From NCBI RefSeq assembly GCF_001619985.1, contig NW_017264199.1, positions 1,302,001 to 1,366,000 on the forward strand: 64,000 nt of DNA, in the 5' to 3' direction. This DNA is from Xylona heveae TC161. Its lineage: Eukaryota; Ascomycota; Xylonomycetes; Xylonales; Xylonaceae. Below, piece by piece: positions 1 through 64,000 of this stretch; the stretch's first letter is position 1; every line of letters starts with the position of its first letter. A program made the position numbers and the translations under genes. The notes below the pieces were generated by a model. That model saw only the letters and a list, made by a program, of their open reading frames with translations, was not told the origin of the DNA and searched no databases.

Positions 1-854
1 CATCGCTCTTCGGCCAGACTTACGGATATAACGATATCGAAATTGGCTTGATGTATCTGCCAATCAGCGCAGGAATGCTCATTGCGGCTTTCACTACAGG
101 CAAACTTGTTGATGCTAACTACCGACGTTATGCGAAGAAACACGGCTTTCCACTCGATAAGACCAAGCAGCATGACCTGACTGACTATCCCCTTGAGCGA
201 GCCCGTCTGGATATCTGCTTACCTCTGACATATCTCGGGGCGCTGGCTATGATCGCTTACGGGTGGCTTGTTGAATACGGGTATCGGATCGGCGTAGCGG
301 GTCCGGTTGTCATCCTCGTGGTATTGGGCTATGGCGTGGTCGGATCCTTCAACACGACCAGCATTCTCATCATAGACATCAATCGTGATCGTCCGGCGAT
401 GGCTACGGCGGCGAACAATCTTATCCGATGCCTTATGGGCGCGGGGGCCACTGCTTTCATTGGTCCTATGCTCAATGCGATGGGCCGTGGCTGGGGATAC
501 ACATTCATTGCCTTTCTGTGGTTTCTCTTTAGCCCAATGTTACTGGCTGTGATCAAGTGGGGTCCTGGGTGGCGGAAAAAGAGGGCCCTGAAGGCTGCAG
601 AGAAGAAGCGGCTAACGGTAGAGAAGCAAAGAAAGTCAGAGCTGGCGGAATATGCTCTCTCGGCCGACAGAAAAACCAGCGAGGCAGCGGTACCAGATGA
701 AAAGAAGCCAAGCGAAGCTACAGTAAATTCAGATGTCAGTCATGAAATTGCAGATCATGACCCCGAGGCAGCTGTGAAAGGTCCGAACGATGCCAAAAAT
801 ACGAGACCAGGAGCAGAGGGCAAAGGAGATTATATCTCGCCGTCAGCATCTTAA
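1..854 (+). CDS. MFS transporter, DHA1 (QDR/AQR1-like) family, 3' part
   Basis: The gene enters from the left edge, with its frame open from base 3, and ends at a TAA at 852-854. What is visible is the C-terminal half of a 12-helix major facilitator: about five hydrophobic segments, then a highly charged Lys/Glu-rich cytoplasmic tail of roughly 90 residues. The loop containing GKLVDANYRR and PLERARL resembles fungal DHA1 drug/H+ antiporters of the QDR/AQR1 group, which export drugs, amino acids or polyamines across the plasma membrane. The substrate cannot be told from this piece. The N-terminal half, including the signature motif A loop, is outside the window. Family assignment is good; the subfamily is an inference from remembered sequence. 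Confidence 0.8.
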   Translation, partial: SLFGQTYGYNDIEIGLMYLPISAGMLIAAFTTGKLVDANYRRYAKKHGFPLDKTKQHDLTDYPLERARLDICLPLTYLGALAMIAYGWLVEYGYRIGVAGPVVILVVLGYGVVGSFNTTSILIIDINRDRPAMATAANNLIRCLMGAGATAFIGPMLNAMGRGWGYTFIAFLWFLFSPMLLAVIKWGPGWRKKRALKAAEKKRLTVEKQRKSELAEYALSADRKTSEAAVPDEKKPSEATVNSDVSHEIADHDPEAAVKGPNDAKNTRPGAEGKGDYISPSAS

Positions 855-1182
855 ACGGAACTTTGAGTTTAGACTGCATTGGCATGAAATTCCACAATAG
901 TCCAGTCTCTTCGTTTCATATTCGGAGCATTTTACCTATTTGTTAACCATTGCAGAATTTCGCATGCATAGAAATCCGGGACGATGGAGCGCATCTAAAG
1001 ATATATCCCCGCCAAAAGGCACAAAAAGATCAAGCATTTAGCATTAGCTTCAACCATAAACGTTCACTTTGACTCGTTGGAATGCCATGGGTCTTTAAGT
1101 TTGTGATTGTCCCATGATAATAAGACATTTTGGAGTATATCTGTCAATGAAAGACGTGCAGTGAAACGACCGACTTGGAAAC

Positions 1183-1205
1183 TTATTCCGCTGGCAGCGG
1201 AATAA
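1183..1205. repeat. 23-bp perfect palindrome with CCG-N7-CGG core
   Basis: Two 11-base arms, TTATTCCGCTG and its exact complement, flank a single G. The centre reads CCG, seven bases, CGG, the inverted half-site layout bound by many fungal Zn2Cys6 dimers. It lies about 280 bases before the MSH2 start. The sequence symmetry is seen directly; a binding role is inferred. Confidence 0.6.
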
Positions 1206-1255
1206 CTGATGGCTCGAGAGCGGAATTACGGGGTTATCCGTATAAGGGAGTAATT

Positions 1256-1303
1256 ACGCGAAACCACTCAACGCGAGCGCGTAAAGACACTTTCGCGTCG
1301 CGT
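1256..1303. promoter_or_regulatory. Cluster of five ACGCG/CGCGT cores upstream of MSH2
   Basis: ACGCG or its complement occurs at 1256-1260, 1271-1275, 1278-1282, 1294-1298 and 1299-1303, about 180-230 bases before the MSH2 start. ACGCG is the core of the MluI cell-cycle box read by the MBF (Mbp1/Swi6-type) G1/S factor. Yeast mismatch-repair genes are known to be expressed at G1/S. The cluster is seen; control by MBF in this organism is inferred. Confidence 0.5.
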
Positions 1304-1485
1304 CACCTTTCTGCGCGGACGTCAAGAACAAATACGGGGAGTGAAACAATTACCAACCGATTGGAGCAAAAGAATCAGAAGGCTATAGAGATTTGGAACG
1401 TAGGGAACGACTCTCGAGGTCATTAGCTGAAAAGGATAGGCAAGAGATTCTCTGAAAAGCGATCGTGGTATTGAGGAGTCGAAAG

Positions 1486-4400
1486 ATGGCGTCTAGGCCG
1501 GAATTGAAGGTATGATAGCTTTCGTCGAATGCGATGGGAGTCGGACTAGCACGCTGGCATTTGAAGCAGGGAATGGACAGCGAAATCTGATTATATGGAT
1601 TGCAATTGTACTGACATTATTCTGCAGCTCGACGACGAGGTTGGCTTCATTCGCTTCTTCCGAAATTTGCCTAGTAAGGACGAAGAGACGATTCGCATAT
1701 TTGATCGAGGCGATTGGTATTCAGCACATGGAGATGATGCTGCATTCATCGCAAGGACGGTATGCTCTTTAGAGGAAATAATGGTCTACGGCGATGGCTT
1801 CTGACGATACTAGGTATACAAAACTACATCTGTGCTCCGCCAGCTTGGCCGCAGCGACAATGGCCTTGCCTCAGTTACCATGACTATTACAGTCTATCGG
1901 AACTTTCTGCGCGAGGCTTTGTTCCGCCTAGGGAAGCGTATCGAGGTTTATGAGGCGACAAGTCGAATGAACTGGAAGGTGTCAAAGCAGGTTCGAGACA
2001 GGAGTACTTTTTTGAGTTAACAACAAAAGGGCTAATTGGCGGGGTAGGCTTCTCCAGGAAACCTCCAGGACATCGAAGATGAACTCGGCGGCCAGATTGA
2101 CTCTGCTCCCATCATCCTGGCGGTCAAAGTCACTGCCAAGGCATCGGAGGCTAGGACAGTCGGTGTATGTTTTGCAGATGCCAGCGTCCGTGAACTTGGT
2201 GTCAGCGAATTCCTCGACAATGATTTATACTCTAACTTTGAGTCAATGCTGATCCAGCTCGGCGTCAAGGAATGCTTGATTCAGACGGACGTGCAGAAGA
2301 AGGACGTCGAGTTGGGAAAGCTAAGAAGCATAGCCGACAATTGTGGGTGCGCAGTTACGGAGCGGGTTGCAGCCGATTTTGGTACGAGAGATATTGAGCA
2401 AGACTTGACCCGGCTGCTGCGAGATGAGCGGTCGGCTGGAACACTGCCTCAGACAGATCTCAAACTTGCCATGGGATCGGCCGCTGCTTTGATCAAATAT
2501 CTCGGCGTTATGCATGATCCTTCGAACTTTGGTCAGTATCAGTTGTACCAGCATGACCTATCGCAGTTTATGAAGCTAGATGCGTCAGCGCTCAAGGCAC
2601 TGAACCTGATGCCGGGGCCTAGAGACGGCTCCAAAAACATGAGTTTATTTGGCCTTCTCAACCACTGCAAGACGCCTGTCGGCAGTAGATTGCTTGCTCA
2701 GTGGCTCAAGCAGCCTTTGATGAGCCTGGAGGAAATCGAGAAAAGACAGCTGCTTGTCGAAGCCTTTGTCGTGGACACTGAACTGAGACAGACCATGCAG
2801 GAGGAGCACCTACGTTCTATCCCTGACCTTTACAGGCTATCCAAGCGGTTCCAAAGAAAGGTTGCAAATCTGGAGGATGTTGTTAGGGGCTATCAGGTCG
2901 CTATCAGACTTCCTGGTTTCTTGGGTACTCTGGAGGCAGTCATGGACGAGAAGTACAGAGATCCTTTGGATGCGGAATATACATCAAAAATAAAGGTAAA
3001 CTGAATCATTGGGTATCGTCCTAGACCTCCAGCTGACGCCTTTTTAGGAGTACTCGGACAGCCTGGCTAGGCTGCAAGAGATGGTGGAGACGACAGTAGA
3101 CCTTGACGCTCTCGACAATCACGAGTTTATCATCAAGCCAGAGTTTGATGATAGCCTTCGGACAATCCGCAAGAAGCTCGATAAGCTGCGCTACGACATG
3201 GAAAAGGAACACGAAAGCGTTGGGGACGATTTAAACCAGGACACAGAGAAAAAGCTGTTTTTGGAAAACCACAGGGTGCACGGCTGGTGCTTCCGTTTGA
3301 CTCGAAACGTATGTGCCCTATCTTAGCATGACCTGGCAAATATGCACTAATATCTTTACAGGAGGCAGGCTGCATTCGCAACAAGAAACAGTACCAAGAA
3401 TGTTCGACACAAAAGAATGGAGTATACTTTACCACTGCTGCCATGCAGACAATGCGGCGAGAGTTTGACCAGCTCTCGCAAAATTACAACCGCACACAAA
3501 GCGGATTGGTCAACGAAGTTGTCAATGTTGCGGGTACGTCTTTATTCCACCGATTGAACAATTTTCAGAATACTTAACCGGATATCTAGCATCTTACTGT
3601 CCCGTATTCGAGCACCTCGCTGCAGTTCTTGCCCACCTTGACGTCATTGTTAGTTTTGCTCACGTCTCTGTCCACGCACCGACACAATACGTACGGCCCC
3701 AGATGCATGCTCGTGGGCAAGGGGACACGGTTCTCAAAGAGGCACGCCACCCATGCATGGAGATGCAAGATGACATCCAATTCATTACCAATGACGTGGA
3801 GCTCCGACGAGGCAGCTCAGAATTCCTCATCATCACCGGTCCTAATATGGGCGGAAAATCGACATATATCCGGCAAGTCGGGGTGATTGCTCTGATGGCT
3901 CAGGTCGGCTGCTGGGTGCCCTGTTCGGAAGCGGAATTGACGCTGTTCGACTGCATTCTTGCACGAGTTGGCGCCAGCGACTCCCAAATCAAAGGCGTAT
4001 CAACATTCATGGCTGAAATGCTCGAAACAGCGAATATTCTCAAGACAGCCACGTCCGAGTCGCTCATTATTATTGACGAACTGGGCCGTGGAACAAGCAC
4101 GTATGACGGATTTGGTCTCGCATGGGCCATATCAGAGCACATTGTGCGCGAGATCAAATGCTTCTCTCTCTTCGCCACACATTTTCACGAACTTACCGCC
4201 CTGGTGGAACAATACCCCGCAGTCAAAAATTTGCACGTCACTGCGCATATCGGTGAAGGTCCCTCATCGTCCTCCCTGGCCGCCAACGGTACGACAGGAA
4301 CCAATGGCGCATCCGACGATGAGGAGCGTGCTAAGCTAAATAAACGCCGTGAGGTTACACTGCTCTACAAGGTTCAACCCGGCGTGTGCGACCAGAGTTT

Positions 4401-4722
4401 CGGAATCCACGTTGCAGAGCTAGTCAGGTTCCCTCCAAAAGTCGTCAACATGGCAAAACGAAAAGCAGACGAGCTTGAAGACTTTACGGTCAAGCATGAT
4501 CAGGAAACTGCTCATGCAATGGCCCAGCATTCCAAAGAAGATGTCGAACAGGGAAGTGCCATGCTCAAGGATGTGCTCATGCAGTGGAAACAGGAGGTTG
4601 AAGCTGCCGGCGGTGAATCGGAATTATCCAAGGAGGAAAAGATTCAGAAGATGAAGGATCTAGTCATGCGCAATGAGGAGTTGTTGAAGAACCCCTTTTT
4701 CCAGGCCGTCAAGGCTTTGTAA
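1486..4722 (+). CDS. MSH2: DNA mismatch repair protein Msh2
   Basis: MutS-family ATPase that pairs with Msh6 or Msh3 in the nucleus to recognise base mismatches and insertion loops. Seven exons give a phase-consistent 948-residue protein, the usual length: 1486-1509, 1628-1759, 1814-1990, 2048-2995, 3048-3308, 3362-3533 and 3590-4722. The first exon codes only eight residues (MASRPELK), the conserved start of filamentous-fungal Msh2. The N-terminal mismatch-binding domain carries the fungal [10 protein letters not shown] motif; connector and clamp domains follow. In the ATPase domain the Walker A loop GPNMGGKST lies near residue 655 and the Walker B/signature [12 protein letters not shown] near 734. 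The C-terminal helices end at PFFQAVKAL. All catalytic motifs are intact and nothing suggests loss of function. The exon joins are inferred from family similarity. Confidence 0.95.
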
Positions 4723-7700
4723 TGGCGTGCGAGGCTGTCCAGAGGACTTTGTCCTCCTTGGGAGCTTTGGAACTGTGTCGGGGATACGACATATTAGAAT
4801 TGCTTTCCGAGACATAAAACTGGAGTTTTGGAGCTACTTATGAGGATAGATGTGTGGGAAACTTTTTATTTCAACATACTTGTGCGGTAGCTGGTATCAG
4901 GGTAGCACTTGCGGCCGGGAGGCCGCAGAGGATTTGCGCACAGCTTGTCGGGTTTTCCTTCTTGTTTTGGCATGGCATCTCTTCATCTTGTTTGCTAATC
5001 TTTTGTTTGCACCTTATTTATTTGTCCATTCCCTATTTGCTTTTTTTGCTCTCTAAGGAACCAGAATCTACGAGAAATACTCAGACTCCGATTTACACCA
5101 TCACCACTTGCATCTCTCAATACCCATCCCCAAAAATCTCTACAATTGTACTTCACCTGCCGCGACATATCTCATCAGTTTTACTATACTGTCTCTAGTT
5201 TGAGCTTGTCTCCTATTATTAGACTGTCCGAACGTCCACGTAAGTCTTGAATTCTTGGGATCTTGAGCCTGACTATCTGCATTACAATATAACTCAATTG
5301 TGATGTACACACAGATACCAGGCATACCTTGTCAGACTCTAGATTCGCGGAGGAGAGTTGTACAAACACGGAAACAAAATATAATTACGTGGTCATGCAG
5401 CTACCCGGAAAAGAAGCAACCATTCAATTCATTGCCCCGACAAACAGGGCGCCGCGATTCGTCAATTCGTAATATATAACACCAGACAGCCAAAATCCAG
5501 TCAATCAATATTCATACGACACCTTTTCAGGATCAATGTCTATTCAACTCAACTTGGAATAACAAATAAACAATGCCGAGCCGCAGATATTGATGGTGAT
5601 TGGAGTTAGTGAAGTCCTATACAATCCATGAGCCAGCTAATCACTGCCAGCAACGCATAGCAAACAAATCTTCCTCCTGAGTCATTCACTGACCAACATT
5701 AAAAGCTCAAAGAGAATCGGTATGCTGCAGCCTGCAGCCGGCAGGCAGCAGTGTAGCATTACAGATATAAACCCTCCAGCACCTATGGCCTCTTCGCATT
5801 GCTTCCAGCTTCCACTCTAGGTTCCACATATGTGAACAGTGAACATTATGGCGCGGTGTCAAAACCATGATCATCGGCTTCAATTTCTATTCCGGATACT
5901 TTGATAATTTTTTTTTAAACAAAGGTCTATCTCAATCTCCCTTTTCGAAGGAGTCATTTTCCAACATTCCTCCTCTGCTCCCTTTGAGGTACTTTTGGCC
6001 ACGCAGTGCCCTCCAATAGACTTTAAGTTCCATGCAAGACCGCCTACGACTTGTCACAACTAAAATATGGTGAATATTCGCAAGATCTCGGAATTTGGTG
6101 CAGCGATAGCGAAGAAATCATAACTGCCGGGAGCTTTTAACTTGCACGCAGCATGGCTTGACAGATGTATTAGTCGTCGGACCCTGCAGTTGAGCGAACG
6201 TCTCTTAGAACAAAACTCATCGAACAAGAAACGAACCCATTACCGTTTTATCACCAAATAGAAAAGGTACATAGAAACGATGATGCAGACCACGACAGAT
6301 CAATCCTTCGCATCGAGCACCGGTCACCCAAAGTCTCCCGCCGGAAATATATATAACAACGACAACTGGGATCTCAGAACGAACAGAGTGACAAAAGGAC
6401 TCAATTCCCTCCTTCTCTGTCTGAAACACATATTTGGTGAAGAAGGACCTGGAGAACCGTATAATTTGGGCACTGCTGCAAAGCAAGTCGATACAAAGTT
6501 TTACCGTTTTGACTTTTTTGATTTGACTCCGTCTGTGAGAAAAGCAGGCGCAGACGCAGACGCGAAGGGAAACCAAGACGGAAAACGACAGTCAACCGCA
6601 ACGCGGCCCGCGTCCAAAAATCTGGCGATCGTCAAATAAAAAGAAACAAACATAGAAAATAAATGCTGCAAAGACTTACATCTCGCCATGTCTTTGGGAA
6701 GGCCGAACCTGTATCGGTCATGGATCCAGAACCACCGCCGGTGGGAGTAGTGGAGGAACCGGCAATATGAGGGTTTCGAACAAAGAACATTTGCCGACTT
6801 CATGTTGCACTGTTGCCAGCGCTCAATAGCGCGAAAAGACCCTGGACACGAAGATACGTGAGCCAATAAATAGGTTCAATGGATCGAGGACTGCTATAAG
6901 CAGTATTTTGAAAGTCAGCAACGAAGATATCTTCATCATTCTGTCCCCCTTGAGGATGTTTCAAGGATCGGCATGGGGAGACGCTACAGTACTCTCAAAT
7001 CCAGCGCCTTGACAGGCTGATCATTCCCCAATACATGGCAGGCTCGGAGGCAGAGATTGCCGAAGGGGCTACAGCGGAGGAATACTTCTGGGCAGATAAA
7101 CAATATCACGGACAACCTTGGCTTCCAGTCATCCCAGCTGGGTGTGATGAGCGATGAGCTCCGGCCATGTTATACCGGCCTACCCGCGGCAAATATGACA
7201 AGCATCCGTTAAATCAAGAAGCAACAGCGGGTGCGATCATTAGCCGGGTGGTTCAATTATAGACAAGACTGGTGCCGCTGGGCAGCTGTCACTGAGTCGT
7301 ATGGTTCGATTTGTCGAAGACTCGAACCACCCTACGCGATGGCAGCTGTTCCATTAGAAGAGTTTTGAAGTCTGCGATGTTTCGTCACTCGGAGCACCAA
7401 TCAACTTTGATCGTTCAGAATTCGAAATTTTCAATTCATACAGTTCGTCATTTTCTTTATTTACGTCGACGGACGGAATATTATCATCACCGCTAATGAC
7501 CAACCGAACAACCACGAGGAAGTAGAACAAGACGCTTTTTATATATTTAACTTATCGTCATAATCCTGCATAACTCAATGACTTTTGTGGCCTGGGATTC
7601 ACAAATATCAAGACCGGACTTTGTCAAATGCGCCCGTTAAGACCATGCGACCTTGCAACAACAACTGACAGGATGGCCAGTCGTGTGGTAGGATGAAACC

Positions 7701-9552
7701 ATCTTCCTCAAACAAGTGTCTGGCCTCCGAAAAAAAGAAGAGGAAAATGGACTTTGTGGCATTCAAGCGTGGTCTGCTAATCAAGCACGATACTCCATCA
7801 ATGCCAGAACGGAGAGCATCTCACATCCGAATACGTATCGGAACAAAGTGCCAGTCCGTGAATGTTTCCTTTCTCATGGAAGCAAAAAGGCGCGGACGAT
7901 TACAGTGCGATAAATTCTATTTTGTCCTGACTGAGATCTGGAAAACAAAGGCATCGATGATACCTGGATTTGACAAAGAATGCCCAAGCCCATGGACAAA
8001 CCAAGCACCTCGACATCCAGTATCACTTCACTAGAGACAGGCTAGTTGAAGACAAAGCGGTCATTTTGCGATACAGCCCTACAGCTGAGAATGCTGCTTA
8101 TGGTCTGACCACACCCCTCTTCCCCAGTTGGTTTACGCAGTTGTATCTCACAAGAAAATTGGGTGCGGCCAATGTCTACAATCCGTCTTTGCTGGATTCA
8201 TAGAATTCAAGCTCAGATGTGGCCGGTGCAAGACATTGGGGTTGACTTGCTTCCATTGCATCTTGCCTCATGCGTCATGATGCTGAGATATCCTTCTGCA
8301 ACAATTCGAATTTCCCAGATGAAACAACACGACAGATGGATCAATCAAGAACAGTATACAAACATACAACATTTACCTTCTTTTAAAACATAAGACAAAC
8401 TATTTACCGGATCTAAGTCCGACACGCTTGCATATGGAACAGGTATGCAGGCTGATATTTGAATGGGGACCTTATGTACGGGCGAACTCATATCATACGA
8501 AACTGAGAATCTAAGTTCTAGAAAACAATTGAAAATTTGTCAAGCCACGGAGCAGATTGCGGCTTGAACCAGAAGCTGTGCAGAAACAAAAAGTCGGCCG
8601 TCCGCATTTCCAAACCTGCACACTTTCAGATTTAACGCCAGACCAGAGTGCGATTCTGTATATGGCAACGACGCTCATCGAAGAACCTTACCTCGAGGGA
8701 AAATGCGGATGTGAACTATGACCGCGGTTTGCTCTTCGTCGTCGGCGGACCGAATACCCAACTTTAGATCTATCTTTCAGTATTAATTTCTTGAAAAACC
8801 CACACATATTACAATGCAAACCTTTTGTTGCCAGACGAAGCTGTGTCAGACTCATGTCCAGAACTGGCGGGACTCTGGCAAGAAAGGCAAGAAAACCATC
8901 TTGCAAAGCAACACCTTTTTCAAGTACGCCCACAGGCTGCAGCTTCTGTTAACCTTTCCTGCACTTGAGAGGGTGCAGAATGGACTGAGTACAGCCATGC
9001 TGAATTGGATCTGACCGTCAACGGTGTTGGTCCCTGGTGCAACCCTAACAAAGAAGAATGCAGCCCATGGTTCCAGGCTCTGGTGGCTCGTTTTGCTACG
9101 CAAATACCTACGGCCAAGGCATTGAGATGTTTGTCAAAACGTCGTCTGATGACAGGAAAACATTTACGAGAAACCGGATATAACCGTTTTTTATCTTTGA
9201 CCCAAGCTATCCATATTACAATACTCAAAATATGGAATGGCCACAAAATATTTCCTGCTGTATCATTCTGCTGTCTGCATCATGGAAAGATATCGGCTTT
9301 TACAACTACGATTATCTACAAATTACACAACATCCAAAACAATGTACGCGTATCAGGCATCCCTAGGAAGGAAGCCACATCAACAAATCACCTCGGGGGC
9401 CATCAGATGTACAGAGATTTGAGAGAACTCTTAGGTCCACGGACCGGAATGGGAGGTCAATCGTTCGCTGCAAACGGTCAAGACTGATAGCCACTGCCAG
9501 GTCCTTTGCAGTTGTAGACACACTACACTCAACAACAAATCCTTTTGTAAAG

Positions 9553-9581
9553 CCCACATGAGGGTATGTCCCTCATGTGGG
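9553..9581. repeat. Perfect 12-bp inverted repeat with 5-nt loop
   Basis: CCCACATGAGGG is followed by TATGT and the exact reverse complement CCCTCATGTGGG. The symmetry stops sharply at both ends, so this is not the remnant of longer terminal repeats. No gene lies within 3 kb. It could fold as a stable RNA hairpin or act as a dimeric protein site; neither can be decided here. Confidence 0.6.
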
Positions 9582-12531
9582 TGGACCTATTCCAATGCTG
9601 ATAAACATAATTGCAACGCCAATAAAAAGTATGTGATACTGTATTTAGCAATGTCACAACAAGCCAGGATCGTCGCCATGTTTGCGATGATCTTTGGCTT
9701 TTCGCCATTGATCTCGGCCATCGATGACTGAGACCAAACGCGAAAATATTCGGAGCAAACCCAAAGGTTTAGTCCATCTTCGACACTCTAGGGATCTAAT
9801 GGAAACCAATGAGCAGAAAACCAAAATCGAAACCTTCTTCAAGCAGATCGGTGTCAAGAAAAGATCGGCTTGCGGTGTATTTGGTTCTCGCAATGCGGTT
9901 TTTGTTTCTCCTTTTCTTTTTCCGCAAAGGAGAAGGCGAGGCGAAAACACCCTGGAAACGCCGTTGGACTGTAGAGCCCAAGACTCTGGGTCTCTCAGAG
10001 CAGCCCAGTGGCCTTTATCAGACATCAATAAATGAACCAAAAGTATTCGGACCGAACCACAAATCGTTATACGGGATTTTTCCTTGCCTTTCACCATTTG
10101 CAATATGCTCGTGTTGCAACCTGGCGGTTACGAAATAGCGAGCATTACGCATTGCACATCCCTCACCCAACCAGCACTCGTCCTTATGGTGTTTTTTACG
10201 GGAAAAATGCCATTGATTCAGGGCGGAAAAGAGAACTGGTAAAACTTGCAAATGAAACAGCACGGGATCAATGCAAAGATCCAAAAGCAGTATTGGTCGG
10301 TTATATTCCTATCACAGCACTGCATCAGTGCCAGCATTAATTATTCTCACTGCAGAAATACAGACAAACTGTTGCTAGAGTATCTTGTCTGGGTCAGTCA
10401 AGAGATGTTAGAGTCAGGGAGTCCAGACAGACCATTAGCCTGTTTTGGTTTTGAGGATGCTACCAGTCCGGACTCCGGAGTGTCCCGGCCAAACCAAGTG
10501 GCTCTTATGGAGTCATGGACTATAGAGCCTCATGACGTTTATAGACTTGACGGAACGGCAAATGTGTTTCTCACGACCTACGAATCCCAGTGGCCGTTGT
10601 TCAAGATTAGACATCCATTGACAAACAATGGCGTCGTGAAGAAGTCTCAAATGGAAAGTACAAGGGGTCGCACGTTCACGAACTCTCAACGCTTTGCGGC
10701 TTCATCCGAGGAGACCTTTTCGCAAAACCATTCTGCAGTTCCGTCAGCTGAACCGTTGAAGCGGGTGGCAGGCTTCAACCTGCGTGTGGTATGCGGTATA
10801 TCGGCATGACTTCATCGTGGCATGACATCGAAGACCTCTTGCTCAGAGACAACAGAGACTTCAGCTTCAATCTTTCAGACATTTTCCTTGGACACTACCC
10901 TTTCAGATCAGCGGTTGACTGTTTCCCTATAACCGTTGTGTAAACTGTACGTTTGACTGGATATGCAGTTGGACCATTCACCCAATCGCTGGCAAACTTG
11001 GATATTGAACACGCCCCCAAGGACCCGGTGGCGGGGAAGGGTAGGGGGTGAACCCCCAACAGATGCAGCAGCTACATGAAGAGAGCAAATGGTAGATCTT
11101 CTCGTGTTCCCACAAGTTTTTCTTCAGTCTTCAAAATTCAGGCTTCAGTGGATCACCATCCAGCAACAAGCGTATGCTCGTGATTTCCAGACAGGACCAT
11201 ACACAAATCTGGCTTGACAGAGGTGGCATGCAATATGAGGCAGCTCCCCCTCTGCCGCGCCAGTTGTTGGCTCGGTGCCGCCTCTTTCTCCCTATGATGC
11301 TGCTCCTTGTATTTTTGGATGGTCTAGACACATTTGGGTCTTTGACAGGTTACGAGCCCGGAAGGAGAAACGGGGGTATGACCGTATGAAATGGACGGAA
11401 AATTCTACGAAAGAGAGCAACTCTTCGACAACATGTTTTTAATAAGTCATGACATTTTTAAAGATTTGTTTATACCAGGGCAAGCGGTGTGGCACGATAC
11501 TATCGAAACCTTCAACGATGATGATGAAGAACCGTTTGAGAATACAGGTATACTGTATACAGCATAAAAATCAGAGGAGCGAGGAAGGAGCAATAGTTCC
11601 GTGTTCGCTCGTGGTCTGGAGATCATGGACCCGAACTTCTGGTTCCGTACCACCTGGAGTCCTGGAATCCTGGAGTTCTGAAGTACGGAGAACAGAGATG
11701 TTGAGTTGATAGCCGCTCAAAAAACTCCAGATACCCCCCACAGAAACAAACCAACGGTACGGATTATTGATACGCGCTGATAATTATATTGACCGTGTCC
11801 TCTTGGATGCTGGCTTTGTCAGTTATACAATCTGATGGAATCAGCGTATAGTGTATAGTGTCCTTGTGGACGTCTTTGGAAGCAATGAATGCACGGGAGT
11901 CCGGGAGTTCGGGAGCTTGAAACTTGGATCCAAGAAAAAGCAATCAAGGATTTTAATAAATAAAGGCATTATGAGGGTGTCAAGGGGAAGATGAAGAGAT
12001 TGAATCGCCTTTGGAAGGCGTATCAGGCTGTCAAAGTAAACAAAGACATTATCATGGATTCATAGATCCATAGATTCCATATTCATAAATTCATAGACAT
12101 AGACGGGCATAGACTACTCATATAGCAATACCAAGTTACCAACAAAGAAGATTATCTGATTCCATTCAAGGTCGGAACAAAGAGCAGCGTGCCAGAGTTA
12201 GTAGCGTTTAAGTACATAGCGAAAAAACAATTACAAAGTCATAGAGAAACGCAATTTTTTGACCGCACAACAATGGACAAAGACAAAAAGACGAAAAGAC
12301 AAGGACAGAAGAACAACAACTAAAAAGAACACAACAAGAGAACAAAGTCAGAACATAGCGTAAACATAGACTACATTATAAACATATATTGCAAAAGGAA
12401 AGAAACTTGCAAAGAACAATTGCTGAACAATGCGATTCATATATTGAACAATGAAACCTCAACACCAGAACAAAGACCACAAAATGATGAACAAAAAAGG
12501 ACCCATGAGCGAACAACTCGATCAAATGGTC

Positions 12532-12538
12532 TATATAA
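12532..12538 (+). promoter_or_regulatory. TATA element of the 12799 gene
   Basis: TATATAA lies about 260 bases before the ATG. It sits at the boundary between an A-rich stretch upstream and a C/T-rich leader (about 12560-12660) downstream, the usual order of fungal core promoter and 5' untranslated region. A CTAAC..TAG acceptor-like end just before the ATG (near 12779-12785) hints at a leader intron. Confidence 0.45.
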
Positions 12539-12798
12539 ACACCGTGCAGGACATCCAAAACTACTTCTTCTTTTCTCAGCATCACAACATCTTCAACACA
12601 GTTCCTCACCTTCTTTTTCCAGCATTCTCATCACGCCTTTCTTGCCCCTTTTTTTAAAAACCAGCATTTGGATCTCCTTGAGATTAGCAATCTTTCCGCG
12701 TTTCATACAGCGATCCCCATCCCTTTCATCCCTTCCCATCCTTTAAAAGTACACGTTTTTTACTGACCTAAATTGCTCTAACATAGGAAAAAACCAAA

Positions 12799-14712
12799 AT
12801 GTCTGATCGTCGAGTCACGCGGTCTATGACTGCGGGCTCCAACAACAACGAGCCCAACGGGAACTCCACCAGCAATGCCAGCAATGCCAGCGGGAACAAT
12901 GGTAGTTCTGTGTCCAATGCCAACGGACGCATAGCTACCAACGGCCGTCCGAGAGGTCGTCCTAATGCGGCGGCTGCAGCGGCAACGGCAGCGGCAACAA
13001 CGGCGGCGGCGGCCACTGCTCCTACGCAGTTGAGCGCCAGACACGCCGCGCCAAACGTCATCACGCGCAGCACTTCTGCAGCAACAAATCCGAATGCGCC
13101 TACTGCACCAGTGAGATACACGCCAGTGACGGCGGTGCGGAATATTCCTGGATATCCTACCAGAAATGTCCCCCTTCCGGCTGGCCTCTCTGATAATGAT
13201 ATCTTTAACAATTGGAAGAATCACCTTTATGGTGACGTGCTCTTGGATCTGCATACCAGGCATAGCGCGGATCAGATTGCGAATTTGATTGGACATGGTA
13301 CCTCACTTCATGCCATTTACAGTCGCATCTCCCGAGCTCGACAGTCAGCAAGGTCGTATGGCACGGTTACTGTAGCGCGGCGACAGGCGACCAACCTGTA
13401 CAATGCCGATATCTATGGATTTCCGGATGGCCACACCATTCTGCCTCCTGGGCTGAGCATCGACCAAATCCTGGACGGGTATTTCAACCATGTTCGGGGG
13501 CCTTTGCTTTTGCAGATTTTGCAGCACCGCTCTGAAGCGGAGATTGCACACAGAGTGGGACGGGGAATGACCCCTACCACTATCCAAATGAGAGCACGGG
13601 ACGCGCAAGCAGAACCTCCTGTTCCAGAAGCACTTCTGTATCAATTTGCGCCGCCACAGATTAATCCTTCTTCAACGGGTCCGTCCGCGTATGGGGCTAT
13701 TTTAGCCAATGCTGCGGCGCAACCCACCTCCAGCACTCCCATTGGTCCGCTCAGCTCCGCCTCGAATGCGTCACGTAACGTGGGAGGAGCGACTTGGAAT
13801 TCGTATCCCGCCCGAAACGTGCCGCTCCCTGCGGGGCTCTCGGCGGAAGACATTGTCGTTCAGTATCCGAACCATCTCCATGGCGAAGTACTGATGGCGG
13901 TGTTTCAAGCTATAGGATTGGAGGAAATTGTCCGTCTCAGTCCCCTTGGGGTGAAGTATCATACTCTACGTGTGAGACTCACTCGTGCGGGGTACGTGAG
14001 TTCACACCCAAATTCAACACGAAATGCCCGAGGGCAATTTGCACGTGGAGAAAGCGAGGTGGCGGAAGATCAGCGCACTAACGAGACAATGCAGGAAGAA
14101 GCGCAGGAAGAAGCGCCGGCAGACATTTCGGGAGAGATGCCAGAGGGCATGGACGTGGATGACTTCCACCTCATGACTGCTCTCACGCAGTTCAACAACC
14201 CACAGACGCAGACGTATCCCCCTCTTCCGGAATTGCCTCCGGTCGAGGCTGCCGAGGTTGATGTTTTAGCCGAGCTGGAATCTCGCTGGTTCGGAGAACC
14301 CATGGACTTGGACGACAGCGAGCAGCTTCAGGAGACCCTATTTGAGGATGAAAGCCAAGAGCCGGAATATTCAGAGTGGTTAGACATGGATCAGCTCGAA
14401 GAGTAAGCTTCCAATGCCACCAATCCCTGGTGCAACAAAGGCTTTCTCCATCCCAGAGTTGGCTAATCAGTATCAGGCATGGCTTGGGGTCAATGGTCAA
14501 GGAGGCCAAGGGAAAAGGTAAGTCGCTCAGCGGTAAGTGAAGGTTTCTTTTGTATTCCTTTTTTGCTCTCCTCTTGTATTTCTTTCTTTGCAGAATTTCC
14601 ATGCATACTGACTGAACAGGATGCCTTTGTTTCCTCGCGACGCGACGAGATGGACGATTTGCGAAGACTGTTGGTGGGGTGGTTATGCGAGCCAGAGACA
14701 GCGTTGGTTTAA
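12799..14712 (+). CDS. Unrecognised regulator-like protein with three HTH-like repeats and a basic AT-hook-like motif
   Basis: I do not recognise this family. The first exon alone reads 535 codons to a TAA at 14404-14406, but that stop sits inside a donor, GA|GTAAGC. Joining 12799-14402, 14471-14517 and 14594-14712 is phase-consistent and gives 589 residues with a coding-like tail (EFPCILTEQD...MDDLRRLLVGWL). Domains: a low-complexity Asn/Ser head, a basic GRPRGRP AT-hook-like motif near 49-55, and an Ala/Thr tract. Three diverged 62-residue repeats lie at about 119-180, 208-269 and 336-397, sharing LPxGLS, a hydrophobic I, NH(L/V)xG, an EIA-like helix and a basic end. A strongly acidic region follows from about 415 to 530. 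Repeat plus DNA-contact motif plus acidic tail suggests a nuclear DNA-binding regulator; that is inference. The second exon could instead begin at 14477, six bases later and in the same frame. Confidence 0.7.
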
Positions 14713-14972
14713 GGATCATGTGTGACGAGATAAGTGAAGCTAGACCCTTTCATATTTTCTTCGTTGTTATTTTTGCAGACCTGGCTAACATCGCAGCTCC
14801 ATTTATTGATCAAGTATTAGGCGGTGTCCAGGTAGAATTAACTGTAGTCTTAGCAATAAAGTTGATCACTGAAAATATTAAACTCTTCAAGACCACATTG
14901 GAAAAATATTTGTCACTTTGAAATCGTGAACGAGAAAAATTGTTCTCATTTAATATACCTGAAATAATATGA

Positions 14973-17328
14973 TCAAAATATTGCGCTTTCCTTGTAGCCG
15001 CGCCGCGAATTTATGTTGCCTTGCGACACTCTGACACGCGTTGCTTTGGCTGGCCTTTCTGTAAGTCTCTTCCACACTTCGGCAATGCTGGCCCGTGTAG
15101 CAGGAAGCATGCTGTACTGTAAACTGTAGAGATTTCGGCGATGTATTGGTGGGACGAAACGCCCAGTGACAAGACAGAAACTGACATGTGGTGCCAAGTA
15201 ATGTTTGCGTAAGCGATGACCGAGCTGGAAATATTGTTGGAACATTGCGCGTAGAGAAAGTGGGACAGACTGGAATCGGGAGGTAAATAAAAATTCCATT
15301 TCAAAAGTAATTTTAAGAAACACTTACCTTCAGCCTAATGTACGAAGTTCGTGGCATATTAGACTCCTGGCGCAAAGAAGTTGACGCAGTTTGGGTATCA
15401 TAAAGCTCAAAACGAATGCCTCCTGCAGATTCCGGTTAGCAAATTTGGAGTGTTCTTCATGCATAGTTCATTATTGAGGATAGGTTACCAGGTAGCCGTT
15501 TAGAATCTTTGACTCGAAGCATAAGTGCAAAAAGGGGGAAATGGTTCAAGCAGGCCAAAAGGGTATCTAATGCAGCCTTGAGAGAGATGATTATCATTCG
15601 AGCCGACGCAAAAGTTAGATAAAAGACGGCGACAGTTGGAAGCAGAAAGAACAAGAGTGTGAACAGAATTGTCCCCAGTAGAAGCTGATCAAGATCATAA
15701 TCGCAAGAATCTATTCGGTTACGGAGCACATTACGCTTCTTTCCCCGAAAGAGATGAAACAATGAGATAATGATCGTCAGCTGCCAGTTATAGATACGTG
15801 CTGAAGCGATATAAAAGGAGTAGATGTGCAACGTGAGCAGAGAAAGGAGATCCGAAAAGAGAGCTATAGGGACGCTGGCGCCAGCGAAGCTGGAGAATCC
15901 GATAAAATAAATCACCTGAGGCAGGAGTGGTCGCAGGTTCGCCACACAGCCTTTCTTCCGGTCAGCAATTTGTTTGAATTTAGACTCCGCCAAGACATGC
16001 ACCTACCTGCCCAGTAATCTATAACCCAGAGGAACAAATCGCCAAGGAATGCAGCTAATTCAGTATTGAGCTTTAAGCCCGCTGGCCAAAACATCAACCA
16101 TGATATCATTCTTTGAAGCCCCTCAATGGTCCAGGATGAGAGAATACTATCAATCTGATATGCAACCCATTCCGCATTCTCAATAATGTACGATCCGAGA
16201 GCGATGCCGATAATTACATCGTTTGCGACAAGCCAAAGGCTGTTGTAGAATCGTATATAATCGGGATGGCTATCCGTAATACTTTCCCAATCGTCTTTTC
16301 GACTCCGTAATGTGAGATACTGTATAGGCCAGTAGCAAAACTGCTGCAACCGAATGTCGACTTGCTGAGCGGTAGCAGATATGTCCTTCAGAGCAGCAAA
16401 TTCCGGCCTTAAACGCCATTCCAAGACCCTGAGGATCAATTCTGCCATGGCGCGATGGAAAACGAGAAAGACTATGAACACTTTGATGAGGATTGGTAGC
16501 AACCAAATGGTGATCGAGTTTGTTAGCCCAAGAATAGCATTATCCCACATGGTCGTTGCCGACTCAACCACCCTCTCACTGACACTCAGATGTCGCCGCG
16601 GTCTGACACCTACCAGCCCAATGTTTTTTCGAAGCAATGCACCCATCTCGAACGAACAGTTGATCTGGGTGAGTATTGCCGGGAGGGCCAGCTCCTTCTC
16701 AGATGGGGGATGTCGAACGACTGTATGCAAACCGATCTTTTCAACGAGCCGGGATTTCCGCTGTCTTTCCTTTTCAGCTTCTAGATCGACGCTGTCCAAA
16801 GCAGTAGAGCCGTTCACCGCATGACCGGGTTTGTCGTCAAGCGCCAAAGACATGGGATTGAGAGACATGAATTGCATGCGAGTCGGATGAGGCTTCTCGA
16901 ACAATATGATTTGCACGCTAATGGCGGAGTCCTGGGGACAATGAATCCGAGGGGGCTGCGATGAAGCATTTGTGAAGGCAAATATATGCGACGAGTTGAA
17001 TAGAGTCGTCGGTGGTGGGTTGGAAGGGTTCAGCGTTCCCAACACCTGCATCGATACCTTACCACAAAGCTGGTATATTCGTCCAACTGGGTGTGGGCTT
17101 CCGCGAAAAAGCGTACCAATTCGAAGCGCATTTTCGACGCTCCGTGCCTAAGCCACAAAGTTTATTTAAAAATTCACCCTTTAACCAATATCGAAATAGC
17201 GCTTCCACACTCACTTCAACATCTTCCAGGACCGTAACGACTACAATGTCCAGATCGGAATTCCTCCAGCCAACAATGACACCTGTAGAGGCAGTTCGAA
17301 TGATATCCAATGGCCAGAAAACTCTCAT
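14973..17328 (-). CDS. GPI1: GPI-GlcNAc transferase subunit Gpi1 (PIG-Q)
   Basis: Subunit of the ER complex that transfers N-acetylglucosamine from UDP-GlcNAc to phosphatidylinositol, the first step of GPI-anchor synthesis. Five exons on the minus strand, in transcript order: 17328-17215, 17147-16007, 15950-15489, 15422-15328 and 15269-14973, all phase-consistent, giving 702 residues. The protein opens MRVFWPLDI, then VIVGWRNS, and its C-terminal half is the Gpi1 domain with several membrane helices. Recognisable stretches are RLQQFCYWPIQYLTLRSRK, LFSDLLSLLTLHIYSFY, SVPLSLRAMFQQYFQLG and FVPPIHRRNLYSLQYSMLP. An in-frame ATG seven codons upstream (17349) is an alternative start. The gene starts only 61 bases after the stop of the upstream minus-strand locus and converges with the 12799 gene. 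Confidence 0.93.
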
Positions 17329-17389
17329 CAATTTGTGACCTCCGAGCATAATAACGCCGCCCTCTCAGGCTAATATGAGCCACGGCGCC

Positions 17390-18130
17390 TCAGCTGTTCA
17401 CGCGCTGAAATGCCTCTTCCACCAACTCGAGGATGCTTTGGGAGATGATCAGCGTACTGGTCGCATCGAACAAAGAATTAAGGGAGAGTACCAAGATTGT
17501 TTCGTGAGCCGCGAGTCGCTCAGCAGGAAGGATGAGCAGGAAGAAGAAGACCGAGAGGATTGCAAAACCTTTGGTTGCACGAGTCTAGCTCTCAAAATAA
17601 ATGATCAGTATCACCGATTGCGTAAAGAACACAGCCCATATTTATGCTAATCACTTACAACAACTCCGTGATCCCAAGCAAAGATGGCAAGCTCATACAA
17701 CCGAGTAACCAGATCCCACCGCGCAGTAATATATCCCGCTATAAAGATCCCAAGCGTGAGGATTGAAAAAGCGTGCATGGATTAGCTAGAAGAATCTGAG
17801 CATACCGAAGGACCTCCCGTAAGGAAACCCGTTGGACGGCTCGATCAATTGACAATTGAAGATTCAAAGAAGATGAGGGAATTCAAGTGCTGGAAACGTA
17901 AAAGTTGAAAGGAACAGCACCATTAGCGGAGTGCACAAGGGTAGAATGACCAAAAGGAAAGAATTGCGGAAGCCAAACTCGCGAGCGTTCGATGGTGCAG
18001 ATAGAGCTGTAGGTGAAGGGCGTGCTATAGGTAGCGTCTCAATTAACCACCGTGAAGGGTTGCTATAGTGGACGTGGGGAAAAACGGGTTCCGCCGTTAG
18101 CGCATTAACGATCTGCGGGCCAAGGGACAT
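17390..18130 (-). CDS. Small predicted membrane protein, exon structure unresolved or gene decaying
   Basis: Not a family I recognise. The best-supported piece is 17778-17655 joined to 17568-17390 (100 residues): a helix GIFIAGYITARWDLV, a second very hydrophobic segment SVFFFLLILP, then an amphipathic tail ending AFQRVNS. This join needs a GTGATT donor; the stronger GTAAGT four bases upstream breaks the frame. Upstream, 18130-17864 reads 88 codons with a membrane segment (FRNSFLLVILPLCTPLMVL). A third frame between them reads DRAVQRVSLREVLRYAQILL. The three pieces look like one longer membrane protein in successive frames, yet no splice pair joins them all. Either unusual introns or frameshifts in a decaying gene would explain this. 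Confidence 0.45.
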
Positions 18131-18828
18131 GCGCAATGACAGAGAACCCCTCGCCCCAATCGATCTCAATTGTCTATAGATATTGAAATATTACTTTCGA
18201 CATTCATCGCCGGATACTTGAACCTCCAAATGACTGAGTTAGAGTGGTAATTTTTTTTTATTATATCTTGTTGGTGGCGCTGGAGTCAGATATATTCTAA
18301 GAGGAGATATTTAAGCTTCAAGCCGGATAATGCACCTGAAGCTTGGCGGCCGTCACTACTTTGATATAATAACCTCTATACATTGAACCTTTCTTTCATG
18401 TGAAGTCACCTGCCCACATTCCTTTGCTGATAAGCAGGATTAATCAGAAAATATGTCAAAAGTAAAAGCCTTTTTACTTGGACGCCATCTCTTAATTTTG
18501 TTTCGCCTGACCAAGCTTTCGTCCCAGGAAAAGAAGCCAGTAGCGCCCTTAATAATAATCAGACGAGACAATTTGCTCTTTTCCCCCTGTGCGAAGCATG
18601 AGAAACAGGGAAACTTTTATTCCTACTCCCAGCGCAAATCGTGTCCCTGGATATGACCGAGCTGCTACCGGATTTCCTTTCATAGACGGAGCGACTATTG
18701 AGAATTGAACAGTATCTAGGGGCTTTGGGTCGGCTTCAAGGCTGGTATCAAATGTAAGATTGATTTTGGAGAGAAGATGGGAAGCTGAAGGTCATCAGAA
18801 GCTGTAGAAGCGCAAGCTGTGGAAGAGA
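18131..18828. other. Intergenic region between the membrane-protein locus and MDM35
   Basis: About 700 bases holding the 3' side of MDM35 and the promoter of the next minus-strand gene. It is AT-rich around 18230-18330. Short open frames such as 18453-18656 show no family resemblance. I see no other feature. Confidence 0.6.
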
Positions 18829-19235
18829 TTATGATCGTCGAAGATGATGGGTGTCATTTTCTTTCATATCTTGCCTGGCTTCCTCGAGCATATTTTCGAT
18901 GCCCTTATCCTTCAACGCTCGCTGCGAGGCCTTAGCGGTGCCTTTTCTCACATGAGGCTTCTTCAAGGCTTACCGATAGACACGATCGATACTCTTTGAA
19001 TAGTGGTTCGCATTCGTCGGTTGAAGCATTGCCTCGTAGAAATTCTGGTATGATTAGCAGAGCGAAGAAGGGACCATTATGTGAAGAAGCCCCTACTCTC
19101 GCTGTACCACTTAAGAAAACACGAGTCATACCGCCTATGCCAAATAGAAGTATTAGCAGCAGCGTTGATCGAGAATCAGTTTTTCAGCACGTACTCCTTA
19201 ACCTCATTGCATTCGGGAGCGAGCGAGGCCGACAT
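18829..19235 (-). CDS. MDM35: Mitochondrial intermembrane-space chaperone Mdm35 (TRIAP1 family)
   Basis: Twin CX9C protein that escorts Ups1/Ups2-type lipid-transfer proteins, which carry phosphatidic acid and phosphatidylserine across the mitochondrial intermembrane space. The 83-residue protein is split over four tiny exons, in transcript order 19235-19195, 19134-19097, 19044-18974 and 18930-18829, all phase-consistent. It starts MSASLAPECNEVK. The cysteine pairs are C9/C19 and C39/C49, each with nine residues between, and the conserved KWYSEKFLRG motif lies between the pairs. KGIENMLEEAR near the C terminus is also typical. The third intron is only 43 nt. The gene is divergent from RRP6, with 335 bases between the two starts. 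No single long open frame marks it, so simple gene finders may miss it. Confidence 0.9.
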
Positions 19236-19570
19236 GATGACCGAAGAATTGCGAGCAGAGCGGCTTTTCAGTAGCTAGGGATTGCAGCTCTATTGACGCA
19301 GGGACTGGCTGCCATAACGTCGATTGCGTAAAGTTGGGCGAGAACGGAGATTGCCGAAGGAAGTTAGTTTTAGCGAAACTGACAATGGAAATAATTCGTG
19401 AAGCATTTTGGACGATTCCATATCGATACGGCAATTACAAAACGCGGCTTACACCCTACACAATGTTGAATTACTGCGATAGACTTGCATTTTGAGGTTT
19501 TATATTTTCTTTTGCATAGACTATCCGCGCGGACCTTGCAGAGTGCGTGGCTCAATTACGATACGCCTCC
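19236..19570. promoter_or_regulatory. Shared divergent promoter region, MDM35 / RRP6
   Basis: The 335 bases between the MDM35 start (minus) and the RRP6 start (plus) must contain both promoters. I see no clear TATA element. Short open frames here are shadows of leader sequence. Confidence 0.5.
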
Positions 19571-22235
19571 ATGGATCCCGCCCAAAACTTTAGATCCCTT
19601 CAAGAGCAGGTCTCTTCCGCTCTTGTCGCAACGACGAGGACAACAGGGCAAATTGCTGCAGAGGATCTCCCGTTTCAACGGTCGTTGGATGCGAATATTG
19701 CTTCCTCATTGGATGAACAAAAGTCTCGTTTCCTTAAACTTGCCGAAAAGCTTGTTAATTTCGCCGCTTCGGGTTCAGAAATTGATGCTCCACAACTTGA
19801 AGACGCAGATGCCTTGGAGAACAACTGGCGAGGTGTGGTGGACGTGATAGACAGCCTCCTGGAGAGGGCCGACACCTGTTTGGACGAATATACGGGAGTA
19901 ATCAAGAGACTCAGTCCGAGCGAACAGGAGCGGGTGAGTACAGACAACAAAATCGAGTTTGGAGCCTATGAATTGACTCCCAAGAGAAGCCACCGACGCC
20001 AAAGCCAAAGAAGGCACGAACAGGAAACGTATTTAGGACGCAGAACATCCCAAAGCCGCAGTTGCTGTTTGAAAACGTTCCGACCAATGCCGAGAGTACT
20101 GCGTTTAAGCCTCTCTTAAATGCGAAACCGCATGCCATAGTTCCTTTGGAGCAGAGCCTGACGACTTTTGTCAATGAATATGGCCTTGAACAGTACGCTT
20201 ATTTCGCTCTCGCGCCATAATGACTCCGCTTACAATTGCTAGATACAAGCATCCATACGAAGCCGAAATCAAAGAATGCCAATACCCTCCTAGTGTGTAC
20301 GATCAAGTAGAGCCGATTCCGTATCGTTCATTCGAAGACACTGCGGCGACCTTTGTCGATACACCTGAGGCTGTGGCTGCTATGCTTGCTGAGCTAAAGA
20401 ACGCAAAGGAAATCGCTATAGATTTGGAACATCATGATTCGCGATCATACGTAGGCATTGTCTCTCTTATGCAAATTAGCACGCGGGACAAAGACTGGGT
20501 GGTTGATACGTTGAAACCTTGGCGGAGAGACTTGCAAGTACTGAACGAGGTTTTTGCGGATCCGAGAATTGTCAAGGTAGGCGCAATTGACATCGAGAGT
20601 TGGGAACAATGCTGACGATTCAGGTTTTCCATGGTTCTTTCATGGACATGATCTGGCTCCAGCGAGACCTGGGGTTGTACGTCGTTGGACTCTTTGACAC
20701 ATATCATGCCGCCCGGGCTCTTGGATTTCCCAAACAGAGCCTTGCTTACTTGCTGTCAAAATACGTGGGTTTCGATGCCGACAAACAATATCAAATGGCG
20801 GATTGGCGCATCCGGTATGTCTTTCAGGTGGGCGGAAATATTTTTGAAATTTGTTGTCTAACCGCTATCTAGGCCGCTCCCGGAAGAAATGTTCAATTAC
20901 GCTCGGTCTGACACGCATTTCCTCCTTTACATCTACGACTGTTTAAGGAATGAGCTCATTGAGAAAACTCGTCGAAAAGAATTGGAGCAGCATTGCATTC
21001 AAGATGTGCTTCAACGGTCCAAGGACTACGCCCTACAGCGGTATGAACGGCCCATTTACGATGAAATCAACGGACGAGGGCCCGGTGGATGGTACGACAT
21101 GCTGGTTCGATCTCCGGCAATGTTCTCGAAGGAGCAATTTGCAGTCTTCAAGGCCGTACATCAATGGAGAGACCAAGTTGCTCGTCAAAATGATGACAGC
21201 ACCAACTATATTATGCCGAAACACGTTCTGCTGAATATCGCCAAGGCAATGCCGATGGAGGTCCCTGCGCTTCTCAATGTTGCGCAGCCCATTTCGCAAC
21301 CTGTCCGCCTTCGGATCAGTGAGTTGCTTGGCGTCATCAAGCAAGCTAAAGCAGCCGGCGCCAACGGACCTGACATGATGCAAGTCCTGCAGCCACAGCA
21401 ACCAGCATCACAGGGCGGAGAAGCGCCAGAAGATGGCAAGTCCGTTAACACGTTTGGGGGAGAAACTGCATTATCGGAAAGGAAGCTTCCCGCGACGCCA
21501 TTCCCAATCAAGAGCGACAGCTCGACTTTCTGGGGCGAAACCTTTGGCAGTAGCGTGTGGCAGGTTAACGTGACACCCGGAAATGTCATCGAGGACTTAA
21601 GGCTCGCATTGCCTTTGCCTGAACTCACGGCTGAGATATTCGCTAATCCCTCAGATTTTGCTGCTTCGCGTCCTAACAAGGAAGGAGTAGACCCTGGCGC
21701 TCGAGCTGAGCACGAGTACATCAAAGATCGGAAACCACAAGCCTCTGAAGACAGTAATATATTTGTTGTCAAGCAGCTTGGAGGTGGTCGGAAGAGAAAA
21801 TTCGAAGATGAGGAGACACATGTCCCAACTTCTGGACCGACCTCCGACACAAGCGAGGCGGATGTTGGCACGCAAGAAAAGGAAGAAGAGAATGCAGAAG
21901 AGGAGGAGGAGGAGATAAGGCTCCCTACGGAAGAAGACGAAATCAAGCGCAGAGCCCAAGAAAAAGCGGCACGCAAGGCGGAGAAGAAAGCCAAGAAGAA
22001 AGAGGAAAAGGAACTTGCCAAGCAGCAGGCTCAAGCAGCGCAAGATGCGGAAATGGAGGCCGAGCCATTCGATTACAGCAAGGCGGAATCAGTTCTCCAT
22101 GCTAATCCTCAAGGCAAGGGTGCAATTGATAAAAGCAAGCGGTTCAATCCTTACGCCAAGGCGGCTAATGCACCCAAGGGGATGCGCAAGGTTCAGAAAG
22201 AGAAGTCTGGCAAAAGCTTTACCTTTCGGAAATGA
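19571..22235 (+). CDS. RRP6: Nuclear exosome 3'-5' exoribonuclease Rrp6
   Basis: DEDD-Y exonuclease of the nuclear exosome, trimming rRNA, snoRNA and aberrant transcripts. Exons 19571-19933, 19987-20192, 20243-20576, 20624-20814 and 20873-22235 give 818 residues. Order of domains: N-terminal PMC2NT region (about 1-120), linker with [13 protein letters not shown], exonuclease domain, HRDC domain (around [16 protein letters not shown]) and a long acidic then Lys-rich tail. Catalytic residues are all visible: D250 and E252 in DLEHHD, D309 in [10 protein letters not shown], and Y374/D378 in YARSD. The C-terminal tail, with runs of Glu followed by KKAKKKEEK, is likely the exosome/RNA-binding 'lasso' and nuclear localisation region. 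Works in the same surveillance pathway as the NAB3 gene at 48949. Confidence 0.95.
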
Positions 22236-25200
22236 GAGCTTTGATCTGTGCAAGCCAAGACGTGGTCCCCTCGGCCTTTCCGTTCATCCGGCCCGTCCCT
22301 GCAGCCAGACCACTCCAGGCGGTAATCCCGAGGTCATGATGCCTGCTGCCTCGCCACGTCGCCTTGGCGCAGCTACTCCGATACGCCTCTTGAATTGCAT
22401 CTTCCCAGAAGCTTCGGGCATGAGTGATTCGAATCGTTATTTACATACTCTGAACGTGGACAGGGCTTGGGTCAAGCTGATCAGCGCTATCAGACTATGG
22501 ATTTTCTTTCTCACTTTTGATCTGGATTAACGTAGTCCTTTTTTCCTATTTAAGCGTCCTGGCGTTGAGCCATTGAGATCGAGTTTCGCAATACTGTATG
22601 ATTAGATGGGGATCTCTAGGACGGGCCGCAGGACTCATCAAGGTGCCTTTGTTTGGAAGCGAGCATTCTCACTTTATGCAGTCACGTTTAAGCAGGGTCC
22701 AGCAACCTAATAATGTAGTAACAAGGTAGATACCCTGTACGTTATGGTCTGGTCAAGGGAACATAAAAGTGGGATTTAAGGAGTTTTTGCATTGCAATAC
22801 AGAATAGAGGGCACCAACCGTTTCATGCGCACCATCTGTCATAGTACTTTGTACCCATCAGTTAATTGCTATATTATGATCGACGCTACCAGGTCAGTGC
22901 TTTGACCGAACTCGAAAGTGACCATCGCCCCGTGTACGTTGTCCGTGAGCATTAGTCTTATGAGTTTGAATTGTATAAAGTCACAACTCGGCTTCATTCC
23001 AGAGACAGATACTGGTAGATTTCCTTCTCAAATATATTCTAACTCTCGTGTTTCTCGGTGGCCATTTTCTATCGCGGTCGACGCAATCTATATCCAGGAT
23101 GATGGCGGGAAGGGTTCTCGCCTCAACCTACGGAGTATGCACAGCGGTCCTCATGGCTGTCCGTGCGGGAGCTCTCTCTCTCTCTCTCTCCTCCAAACCC
23201 TTGAACAAGTACGAAGCTACGTACTCTGTACAAAAGGACAGATTAGAGAATTCCGTATGGAGGAAGAAGAGACAGACTCAGAAACCCGAAATGACCGAGG
23301 ACCCTCAAAAAACCGAAATGGGATATTGATCGGCAAAAGATCTTACGATTTTTGTTAACGATGCTGGCAGGCTGGTCCCTGTCATCGCCCTAAACCACCG
23401 CTGCCGAGAGAGACTATTGCAGAGTGTAATTTGCGAAACCTCCACCGAGCACCAGGGCACCCTTTTTCTCGAGCCCCACGGGACTTGGTGCTCCCCTTGG
23501 CCCTGTGAGTCTGTGACGGGGGTTCACGAAAAAAGGTACGAGGGGTGAGGGATGAGGTGCCAATTGGAGATTATCGAATTGAGCTTGGCATTCACGACAT
23601 TTTGTTGATGAGATCCACTGTCCACTCTGGAAGCAACGCGCATGGATTAAGTTAGAGAGGCGCGAAGAAGAAGAAGAACTGTCACGCGAGACACAACAAT
23701 TCCCAACGCCAAGGGCTTTCAGAACTATACGGAGTACTCTGAGTATTATTGTCAATTTCCAAGGGTACACTACCATACGATAAGACCACCTGCTCCAATA
23801 TTGAAAATGGCTGATTTGACAGATGATATAAAGCTACTCCGTAATTCAACGCGAATGAGCAAAAGGGTTTGGCGGGGCCTTTTTAACTCCCGTATTGGAT
23901 TACAAACTTGCCGCGGCACAAGGTTAGTGGATCAAATTGTGTCATGGCAATGGGATGAAATTTTTGGGTCCCGGCGGAATATTAAGCTTCTCGCCCTAGC
24001 GCAGGCATTTGTCCTCCACTATCGTCATATTCCCTTCGAGTCCCGAAATTTTGGCCGGCTTCCGTACCGCGGAAACGAAAAAAAATTCGAAGCCGAGCAT
24101 GACTGACAGGAGCGACCATTCTCAAAACTTCCTTTGTGATTGGATCAAAACGCTTTTCGTGCACCTGCCATTCGGTGCCTCCGGTTCCTCGCTTCAGAGT
24201 AGAAAAGTGTTTCTTTTAACACTCTCCCCAAAGGTGCCTTGGTGCCGAGGATTAATGGTTCGAGCATTGGGCTGAGTATTGTGTTTGTGGGGATCATCTT
24301 ACCATTGAAATTACTCGCGCTCAGGGGTTCATGCTCTGTGATTATAAATTTCGATCAGGATGATCTGCTGATGACGATCGCGTATGGGGAAAGACAATCC
24401 ATACTTTGTTTGTCCACATGAGTTTTACGTTGATTATTACTCTATCGCAACTGTTCCTGCACAGAATTCTTTGCTTGACGGCCACTCGACCACAGATGAA
24501 TTCTAAGACAGCGCCCCCTGGACCTAGGTTTGGAGGAGATGATTGTGCCCCATCTGATCAGATTTAACTTTACCGGCTCTGTGAAACCTGCATTGACCGA
24601 TACTGATGCCGTACAGATACTGCAATGGAACTGCAAGATAATCTCCTCATCGGTCATGGTCCGACGAAATGTCTCTTCATCACGCACCTTGACCGTTTGT
24701 GCTTGTGTTATCTTGCAACTGTACTTCCACACCATTTTCGCCTTTGCCTTTGCTCTTCTCTCTTAGCGAACCATTCGACTTGAAAGGGTTCCCGAAAAGC
24801 AGAGACGATTGCACGCGACGGGACTCTCGAGGGTCCTCCGATACAGAGAGGTATCCGCAGAGCGCTCCGCAAGTGATTGGCCGACAAAAAGCGGTTTAGG
24901 CCCAGGCACGAGAAACGGGTGGATAATAATGGTGATGGGATGGTCGAGCTGCCTTTTTGGAGCCAATGAGGGTGGGTCATTCCCCGCCAGGCAACCAGCC
25001 AGGAACAGAACCTGAAACCGAACCAAGTCGAGATAAACGGAGACTAAAAGGTGCCCTAAGCCGTGTGCTGTCACCGGTAACGTAGTGCGTGCTTTGCAAC
25101 CCACCTGGCCTCGGCGAGCTATCTCCAGGGGAGAGGGCCCCATCAGAGGACGAGCTTTGAGCAGGAAGACAAGGGAGAATTATCCAAAAAAGCGTCCAGG

Positions 25201-27044
25201 GGTCTACTCTACTACTCTCATGTGAGTTTAAGCGTACACCTTCTCGCGCCTTCCCTTGCGGTGCCTTTAGCCATGCTCATTTATCTTGCAACCTTGTCAT
25301 AAGTTATTCTTCCTTCTCGGTCTGGACGTTAAGGCCTCGGACAATTGTCCTACTTCAGCAATGACACATGTAGCTAAGAGTGCCTGGAATCATGGTGGTG
25401 ATGATGATGATGATGATGATGTGCTTTAAAAGCCACGAGACTTGATTGCCCCTGGCGATTGGTACGATGGCTGTGGGCACTGTTCTCCTTGCGCCATGGA
25501 AAGGACAATTTAAATGTTCAATCTATCTCTGTGACGGCTATACCCACATCGGGTCGTATCGCGAGCGCATCCTAGCAGTCATGCCAGTCCCTCTGCGCAG
25601 TGGGGACGGTTGCGTTCCATGGCACTTTGTGATCCCGCAGAGACAAAGAGACAAAAGAGACAAAGCCTCGCTTCGACGACCGTTGACTCTGCCATGTCCG
25701 GCCCTGCGACAGCAAGGGAATGGTGGCAACCCTATGATGACTATGATGAGGGGTGTGGGTTCCATGCTGCTGCGTCTCTGTAACGGACTTGCTACATTAT
25801 GGATCCAGGTGTGATTCATCAATTTCAACGTGCATCGGCCAGAAAAGTACAAGGTCATGGTAGTGGAAAGACAGTGTTTTACCTGCAATTGGACCCCAGG
25901 CTGGCTACGACTAACTTACGATTGCATTTGCCTTCCTTGTAGGAAAGCAAAAACACTTCTTCTTGGGCCATTATTTCCATGGCACCCAGATCCGTCGGCA
26001 TATCAAGTAATGATGAACTAATCCCCGCGTTAGAAGAAATGGCCCGTCTAACCCTTGTCCCCTTGTGCATAACGCCGTCGACCACCATCTTCTTGGACAA
26101 ATAATGAATGACTGGCCATTTAGTAGAGAGAAGTAGTACTATGTAGTTGGATCCGGTTCAATCTAAGCAAGCAGCCTACCTTTTAACATTTCCCACATTT
26201 TCAAAACCCCCCCTCCCTCTCTTATCCTCTCCTCCGACCGTCAGTACCATCTCTGAACATTTTCATCTCTCAAAGCCATCTGTCTGTTCAGCCTTGGTAA
26301 TTCGGCGCGAAGTCGCGTTTGTCTGCAGCCTGCCAATATTGAACCTGTTCGCCTCGGCCAAGACGGGGAGCACCCCCTTTGCGACGATACTCCTGAATTT
26401 GCTCGCACAATCAACTCCACCGAATATTTGCCCCATAACTCCACTCGTGGCTCGACATTGCTCTGCTAAATCGCCGCTTCATTTCGCCCACCGCTACGTT
26501 CTGCGCGCCTGAGAAGGTTTTTTGTGACACCTTTCTTTTCCGTCGCTCCAGTGGTGTGCCTTACTTTCACGGCTGAGTGCTTTGCGACGAGACCGAACCT
26601 TATGACAAGGACCCTGAATCGACGCGACCCATGAAAATCACTGTCAAACATATGAACACGCGATAATTACAAAATTCTCCTCGTTTCTCTAGCGCTAGGG
26701 GATTACTTTACGATCGACCTCGACGCGAGAGCGTTGACACCAAGGACCGAGAGCCGGCAGTTGGGGGGAGGTAGCCCGAATAGCTTCTTCCAGTTTTGGG
26801 TTCAAATAATCTCCTTGGAAACATTCTGCTTCCAATATCACTGCAGCTTTCATATCCTCTCGTGACCGGCTCAACTGAGCTCCAGCTCGCTCCAAGTACG
26901 GCCATTCCTGGGTGCTGCTGTGCCTGGAAGACGATTTTCGACGCAGGGCTAACGTCCGCTTCAGAGCGACTGGATAACGCGAAAGCCGAGTTACAACACC
27001 TTAATAGACGCGCCTCGGACCTATTTGACTAGATTCACTTCGCC
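22236..27044. other. 4.8-kb intergenic region between RRP6 and the Ras-GAP gene
   Basis: No open frame here resembles a known family or chains into a credible gene. The left end is RRP6 3' untranslated sequence. A CT run lies near 23172-23190 and a GAT/GGT microsatellite near 25392-25421. Three copies of the nonamer TACTCCGTA or its complement occur (23129, 23728, 23835). From about 26150 the plus strand becomes pyrimidine-rich and is probably the long leader of the Ras-GAP gene. I looked for multi-exon small genes and tRNA-like T-arms and found none. Confidence 0.55.
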
Positions 27045-29817
27045 ATGTCAGTGGCCACGATGCTTCACACGCCGTCGAGGGCGTCCACGTCCTCTTCGTC
27101 CTCGTTCATCCCAATCTCCCGCCAGAACACCATGGCTTCATCACACGATGGGCGTTCTGCGAGGCAATCAAAACGTCTCTCCGTCACTGCGCTTTATCTG
27201 TCCATGTCTAACAAGGAGAGAGATTTTGAAATCGAAGACGAGCTTGCACGAGGTGAGGAATGATCGTTTCAACACCTGAAGGATATCTACTGACAAGCTT
27301 GCAGCTCAGAAGAATCTGCGTGAGCTCAAATCGAAGATCTCCTCGCAGTCAAAGAAGAATTTTGTGCTCGAGAAAGACGTTCGTTACCTCGATTCACGCA
27401 TTGCACTACTCATCCAAAATCGCATGGCACTGGAAGAGGTCAGTTCGGCTTTGGCTTTTCATGTATACAGAATTCAGGCTAACTATCTATTTAGCAAAAT
27501 GAAGTGGCAAATCACCTCGACGAAGTCGAAATTCAGGAAGGCGACTTCCCGAACGATGATAAAACTCAAAAATACGGAAATCTTTTCTTCCTACTCCAAT
27601 CTGAGCCTAGACACATTGCTCATCTGTGTCGGCTAGTGACCATGGCAGAGATTGATTCTCTTCTACAAACGGTCATGTTCACCATCTACGGAAATCAGTA
27701 TGAGAGCCGTGAAGAACACCTTCTTTTGACCATGTTCCAAGTAAGTATACCCTCTCAATCTCGTCTCTCTCGCGGGTTTCCAATCCGGACAGCTTGAAAC
27801 AGAGCTCTGCATTTTGATTGGCATAGTCCCTATCGTAGCATAATTTCTAATGCGGCGATTGTAGTCTGTGCTCACCTACCAATTTGACAACACTCCCGAC
27901 TACTCTTCCCTACTCCGCGCGAACACGCCCGTATCCCGCATGATGACAACATACACGCGACGAGGCCCTGGTCAAAGTTACCTCAAGGTTGTACTGGCGA
28001 ATAGGATAAACACATTGATCGAAATGAAGGACATGGATTTAGAGATTAATCCTCTCAAAGTCTACGAGCGCATGATTGAGAAGATTGAGTCGAGCGGGGG
28101 AACGTTACCCCCCGACATGCCAAAGAGTGTTACCGCCGAGCAAGCGGCTGCGAATGAGCAGGTCCAGAAGCTCATCGAACCTCGCCTGTCTACGCTAATG
28201 GAGATTGCCAATGGATTTTTGACCACCATTATCGATGGCCTAGAAGAGACTCCGTACGGCATTCGATGGATTTGCAAACAGATTCGGAGTCTGTCCAAGA
28301 GGAAATATCCTGAAGCCCAGGATCAGGTCATCTGTACTCTCATTGGAGGTTTCTTTTTCCTCAGGTTCATTAATCCAGCTATTGTCACGCCCCGCTCATA
28401 CATGCTGATCGATGGCAACCCTGCTGAGCATCCGAGACGAGCACTGACATTGGTGAGTTTCCGACCTTTGCTTGCAATAGCATTTTAAAAAGTGCTTTAC
28501 ACTAACGGATTTTCAAAGATTGCCAAAATGCTTCAGAATATCGCAAATAAGCCGTCGTATGCAAAGGAACCATACATGGCAAAATTACAGCCCTTTATCC
28601 ACCAGAACAAGGAGCGCGTCAACAAGTTCCTGCTGGACTTGTGCGAGGTGCAAGACTTTTATGAGAGTCTAGAGATGGACAACTATGTTGCCTTGTCAAA
28701 GAAGGATCTCGAGTTGTCTATTACGCTGAACGAAGTATATTCTACGCACGCGCTCTTGGAGAAGCACAGCACAGAATTGGTAGGTTCTTCTCGATTATTA
28801 CAAGGAAAGATGCAGGGCTAATTTTTTTTTTTTTTTTTTTTTTCAAGGCCAAGGACGAGAGCTCACACCTGTACACTTTACTGAAAGAGCTTGGATCGGC
28901 GCCTCCACAGCTCCCTCGCAAAGAAAATCGTGCAATCAATTTGCCGCTCTTCAGTCGGTGGGAGACTGCGGTGGACGACTTGACGGCAGCTTTGGATATT
29001 ACTCAGGAAGAAGTGTTCTTTATGGAAGCCAAGGCCACATTTGTCAAGATTATGCGATTGTTGCCTCATAATTCGGTCGTAATGCGAAGGCCCCTTCGAC
29101 TGGATAGGATTGCTGAAGCAGCCGCGACAACGAGAAACGACTCGATGATGGTTCGAAAGGGCATCCGGTGCATGGAATTGCTCAGTCAATTACAAGAACT
29201 CGGAGTCGTCGACAAGTCCGATGGGTTCGGACTTTTGCGTGAGGAAATTGAGCAGGAATTGATGCACCTTGGATCTCTCAAAGAGAAGGCCCTCCGAGAG
29301 ACGGTAAAGCTGGACGAGGTGCTTCGAACGATTCGCGATCACAATGGGTATCTCGTGGGCCAACTCGAAACGTACAAGTCGTATCTCCACAACGTGCGCA
29401 GCCAATCAGAGGGGAAGCAACGCAAGCAGCAAAAGCATCAAGTCCTTGGACCTTACAAATTCACGCACCAGCAGCTTGAAAAGGAGGGAGTCATCCAAAA
29501 GAGCAACGTGCCCGAAAATCGTCGCGCCAACATCTTTTTCAACTTTACAAGCCCACTTCCTGGCACATTCGTCATCTCGCTTCACTACAAGGGTGAGTTC
29601 CTTTCTTACTCCGCATACCCTATTCTCAAATGCTGACGATTTTTTTTTGTAAATAGGACGTAATAAGGGCTTGCTTGAACTTGACTTGAAGCTTGATGAT
29701 TTGCTTGAGATGCAGAAAGCTGGTCAGGAAGATCTCGACCTGGAGTACGTTCAGATCAACGTAAACCGGGTTCTTGTCTTACTCAACAAGCGATTTTCTC
29801 GAAAGAAGGGGTGGTAA
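27045..29817 (+). CDS. Ras GTPase-activating protein with RasGAP C-terminal domain (Gap1/IQGAP-C type)
   Basis: Stimulates GTP hydrolysis by Ras and so turns Ras signalling off. Seven phase-consistent exons, 27045-27252, 27305-27438, 27495-27740, 27865-28452, 28519-28779, 28848-29592 and 29657-29817, give 780 residues. After a Ser-rich head and a coiled stretch come the RasGAP domain and the RasGAP_C domain, ending RFSRKKGW. In the RasGAP domain the arginine-finger region is near [15 protein letters not shown] and the [12 protein letters not shown] motif is intact. There is no calponin-homology or IQ region, so it matches fission-yeast Gap1-type proteins rather than full IQGAPs. The intron before exon 6 carries a 22-base T run. 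Conserved acceptors and all frames agree. Confidence 0.9.
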
Positions 29818-31422
29818 GCGTTGCACAAACACTGGGGGCGATGCGAAGCCAGCATCAGTATATTTGCGTAGGCCCCCAATCTCTGTGCATAATCGGGCCT
29901 CTACAATCTTTCAGTGATTCCCGCCAATACATATTCGGGTTGTTTTTTATTTCTACTCATGGGCATGCATTCAAAACGCCAAATGAATGTACGATTTGCG
30001 GGACAGGTGCTTATTGGTCATGGCAGGGCGGGAGTACAGTGGGATACCTCTTTTTAATTACCTTTTTTATTAATCTTCGGCACAGCATTTCTGCCCTGTA
30101 CTTTGACAGTCGCATTTGTTGGCGAGTCATCTCGTTTATTTATTTTATCCATCTCAAGGCTTTTCTCCTGGGGTGCGACAAGAGGTCTGGTTCTTTTCAT
30201 CATTTTCATCCTCTCGGTCTGAATGGCTTTCTGGGTCTGGCATGGCATGTTTGCCTCTTTCAAGTTCGATTCCCCTTGGCGATGTACGGGCTTTGCTCCG
30301 CTTCCAGCCTTTGTTCTCTTCGCTCCGGGCTGGCCTGGAAGGAAGATAAGAGAGCGGCGGTTTTCTGTTTGGCTAGTTATTTTTTCAGATTTGTTTTTCC
30401 ATTTCGTTTCCTCTCTTTTCTCTCTTCTTTCCTAGGGATCTTCCTGTTGAATTTCTTTTAATTGTTGTTTCGAAAGTGCTGGGAAGATTTACTATCTTGA
30501 TGAAACATGAAGTTTTCTTTTTATTGTGGGCAAGGTCGAAACATTTGAGCAAAAGCAGCTCGGAAGACATGGTAGGGTATTTAGACGCGGGTGAGCACTC
30601 GCGGGTAATATGGCTTAATTTGATACCATGGTAGCGTTTGTTATTTGATCTCGCATTAAGCTATCGCGCAGTCACAATTTAATCAATTAAATTAAAGAAT
30701 AAGGGTGGAATTCGTTGTGATCTTGTCTGGCCTCTTGTCTCAGAGTCACGACTGGAATGTCTGTCTGCTTGATAGCACGTTATTCCAAGCTAGTTGTGTC
30801 AGAAGGTATTGAGCATTTCAATTTGAGCTGGTCTGACGCCATGGCCATGACAGATGGAGTCATCTGTGTGGAACAAATAGGGTGTTAGATCACGCAAACC
30901 AATGAGATACAAATCATGTAAATGATGCTGGATGAATGTAGGATATAACAGTATTCGCATCAAGGGAATGTAAAATGCAAAGAAAAGCAAGAGGAGTCAA
31001 TTGTAGTCGCTGTGTATGTGTCCATTGAGGGAATGGATTGAGGTTGTTGGGTCTAAACCATCTGGGGAATCCTCTGTGTCGGTCACGCTACGGAGCTGCA
31101 GCCTGCGACTCATTCCCTGCCGTACTTCCCTCAAAGGTGTCCCATCTGTCTTGGCCGTTTGACTCAATCTTATTCACCTCCGACCTCTCTCTCTCTCTCT
31201 CTCTCTTCCCAACCTCTTCCTTGGCACATTTCAACTTTCCATTTTACTTTCCAATCGTCATCAGCTCGACCTGAGTTTGCGAATAATAGCCGCCAGGAAC
31301 TTACAATCCCTACATTTATATATCTTATTTTGAGTCACTTCACTCGACTGTGCTGTCCGCCACTAATTCATCGTCCCTCCTCAACTGCATACTACGTCGG
31401 GATATTCTTATCGAACCTTGAC
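29818..31422. other. Intergenic region downstream of the Ras-GAP gene
   Basis: About 1.6 kb, T-rich on the plus strand, with the Ras-GAP 3' untranslated region at the left. A CT run at about 31183-31204 lies in the pyrimidine-rich leader of the next gene. Open frames such as 29811-30461 are hydrophobic only because of T-richness and have no family resemblance. Confidence 0.55.
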
Positions 31423-32415
31423 ATGTCCGAATCTATCGCTATCCCCAAACCAAAGGGAGCTCGCCTCGGCGCGGCCGGCCAGGGCGTGAGCGCTTCTTCG
31501 TCGTCGTCATCGGCCTCATCTCCATCAAATTTCGCTGCACATCTACAGGGCTCGCCGACCTTTTCTCCATCATCCACCGCGTCAAGCTCGCCACTTACCA
31601 GACCATATCACGATCGGAGACCGTCTTTACTGAGTGAGTGACATACTTGTTGATTTCCTTATCAGTTGGGGTGATGGCACAATGCGGCTTGTTCTCAGCT
31701 ATTGCGCTTTCGCATACTGTCATTCATATCTACAACAATTGTTCCCGCTATGCCTTACTCCCTCCTTTCTCCCTATTGTTTTCGATCTACTCAAGCTCCT
31801 TGGCTGGACTTTGGAGCTGCATTCATTGCTTTCCCCGCCTCGGAGGGTGACTATCGCCGCCTCACGATAACGCTTCGGATATTGCCGAGGTTGTGGACCC
31901 GGTGTCTGAACTTAGCCTTGGGCCCGTTCAATTGATGTCTCATTTATTGCTGCTTCATTTCGCCTGATCGGAAGGTTATCTCTGGCTGATTATATGATCC
32001 AGGTTCGTCCATTTCCAAGTCGGAGCATACTGTTATTGATGTTGGACATCCGGGTGGTCCTCCTCGGCTGGTGAGTTCGCAACGCTGAGCCCAAACTCCC
32101 CTGCCCTGCCGGCAATGCTCGCTCGGCGCGGGACTAGTGGGTGAGCTCGTCTCCACGGGTAGATCGGCTGATAGGGAAAATAGATAACCTGCGTTAAGGC
32201 GTCGCAAGGATTCGACTGGAATCAGGGTACGTCTCTTTCCTTTTGCCCTTTAAGGGTATCTTATGTTTGAATCTTTTAAAATTGACAATGTCATAGACAT
32301 CTTTCTGCCTGCCTACGCAGACTATGAATCTTCGGCGTCGCTCGAGCATAGACGCGATCCCGTCCACGATATTGTCCTGACCGATGCCGAGATGCAGTCA
32401 ATTTTGCCACAATAA
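31423..32415 (+). CDS. Small conserved-looking fungal protein of unknown function, 146 residues
   Basis: Four exons, 31423-31633, 32003-32070, 32184-32226 and 32297-32415, are phase-consistent and code 146 residues. The first half is Ser-rich and low complexity. The second half is ordered and looks conserved: SEHTVIDVGHPGGPPRL, then GFDWNQDIFLPAY, and a final DIVLTDAEMQSILPQ. The short GxxWNQDIFLP and LTDxE motifs seem familiar from unnamed fungal proteins, but I know of no assigned function. The first intron (369 nt) is long for this window, and stretches inside it read like coding sequence (DIAEVVDPVSELSLGPV), so a skipped exon is possible. No signal peptide or membrane segment. Confidence 0.7.
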
Positions 32416-33361
32416 TTTGTTGTGTCTTCTTGTTGTTTGCTTTGGGTGCGCGACTGAGAATTTTGGAGCGTTGTATAATGCGCGGTTGGGGCGATGCAAG
32501 GGTCGGCGCTGTTGTCGTTCCATGTCTGTCGCTTTCAAGGAGTCGTCTGCGTCTTTTGATTGACTTATGGTTTCTACGAATCTGGCGCAAGCATAGACTG
32601 GCGGGGTTCGTTTGGTTGTTATGATGCTATTCTTTTAGATTTATACGTCTTATGTTGGAAGCGCAAGGATATCCTATCACTGTTCACCCTGGTTATTGTT
32701 TCTCTCGTTTGCCTTTGAGGCTTTTCGTCTTCTTTTCTCCTCTTTTCTTACGTTATAGTTTGTCCACTAGGCGTTTGCCATGCTTTGAGGCTATTGTCTC
32801 TTATTTTCTTATGTGTAATATCTATTCATCATATACATGCAACGACCGAGGAGCCTTATATTTACACTAACCAGTGCAGTTCAAAATCTTGTATTTATTT
32901 AGCTGTAATCGCCAGTAATGTCACAATCATTGTTTAATAAATCTACGCTCAATTTTCCGTTTGAGCACTTTTCATATGCCCTCCACTCCGTACTCCAGTA
33001 CTCCGTACTCCGTATCCAAGTCCGCGACACCCCTGTCGGACTTTGTCCCTGGAAATCCCCCGGGATCCCCACGCCAAGCTTATCATCGGAACTTGCCGCT
33101 GTCAGCACGAGCGTGTCGCGCGTACTCCGTACTCTGGTAACGAAGCAACAAACCGAACCAAAACACCAACACCAAACACAACCAGTCCTACTCAACAGTC
33201 GCATCATACGCAGCTATACGACCTATTGAAACAGCACAACAACGACAGCGGCATACATTAACATTACGCACGAGATACAAGATACGTACCCGCAACACCT
33301 AATTCGCACATCGACATACCAACATACACATACCCATACCCATACGCATATAGCGGCCGCA
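32416..33361. other. Intergenic region before MIS14
   Basis: Left part is T-rich 3' untranslated sequence. The right part holds three exact TACTCCGTA copies (32999, 33006, 33123; listed separately) and an A/C-rich leader with CATAC and ACCCATA repeats directly before the MIS14 start. No gene seen. Confidence 0.6.
32999..33131. repeat. Cluster of the nonamer TACTCCGTA
   Basis: Exact copies start at 32999, 33006 (overlapping the first) and 33123, with an eight-base partial copy just upstream. The same nonamer or its complement occurs at 23129, 23728, 23835 and 41731, always outside exons. By chance about half a copy would be expected in 64 kb counting both strands. Confidence 0.6.
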
Positions 33362-34879
33362 ATGGACGCCCCGCCCGCGCACCGCAAAATCGAACTCCAG
33401 TCCCCCGCGGACATGCTCTACCTTGTCGCCAACGCGCGGACGGCGGCTCGCGAGAAGCTCGATCTGCATTTCCCGCCCGCCGCGGCGCCGCCCACGGGCG
33501 AGCCGGATGCGCTGAGAAGTAGGGTGGAGGAATTAGTTGATGGGGTATGTTGCATATTTGCAGTGTTTTTGTGGCCGCTTTTATTTCCCTCGAGGGTTAT
33601 TTTGCATGTTATTTTCAAGAGTGTTTTTATTTGCAGTGTTTTTGTTTGCAGAGTGTTTTGTGCAGCCGCTTTTGATTCCTCGAGGATCATTTCGGGAGAA
33701 CAGATTTGGATCCATAAGCCCGCGCGCAATACGTGATACGAGATCCTGGACGGGGAATCAAAGGCGGCTGCAGGGCGCTGTCAAGATACGAACATGGAAA
33801 CACATATGAATCAAACATACAAACACAGACATACAAACACAAACACGCATACATCAAATAATCACTAACGATGAAACAGTACATCCTTCAGACTTTTGGC
33901 CTGGCAAAAAGCAACATTAGCATCAACGGCATGGACGTGGACTCGTCGCCCGAACTCGCAGGCCTATGGACAGGCAACGGAACGGGCAACGGCCCAGAAG
34001 GAAGAGAAATTGAGGGTATGCAAAATATCCCTCGTCCTTTATCACTTGTTCCAGATCTTGCTCTTTCTAATGGGAGATGAACAACACTCCGTGACCTCTT
34101 CTACATCTTTGCTGAAACGAGAAAAACAACACTCCCTGACCTCTTCTACATCTTGCTAAGACGAGAAAAAATCAGAATACGAACCATTCGACACCCGTCT
34201 TTCGTCTCGGTTACAATCTCTCTCTGCCGCGCTCGAGCGCGAAACCCTCGCCCTCGCCGCCCTGCGTCGCGAAGCCCCTGCCCGCGCAGCAGCCGCATAT
34301 CTCGACGCCGAGCGCAAAGCACAAGAAGAAGACGACCTCTACGAGGCTTGTCTGAACGATGCTACATCAGGCAGTCGCCAGTTAAATAAGTCAAACGGGA
34401 CGAAGACAAATGCACGGAATGGCCGGAGCAACACAGCCGCCGGAGACGGAGACGGTAACGGAGACGTGGAAATGACCGGCACCGGCACCGGCCTTAGCAC
34501 TGATGAAAACGAACATACACCTTCATCTAATGGCACGACAATATCAGACATCAAACGTGCTCTCAATATAAATAGTCGGAAACGCCCGATTGACTTGTTC
34601 GACATGTATCTCGACAATGAGAACAATAATAATGGCGAGTCCCGAGCTCGGCGAAGACATGTACGAGAAGGCGCAGAAGCGGAAGAACATGATCCCGAGC
34701 GGATCGCGGCGCAGAAACAAGCGTGGGATCGAGAAAGTAATCTGCGCATCCAGGAAATGGCGCGCATGTATGAGCGTGCGCTCGGCACGTTGGTTGCGGA
34801 AAAGGGTAAAGTCACGGGCACAGTGGCGCGGTGTGAACGTGCCCGCCGAGCGGGGGAGTATGTTGATGGGATGAAGTAG
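33362..34879 (+). CDS. mis14: Kinetochore Mis12/MIND complex subunit Mis14 (Nsl1)
   Basis: Subunit of the MIND complex that links the inner centromere to the Ndc80 microtubule-binding complex. Exons 33362-33544, 33880-34015 and 34176-34879 are phase-consistent and give 340 residues, long for the family. The N-terminal HRKIELQSPADMLYL and the segment EKLDLHFPP are the family signature. The helical core continues through FDTRLSSRLQSLSAALERE and LRREAPARAAAAYL. A disordered Asn/Gly/Thr-rich insert (about residues 170-215) lengthens the protein before a basic, charged C terminus (IQEMARMYERALGTL). Both introns are longer than usual here; the second contains a tandem duplication. Confidence 0.85.
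34081..34169 (+). repeat. 45-bp tandem duplication in MIS14 intron 2
   Basis: Unit one (34081-34125) and unit two (34126-34169) both begin ACAACACTCC and run through GACCTCTTCTACATCTT to GAGAAAA, differing at a handful of positions. Each unit contains its own branch-like GCTGA or GCTAA motif. The copy next to the exon supplies the acceptor used in my model (TCAG at 34172-34175). Confidence 0.8.
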
Positions 34880-35498
34880 CGGCCGCCGGGGGGTTGGGCG
34901 GGGGAGGGGGGGAGGAGAGGGAGGGCGGGTAGGGGAGGGGAGCCTTAATTTTCTTCGCTCTCTTCCTTTTCCCTTGTAATTTTTTTTTCTTCTCTTTTTC
35001 TTTTTCATCTCATTTTCTCCTCCTTCTCTCAACTTATTCCTCGGACCTCCTTTCCCGCTTCTTCTTTTTGTTTTATATATCCTGTTTATGTCTTTTTCAT
35101 TTTCATTTTACATTCCTTGTCTTTGTCTCTTCCTTTTCATTCTACGTCTTCCCGTCTTTTACTTTCCTTGCCTTTCCTTTTCCTTTTGTATACGCGGACA
35201 TTTCATGCATGATACGGTCGTATTGCGTCTTGCGTATTACATATTGGCATGGGATGTGATCATGTGAATCGTGATCCTATGGCAGTTTTCTTCGCATGGG
35301 GGCGGCGTTGGCGTGGGCGCGGCGTTTGATTTGCATCTTGCATCTTGTATCTCAAGTCTCTGTCTCATAAACTATACCTCATGGCTCTTGCTTCTGTTGT
35401 GCTATCCTACAATTCCGCAATCCTGCAACTCCACAGCCCTGAAACTGCAAATACCCTGACTCTGTGATTTCGAGAATCTGGGTCTGTGACGTTAACAC

Positions 35499-35503
35499 TC
35501 ACC

Positions 35504-35556
<53 letters not shown>
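35499..35556. repeat. (CAC)n/(CAT)n microsatellite
   Basis: About seven CAC-type triplets pass directly into about a dozen CAT triplets. Confidence 0.9.
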
Positions 35557-36039
35557 GCGGATTTGGACTTGGACTTGGATTGGTCACATGCTGTTTGCTG
35601 TTTTTTGTTTGCTTTTTTCTGTGTGAACTTTGACTCTGAGTTTTGGGTTTTGAATACTATTATTACATTATGTCATTGACTCACTATCCAGACCCATGTA
35701 TGATGTTTCATAAAGAGTTACAGCTTACAACTTACAGCTTACAAAAGTCTGATCCTACAACCTACAACCTCCAAAGTTCAAACAAACAGGCCTACAAACT
35801 ACGAAATACGGGCTATACAACAGGCCACGGCCCACGGCCAACTCCTTGAAACTAAAATCAAACGGACATGATACATGTCACATGTCGACTACGGATCTAC
35901 TCAGCTACAGAAATAGTTAATAATGTGTTACAGAGCTTAAACATACCACTTTTTGACGTTTCGACGTTTCGACTATCCAACGGACTACAGACACAGTCTA
36001 CGGGACATGTCACATGTCACATAGGATGATATGGATATG

Positions 36040-36104
36040 CAGAGTCAGAGTCAGAGTCAGAGTCAGAGTCAGAGTCAGAGTCAGAGTCAGAGTCAGAGAG
36101 TCAG
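36040..36104. repeat. (CAGAGT)n hexanucleotide microsatellite
   Basis: About ten near-perfect copies of the hexamer GAGTCA/CAGAGT, with the last unit disturbed. Confidence 0.9.
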
Positions 36105-36630
36105 AAACATGTCAAGTTACAAGTTACAATGATCAAACGGGTTACAGATTACAGTCTACAGTCTACGGGACATGGAGGATTGTCAGTGCCTCAGAGACTC
36201 AGGTAGATCCAGAGCAAGATCCAGAGCCAAGTCTCTTACAAGCTGAAACGCAGAAAACTGGAATGCCAAAAGGTAAAACGCAACAGATGTATTGATGTAT
36301 TGCGTATAGAGCATGCCACATACCGTGTAGATATTGCGTATATATAAGAGGTCCTTTGTAGAGTACATATTTCTATATTCTACATTTCTATATTTCCACG
36401 CCGACTAGAATTACTACAGTCTACAGCTTACAGTCTACACATCAGATATCAGACAGTGTCACAGTACAGTTCAGAGTCTCAAACAGATACAATACGCGCA
36501 ACTTCAATTGACCGTCCACCGTCCACCGTCGACTGTCCAGCAGCAAAAGCCAAAGGCAGATACAGATACAGAACGGACGATAGGAAGACTTGAATATAAA
36601 AAAGAGAAAAGATACGAAACCCCCTAAAAA

Positions 36631-36682
<52 letters not shown>

Positions 36683-36684
36683 AA
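36631..36684. repeat. (AAAG)n microsatellite
   Basis: About 13 perfect tetramer copies, purine-only on the plus strand. Confidence 0.9.
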
Positions 36685-38020
36685 AGACTAGAGGTACGTT
36701 ATACTGTATACTGTATACAGCATGCTTTACCTTCCCTCTACCCTCAATCATCTTGTACACCTTGGTCCTTTGATTCTTTGAAACACGCTCTCCAGACTCC
36801 AGTACTACATAACTGCATTTATATCCATATCCATATCTATATCCACATCTGTATTGAATATTGATGGAGATTGAATCATGGATGATGGACCTGATACTCT
36901 ATGCCAAACGTGGCGCGGTATAAAAACAACAACAACAAGTTGAACGTTCCTTCATGTGCAATAATGCAACAGTGCAACAGTGCAACAGTGCTGCAGTGCT
37001 GTGTGCATATTTGCACATGTGTCCTGGCTCTTTTTTATTCTCTCCTCGTTTTTCTTTGTACTCCCTAATCACACTTCGCTCCTTTTCACACAGACTTTGA
37101 GACTCAGAAAATCGAACAATGAGAAATATGAAACCTGACGCTGACCACTGATACGCAGATACCTAGGTTACCAGGTAGACTATAGTCCCGTAGGACCTTA
37201 GTGCCGTAATAGGTCTACAGTCTACTGAACAGAGAAGAACCCGGTCGTGTAACAACTAACGGTGCTAATCAGATTTTGTCTTTCTTTTTTTCAATTCATA
37301 GATCTGAACTCACAGGGTGTCAGGACTCTAGAGCACAACTCCCGGAAAAGAACCTGGAGAGAACCTGGAGAGGAATCCAGGATCAATCTGCTCGCCAGCA
37401 GCGCAGCTCGATCGTACGTTTATTTTCCTTGACTCCTTGAGGTTTGACGGGCCACGGGCCACGGCGGACGTCATCATCTTGAGCTTTGAGCCTTGAGTCT
37501 TGGCAGCTTAAGATTCGAGGACTTGAGAGGTTGAGGACTTGTGAAGCTGAGATTCTAACGGAACTCTGAGTTCGAGCTGTAAAGGCTTCAAACGCTGAGA
37601 CTTGGGATCTAAAGTCTGAAGCAGCGGAGCCTCGTCCTCGGATACTAGGACTCTAGAGTTCCGAAAAAGAAGCTGAAGCACGGCTGCAACTTGCAAGGTA
37701 CTGTCTCTCCCCCTCGTACTGTGGACCTGGCAAAAGATTCAAGAAACGAGTCCTGACTCCTGACTCCTGAGTTTGAGTCTTGAGAATCGTGGGTCTTGAG
37801 TCCTGACAACAACAAAGACAAAAAGCAAAAGACTAACGCATCTAGAGCTCTAGACAGAGTCCCATCACGATTTCAGACTCCTCTGATCTTGAATCCTGAC
37901 AAGACTCCGAGACCAACCATCCTTTCCAAACGCAAACCTTCAAGAATCGAGAGCACCTAACAGCAACATTCCAAATACCAACGGAGCAATTCAATCCAAA
38001 ATCCAAAACCAACATTCAAA

Positions 38021-39280
38021 ATGAGTGAAACCTTCCTCGACCACGCCGGCGTCAAGCGCGCGCTGGACGACATCTCTGCGTACGCCACCGAATTCGAGAC
38101 ACTTTCCTTCTGGAGCACGCTCTTGCCGCTCTACTTTTCTAGTAGCGCGTACAAGCTCGAAGTTTTCTTCGAGTCCGAGTTTGAGACCGAGACTCAGTTC
38201 CATTCTCGTCAGTCTCGGTCCCAGCATCTCGGCATCAGAGTAATTGCCATTGGCAATAACGGCCGCCACGTCAGCCCTGCTGCCCATGCTGCTCACGCTG
38301 CGTCTTTTGTCCCCACTGCTTACCATCAACCGGGCATGAGAATTATTCATGGGACGGAAGCTGGCACTATCGGCGTCGTGAGCAATGGCGGTATCATTCA
38401 GTCCATCACGTTTCTGCCGCTGCCGATTCCGCCGCTTCGGTCGACTGCGCCGACTGCACCGACTGCCACTCGTTCTTTTCCTTTGACTGGAGACGCTACC
38501 AGTGGCAGCATCGTCACCGACTCTCGCGTGGTCTTGACTATCATTTGCAAGGCGGGCAACTGGGCCAGAGACCTCGAGGTCTTTGGCGGCGCAGCGGATC
38601 CAGCTGATGACGGTGACGGTGATCTTGATAGCTTCAGTAATCTCAATATCGAAGAAACCCGTGCCGACCTTTTTGACAATGGCGGCGGAGTGCGCATTAA
38701 TGCGGATAAAGACGGCGATGATGCCAACGGGAACTCCAACGGGAACCTCAACGGCATCTCTAACTCCGACTCCAATACCAACAATCAACAAAACGAAAAC
38801 AACGGCACCAACGGCATCAATGGTACCAACGGTTTCAGTGATGACGATGATAGTAACGACAACGACGACGGCATTCTCAACCAAGTGACTCACCTCGTCG
38901 CCACGAACCGCAACGTCGATGGCAACATGTGGGCCATCGTGGCCACTGGCGGGTCTGCCACCGTCTTGTTCATCAGCGGCGAGGACGTCGGGCTCGTTGC
39001 CGATCGTCTGCAGTTCCGGCCCGGTCGAGTTGCGCCGCCGCCACCATTTGCCTTTGGTCACCCCCGTCTTGCTGCTACTGGAATTGCTGCTCCTGGGCTG
39101 TTTGGGAACTTCTGGGCGCGAGTCGCGGATACTACCAACGCCGACTACGCGGATACAGAATATGGAATTGACGTGGAGCGCATGGAAGAACTCTTTACGG
39201 AGATTATTGAACACCCGCGCGGCCCGCCGCTGGGAACGACCTATGTCTCTGCGACGCAGCGACAGGGCGGGATGGAGTAG
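38021..39280 (+). CDS. Unrecognised 419-residue protein with Asn/Gly/Asp-rich insert
   Basis: A single open frame from ATG 38021 to TAG 39280, with no family I recognise. The N-terminal part (about 1-210) and the C-terminal part (about 300-419) look ordered: SAYKLEVFFESEFETET, LGIRVIAIGNNG, ITFLPLPIPPLRS, VVLTIICKAGNWARDLEVF, then MWAIVATGGSATVLFISG and IDVERMEELFTEIIEHP. They are separated by a hydrophilic spacer of about 75 residues dominated by N, G, D and S. Alternating beta-like hydrophobic stretches suggest one globular fold with a disordered insert. No signal peptide or membrane helix. The opposite strand is open for 407 codons across the same interval, probably a codon-use shadow. The frame, size and composition support a real gene; function is unknown. 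Confidence 0.65.
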   Translation: MSETFLDHAGVKRALDDISAYATEFETLSFWSTLLPLYFSSSAYKLEVFFESEFETETQFHSRQSRSQHLGIRVIAIGNNGRHVSPAAHAAHAASFVPTAYHQPGMRIIHGTEAGTIGVVSNGGIIQSITFLPLPIPPLRSTAPTAPTATRSFPLTGDATSGSIVTDSRVVLTIICKAGNWARDLEVFGGAADPADDGDGDLDSFSNLNIEETRADLFDNGGGVRINADKDGDDANGNSNGNLNGISNSDSNTNNQQNENNGTNGINGTNGFSDDDDSNDNDDGILNQVTHLVATNRNVDGNMWAIVATGGSATVLFISGEDVGLVADRLQFRPGRVAPPPPFAFGHPRLAATGIAAPGLFGNFWARVADTTNADYADTEYGIDVERMEELFTEIIEHPRGPPLGTTYVSATQRQGGME

Positions 39281-39867
39281 TTGTTGTTGTTGTGTGCTTT
39301 ATTTGACGTTTCAGCCCTTGGCTGTCGTCGAAAGTGCAACATGACTGAATGGTGAATCGTGAGGATTGAGGAATGATAGGGGGTCGTGGTTAGGGCAGAA
39401 GTGAGGTTCAAGTGACTGAGATCAGCAAGAACAGCGGGAAAGAGGGCGAAATAAGCTTCCTTGTGCAAGAACAAATCGAGCTTGCTGTTCCATCCAACAT
39501 CACTTGTGATGATTGAAATATCGTTTGTAGTCAGATACTTTGTATTTCACATCTCGAATTTTATTCCTCGTCTTTATTTCTCGTCTTTTGCGCTAGCTGA
39601 TAAAATCTGAAATCAAAGACGATAATTAACTGGCCGCCAAAGACTAATGATCAGCCACATGATTCTTCAGAAAATGATTAATCAATGACCGTGTATTCTT
39701 TATCCATTTATCGCAAAACCACAACCATCGTAGAACGACATGGGAGGGTTATATTTGGACTATATCAATCGACTGCACAACATCAACACCACCTACACCA
39801 CTCAACCAGGCTCATTGGGGTAACGGGAGAAAAGAAAGAAAGAGCTAAAGAGACACTAGAGACGAAA
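39281..39867. other. Convergent intergenic region
   Basis: About 590 bases holding the 3' ends of the 38021 gene and of SEC14, which point toward each other. An AT-rich stretch around 39520-39700 fits two polyadenylation regions. No gene seen. Confidence 0.6.
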
Positions 39868-41313
39868 TCACTGAGCAGCAGGCGCAGGGGCAGCGACGCC
39901 AATAGCTGCCTTCTCCTCGGTAGAGGTCTGTGCAGGCTTCCCAGAAATGTCATCGCCAGTAGGGATGGTCGTCTCGGGCTTGTTCTCAATAGCTGCCTCC
40001 TCGGTCTTCTTTTCCTGGGCCCACTTCGGAGGCTTGGCCCATTCGGGATCTTGCCAGGGGCCGAGGTCGCTGAGGGGGCAGCCGCCAGGGCAGTCGCAGG
40101 TGCCGCCAAACTGCTTGGGCAAGTTCTCCTTGGGGACCTGGCTGAGAAGCTCCGACTGGTAGCCACTGCCAAGCACAAAGATCTTCGAAACAGTGACGGG
40201 GTCGAGGAAGCTCTTGACCACGCTGAAGACGGTCGAGAAACCCCAGGGGGCGTTGATAATGTACAGCTTGCCCAGACGCTCGGGGTAGTAGTTCTGAGAG
40301 ATGCCGGAGGCTTGCTTGAGGTATGAGTAGACCGAGGGCGCCTTGGAAATACCCACGCCCTTCAAGTCCATAATGGTGCAGCATGTCTCAAGCAGGTGGC
40401 CGTGCTTGCGCGAGCATGCGGGCAGGCGCGGGTCCGCAAGCTTCTCGTACTCGACCACCAGGTTCTGCAGCATACGCTCGGCCGTCGTGATCTTGTACAT
40501 GGCGTTCAGGTCAATGTTTCCGAGCTGTTCAATGTACACTGGTCGGCCATCCTATGAAATGTTAGTTATCAAAGAAGTAAAGTCTGTTTGGGCTGAAAGG
40601 AGTTTTGTAACGGATCAAAAGTATCGGGCGTCACAGATAGAAACATTGCAAGCTCACCTTGTCTGTTTTGTGGTAGTACTGGGGGTAGTACTTGAACACT
40701 TGGGGCTTCTCGTGGTAATCAAAGGTGCGGACAAGCTCGTCGACCTTGAATTCGGCGCGCCATTTCTCAGAGTCAACGAACCTGCAACATCTGTCAGCCA
40801 CAGTCCATAAAATGTTGTAAAGTCCAGGAGGCTTTGATGGTTCCAAAAGACAACCCGACCGGAAGCACATACATTTGCTTAGCAAGCTCGACATTGAACT
40901 TCCGTGCACGCAAGAACCGCAGCTACAGAAGCTAGATGTTAGCTTTACTGTCATGTTCCCGGGCTATAAAGTATATTCTGAAGCCTATGCGGCTGAGAAA
41001 AACTCCAGACACCCAAGACGAAAGCCAACATAGATCCAGCCGCATGTCACATGGGGCACATCCACAAGGCGCTGTGTTGCCATCTCCATCCCACACAATA
41101 ACAATAACAGTAAGAGCCAAAACGCACCAGAGTCAGAGTGTCCAAGCGCTCCTTGTATCCCGCCTGCTCGAGCATTGTCCGAAGCTGGTAGACCTGCGCA
41201 TCCTGCTCGGGAGTCGTGTGGCCGGGGTGACCGCTCAGCTCGATCGGGCTGTTGGTCGGGTAGTCATAGTTGTCATACTTGGGATCCAAGGTCGGCTTCG
41301 TTTCAGTTGCCAT
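39868..41313 (-). CDS. SEC14: Phosphatidylinositol/phosphatidylcholine transfer protein Sec14
   Basis: CRAL-TRIO lipid-transfer protein that links phospholipid metabolism to Golgi secretion. Four exons in transcript order, 41313-41128, 40922-40873, 40781-40658 and 40551-39868, give 347 residues. The N-terminal CRAL-TRIO helices include [18 protein letters not shown]. The lipid-binding domain follows with [44 protein letters not shown] and [15 protein letters not shown], all close to yeast Sec14. A Pro/Glu/Ala-rich tail of about 65 residues extends beyond the yeast protein. The first intron (205 nt) separates a 62-codon first exon from a 50-base second exon, an arrangement that simple open-frame searches miss. 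Confidence 0.95.
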
Positions 41314-41933
41314 GGTGAAGATTTATATCTGCCAAACGTTCGCGGAAGCGGGAGGACACGGGAAATTTGAGAATGTGGGGCACTAGAAATATGAGATATT
41401 AAAAGATGCTAATATGGCGAGTATTGGAGGAAATGCTCCTTCCTCCTTTCACTTCTAACGAAGAGTAAAGGACAAATAGAAGGATAAGAGAAAAAAAGGA
41501 ATGAAATTAGCAGAATTGGGGGAGACAGAGAGACGATAGGAGTAGGTCAAAAGTCAAATAGCAGCAAACATCGGTGAGGGCGGCGATGGCGACTATTGGC
41601 GGGGGCCCGGTGGAGAGACCAGGGGGGAAATGCTTTACGTTGACAGCTTAGCACTGATGTTTCCTCAGTTGTCCCAATTCAGTTTAGCGTTGTATCATGA
41701 ACAGCCCCACGTGCAATGGTCAAGTGTATATACGGAGTAAACATGTGCACAACTGTCTGCCTTGTGAAGAAATGGAGCATTCCGAATGTATCTAGTAATT
41801 AAGCAAATGCGATATGCAAAATGCAAAATGGGGTGCTGTCTGATATCTTGTGATGGTGCAAATGACTAAACGTCTTTTTTTTTATGCTACAAACACCAAC
41901 GTCTCCTTTTTCCTTTGCCCTATACACCTTATT
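41314..41933. other. Intergenic region, SEC14 promoter and CWH43 3' side
   Basis: About 620 bases. A purine-rich stretch (about 41440-41540) lies upstream of SEC14, and one TACGGAGTA nonamer at 41731-41739. No gene seen. Confidence 0.6.
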
Positions 41934-44900
41934 TTACTCATAATATCTGGAGACAGTTAGTACTAGCCGTTGAAGGGACCGGACTATCAGAACGTTGATG
42001 TTGCATACCTGGGTTCATCAAAGACATGATAACGATGTCCCCGAACGCCCTCGCCGCGGAATAGACTCGGGAAACGAAGACCCGGAGACACTTGATCCTC
42101 GGGAACCACGATATCGGAGCCTTCGCTCTCACCCACGACGAATTTGCCCACCTGGAAATAAGAAGTCAGCCAAGAATTTTCCATTAAATTCTCCCAGTCT
42201 AAACTCACCTGAAGCTCTGTATCCGTAATCGTTGATCGGCTAACTCGCGCGTATCCTGTCCGTCGCAGTCCCTTGTAAAGGATATACTCACACCATCGAT
42301 CAAGGTCACTCGGATCAATGTCCTTCATATGGCTTAGCTCGCTCACGTATGTGTTATAGTTGCCCTGATGAGGCACAGTCACAAGATAGCTGAGAAGAAT
42401 CAACGGCCGAGATGACTCGCCCATCAATTGGGACAAGTACGCAGTCTGCAGACGTCGATCCTCTGGATCCTCTTCCTGGCCAGAGTGGAAGACAACAACA
42501 TCCACCATCTCCCCATACATGTCAAGCGTAGCATGGATGGCGGGAGCAAGCTCCCCAACAGGTGACGGAAGGAGGTGATGCGTCGAGTTGACAATGGGGA
42601 ACTTGGATAGGAGTGCACAGCCCCAAGTGTGCTTGTCGGGTCCAGGGCCGTAATCCACGTACATGCCAAGATCTTCAGCCAAGTATTGGGTAAAGTCTCG
42701 GTTTCCCATGATGATTCGTTGCAAGTCGGTCTCCAAGAATCCAACAACGTCCAGTTCCATTTCCTTGACTAGGTCCCGGATACGTCGCTCCGCCGTCCAC
42801 ATATCATTGTCCAAAGAGAAATGTATGGTCCAGATTCCTGCTGTCACGAGCTTTTCGTCCTTGTGGTACGGCGTGTAGTCGTATGAGGGAAAACGAAGAT
42901 AAGCAACCGATGCTGAAAGGAGCTGCAAAGCTAGCAAAACATAGAGGTAGTATGACCGCTGTTTGCGCGGTATCGTCTGTGGGGGCTTGCTGAAGGCCTT
43001 TGAGCGGGAGCTGGATGGCGCCAGCGCAGAATAAACACCAGCGCCAATAAAGAGCATCATTGCAGTCACGACCCAGTCGGTGTGTTCTCGCATAAGCGGA
43101 CCACCAGGAACAAAGGCGTATGCCACAACCCACACGTGAGCCAAAACCATGATGTTGTAAATCAAAAATCCTAGACCGAATGTGGTTCCAGGCGAATGCC
43201 TAACGGCGGAAATGATCAAGCTGGGAGTAACGGCCATGACATAGATTGCAAGCACAAATCCTCCGTAGTAACCGAACCAATTATCATAAGCAGTCAGGAT
43301 CGCTGCGCCGATCGCTCCAATACCGAAGAACGTCCAGCTTCGAGAAAACCCATCATAGAAGAGACCGATCAATAGACCGAGTCCCATGGCAAGAATGGTA
43401 TAAGCTCCATGAGGCACGGCAAGAGGTCCGCGCACAGGATAACCCTCCCAGACCCACAAAATCATGGTGCTAGAATCGGAGAGGAGTGAGTGCAGCGCAA
43501 AGAAGGAGCCCGCAAGGCCCAACGCTGCCAAGGTTGGTGACCCCTTCACCTGTTTCTCGGTCGTTGGGAGCTCAATACCATTGCCCAGCGGCCGACGGGT
43601 AGATCGTATAACGGCGAGGACGGCGAGGACGAATCCGAGCTTATTCCAGCCGCCATTTCCAGCATGCAAGGTCGGCCAAATAGGATTATTCGTCCAGAAA
43701 GCAAACTTCGCGACACTAGAGGCAATCAAACCAATGCTCCAGGCACAAATTCGAGCCTCGAGCCTTGCTGGCTGTGAGCGCTCAGCGTACCATGTCGCTG
43801 CCCAAGCAAGGCAGGAAGTCGCTACACCAAATCCGACTGCAAAAAGTCTGAACTCTGGTTTTACGACAAGAAATGCTAAAAGACCGGTAAGGGAAATCAG
43901 ATGGACAGTTCGAATATTGCGGATGACCAGCGATCGGAGAGGGCGGATTCCTAGCAAAAAGGGAGAGGCAGTGCTCATGACAAAGGCTTCATAGCCCGAA
44001 ATTCCCATATGCCACAGTGGAAAGTCTGTTCGTCAGCTTGAAGTGTCCATTTGGAGATTACTGGCCAACATACACCACACGAGCAGTCCGAGCGAGGTCA
44101 ACATGGACCAAAACACATACTATAATCGCTGGTTAGAAGCTATTCAAGTAATAGAACGTTTGGTCCTTACACCGTTGAAGGCGTCGGCAATTGCATCGAA
44201 TGCCTCCGCCCAGAGGAAACCTTTTCCAAAGACTTGACCAACAGGCTTGTCTTTCCTAAAGAACAAATGAAAGAATTGCTTTAACACATGACCATTGCAA
44301 TTTCAATAAGAGGAAATGACATACTCTTTTTCGAGAAAAGTATCCGCAACGGCTTGTTTATATCTGCCAAAAGAAAAAGTCAAGGCCCGCTCTAGAGATT
44401 GTATTTCTCTATATGATACAGTTCTCCAGGAAACATCTAACTACTTGGGAAGCCACGGCACGTACGCTCTGCTTGTTCCCTTGACATCCTTGACTATCAA
44501 CTCGAATCCTTCAAAGTCGAGGGCAGTGACTGCGTCAAAAGCAACATCGAACAAGATCAACGACCACTCAAAAAAGGCGTAGGTCGTGTACGCTGTAACA
44601 AATGTCAGTACTTGTAAAATCCAGCCTCTGGTAATTGTATCATACCTCCGGGCACTTTGTGGACCTTATGTTGAATGAAATAGTAGATGAGCGGCACCAA
44701 AGTACCAAAGAACAAGGATGCCAGAATCTTCCTGTATTTAACAGCCTTCGGGTTGTTCGGACTAAGGGCCAGGCATCCGAGAGTCCATGGCAATGTCGCG
44801 ACAAGGTAGGAAATCATGAATATGTCGTGCCAGTCGTGATCGTCCGTAGACGTAATGTACGTCCAGCCACCACAGGTGAGAGTGCGAAAAATTCCAGTCC

Positions 44901-45520
44901 AGAATATGACTTTGGGCAGAGTTGAATTCGGGCGGGCCGTCAAGAGATACCATAAAAAGACCAGGCCAAACCGAGCGCCTGCCAAGTCGTTAGTCATTAC
45001 ATCCCCGGCGTAACTGAGCCCATTTAGATGTATTACCAGAAGTGATGGCAATGAATATTTGGAAGACAGAACGTTCAGGATATCTGTCTCCGATTGTTGC
45101 GGACACGGAGGGAAACCATTCTTCGGGATAACCCTTGACCAACGATGTCAGTAAAAACTTCAGAGATAACTCGAGCTGAGAAATTCACAACTCACGTAAT
45201 GCTCATTCTGAACAATTTTGTGATAATGAAGTGACCTAGACATCATTTAATCCCTAAGTTCTAATATCCGCTTCGGCAAGATGGTCGTACACTCCAGTGA
45301 TCAATGCGCCAATAAATGCAGCTGCAAACAATGGTTCAGTCGATTATTTGGAACTGCAGGTATAGATGACTGCGTACCGTAGGCAAAAAATGTATGCGCC
45401 CATGCAATCCAGCTTCCGGAAAACTAGGCAGTGACGGTCAGAGCGGTGCGTGGCCATTCAATTGACGCTTAGGAAACATACAGCCACGACCACATCCCCG
45501 TCTTTGTATCGAGGGGCCAT
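41934..45520 (-). CDS. CWH43: GPI-anchor lipid remodelling protein Cwh43
   Basis: ER/Golgi membrane protein that helps replace diacylglycerol by ceramide in GPI anchors. Thirteen phase-consistent exons, in transcript order 45520-45482, 45423-45378, 45321-45291, 45235-45196, 45133-45037, 44978-44646, 44592-44466, 44363-44325, 44255-44171, 44119-44062, 44025-42209, 42151-42009 and 41946-41934, give 955 residues, matching yeast Cwh43 (about 950). The N-terminal third is a PGAP2/FRAG1-like domain ([20 protein letters not shown]). Next come many membrane helices ([14 protein letters not shown]), then a soluble endonuclease/phosphatase-like C-terminal domain ending [19 protein letters not shown]. 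Oddities: exon 13 is 13 nt, the intron at 44026-44061 is only 36 nt, and the intron at 42152-42208 is a stop-free multiple of three. The 36-nt intron is the least certain join. Confidence 0.92.
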
Positions 45521-45898
45521 TGTGAGGGCACCAACTGATAAATATCACACAATCAAGCCTCCTTCTTCATAAGTGGTAAGGGAAAAGAAAAAAAAAACAA
45601 TTAGAAGAGTAATCAAAACGAATGTCAGAATTAACAGGAAGCAGCGCGGTCAATGACCTTTTAGGTGAGCTGTCCCCTAATTCCCAAGGCGTTCAGGGTC
45701 GAGCTTGAGGACTGACAAACTAGTTACCCTCTTCGGTCCCCCATCATTCCGTGTCGGATTCGTCCCACGCCGAGGGAAACTTTACGCGAGCGGTCAAACT
45801 CCGCCAAAGACCGACATAATTATTTCACCCCAGCTTTATTTTTCTGCCGTGGTGCCAATTATCTGTCCATCAGATCGTTCCCTCAACATTTGACCACC
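45521..45898. promoter_or_regulatory. Divergent promoter region, CWH43 / UTP6
   Basis: The 378 bases between the two starts must carry both promoters. An A-rich tract lies near 45580-45600. No further element is clear. Confidence 0.5.
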
Positions 45899-47319
45899 AT
45901 GGCAGGCGCAAGTGATAAGGCACGCTTCTATCTAGAGCAATCGGTTCCAGAGCTTCAGGAACTCGAGCGCAAGCAAATTTTTTCAAAGGTCCGCAAGCCC
46001 TTTGCAAAGGCTGAATAGAGTATACGACTAATGATCTTACCATCTTCAAGACCGAAATTACTGCCATCACCAAGAAGCGCTCCGACTTTGAGCACAAGTT
46101 GAATGCGCGTGGCTCATATCCAGCCGACTACGCCCGCTATGCAGAATATGAGATGAACCTTGAGGCATTACGACGAAAGCGGATCAAGCGACTAGGAATC
46201 AAGGGAGCCACAAAGCATGTCGGTCAGCGACGGATTTTTTTCATCCTCGATCGCGCGACACGAAAATTTCACGGCGATGTTGGGCTGTGGATGCAGTACA
46301 TTGAATACGCAAAGAAGGAGAAGTCGTACAAGAAGCTCTCACAGATTTTGAGCAGCGTCCTACGAATGCACCCAACGAAACCAGAACTGTGGCTTTATGC
46401 TGCGCAATCCGCCATTGACCTAGAAGCCGACATGACGGCTGCTCGCGGATATATGCAACGAGGACTACGATTCTGCAAAAATTCAAAAACGCTATGGCTC
46501 GAATATGCAAAGTTGGAGATGATTTACATTGCCAAGATTGCGGCTAGGCGAACTATTTTAGGTCTGGACCAAGAACTGCAAAGAAAAGCAGAGGGGCCAT
46601 CGCTCGATGACCATGATGCCGACATGCTGGCTTTGCCCGAGATCACGGCGGAAGATATTGATCCAAGCCTTCGAAAAGACAACGACTTGGACCAATTGGC
46701 TCGTCAAAATCTGGAATCAATGCCTGCCTTCACAGGAGCGATCCCTATGGCCGTTTTCGACACCGGTATGAAGCAGTTCCAGGATGACGATACCGTCGGT
46801 GAAATGTTCTTCAACATGTTTGCCGAGTTCGAGAAGCTGCCTTGCCTACCTACGATTCTCCAGCACGTTGTCGACAGGATGCTTGCGCACACACCCTTGA
46901 GCCCCTCCACTCTCACTTGCTACTGCAGGCAACCCATTGTCGGCGTGGATGTCGTTTCCGCCGATTTTCCGGCCGCTCTCGGCGTGTCTATTGAGAGGTT
47001 ACGAGAGGCGTCACCCAAGGCAACAAACCAGGCGCGGTTTGCCGAGAAGTCCCTGGGCTGGCTTCTACCTCCTCTGGCTGTTGAAGAACTCGACACCAAC
47101 ATCCGGAAGGTTATCGCGGTTGTGGTTCGCCAAAGCATCAGATCCATCGGAGGCGAAGGTGCTGAGCTGAATGCCGAAAAGGTTGCAGCTCTGGGCGACA
47201 AGTTACATGGAGCAGGACTCCAGGAAGATGCGATGCGGCTGTTGTCAAAGGGAATTGAACTGTACGGTTCACATGATGGACTGCTGGCGATACAGGACAA
47301 AATCCAGCAGAGCCAATAG
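45899..47319 (+). CDS. UTP6: U3 snoRNA-associated protein Utp6
   Basis: Component of the small-subunit processome that processes 18S pre-rRNA in the nucleolus. Two exons, 45899-45988 and 46051-47319, give 452 residues, the usual size. The first exon codes MAGASDKARFYLEQSVPELQ, the conserved N terminus, and joins in phase to TEITAITKKRSDFEHKL. HAT (half-a-TPR) repeats follow: RATRKFHGDVGLWMQYIEYA, then PTKPELWLYAAQSAIDLEAD and NSKTLWLEYAKLEMIYIAK. The donor of the single intron is the unusual GTCCGC, though a CTAAT branch site and TTCAAG acceptor are present. The gene converges with the GGQ hydrolase gene, leaving only 72 bases between the stops. Confidence 0.93.
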
Positions 47320-47391
47320 CTCTGCGCCAAAGCCAAAACCTGTCTCTCCCTTTTTCGCTCGGCGTTGGTGTAGCATAGGGTATCTTTCTTT

Positions 47392-48127
47392 CTAATAATC
47401 TGAACCTTTATTCCTTCGGGCACTCTTTTTATCGCTACGGCCTTTTTTCATTCGCATCTTTGCTTCCTTTTCGGCTTGTTTTCTGTAGATGAAATTCCAG
47501 AGTTAGCTTGATATGGATGTGTTTATTTATGCCAGTGACATAGCTTTTGTCCTTACAATCCTTTCACGCGTTCTCGCTGCTCATCTGACGTCTCTCCGGG
47601 TATGGTATTCCGTGCAGCTTGCAAAATCAATTCGTGCAATCTTCCAAAACATTGGTTTGCATTTTTGGCCTGACTTCGGGTGTCATCGGCTTGAATTATC
47701 AGACTATTCGAGTTTGGAGCGTAATAGCGGGAGTCCTTGATGCTGGCACGGAGGGGACGCGGCACCCAGTTGTAAAGTGCATCAAGCGAAAGACGTAGAG
47801 TCGCCTTGGAATTTACTCTGTTCGCAGAAGAGTCGATCAGTTAGCGGTTTCGCATTTTGCGAAGTGCGCGCTTCAGTCATACTTGTTCACATTCTGCCCT
47901 CCTGGACCCGATGATCGACTGAAAGACACCTGTCCCAAATTCTTCGGGATTGAATCTGGAGTGCAATTCGCGATCCATCGTCTGGCCGCCGCTAGTTCCG
48001 CCTCATCCAAAGACCCCGAGCGATTTGTGTTTGAAGCCAGACGTCGACAAGTGAGAGAGCCCACAAACGAATTTCGGTGGATTTTCGGTAACAGACTTCT
48101 AGCTCCAGCAAGGTGCCGCAGCATCAT
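47392..48127 (-). CDS. Mitochondrial RF-1-domain peptidyl-tRNA hydrolase (ICT1/Pth4 type)
   Basis: Rescues stalled mitochondrial ribosomes by hydrolysing the peptidyl-tRNA ester bond; no codon-recognition domain is present. Exons in transcript order 48127-47883, 47817-47557 and 47482-47392 give 198 residues. A basic, hydroxylated N terminus (MMLRHLAGARSLLPKI) looks like a mitochondrial presequence. The catalytic loop SSGPGGQNVNK carries GGQ at residues 76-78, followed by VNSKATLRLSLDAL. A very basic tail (RMRMKKGRSDKKSARR) is the ribosome mRNA-channel-binding tail expected of this family. Whether it is the ICT1 or the YOL114C/Pth4 orthologue cannot be decided by eye. Confidence 0.88.
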
Positions 48128-48948
48128 CTCCTCGAGAATCACGGCGCCTTTCAACACATCAAGGAAAACGTACAAACGTTAAGTAGTTGACGAGAAGTCC
48201 AGAAGGTGAGCTTTCGGGGTCCATTCAGTCTGTTCCTCATCAGGTTAGACGGACTTTGTTACTCGCTTTTATTACCTTTTTGGGTTTGACGTGAGCGTTT
48301 CCCTGCTTGCACACGTGACCAGGCTTAACCCGAACGGGCGTGGGTTTGGCGGGAGAGCAAAGAGAAGTAGAGAATTCACCTGTCAGGCTACACAATTAAT
48401 CTGTCAGTCTCTTTCAAGTTCTCTTCTCCATCTTGTCATTCCCATCTTTCTTCTTTCTCATCACGAATCTCTTTCTTCACTTATCTGCTTCAGCCTGATT
48501 ATCGATCTCCTTGTTTTCCTTTTTCACTAGCCGGTGTTCCTTGGCCCTTTCAGATTGGCCTCCGCGTTCACATCCGACGGGCACTATCTTCTCCATCTCG
48601 CCTCCTCCGACGACCTCGGATCTTATACGTGCCTCGACATGGATGTTGCATCGCAAATCCATTGCTGAAGCTTATGCCCATCTCGCCCGTTCTACTACAT
48701 CTTGAGACCGACGCGGACGTTTCTATCTAAGAAATTAGTCCTGTTGTTCCCAAGTGAGCTCCTCACGAGAAATACTACATCTTTCTCTCCATCTCTCTCG
48801 TCTTGTAGATGATAACTTGAGCCCTGATCTGCTCTTGTCACTGCCGTGTCCAATCCTCCTTCTCCTCCAACGCCATTACTTTCTACTACTTATTTCTGCT
48901 CTTCTCTTCTCTTGCTGGGTTGTCTCCCTATAACCAATTGCCGCATAC
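48128..48948. promoter_or_regulatory. Divergent promoter and leader, GGQ hydrolase / NAB3
   Basis: About 820 bases. From about 48410 to the NAB3 start the plus strand is strongly pyrimidine-rich (CTCTTCTCC-type), typical of a fungal 5' leader. No coding frame supported. Confidence 0.55.
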
Positions 48949-51900
48949 ATGACTTCTACTCCTCCGCCCGAAGCACCAGCGTTTCGCGGGAAGACTCTCT
49001 CTCCAGTATCTCCGCGTCCTGTCCATCTGCCGGAGCCATCCAACATTCCCATACTTGAATACCAGATGGACCCGGACTTTAATACCACGGCCAGCCATCT
49101 GGTTGCCAGCCAAACAAACCCTGCCGCCGCCATCACCGTCCAGAATCAGCCCATCGGCGCCTCCAATGCTTCTCAGTCCGTCGCCGCCCACGCCGAACCA
49201 CCAGTTCAAGCTCAAGCAGAGCTTGAGCAGGGAGTAGATCAAAAAGGACCCTCTCCCGAGGGCAGTGGGGTAGAAGATGGCACCGACGATTATGCCATGT
49301 CCTTAGACAATGACGATGAAGATGGATCCGATAATCAAACCTCTCCTCCATCCATCACGGCTCCTCCCGCCAATTCCACCTCATTATCAATTAACACCGG
49401 TGCTGCTGCTCCTACTAGTGCTCCTGTTATTCCTACTGCTGCTCCTCAGGATGCTTCTGCTGCTGGTGCTTCTGCTCCTGAGACTTTCGAGCCCCTTCAG
49501 ACTGACCGTGTTCCCGTCTCGGTCAGCGAGCTCCCTTCAGATATGGGCACGTATTTGTCGAGCGCCCTCAATGCCTCCGCTGGCTCTACAGCCCAACCAC
49601 CTACATTCAGTGATGCTTTAGCACCGAGTGCCGCCCTGAATGAGGCTGCTAAAGCGTCTGTCCCCATGCCAGCAGGAGATCGAACCGGAGTAAGCTTTGG
49701 TGAGGGAGAACATGGGGGAGGAGTGAATTATCAAACCTTGCTGGAGAATCTTTCTCCTCCCTTGACGGTCAATGCTGCACCTGGTGCTGAGACACTCACC
49801 GCTGCCACGACAGCCTCACCGACCACAGCTTCCACTGTGCCCAGACCAGCCAGCGCTGCCAAATCCCCTACCGCAGTCCTTGCCCCGCCTGCCAATCTGC
49901 CGCCGCGTCCGCCGCCACAAGAGAAACCCAATACGCATCCCAACTATGCCCCCGGCGACGATATCCGTTCTTATCACCCGCATACGCAGGCTTCTCCTAC
50001 CGCCCCCTTCCCTCCTCAGACCAGCACATCCTATCGTCCCTCGCAGGGTGGCCTTGCCTCGCTCGTCGCCGCCGGAGCTCCAGGCACGTCCTCGGTAGCC
50101 AATGGACTCCCCCCTCCACCGCTCGCGACCTTTCAGCAGAGTGCCCTTCCCGCTCAGCCGCAACAGCAGAGTCCCTCCTCGGCGCAGAGCTACCGTTCCA
50201 AGGATAAGAGTGAGAGGGGCCTTGGTCGGAGCAGCGACGACGACTCCGAAGTGCCTTGGGGCCCGGAGATACAAAAGAAATACGACGAATTTCTTCACGA
50301 TGAGCGGGTCTATGTCACAGAGGGACAATGGGATCGTTTCCCACCCAACTCGAGAATGTTCATCGGTGAGTGTAAATTCGAGCCTCGTTGCCAGCTCGTG
50401 CTAATCCTTTGTCCTTCGTCATAGGTAATCTGCCGACTGAGAAAGTTACCAAGCGTGATCTCTTCCATATATTCCACAAACATGGCCGTCTCGCACAAAT
50501 TTCAATCAAGCAAGCATATGGCTTCGTGCAGTTCCTTGAAGCTGGTTCCTGCTATCGTGCGTTGCAAGCTGAGCAAGGCATGAGCGTGCGCGGGCGGAAA
50601 ATGCGTAAGTCTTTCCAATCTTTTCTATGGACCCCAACGTCGATGTCTCCCCCCTCTAACCTTTGCCGGCACAGACCTTGAAATCTCGAAACCGCAGAAG
50701 AATACACGTAGCTCAACGGATTCGGGGCGACAGAGCAGCCGACGATCTCGTTCGCCAGACTATACGCGTGGAGGAGATTCATACCGAGGCGGTCGTGATC
50801 GGGTTGACCGCGCTTTTGATGCCCGAAACAGGGATTTCCCGCGTGGGCGAGATGACTACCGCCCGATGCGGTCTCCTTCGCCGCGAGGATTCCGCGGCGG
50901 ACGGGATGAATACAGGAGCGGCCGAGACCACTATGACGGACGTCGCCGAAGCAGATCTCGCTCGCCATTCGGGCGGGGTGGCCCCCGCTACAGAAGTCGT
51001 AGCCCCCGTGGCCGAGAAGCTCCCGCAGACGAGCTGCCCTTTCCTCGCCGCGCCCCTAAGGATGTGCCTGACGTGCAGCTAATTCTGTCAGATGAACTTG
51101 ACAGGTAGGCTGTAGCCGTGAATCTCGTTCCAATTTTTGCTGACACCATTTCCACAGAAACTTTATTGCCTTTGTCGAGCGCTCCTTCACCGATAGAGCT
51201 CTGCGTGTAGACGTGCTGTTCCTTAGTTCGCGCATTTCTGAAGAGGCTGTCTTTCGGAGGCAAATCTTGGAAGGCGTACAAGCCATTTCGAAGCTTACTC
51301 GCGCATCGCAAGCAACAGGACGAATTTCTCTCCAGATTTTCGACCGAAGAGGCGGTGCGGACAATGTCCGCTTCGATGGTACGTTTCGATGTTCATCCCT
51401 AGTAATGTTTTTGAAACCCCGTTCTCCGCGCTAACTTTTCTTCAGAATACGACAATTTGGACCCGCACATCTGCGCTGAACTCGTTGTGCGTGCAAAACA
51501 GACACATGGAGCACCGCCCCTCCAAACTGCGCCATACGGTGTGCCCGCACCAGCATTTAGCACTCCCCCGTACAGCCAAACTCTTCCTCCCCCTGTGGCC
51601 GCTGCTGTTCCTCCTGCGATCCAACCCGTTACTGCCGCTCCCCACGCGGCCGGCACACCAAATCTCGCCAACCTCATCACGTCACTTGACGGACCAACTC
51701 TTCAGAAACTGCTAGGCGTCATACAAAACTCACCTCAAACGCCGCAACAGCCTCCGATGACACCTATTCCAGCTCCCCCCACACCAGCATCGGCGACATC
51801 TATGACGACCGACCTTGCCAGCCTTCTCAGTGGCGCTGCTCGACAAGCTCCCGCACCACAACCTGTCGCCGCTCCTCCGCCTCAGCCGCCACAAGTCAAT

Positions 51901-52074
51901 CCCTATGCGGCCTTGGCCACCAACCCCGCGCTCGCATCGCTCTTGACTGGAGCTGCCGCGAATGCTCAAGCTGCGAGCCAGCAACAGTCGCCCATTCTGC
52001 AGCAACCGCAAATGCAGCAGCCAACGAATCAAGTGCAGAGTATCATGGAGCAGCTGACCAAGTGGAAACAGTGA
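48949..52074 (+). CDS. NAB3: Nuclear RNA-binding protein Nab3
   Basis: RRM protein of the Nrd1-Nab3-Sen1 type pathway, which terminates non-coding RNA transcription and hands transcripts to the exosome. Exons 48949-50365, 50425-50604, 50675-51104, 51158-51378 and 51446-52074 give 958 residues. A long acidic, Pro/Ala/Ser-rich head (about 1-465) precedes the RRM near 469-540, with RNP2 MFIGNLP and the RNP1-like AYGFVQF. An Arg/Ser/Gly-rich linker (RSPSPRGFRGGR, RRSRSRSPF) follows. Next is a conserved folded segment, DVQLILSDELDRNFIAFVER, and a Pro/Gln/Ala-rich C-terminal tail ending SIMEQLTKWKQ that resembles the self-assembly tail of yeast Nab3. RRP6, the downstream nuclease, is in the same window. 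Confidence 0.85.
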
Positions 52075-53010
52075 TCCGCCAAGGCAAAAATGAAATAGGA
52101 GATGATGATTTTTATGAGACAACGTTAATCTCGAAGGATATCATGGCCTTTCCCAACGACCTGAAGAACTTTGTTTCATTTGATTATGCACGGCGGGTTG
52201 CTAGGATTGGTCTTTATTTAAAAAAAGGAATTCATGGTGTATAGGAACTTTTTTTTCCCTGTGCGTGGCATCATTTCCATGCATCTTTCTCTTTCTGTTT
52301 TCCTCTTTTCTTTTTCTTTTTTCCTTCCTTTCTCTTGGGCGGCCGGAGCTAGGAGCTGGAACTGGCGATATTTAGCCTTTTACTAAATTATGCTTATCTG
52401 GCTGCTAAAGGCCATTTTCACTTGCTTAGTGGTGTCTGGGCATCTAGGGAATTCATTTGGTATTGCCACCGGGATTGGAGCCGGGAATTTTCATGTATGT
52501 TCAAATAATTCTCAAAATGTTTTCTTCTTCTTATTCTTATTTTTCGTTTTTTATTTTCTTCCTTTCGCGTGTTAGCTTTTTTAATACCATCTAAGCTCCC
52601 TTTTTTTCTCTATATGGATTCCCCTATTCGTTTCCGATTTTATTTTAGACTTAAATACCTAGGTACTCTTAATGTCGTATATGGAGAAGATTAGTTAAAA
52701 ATTCTCACTTTAAGGTGTGACAATCTGCGCTTATATGTAATGGAAATCTATTTTGGCGCTCTTGCGCGCCTGTTTGGCTAAACGACTGTGAACTATCAAT
52801 GCGAACTGAAGGGGAATTGGAAAGTTCAGACTCGGATGAATAGCGCCACTGCCGACGCACAAGGACGCGGCTGCAGGCCGAAGGGAATAGCTGCAACTCT
52901 AAAATTTCCGACCCCGGATTTTATCTGCAGGCGAGTTCGTTTATGGAGCAGGCCTTGCACGTACACACAGACTGGATCTGTGAAGATGTCAAATTAGTGC
53001 GATTGAGTCA
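52075..53010. other. Intergenic region between NAB3 and the Zn2Cys6 gene
   Basis: About 940 bases, T-rich from 52250 to 52620 on the plus strand (NAB3 3' side). The open frame 52390-52575 is a by-product of that T-richness. No gene or clear element otherwise. Confidence 0.6.
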
Positions 53011-55232
53011 ATGACGCATCCGAGGCCGGCAAGAAAACAAATGAGAAAGGGCACCCACAGCTGCGTGGAGTGTAAGTAAATAGAATGAACTAGGTTATCT
53101 AAACTTCTCCCTGGGCGTCGCTGACTACGGAGATTCAGGTCGACAGCGAAAGGTTCGCTGTGTCTTTCCAACAGGGGAATATCCGTCGAAAAAATGTTTA
53201 AATTGCTCCAGACGCGGAGCAGTATGTGAGTCCCAGGGCTTTCCGGAAGAGCGCCCAAATATTACGGAGGCTGCTGTAGATCAATCGGAACTCCTTTCAA
53301 GTGGACCTGCTGGTCCTGAGTTGAATTCATCATCGTCATCATCCATCACGACCACTTCCTTTTCAGAAGCTCTTAAATGCTTGCGAACCAAAGTGGCAAA
53401 GTCGCTCCAGCAAATACCTTGCACGTCGGTCCCAAATCAAGCTCCGCTGTCAGGGGAAACTTCTCCAAATGATCAGACCGCTGGCTTGTCGCAACATATC
53501 CGGTCTGACCGTGTACATACTGATTGTGCACCACTTGTAAAGCTCTTTGACAATGAAATGGTGAGTCAGAAGTCAAATGAAGACTTTTTTGAACATTTAA
53601 TTTTGCTGAAAAACCAGAGGGCAGGCTGGTCATTTCTTTGACCTTGATCAGTCTTCACGGAACTCCAGGACCAACCCGCGGCCTACTTTTGCTATCTCTG
53701 CCCAACATGCGCAAGCCGTAAAAGGACTCTGTGCAGCATTGCCGTCGGAGCGTGAAATGCAACAGATTTTCGACAAAAGAAGCGACTGGTGGACGATCTG
53801 GCGCGAGTCCTTTGGCTTACTCTGGGGGGATGAATCAGACGTGACCCTCCAAGATTTCGCAGTCAAAGCCTTCAACGATGGACATCCGGCATTACTCGCT
53901 ACTCTCTTGGTCTGTTTCGCCTTGAGCGTGGGTAATTATGAAAGATATATCCCGCCTGTTGAACGCTGGGTCGTCAATGATGATGAACTGGCTGGTTCCG
54001 AATACGGCTTGCAGTGTTTGATGAGCCTCGGCCTATGTTATCTGAGCGCGCTGCAACCTCGTCGTACGTGGCTTGTCTATCGAAGAGCCAATTCCTTGGT
54101 TCAGATGCAAGGGATCCATCGGTCTCACAGAGCGTCGGAGAGACTGGATTCAATCTTTTGGCAACTCTTTGACGCTGACCGTTGGGTGAGCCTCCTGATA
54201 GGACTGCCCTATTCAGTGCCAGATAAGTTGTGTGATTTACACATTCCGTCTGAGGATCAGGTTTCAGTAGTCACTTTTCATTACCGTCATATGTCGGTCC
54301 TGACAGGCCGCGTCATTGATTGCCTCCAGGCCATCAATGGTCCTTCTCTATCCGCTATAGCTTCGATCAGTGAACAGATAGACGATGTCAGTTCTCACCT
54401 GCCGCCGGCTTTCCTGGATCTTGACCAGATATCTGCCTGTCACGATTTCAAAGAAAAAAGTATTCGGCTCTATCGCCTCATGCACGTTCATCAGCTGAAG
54501 GCATACCTGCATCTCCCAATTTTTCTAAGCTCTGCCGAGGGGGATAGGCGGGAATACTGTAGAAAGACATGCGTCAACAGCTCCCGGATTCTGCTCAAGG
54601 CATACCTGAAAATTTATGACGCCGATCGCTCCAGAGCCAGGATTGACAACAGCATGAAGCTCACGAGCTTCTCTGCATTGACGGCTGCTGTAATCCTGCT
54701 TCTCGATTTACTTGGTCAGCGGCAAGACCAACACACAACCACATATCTAGCTGCTACGAACGACGCCGATAATCATTTGATCAACAGGACAGTTGCAACG
54801 ATGAAAGATTGCTCTAATTGTTTGGCAAGTTCACTGTGCGGGCAGTGTCATGCAGCCCTAGAAACCTTGCTCGCAGCCAGTCACAACATGGAAAAGGGGG
54901 CGGTTCGAAATGTGTCTTTGCCATGTTTTGGGGTGATTACAATCGGCCGCAAGCAGCACAGCCGCCGCTACAGCCGCAACTTGAGCTCAAGAGAAGCGCC
55001 TCCTCCCGAGCTTGAGGATACCAGTCATACGGACTTGCCACTTGACGGAGCTTTGGACATGAGTGACGGTTCTTTTGGCCTGTATCCCTATCCTCCGTCT
55101 CCAGATGGGATATACTGGGCGTATCAGGGTCCCTGGATGACTTCCAATCCTATACCGTCTACGATGCCCGGGGGAAGTGAAATGCCTGCTGATTTGACTA
55201 TTGCACCCGATATACCCTTTGATTTTCCATGA
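53011..55232 (+). CDS. Zn2Cys6 (C6) fungal transcription factor
   Basis: Binuclear zinc-cluster regulator with the fungal middle-homology domain. Exon 1, 53011-53071, encodes the first two cluster cysteines and is joined in phase to exon 2, 53139-53560. The cluster reads C18-x2-C21-x6-C28-x11-C40-x2-C43-x6-C50, with RQRKVR between the second and third cysteines as usual. Exon 3 starts at 53625 (protein about 696 residues) or 53652 (687); both acceptors keep the frame. The middle domain includes FDADRWVSLLIGLPYSVPD, the motif typical of fungal_trans proteins. The C terminus is Pro/Gly/Asp-rich (YPYPPSPDG) and could activate transcription. No biosynthetic cluster surrounds it, so its target is unknown. 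Confidence 0.88.
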
Positions 55233-56126
55233 TTAATTACAGAGGACTTGGTCTTTGATTCAAAAGCATAGTGTTGCCAGAGAGAATACATTATGATCAA
55301 CGTAACAATTTCTTTGCATTGGAGCTAGTCTTGTGCTGCCCTATTTCTGGTCCTATGCTACAGTGAAGGCATCAGTGCAGCACACTCTCAGGTGGACCGT
55401 TGGTCAGAAGCAGCGCATTCGCTATGGTGCGCACGGTGCGCTTATTCGGGGTCCTAGAGGCCAAGATGCTTCTGCAGCCTGCTAGACAAAGCAACCTCTG
55501 CTGCTTTGCATTAGACACACAGTCTGATAGAGCCGTACAGATGGCTACTCTATAAGGCATGCCGCATCTAGGGAACGGTCTACCCTGGACCCTGGTAGTA
55601 GCGCATGTTGTATTGGCTGAAGCCTAAGCACGATTCACAACGCCAATGTGGATTTTCCTCCTTGAGTGAAAAAAAGAGGGAAAGGAATTTCCAAATTGTA
55701 TGTTTAATTTATGCCCATTCAGTGATTTTGATAAATATGAGGATGACGAGGAGGATGAGAGTGAGGATTATAATACATCTTGGAAGATAGATAGTGATGG
55801 ACGAGGGAGATATGAGGGAAATATAAGAATATAAGGTGATAGGAACGTGAAATGGCAAATGACGCAAAGGGACTGGGAGAAGAGAGAGAGAGATTCAGAA
55901 TAAGCAGCAGTCTAAGACGAATATTCATGCAGGTTTTTATTGTACACGATGAGGCATCGAGATAATATGTATGAAACGAGATGGAGAGAGGATGCATGAT
56001 TGAGAAAATTTGCTATTAAGACAAAGGGTGAATGGATGATATGGGCGATGATAGGTGTATGGATAAGTGGATCAATGAATACATGGATAAATGGGAAATA
56101 CACTTAGAAGGGAAGGAAGAGTAATA
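55233..56126. other. Convergent intergenic region
   Basis: About 890 bases between the Zn2Cys6 gene and the LETM1-like gene, which converge. A GAGGATGA-rich purine stretch lies at 55735-55900 and a TGGAT-rich echo at 56030-56100. No coding frame is supported. Confidence 0.6.
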
Positions 56127-57613
56127 TCATTGTCGAGCAGTAGAATTCTGGGCGGTGGTACTTGGGGTAGACGATGATGAAGAATGTGATGAAGACGGCC
56201 AGACAGAAGGCCTAGCGAGCAACAACTCCAGCACAACATCCTCTTTACTCGCGGTCAAACTCAACCATCTGCGCAGGGTTTCGCGCAAGTCGCTCTCCTT
56301 ACGGCCGAGTACGTCCACGCCACGCTCTGCTAGGGAACGCTTGACCTCGTCGATGTTCATGGGTGACACCCCGCCGCACTTGCGAATCAGGAGATCATCC
56401 ACGGCAAGGTAATCCGCGAGATACTTTCTGACGCGGTACCGCAGCAGGGCGGTCGGAGGCGAGACCGGGTACAGGCGGGAGTGGAGGTTGAGGGAGTTTG
56501 AAATGTGGAGAAGCTGGGCGGAACTGAGGCGGTCGACGGCGCTGAGGAGACGGTCATTGTTCGTTTTATTAGTCTTGGCGTCTTGTTGCACTACCGCATC
56601 ACGGTCGACTTCGGATTTTGAGTCAGATTCGGACTCCAGCTTAGGGAGCGGCGCGACTATGTGTCGGAAACTTTCTCTGCGGCGTAATTCCAGTTTTGCT
56701 CGCTCTCCTTGTACAAGACTGTCGAATTTGCATGTGCCTGGTACAAGAGCCGGGACAAAGGGTACAATGAACGGCGTGAATTCCCCAAAGACAAGTAAGA
56801 TGCCTCCGAACGCAAAGAGACGTTTCAAGTCGTAGCTTGTGCGGTGGAGAAGCTGGTATTGACTACGTGTGAGAACACCGGCGCGCGCGGCGTCAGCGGG
56901 AGTCTTATATCCAGACTCCGCTATAGAGGCATTTATCGGACGGGTGAGATTCCAATTTGTCCAGATAGCTTTCAGACCGTCTTTGTAGAAATTAAGATCT
57001 GCAGAAGTAAAGAGAAAGCAAGCTCTGGTTAGTTCTGTCCTAACAAAGATTGAAAATGGCACTTGCGGGAAATCGATTTGCTGGAAAGAATGAATGCAGT
57101 GATATAATCATTGCCGCAGATAGGAATGGATTTATGAAGACACTGTGGCCATTAGATGGCGGGGACACAAAACTTACAAGTTCTTCCACGCTGGAAGAGA
57201 AACGAGAATTGGCTCTGATCAGGCTGCCGCTCGTTGAGCACCAGTTCTGGCGCACGTGTACTGGCTGGTGGGTTAACTTTGTCGGCTCGTGAGAGAGTTG
57301 TAGAAGTAGCGTATGGAGCAGCATTCGTCTTGAATGCAGTCGTAATGACGCCGTTTCTCCTGCTGCTGCGGGTGCTGCTGACCAGCGTGCTAACAGCAAC
57401 GCCACTAGAGCGCTTGCCCCCAGCAATTGCCGAGCTATTATATCTTCTGGGCTGATATAATTGACTGCATCTTCCTAATCTCGAGCTTTGGAGGTATATG
57501 TCAAAAAAAGAGACAGGCGTTGTGCTGTGATTTTGGTGTAACCTGCGGAGTAAAGTTGCCTGAGACGAAGATGAAGCTGCGACGCGCACGCCGCATATTG
57601 CGTTTGAATTCAT
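56127..57613 (-). CDS. LETM1-like mitochondrial inner-membrane protein
   Basis: Two exons, 57613-57178 and 56998-56127, join in phase (T|AT giving Tyr) into 435 residues. The N-terminal 100 residues are basic and Ser/Thr-rich with few acids, fitting a mitochondrial presequence. NPPASTRAPEL and YLNFYKDGLKAIWTN are family-like. One membrane segment, FAFGGILLVFGEFTPFIVPF, is followed by the LETM1 ribosome-binding-like region: LVPGTCKF, LRYRVRKYLADYLAVDDLL, and the GVSPMNIDEVKRSLAERGVDVLG helices. LETM1 family proteins support mitochondrial K+/H+ exchange and insertion of translated proteins. A Ser/Thr-only C-terminal tail is unusual. Which paralogue this is (Mdm38, Ylh47 or another) is not settled by eye. 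Confidence 0.82.
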
Positions 57614-58658
57614 CGCATATGGAAAATTATTGAAGGTTGTTCGCCGTATAAAAGGCCAATAGGCCTAAGTATATGTAATCGACTTCACTGGATGGTGCTG
57701 GAATGAGAAGGATGTTAATTCAATGCATCTGCGGAGATGTTTTACTCTTGAGGTTCTCAATCTTCCCCAGAGAGATCTAATCTCCTCAGATCTTATCTTA
57801 ACCGAGATATCAAGTGTCGCACGCGAAAACTGATCAATTTACCTACTATAGACTAGTACACCTGCTCACGCGTAAGCTTCGCGATTGGGAACGCGTTCGC
57901 GTCTTTTGATCCTCCAATCAACATTGTATGCTGATGCATCTAACCTCAACACGATGAGATGGTGCAATCGACAACCCCCTAGTTTCATTCGTATCAGAAG
58001 ATGCGGGGTTTGAATTCGCCTTGATTCGAAATTTTCATCCTTTGACATCTTTGTTATCTTATTCTTACTACATCTAGTCAAGTCTACCTACAAGAGCGCC
58101 CTAACCTCTGCCCCCGAGCGGGGATGAGGCAGCCGCATAGAAAAATGACGCATATCCGGGTGGTAACACAGCGTTATGAGACCACAAAAAGCCTATATAA
58201 TGCACGATGCAAGGGCAATTGATCCGAAGCGAAAAGGAAGAAGAATCAATCGTGGAAAAAAAAAATCCTATCCGCCATGAGGACAACGGAGAATGAGGTA
58301 TGGAATGCAAACATGAAATAGAGGCAGCCGACGGAAAGCCTTGCTGAGAAGAATGGAAAATAAAAAGGAATAAACCACAGTCTGTCGAGTTGAAACAGTA
58401 AAATGTGTAAAGAAACCGTTCCAATACCCGTATGAAAAGTGCCCTCATTCTGGACACCTGCTCTCAACGCCGAACCACGTGAATTAAAAACAGAAAAAGG
58501 CAAAATCCTGAACCATAAAAGGTTTGTTCCTGCCATGTACAGAACGTATACAAATCCTCCGGGTGCCACTTTAAAATCATAAACCATCGTTGCATCGTAA
58601 AGAGAGGATATAACCCTTTGCGGCCCAGCTCATGTGCAAAGGACGAAGCCACTCTTCT
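57614..58658. other. Intergenic region, LETM1-like promoter and WHI5/NRM1 3' side
   Basis: About 1 kb. Both flanking genes are on the minus strand, so this holds the LETM1-like promoter at left and the 3' region of the cell-cycle gene at right. No recognisable coding sequence or repeat. Confidence 0.6.
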
Positions 58659-59932
58659 CTACTGCGGTGAAACCAACTCTCCACCGAGCTCCATGCCGAG
58701 TGTATCTTTGTTGACTGGGTCTCGGTTGACGTGGGGACTCCCGCCGCTGGGGGGCACCAGGGCATCAAAATTGAGTTTTCTCCGAGCCTCCTTGGTGGCG
58801 GCTGGAGTCTTGACGGTAGCTGGCGTACGAGATCCCCAGAGTCCTTGTGCCGGGCTGGGCGTGACGTTGATGAAGTCGGCGAAATTGAAGGCTTGAGATG
58901 GTGTCATGGGTGCGCCGAAATTGGTCAGGAACCCGCCACCACCTGGTGTCGTCATCATCGACGAAGGGAGCGCCGGGTTTCTCGAAGGAGGTGTCGATGG
59001 GGGGTAGAGGCGTGCCTTCATTGCAGGATTCGCCGGGGATGGAGACGTTGCCAGATAAAGAAGCAGATCTGCACCTTCTTCGCCAGTTTCGCCATTGCGA
59101 ACAAGAGCTTGATCCACATCCCCATTGCGTATACGGTTCAGCCGGGCACCACGACTTGGTGGGGGTGTACGAGGAGACGAATTGATATGTGAGGAGTGGA
59201 CTTGAAAGGAGTGGAGGGGAAGGTCCTGGTCATCGTCATCGTCCGAAATGGTCCCCAGCATGGAATGACCAGGATTCGCCGGTACAGGCGAGGTTGCCGG
59301 GACAAATGACGCTCTGGCTTTATTCGAAACGGAGAACCGAGATTGTTGTCGTTGAAGTGCCGGGGAGGATTCAGGGAGCTGGTATGTGCTCTTCCACGAT
59401 GAAGGTCGGGTCAGGTTGGAGCCATTGCTGGGCGTGGCTCGTGCCCGCTTTCGAGCCGAAGGAAGTGCTGAAGATGCTTTTGTAAAGGTATGGTGCGTAG
59501 GTTGTTTACGGTGTCCAGCAACACTGCTTCCGGATCGGTGGATGTCATCTGAGAAGAGAGCGGGACCCATCGGCGAGGAGCTCAATATTCCTGAGGGATA
59601 TGCACGCTCAGAAACAGTTGAGGAAGCATCAGAGATGGTTTCGCCGCTCGAGTTCCGTCGCTTCCGCTTGAGTTCTTGTTCGACTTTGGGTTCGATGGTA
59701 TCGAGGGTGAGATTCTCCCAGCCATGTCTGGCTTTGAAATTTGCCAAAGCAAGACGGTTTTGTAAAACTCGGGCCATCTATGACTGAGATCAGCAAAAGT
59801 AATTTGAAGGTTTGAATGGGAGGGCTGATGAGCAAAAGGAGATAAGAGAGTGCTTACCCTGGCAACCTCAGCTCTCCTCAAAACCTTCTCCACCACTTCT
59901 CCGGATTGCTCCGGACGTCGAAGAGAAGACAT
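58659..59932 (-). CDS. WHI5/NRM1-family G1/S transcriptional repressor
   Basis: Whi5 and Nrm1 bind SBF/MBF and repress G1/S genes. Two exons, 59932-59858 and 59777-58659, give 397 residues. The family (GTB-type) motif is near residues 30-50: VLQNRLALANFKARHGWENL, preceded by an acidic/basic helix (VVEKVLRRAEVARMARVLQ) that spans the splice junction. The rest is disordered and full of Ser/Thr-Pro sites (TPPPSR, SPSPANP, STPPSR, TPSQAF), which fits control by cyclin-dependent kinase. An ATG sits exactly at the start of exon 2, so a model starting there would lose the first 25 residues of the helix. CGCG-core sites lie about 670 bases upstream. Confidence 0.82.
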
Positions 59933-61917
59933 ATTTGTCCACTGTTCGTCCCGTCGGTTTTGTGAACAAGGAGACAGAGACTTTGAGATTTGAAAGATAT
60001 CGGACTCAAAGGGGGGACGAGGTCCAATGAGAAAGAAGGCTTAGGAGTTTTGAAGAGGAGTTTTGACAAGGTGTAGGCTGACCGATGCAAACCTGTTTAC
60101 CGTGCGATCTAAAGAAAGATCGAGCGATGTCGACGACGGACTCTTTTCGTCGTCGGGCTGCTAGTGCAGAGACTAAACGATGGGCAAGGGGGTTTTTGTC
60201 TCTGAGTGCAATTGTGGTGTGTGTGGGGTGTACGGAGCCACCGTATCGATATTGTTCAAAGGGCAAAGGTGAGATTAGAAGGGAAGAGCCAGGATTGAGC
60301 GGGAAAGAGCAAAAAGTGTAACGAATGGCCCACCTGATGATATGCACGGACGGGAGAGCAGGGGTGAAAATGTGTTCGAGGGTAGGCTGGTTCTCTCAAG
60401 GGGTTGTTGCTGGCAACAGACGAACAAAACTGGTGTACATAAGGTAAGTACCGTGCACAGCTGGCAGATAGGAATTATGGGTGCGAATAATGCCGCCCAG
60501 TTGGCCCCATTCCAGCGACCATCAAGGGTGAGAGTGAGAGAGAGACAGTGTTGATGTGGAAAGAGCCAGTGCAGTGGTCAATTCTCGGGTGGTTGGGAGA
60601 CGCGCGCGTTGCCCGTTTTTCCCAAGCGCGTGCGGCTGGGCAACATCTCGTTTCGGTTAACTAAGGTAAGCCCAATATCGGATCTTGGATGACCGTTGTC
60701 CTCTGTACCATCATGTACCTTTGAACAGTGAAATATTGGAGTACATTCGAGATATATTTTTAATTTGAGAAATTGAAAAGAAAAGTAAATTGTCCGCCGT
60801 TACAATTTACAGGATACGGGGCATCCTATAATCATGGTGTAGCAGCAATGATAACCCGGCAACAAAAGGTAAGATTGTGCATCGCTCCTTCCTACCCCGG
60901 TCGTGCTGTAGCAGGTTTGACATGGCTGTTCCTGGCCATGTGCGAAAGACGACTTGCACTCAAGTCTCAACAAGTCACTCTATTTGTCCGTGTCTCTACC
61001 AGGTACCTGACACTACTCCCCATTCGGGCATGGTAAGGTACCTAGTCTCTCTGACACATGATGGAGATGCTTTCGTCCGTCCCCGCCCATGACGAAGGAC
61101 GATCCAACTTCTGATTCCTTGACATTGACTGTAGTAGTCGAGAGACGCATTTAGCAATGAAGACGAATTCACTAGGGGGTTCCTTTTCTCGTCAATTTCA
61201 CCTGGACCGGGAAATATGGATTATTACTATTCCCAATTCCTTTTTGGTGAGAGTGGTAGTGATCATGATCCTGATGCTGATATCGATATCTCCAGCAGTA
61301 GAGTGTCTCAGCTCGTAGAGGATTTACCTATCGTTGCCGTGCTGATCATCTGCTCTTCCGCCTCCGTTTTCCATGAAGATCGCCGTTTTTATTCCCGGCT
61401 TGTTTCGTTCCTCTTCCCCATCCCCTGCCTGCTGCGATTCGCTTTCTCACTCTTTCCGTCCCCTCCACTCCTTCCCTCCTCCGCTCAATCTGTCGCCCTA
61501 TCAAGCGAGACCCCAACCACCAGAAACGGAAATCGAATTGCGACGCCTCTGGAACTGGGCCTGATCGACCCCAAGGCTACTCTCTCTTTCCCTTCTCCGC
61601 TCTCTCTCTTTCTCTCTTGATCGTTTTTTCTCCAGTCTCTTCATCTTCTTCGTGCAGCTTTCTTTTCGTCTTCTCCTGTCCTTCAAGGAGCTTGCTGATC
61701 GGTGGTCGTTGGATTGCCGTCAGCGTAGCACACGAGCATCTCATTTACCTTGCAAGACCTCTCGTTCGTTCGCATCCTTGCTCGGTGATTTGTCCCGCTC
61801 TGTTCTCGTGCTATCGAACGCCTCTTTCGTCTCCACACTTGGCATTCTGCATGTTTTGTTCAGCTCGTGACGCCGTGTGCTCGTTCGTTGCTTGAATCGG
61901 CCTTGGTCTTTTTCAAA
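59933..61917. other. 2-kb divergent intergenic region
   Basis: Carries the promoters of the WHI5/NRM1-type gene (minus) and the metalloproteinase gene (plus). CGCG-core sites lie at 60600-60631 (listed separately). The last 550 bases are pyrimidine-rich on the plus strand and look like a 5' leader. No coding frame is supported. Confidence 0.6.
60600..60631. promoter_or_regulatory. CGCG-rich site group upstream of the WHI5/NRM1-type gene
   Basis: ACGCG at 60600-60604 overlaps an alternating CGCGCGCGT run, and a further CGCGT lies at 60627-60631. These are MBF-core-like sequences about 670-700 bases before the gene. NRM1 in yeasts is itself an MBF target, so feedback control is possible but inferred. 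Confidence 0.35.
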
Positions 61918-64000
61918 ATGCCATTCTTTAAAGACCTCCGCAGACGGTCCAAGACCAGCTTCAAAACCGAAAAATCGTCCTCCAATGGCTCCCCCAACGG
62001 TGGTCCGGAAAGGACCCAGTCGTCGTCGACGCTCAATTCCGTATATGGACCTACTGGAGGTCCCGGAGCGACGACACCTCCCGCAATGCTGCAGTCAAAC
62101 ATGTCGTCGCCCAACCTTCAGGTTAGCAGGACAAATGGATCTACCCCGCCCGTCCCTCCACGACCCTCGCCGATTCCGCAACATCAACGATACAGCGTTT
62201 CGGTATGCCACCATTTGTCCCACCGCGCCCACGCGCCGCTGCTCTATGCCTTACTCTGCGTTGATCTCATTCATGTGAAACAAGAAAAGAGACGCTAACA
62301 TGCCTTTTCCGCTAGGGTTTGGGGAGCTCAAACGGCTCGCTGAAGACAATGTTGGCTACATCACCATATGCGCCGAGACTGTTATCGGTGTCGGAAAGCA
62401 CCTGGGTTAGCTTACCCCATGTACAGGTTTGATTCATTTCGCTGACTCTTTTCGAAAAAGGTTCATCAGAAGATTCTCCTAGTTTACGGCCAAATTGGTG
62501 ATCCGGCGCAGCAACCAATGGATGGTACATTGACGGTCTGCCACCACCAGGATTCATTCCCGGCCACTAGCTGGCCGGTCTGTGACTCGCACTTCAAGGC
62601 TCTAATCCATCTTACGCCTGGACCGAATCGGATCCGTCTGGATTTCACGTCGCCCAAACTTGCGTCCAATAATTCCCAAGCACATTCTTCGTGGACGAAC
62701 CTCTTTTACCTCCCGTTGAATGCGGCGCCGCCTCTGCAGCTGGTCATCTTACTGGGTAAGGATTCGCCCGGGACGTTTGATACAGTGCCAGAACGGCAAC
62801 AGAGAGAGGGTAATGGCTTGGATACGGCAATCCGCAAGTTCAAGATGGCAGCGTACCTCTGGCAGGCATTCACGGGGGAGCAAATGTATCGAAATCGCTT
62901 CGGGCGGAGGTGCTTCCGCTTTGAGGAAGAATGGCAGCGAGGAACGCTGAGCTGCCGTGATGCTGACACGGCGCAGATGCGAAATGAAGCAAAGATTCAC
63001 ATTGTCCGGACTGAGAAGACTGTTCAAGAACTCCGAGATTTGGATCTCGCGCAGCAGTATGATAAAGCAACCAAAAAGGGGGAGCTATTCTCGATAGCAT
63101 TGGATGCAGTGCGAGACCACTTTAAGCCTGCTCCGGGCCAGAAGCAATACGTTTCTGTATTACTCCTTGATGCTCACTGGGACACAAATGCTCGGACGAT
63201 TACTGGGCATGCTGCACTCGGAGGAGGCGCCGGAGACATTCAACTCGCCATCTTTGGCTCACATGCTCTGTACAGCTACCCTGCCTGCATCGAGGAAGTT
63301 GCCCCAGTCTTCTCCGACTGCACGCGCACAGATACCAACTTTGTTGCAAATGACTGTAACGAGTCTGGTAGTACCTGGGAAGCAGCCAATATCGGCATTG
63401 GCGCTCACTTGCACGAAACGGGCCACTTGTTTGGTTGTCCTCATCAAGAGTCGGGGGTCATGCTGCGCGACTATGTTCGACTGAATCGGAGTTTTACCTG
63501 TCGAGAACCGTATTCGACGCGGACCAAGTCACCTGGTCTCAAGCTCTGTTTACCAAAGGATGAATGTGCTTGGCATCGGTTAGACTGTCTCCGCTTCAGA
63601 TACCACCCGTGCTTCCGGCTGCCGACTGACGCCCCTTATGCATCGGATGAAAGTGTGCATGTGTGGACAGTGGACAATGGCCAGGCCATTGCCACTGCCG
63701 CTACGGGCGTCGCCTTTATTGAAGTGTTTGGCGAAGGGGATGACATTTGTCACTCATTCATTGAGTTTGGGGAGAGCAACGGAAACGGCTCTGGTGGACT
63801 ACCCAAACAAGTCAATCTCGCCGAGCCGGATTTGCGGGGTCGATTGCCAGATGACAAGCGCAATAAGCGACTAAAGCTTGTTCTGCATTCTGCTGCACAA
63901 GGCTCACACACGGTGGAGGACTTTGGACAGCTCATCTCGAAAACCTCACTATTGAAGTTACCAAATGGACAGACGGGGTTCCGAGGCGGAAAGCTTGGAT
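61918..64000 (+). CDS. Zinc metalloproteinase, fungal YIL108W-like family (3' end outside window)
   Basis: Exons 61918-62202, 62316-62405 and 62461 onward; the frame stays open to the right edge. After a Ser/Pro-rich disordered head (MPFFKDLRRRSK...) comes a conserved segment SPYAPRLLSVSESTW|VHQKILLVYGQIGDP. The catalytic part shows HETGHLFGCPH at residues 443-453, the extended HExxHxxGxxH zinc site of metzincins, preceded by EAANIGIGAHL and followed by GVMLRDYVRLNR. Cytosolic location is suggested by the lack of a signal peptide. The family is found across fungi with little known about substrates. The C-terminal (jacalin-like in homologues) part lies beyond 64000. At exon 2 two in-frame donors exist (62406 and 62427); the first gives a normal 55-nt intron. 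Confidence 0.85.

What the first reader, a model, noticed from the sequence alone, without database searches (positions are those of the whole stretch)
12799..14712. Unrecognised regulator with three diverged helix-turn-helix-like repeats
The translation contains the same roughly 62-residue unit three times (residues about 119-180, 208-269, 336-397). Shared positions include LPxGLS, a following Ile, NH(L/V)xG, a helix with EIA/QIA/EIV, and a basic RxxRA-type end. The first and third share the near-identical start RNVPLPAGLS. A basic GRPRGRP motif precedes them and a strongly acidic region follows. Tandem DNA-contact units plus AT-hook plus acidic tail would be an undescribed type of fungal DNA-binding protein, or a diverged Myb/homeodomain-like one.
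Basis: partly seen in the sequence, partly recalled or inferred. Interest (0 to 1): 0.75.

Follow-up and report, generated by a model that had tools for sequence, protein, structure and literature searches.

The report
Fungal-type protein with triplicated helical domain
A gene, probably from a fungus, encodes a protein carrying the same small helical domain three times, between a short basic motif and a very acidic tail; the layout suggests a DNA-binding regulator of a kind not matched in the databases at hand, but DNA binding is not shown.

Summary
A 535-residue open frame (12799-14406, +) carries one ~65-residue unit three times (residues 118-182, 208-272, 334-398). Each pair outscores all of 5000 shuffles. 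R1 and R3 share 27 residues but only 4 of those 27 codons: an old duplication kept by selection on the protein. AlphaFold2 with the three repeats as alignment gives a confident four-helix unit (pLDDT 89.8, pTM 0.73). Its last two helices are ordered like a helix-turn-helix, and the last is the only net-basic one in every repeat. GRPRGRP precedes the repeats; the tail has net charge -33. No significant match in Pfam, NCBIfam, PHROGs or PDB sequences, nor in viral or prokaryote contigs. Foldseek matches are weak (PDB best E 3.7), mostly transcription proteins. Myb membership fails on tryptophans and spacing. Best reading: a DNA-binding regulator with three diverged HTH-like domains and an acidic effector tail (0.55). 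No fungal proteome and no own genome was available, so 'undescribed' and 'conserved in orthologues' are untested.

The parts
12799..14406 (+). Open frame, 535 aa plus stop, for the triple-repeat protein (start codon assumed to be the ATG at 12799)
   Evidence: codon-usage score of this frame above zero in 9 of 11 blocks of 150 bases and above the other two plus-strand frames in 11 of 11; a minus-strand frame scores higher in 3 of 11
12943..12963 (+). GRPRGRP, AT-hook-like core (residues 49-55)
   Evidence: PRGRP occurs in 18 of 20000 shuffles of the protein; Pfam reports no AT_hook match
13150..13344 (+). Repeat 1 (residues 118-182); helices modelled at repeat residues 15-21, 28-37, 40-47, 53-64
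13420..13614 (+). Repeat 2 (residues 208-272); weakest basic last helix (+1); no structure model of its own
13798..13992 (+). Repeat 3 (residues 334-398); P where R1 and R2 have the first G of the turn (the second G is kept); no structure model of its own
14059..14403 (+). Acidic tail (residues 421-535), 35 D/E against 2 K/R, net -33, with scattered aromatic and hydrophobic residues
14403..14712 (+). Possible spliced C-terminal extension: introns 14403-14476 and 14518-14593 would carry the frame to a stop at 14712. Unproven; other acceptor choices also stay open, some ending at 14725 or 14921

Best explanation
A nuclear DNA-binding regulator. Each of the three units is a small four-helix domain whose helices 3 and 4 form a helix-turn-helix, with the basic helix 4 (ending R-x-x-R-A in R1 and R3) in the DNA major groove. 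Three units on flexible linkers, plus an AT-hook-like GRPRGRP in the low-complexity N-terminus, would bind an extended or repeated site by adding up weak contacts. The acidic tail would recruit co-activators or act on histones. Shown: the three repeats, their selection at the protein level, the charge layout. Predicted: the fold of R1. Inferred: that the fold is an HTH used on DNA, that R2 and R3 fold alike, nuclear location, activation by the tail.
For: Repeat significance. Protein-level selection: 27 identical residues between R1 and R3, 4 of 27 codons the same, 8.7 expected at saturation. R1 model with mean pLDDT 89.8 and helices 15-21, 28-37, 40-47, 53-64. Helix 4 net +3, +1, +3 while helices 1-3 are net 0 to -2 in every repeat. 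IAxxxG, the usual HTH spacing of helix 2 and turn (recalled), in R1 and R2. Foldseek: 7 of the 10 PDB matches are by title transcription regulators or transcription complexes, but all have E of 3.7 or more and probability of 0.15 or less. AT-hook-like core and tail of net -33.
Against: No statistically significant match to any HTH family by sequence or by fold (best E 3.7 and 2.4). Each whole repeat is nearly neutral (+1, -1, +1), unusual for a DNA-binding domain (recalled). R3 lacks the IAxxxG pattern, and the turn is longer than in canonical HTHs (recalled; helices end at 47 and resume at 53). Ten of the 15 invariant columns lie in LPxGLS, I, NH, G and L, before helix 3 (with the P), so what is best kept lies outside the supposed recognition helix. 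GRPRGRP has no flanking lysines. The single-sequence model of the three-repeat region failed (pLDDT 33.2), so R2, R3 and their arrangement have no model. Model coordinates could not be inspected.
Confidence: 0.55

Rival explanations
1. The units are protein-interaction domains, not DNA-binding ones: three small helical modules on flexible linkers hold partner proteins together, and the acidic tail is a chaperone-like or histone-binding tail. The conserved LPxGLS and NHLxG patches would be the binding surface.
For: Repeats nearly neutral (+1, -1, +1); most invariant columns lie before helix 3, in LP, GLS, I, NH, G, L, outside the HTH-like pair; no significant match to any DNA-binding family.
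Against: Helix 4 is net basic in each repeat, an AT-hook-like core is present, and 7 of 10 weak PDB fold matches are by title transcription proteins.
Confidence: 0.3
2. A tandem Myb/SANT-type protein that has diverged beyond recognition (like fungal Rap1, which uses Myb-like homeodomains).
For: HTH-like helices 3-4, and R2's IAHRVGRGMTPTTIQMR looks Myb-like by eye; weak Foldseek matches include a plant MYB domain and ARR1; the c-Myb profile scores 18.0, reached by 0 of 200 column shuffles.
Against: Tryptophans 1, 0, 0 per repeat; units 89 and 128 residues apart; hhalign probability only 9.2%, and the 20 aligned columns join the GLS-to-NHLxG part of the unit to the end of Myb helix 3, not HTH to HTH; no Pfam Myb model reported.
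Confidence: 0.1
3. A domesticated transposase remnant of the CENP-B/pogo type (tandem HTH plus acidic region).
For: Tandem HTH-like units plus an acidic tail are reminiscent of CENP-B (recalled).
Against: No HTH_psq, HTH_Tnp_Tc5 or transposase-core match reported by Pfam; in 10500-17000 the only inverted repeat of 20 bases or more (77% complementary) has both arms upstream of the gene, so no flanking pair.
Confidence: 0.03

Closest known systems
Homeodomain-like / Myb-SANT helix-turn-helix domains (Pfam Myb_DNA-binding)
   Same: Small all-helical unit, last two helices ordered like an HTH, several copies in one protein, basic last helix
   Different: No regular tryptophans, long irregular linkers, an extra conserved N-terminal LPxGLS segment and NHLxG; no significant sequence or fold match
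Fungal Rap1 (Myb-like homeodomains; passages of PMC4416457 seen)
   Same: Fungal DNA-binding protein using Myb-like homeodomains with little sequence similarity to TRF (two of them: recalled)
   Different: Three units and an acidic tail here; Pfam reports no BRCT or Rap1 domain
Sigma-70 region 4 (PF08281)
   Same: The end of R1 gives the only HTH-type Pfam match, residues 167-182, E 0.24
   Different: Below cut-off (11.5 against 25.7 bits), 16 residues only; bacterial; taken as chance or convergence
AT-hook proteins
   Same: GRPRGRP core in a low-complexity N-terminus
   Different: Single copy, no flanking lysines, no Pfam AT_hook match
CENP-B / pogo-like proteins (recalled)
   Same: Tandem HTH units and an acidic stretch
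   Different: No transposase domain and no HTH_psq or HTH_Tnp_Tc5 match reported by Pfam

Membership tests
Myb / SANT | Three (or two) regularly spaced tryptophans or aromatic substitutes per ~52-residue repeat (recalled) | tested here: not met
   Tryptophans 1, 0, 0 in R1, R2, R3
Myb / SANT | Match to the Pfam family models | tested here: not met
   No Myb model among matches up to E 10, with HMMER's filters on
Myb / SANT | Repeats back to back with a period of about 52 (recalled) | tested here: not met
   GLS motifs 89 and 128 residues apart
Homeodomain-like HTH fold (three-helix core with HTH) | Helix-turn-helix formed by the last two of three core helices | tested here: inconclusive
   Helices 28-37, 40-47, 53-64 in a confident model of R1, but Foldseek best E 3.7, and the coordinates could not be inspected
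AT-hook (PF02178) | RGRP core with basic flanks | tested here: inconclusive
   PRGRP core present; Pfam model not reported
CENP-B / pogo transposase derivative | HTH_psq and HTH_Tnp_Tc5 domains, DDE core | tested here: not met
   No such Pfam match reported
Sequence-specific DNA-binding regulator (function) | Binds DNA, nuclear, alters transcription | not testable with these tools
   Needs the bench
Family conserved in fungi | Orthologues with the same three units | not testable with these tools
   No fungal genomes or proteomes held; viral and prokaryote scans without relatives

The most novel reading that the evidence does not exclude
The unit YPxRNVPLPxGLSxxDIxxxYxNHLxGxxLL...EIAxxxG...TIxxRxxRA is an unnamed DNA-binding domain family of a fungal lineage: an HTH with its own conserved N-terminal LPxGLS segment, used three times in a regulator with an AT-hook and an acidic activation tail.
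Probability: 0.35. Interest if true: 0.6.

Novelty: new variant of a known kind. Interest (0 to 1): 0.42.

Why it matters
If the unit binds DNA, it would be a fungal DNA-binding domain that family libraries miss, and transcription-factor counts based on Pfam would overlook genes that carry it. The motif LPxGLSxxxIx(5)NHxxG, taken from the invariant columns, gives a simple handle for finding others.

Tried and rejected
Family searches of the whole frame or of single repeats against Pfam, NCBIfam, PHROGs and PDB sequences gave only chance-level matches: Rhabdo_ncap E 0.093 over residues 395-469 (0.21 on the tail alone), Sigma70_r4_2 E 0.24, SidC_C E 0.09 and DUF7270 E 0.11 on R3, an NCBIfam model E 5.2, phrog_3923 E 0.29, two PDB chains at E 0.15 and 1.5 by phmmer, and a PII protein E 0.64 and a carbonic anhydrase E 1.2 by profile. 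Where curated cut-offs are printed, all lie below them; all are rejected. PADLOC was not searched. Rfam and ARAGORN found nothing in the window.

Relatives: four scans of viral contigs, two of genome contigs and a tblastn of residues 118-399 against phage records at E up to 1 found none. The scans require an exact short peptide pattern first and then tblastn E of 1e-3 or less. These collections are viral and prokaryotic, so this says little about fungi. The plasmid and E. coli collections were not searched. Within the window no other open stretch matched the repeat model (next best E 1.6).

Structure of the three-repeat region from a single sequence failed (pLDDT 33.2) and was not used. Foldseek against viral models gave 32 matches, best E 2.4.

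Myb by profile comparison: probability 9.2%, wrong register. 0 of 200 column shuffles reached the score, a lax control because shuffling breaks local motifs; I do not take it as membership.

Splice models: one search tried acceptors at positions that I had counted wrongly by one or two bases; one search replaced it.

Papers: six searches, which listed 0, 1, 0, 4, 8 and 0 papers. I saw the listings, and passages of PMC4416457 and PMC5470089; I read no paper whole. Nothing I saw mentions this unit; the terms were general, so this is no evidence that it is unpublished.

Full report
Where it lies. The window looks fungal: neighbouring frames match MutS domain V (3703-4719), Gpi1 (15912-17048, -), PMC2NT (19571-20116), HRDC (20889-22232), RasGAP (27940-28485) and the three PGAP2IP domains (41990-44008, -); 6 of the 10 frames scanned had a Pfam match. 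I read these as MSH2, GPI1, RRP6, an IQGAP-like protein and CWH43 (recalled names). 'Fungal' is inference from these and from intron-like signals; no tool named the organism. The window's own genome is not held.

The gene. One frame is open from ATG 12799 to TAA 14406, 535 residues. Codon usage learned from eight stretches taken as coding elsewhere in the window (2840 codons) puts this frame above the other two plus-strand frames in 11 of 11 blocks of 150 bases, and above zero in 9 of 11. In blocks 1, 2 and 7 a minus-strand frame scores higher (7.3, 13.9 and 12.3 bits against -3.4, 1.6 and 0.2); these blocks cover low-complexity stretches. Other acceptors also stay open, some ending at 14725 or 14921, so the 3' end is unsettled. 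The repeats are unaffected.

The repeats. Three units of about 65 residues, at 118-182, 208-272 and 334-398, share 15 invariant columns; identity to R1 is 31% (R2) and 42% (R3). Each of the three pairs outscored all 5000 shuffles. An HMM made from the three finds these three in the six-frame translation of the window (i-E 1.8e-36 to 6.2e-34); the next best of 1630 open stretches has E 1.6. That the HMM finds its own sources is by construction; the informative part is that nothing else in the window matches.

Old, and kept by selection on protein. In RNVPLPAGLS, shared by R1 and R3, 9 of 10 codons differ although all 10 residues agree. Over all 27 identical residues 4 codons agree, against 8.7 expected from this gene's codon usage if synonymous sites were fully randomised. 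R1-R2: 4 of 20 (6.0 expected); R2-R3: 9 of 19 (6.5 expected, so above it). DNA identity over aligned codons is 40 to 48%. So these are not recent DNA copies, and the shared residues have been kept. This also argues that the frame is a real gene.

The fold. AlphaFold2 with the three repeats as the alignment gave R1 a mean pLDDT of 89.8 and pTM 0.73, the five models lying between 86.4 and 89.8, with helices at 15-21, 28-37, 40-47 and 53-64. LPxGLS comes just before helix 1, NHLxG leads into helix 2, and EIAxxxG with TIxxRxxRA makes helices 3 and 4. I saw the order of helices, not the coordinates. Foldseek found no significant match: 10 PDB hits with E from 3.7 to 9.8. Seven of the 10 are by title transcription regulators or transcription complexes (AmtR, PerR, T. 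thermophilus RNA polymerase, a plant MYB, ToxR, ARR1, a PspF complex), one is a chromatin remodeller (RSC) and two are unrelated (APC/C, gamma-secretase). The three with rmsd of 3.0 or less (PerR, RNA polymerase, ARR1; 36 to 41 columns) are among the seven. HTH proteins are common in the PDB and I ran no control model, so this is a hint only. The viral library gave 32 hits, best E 2.4, mostly unnamed or uncharacterised phage proteins, the first a Mor transcription activator fragment. The whole three-repeat region without alignment gave no usable model (pLDDT 33.2).

Charge and layout. Helix 4 carries +3, +1 and +3 in R1, R2, R3; helices 1 to 3 carry 0 to -2. This is how an HTH with a DNA-facing last helix would look. 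Against it, each unit as a whole is near neutral (+1, -1, +1). The N-terminal 110 residues are low in complexity, net +8, with GRPRGRP at 49-55; PRGRP turns up in 18 of 20000 shuffles of the protein. The tail 421-535 is net -33, unmatched in 2000 shuffles. Basic head, three helical modules, acidic tail is a familiar plan for a transcription regulator (recalled), but also fits a chromatin scaffold.

Is it Myb? R2 reads IAHRVGRGMTPTTIQMR, which recalls Myb helices 2 and 3. Tests go against membership: tryptophans 1, 0, 0 and motif spacings of 89 and 128; no Pfam Myb match; profile comparison with typed c-Myb repeats 9.2%, pairing GLSxxDIxxxYxNHL with the end of Myb helix 3 rather than HTH with HTH. 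[quoted passage not shown]

Verdict. The DNA-binding reading is the best of those considered (0.55) but rests on a predicted fold of one repeat, charge placement and layout. The main rival is a protein-interaction module (0.3), which better explains why LPxGLS and NHLxG are the best-kept parts. Whether the family is already catalogued among fungal hypothetical proteins could not be tested here, which limits both novelty and interest.

Noticed in passing
4722-12798: About 8 kb between the MutS-domain frame and this gene hold no clear gene: 13 stop-to-stop frames of 100 aa or more overlap 4730-12700, the longest 188 aa; only that one (10252-10806) was scanned with Pfam, without a match. Possibly a long regulatory region or spliced genes.
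   Followed up: partly
38021-39280: Uninterrupted 419-aa frame with a long N/D/G-rich stretch and no Pfam match at E 0.001.
   Followed up: no
41987-44008 (-): PGAP2IP-type frame (Cwh43-like, recalled) with all three PGAP2IP Pfam domains in one uninterrupted 673-aa frame.
   Followed up: no
14679-14921: An 80-aa frame just 3' of the gene joins in frame in some splice models, so a longer C-terminus ending at 14921 is possible.
   Followed up: partly
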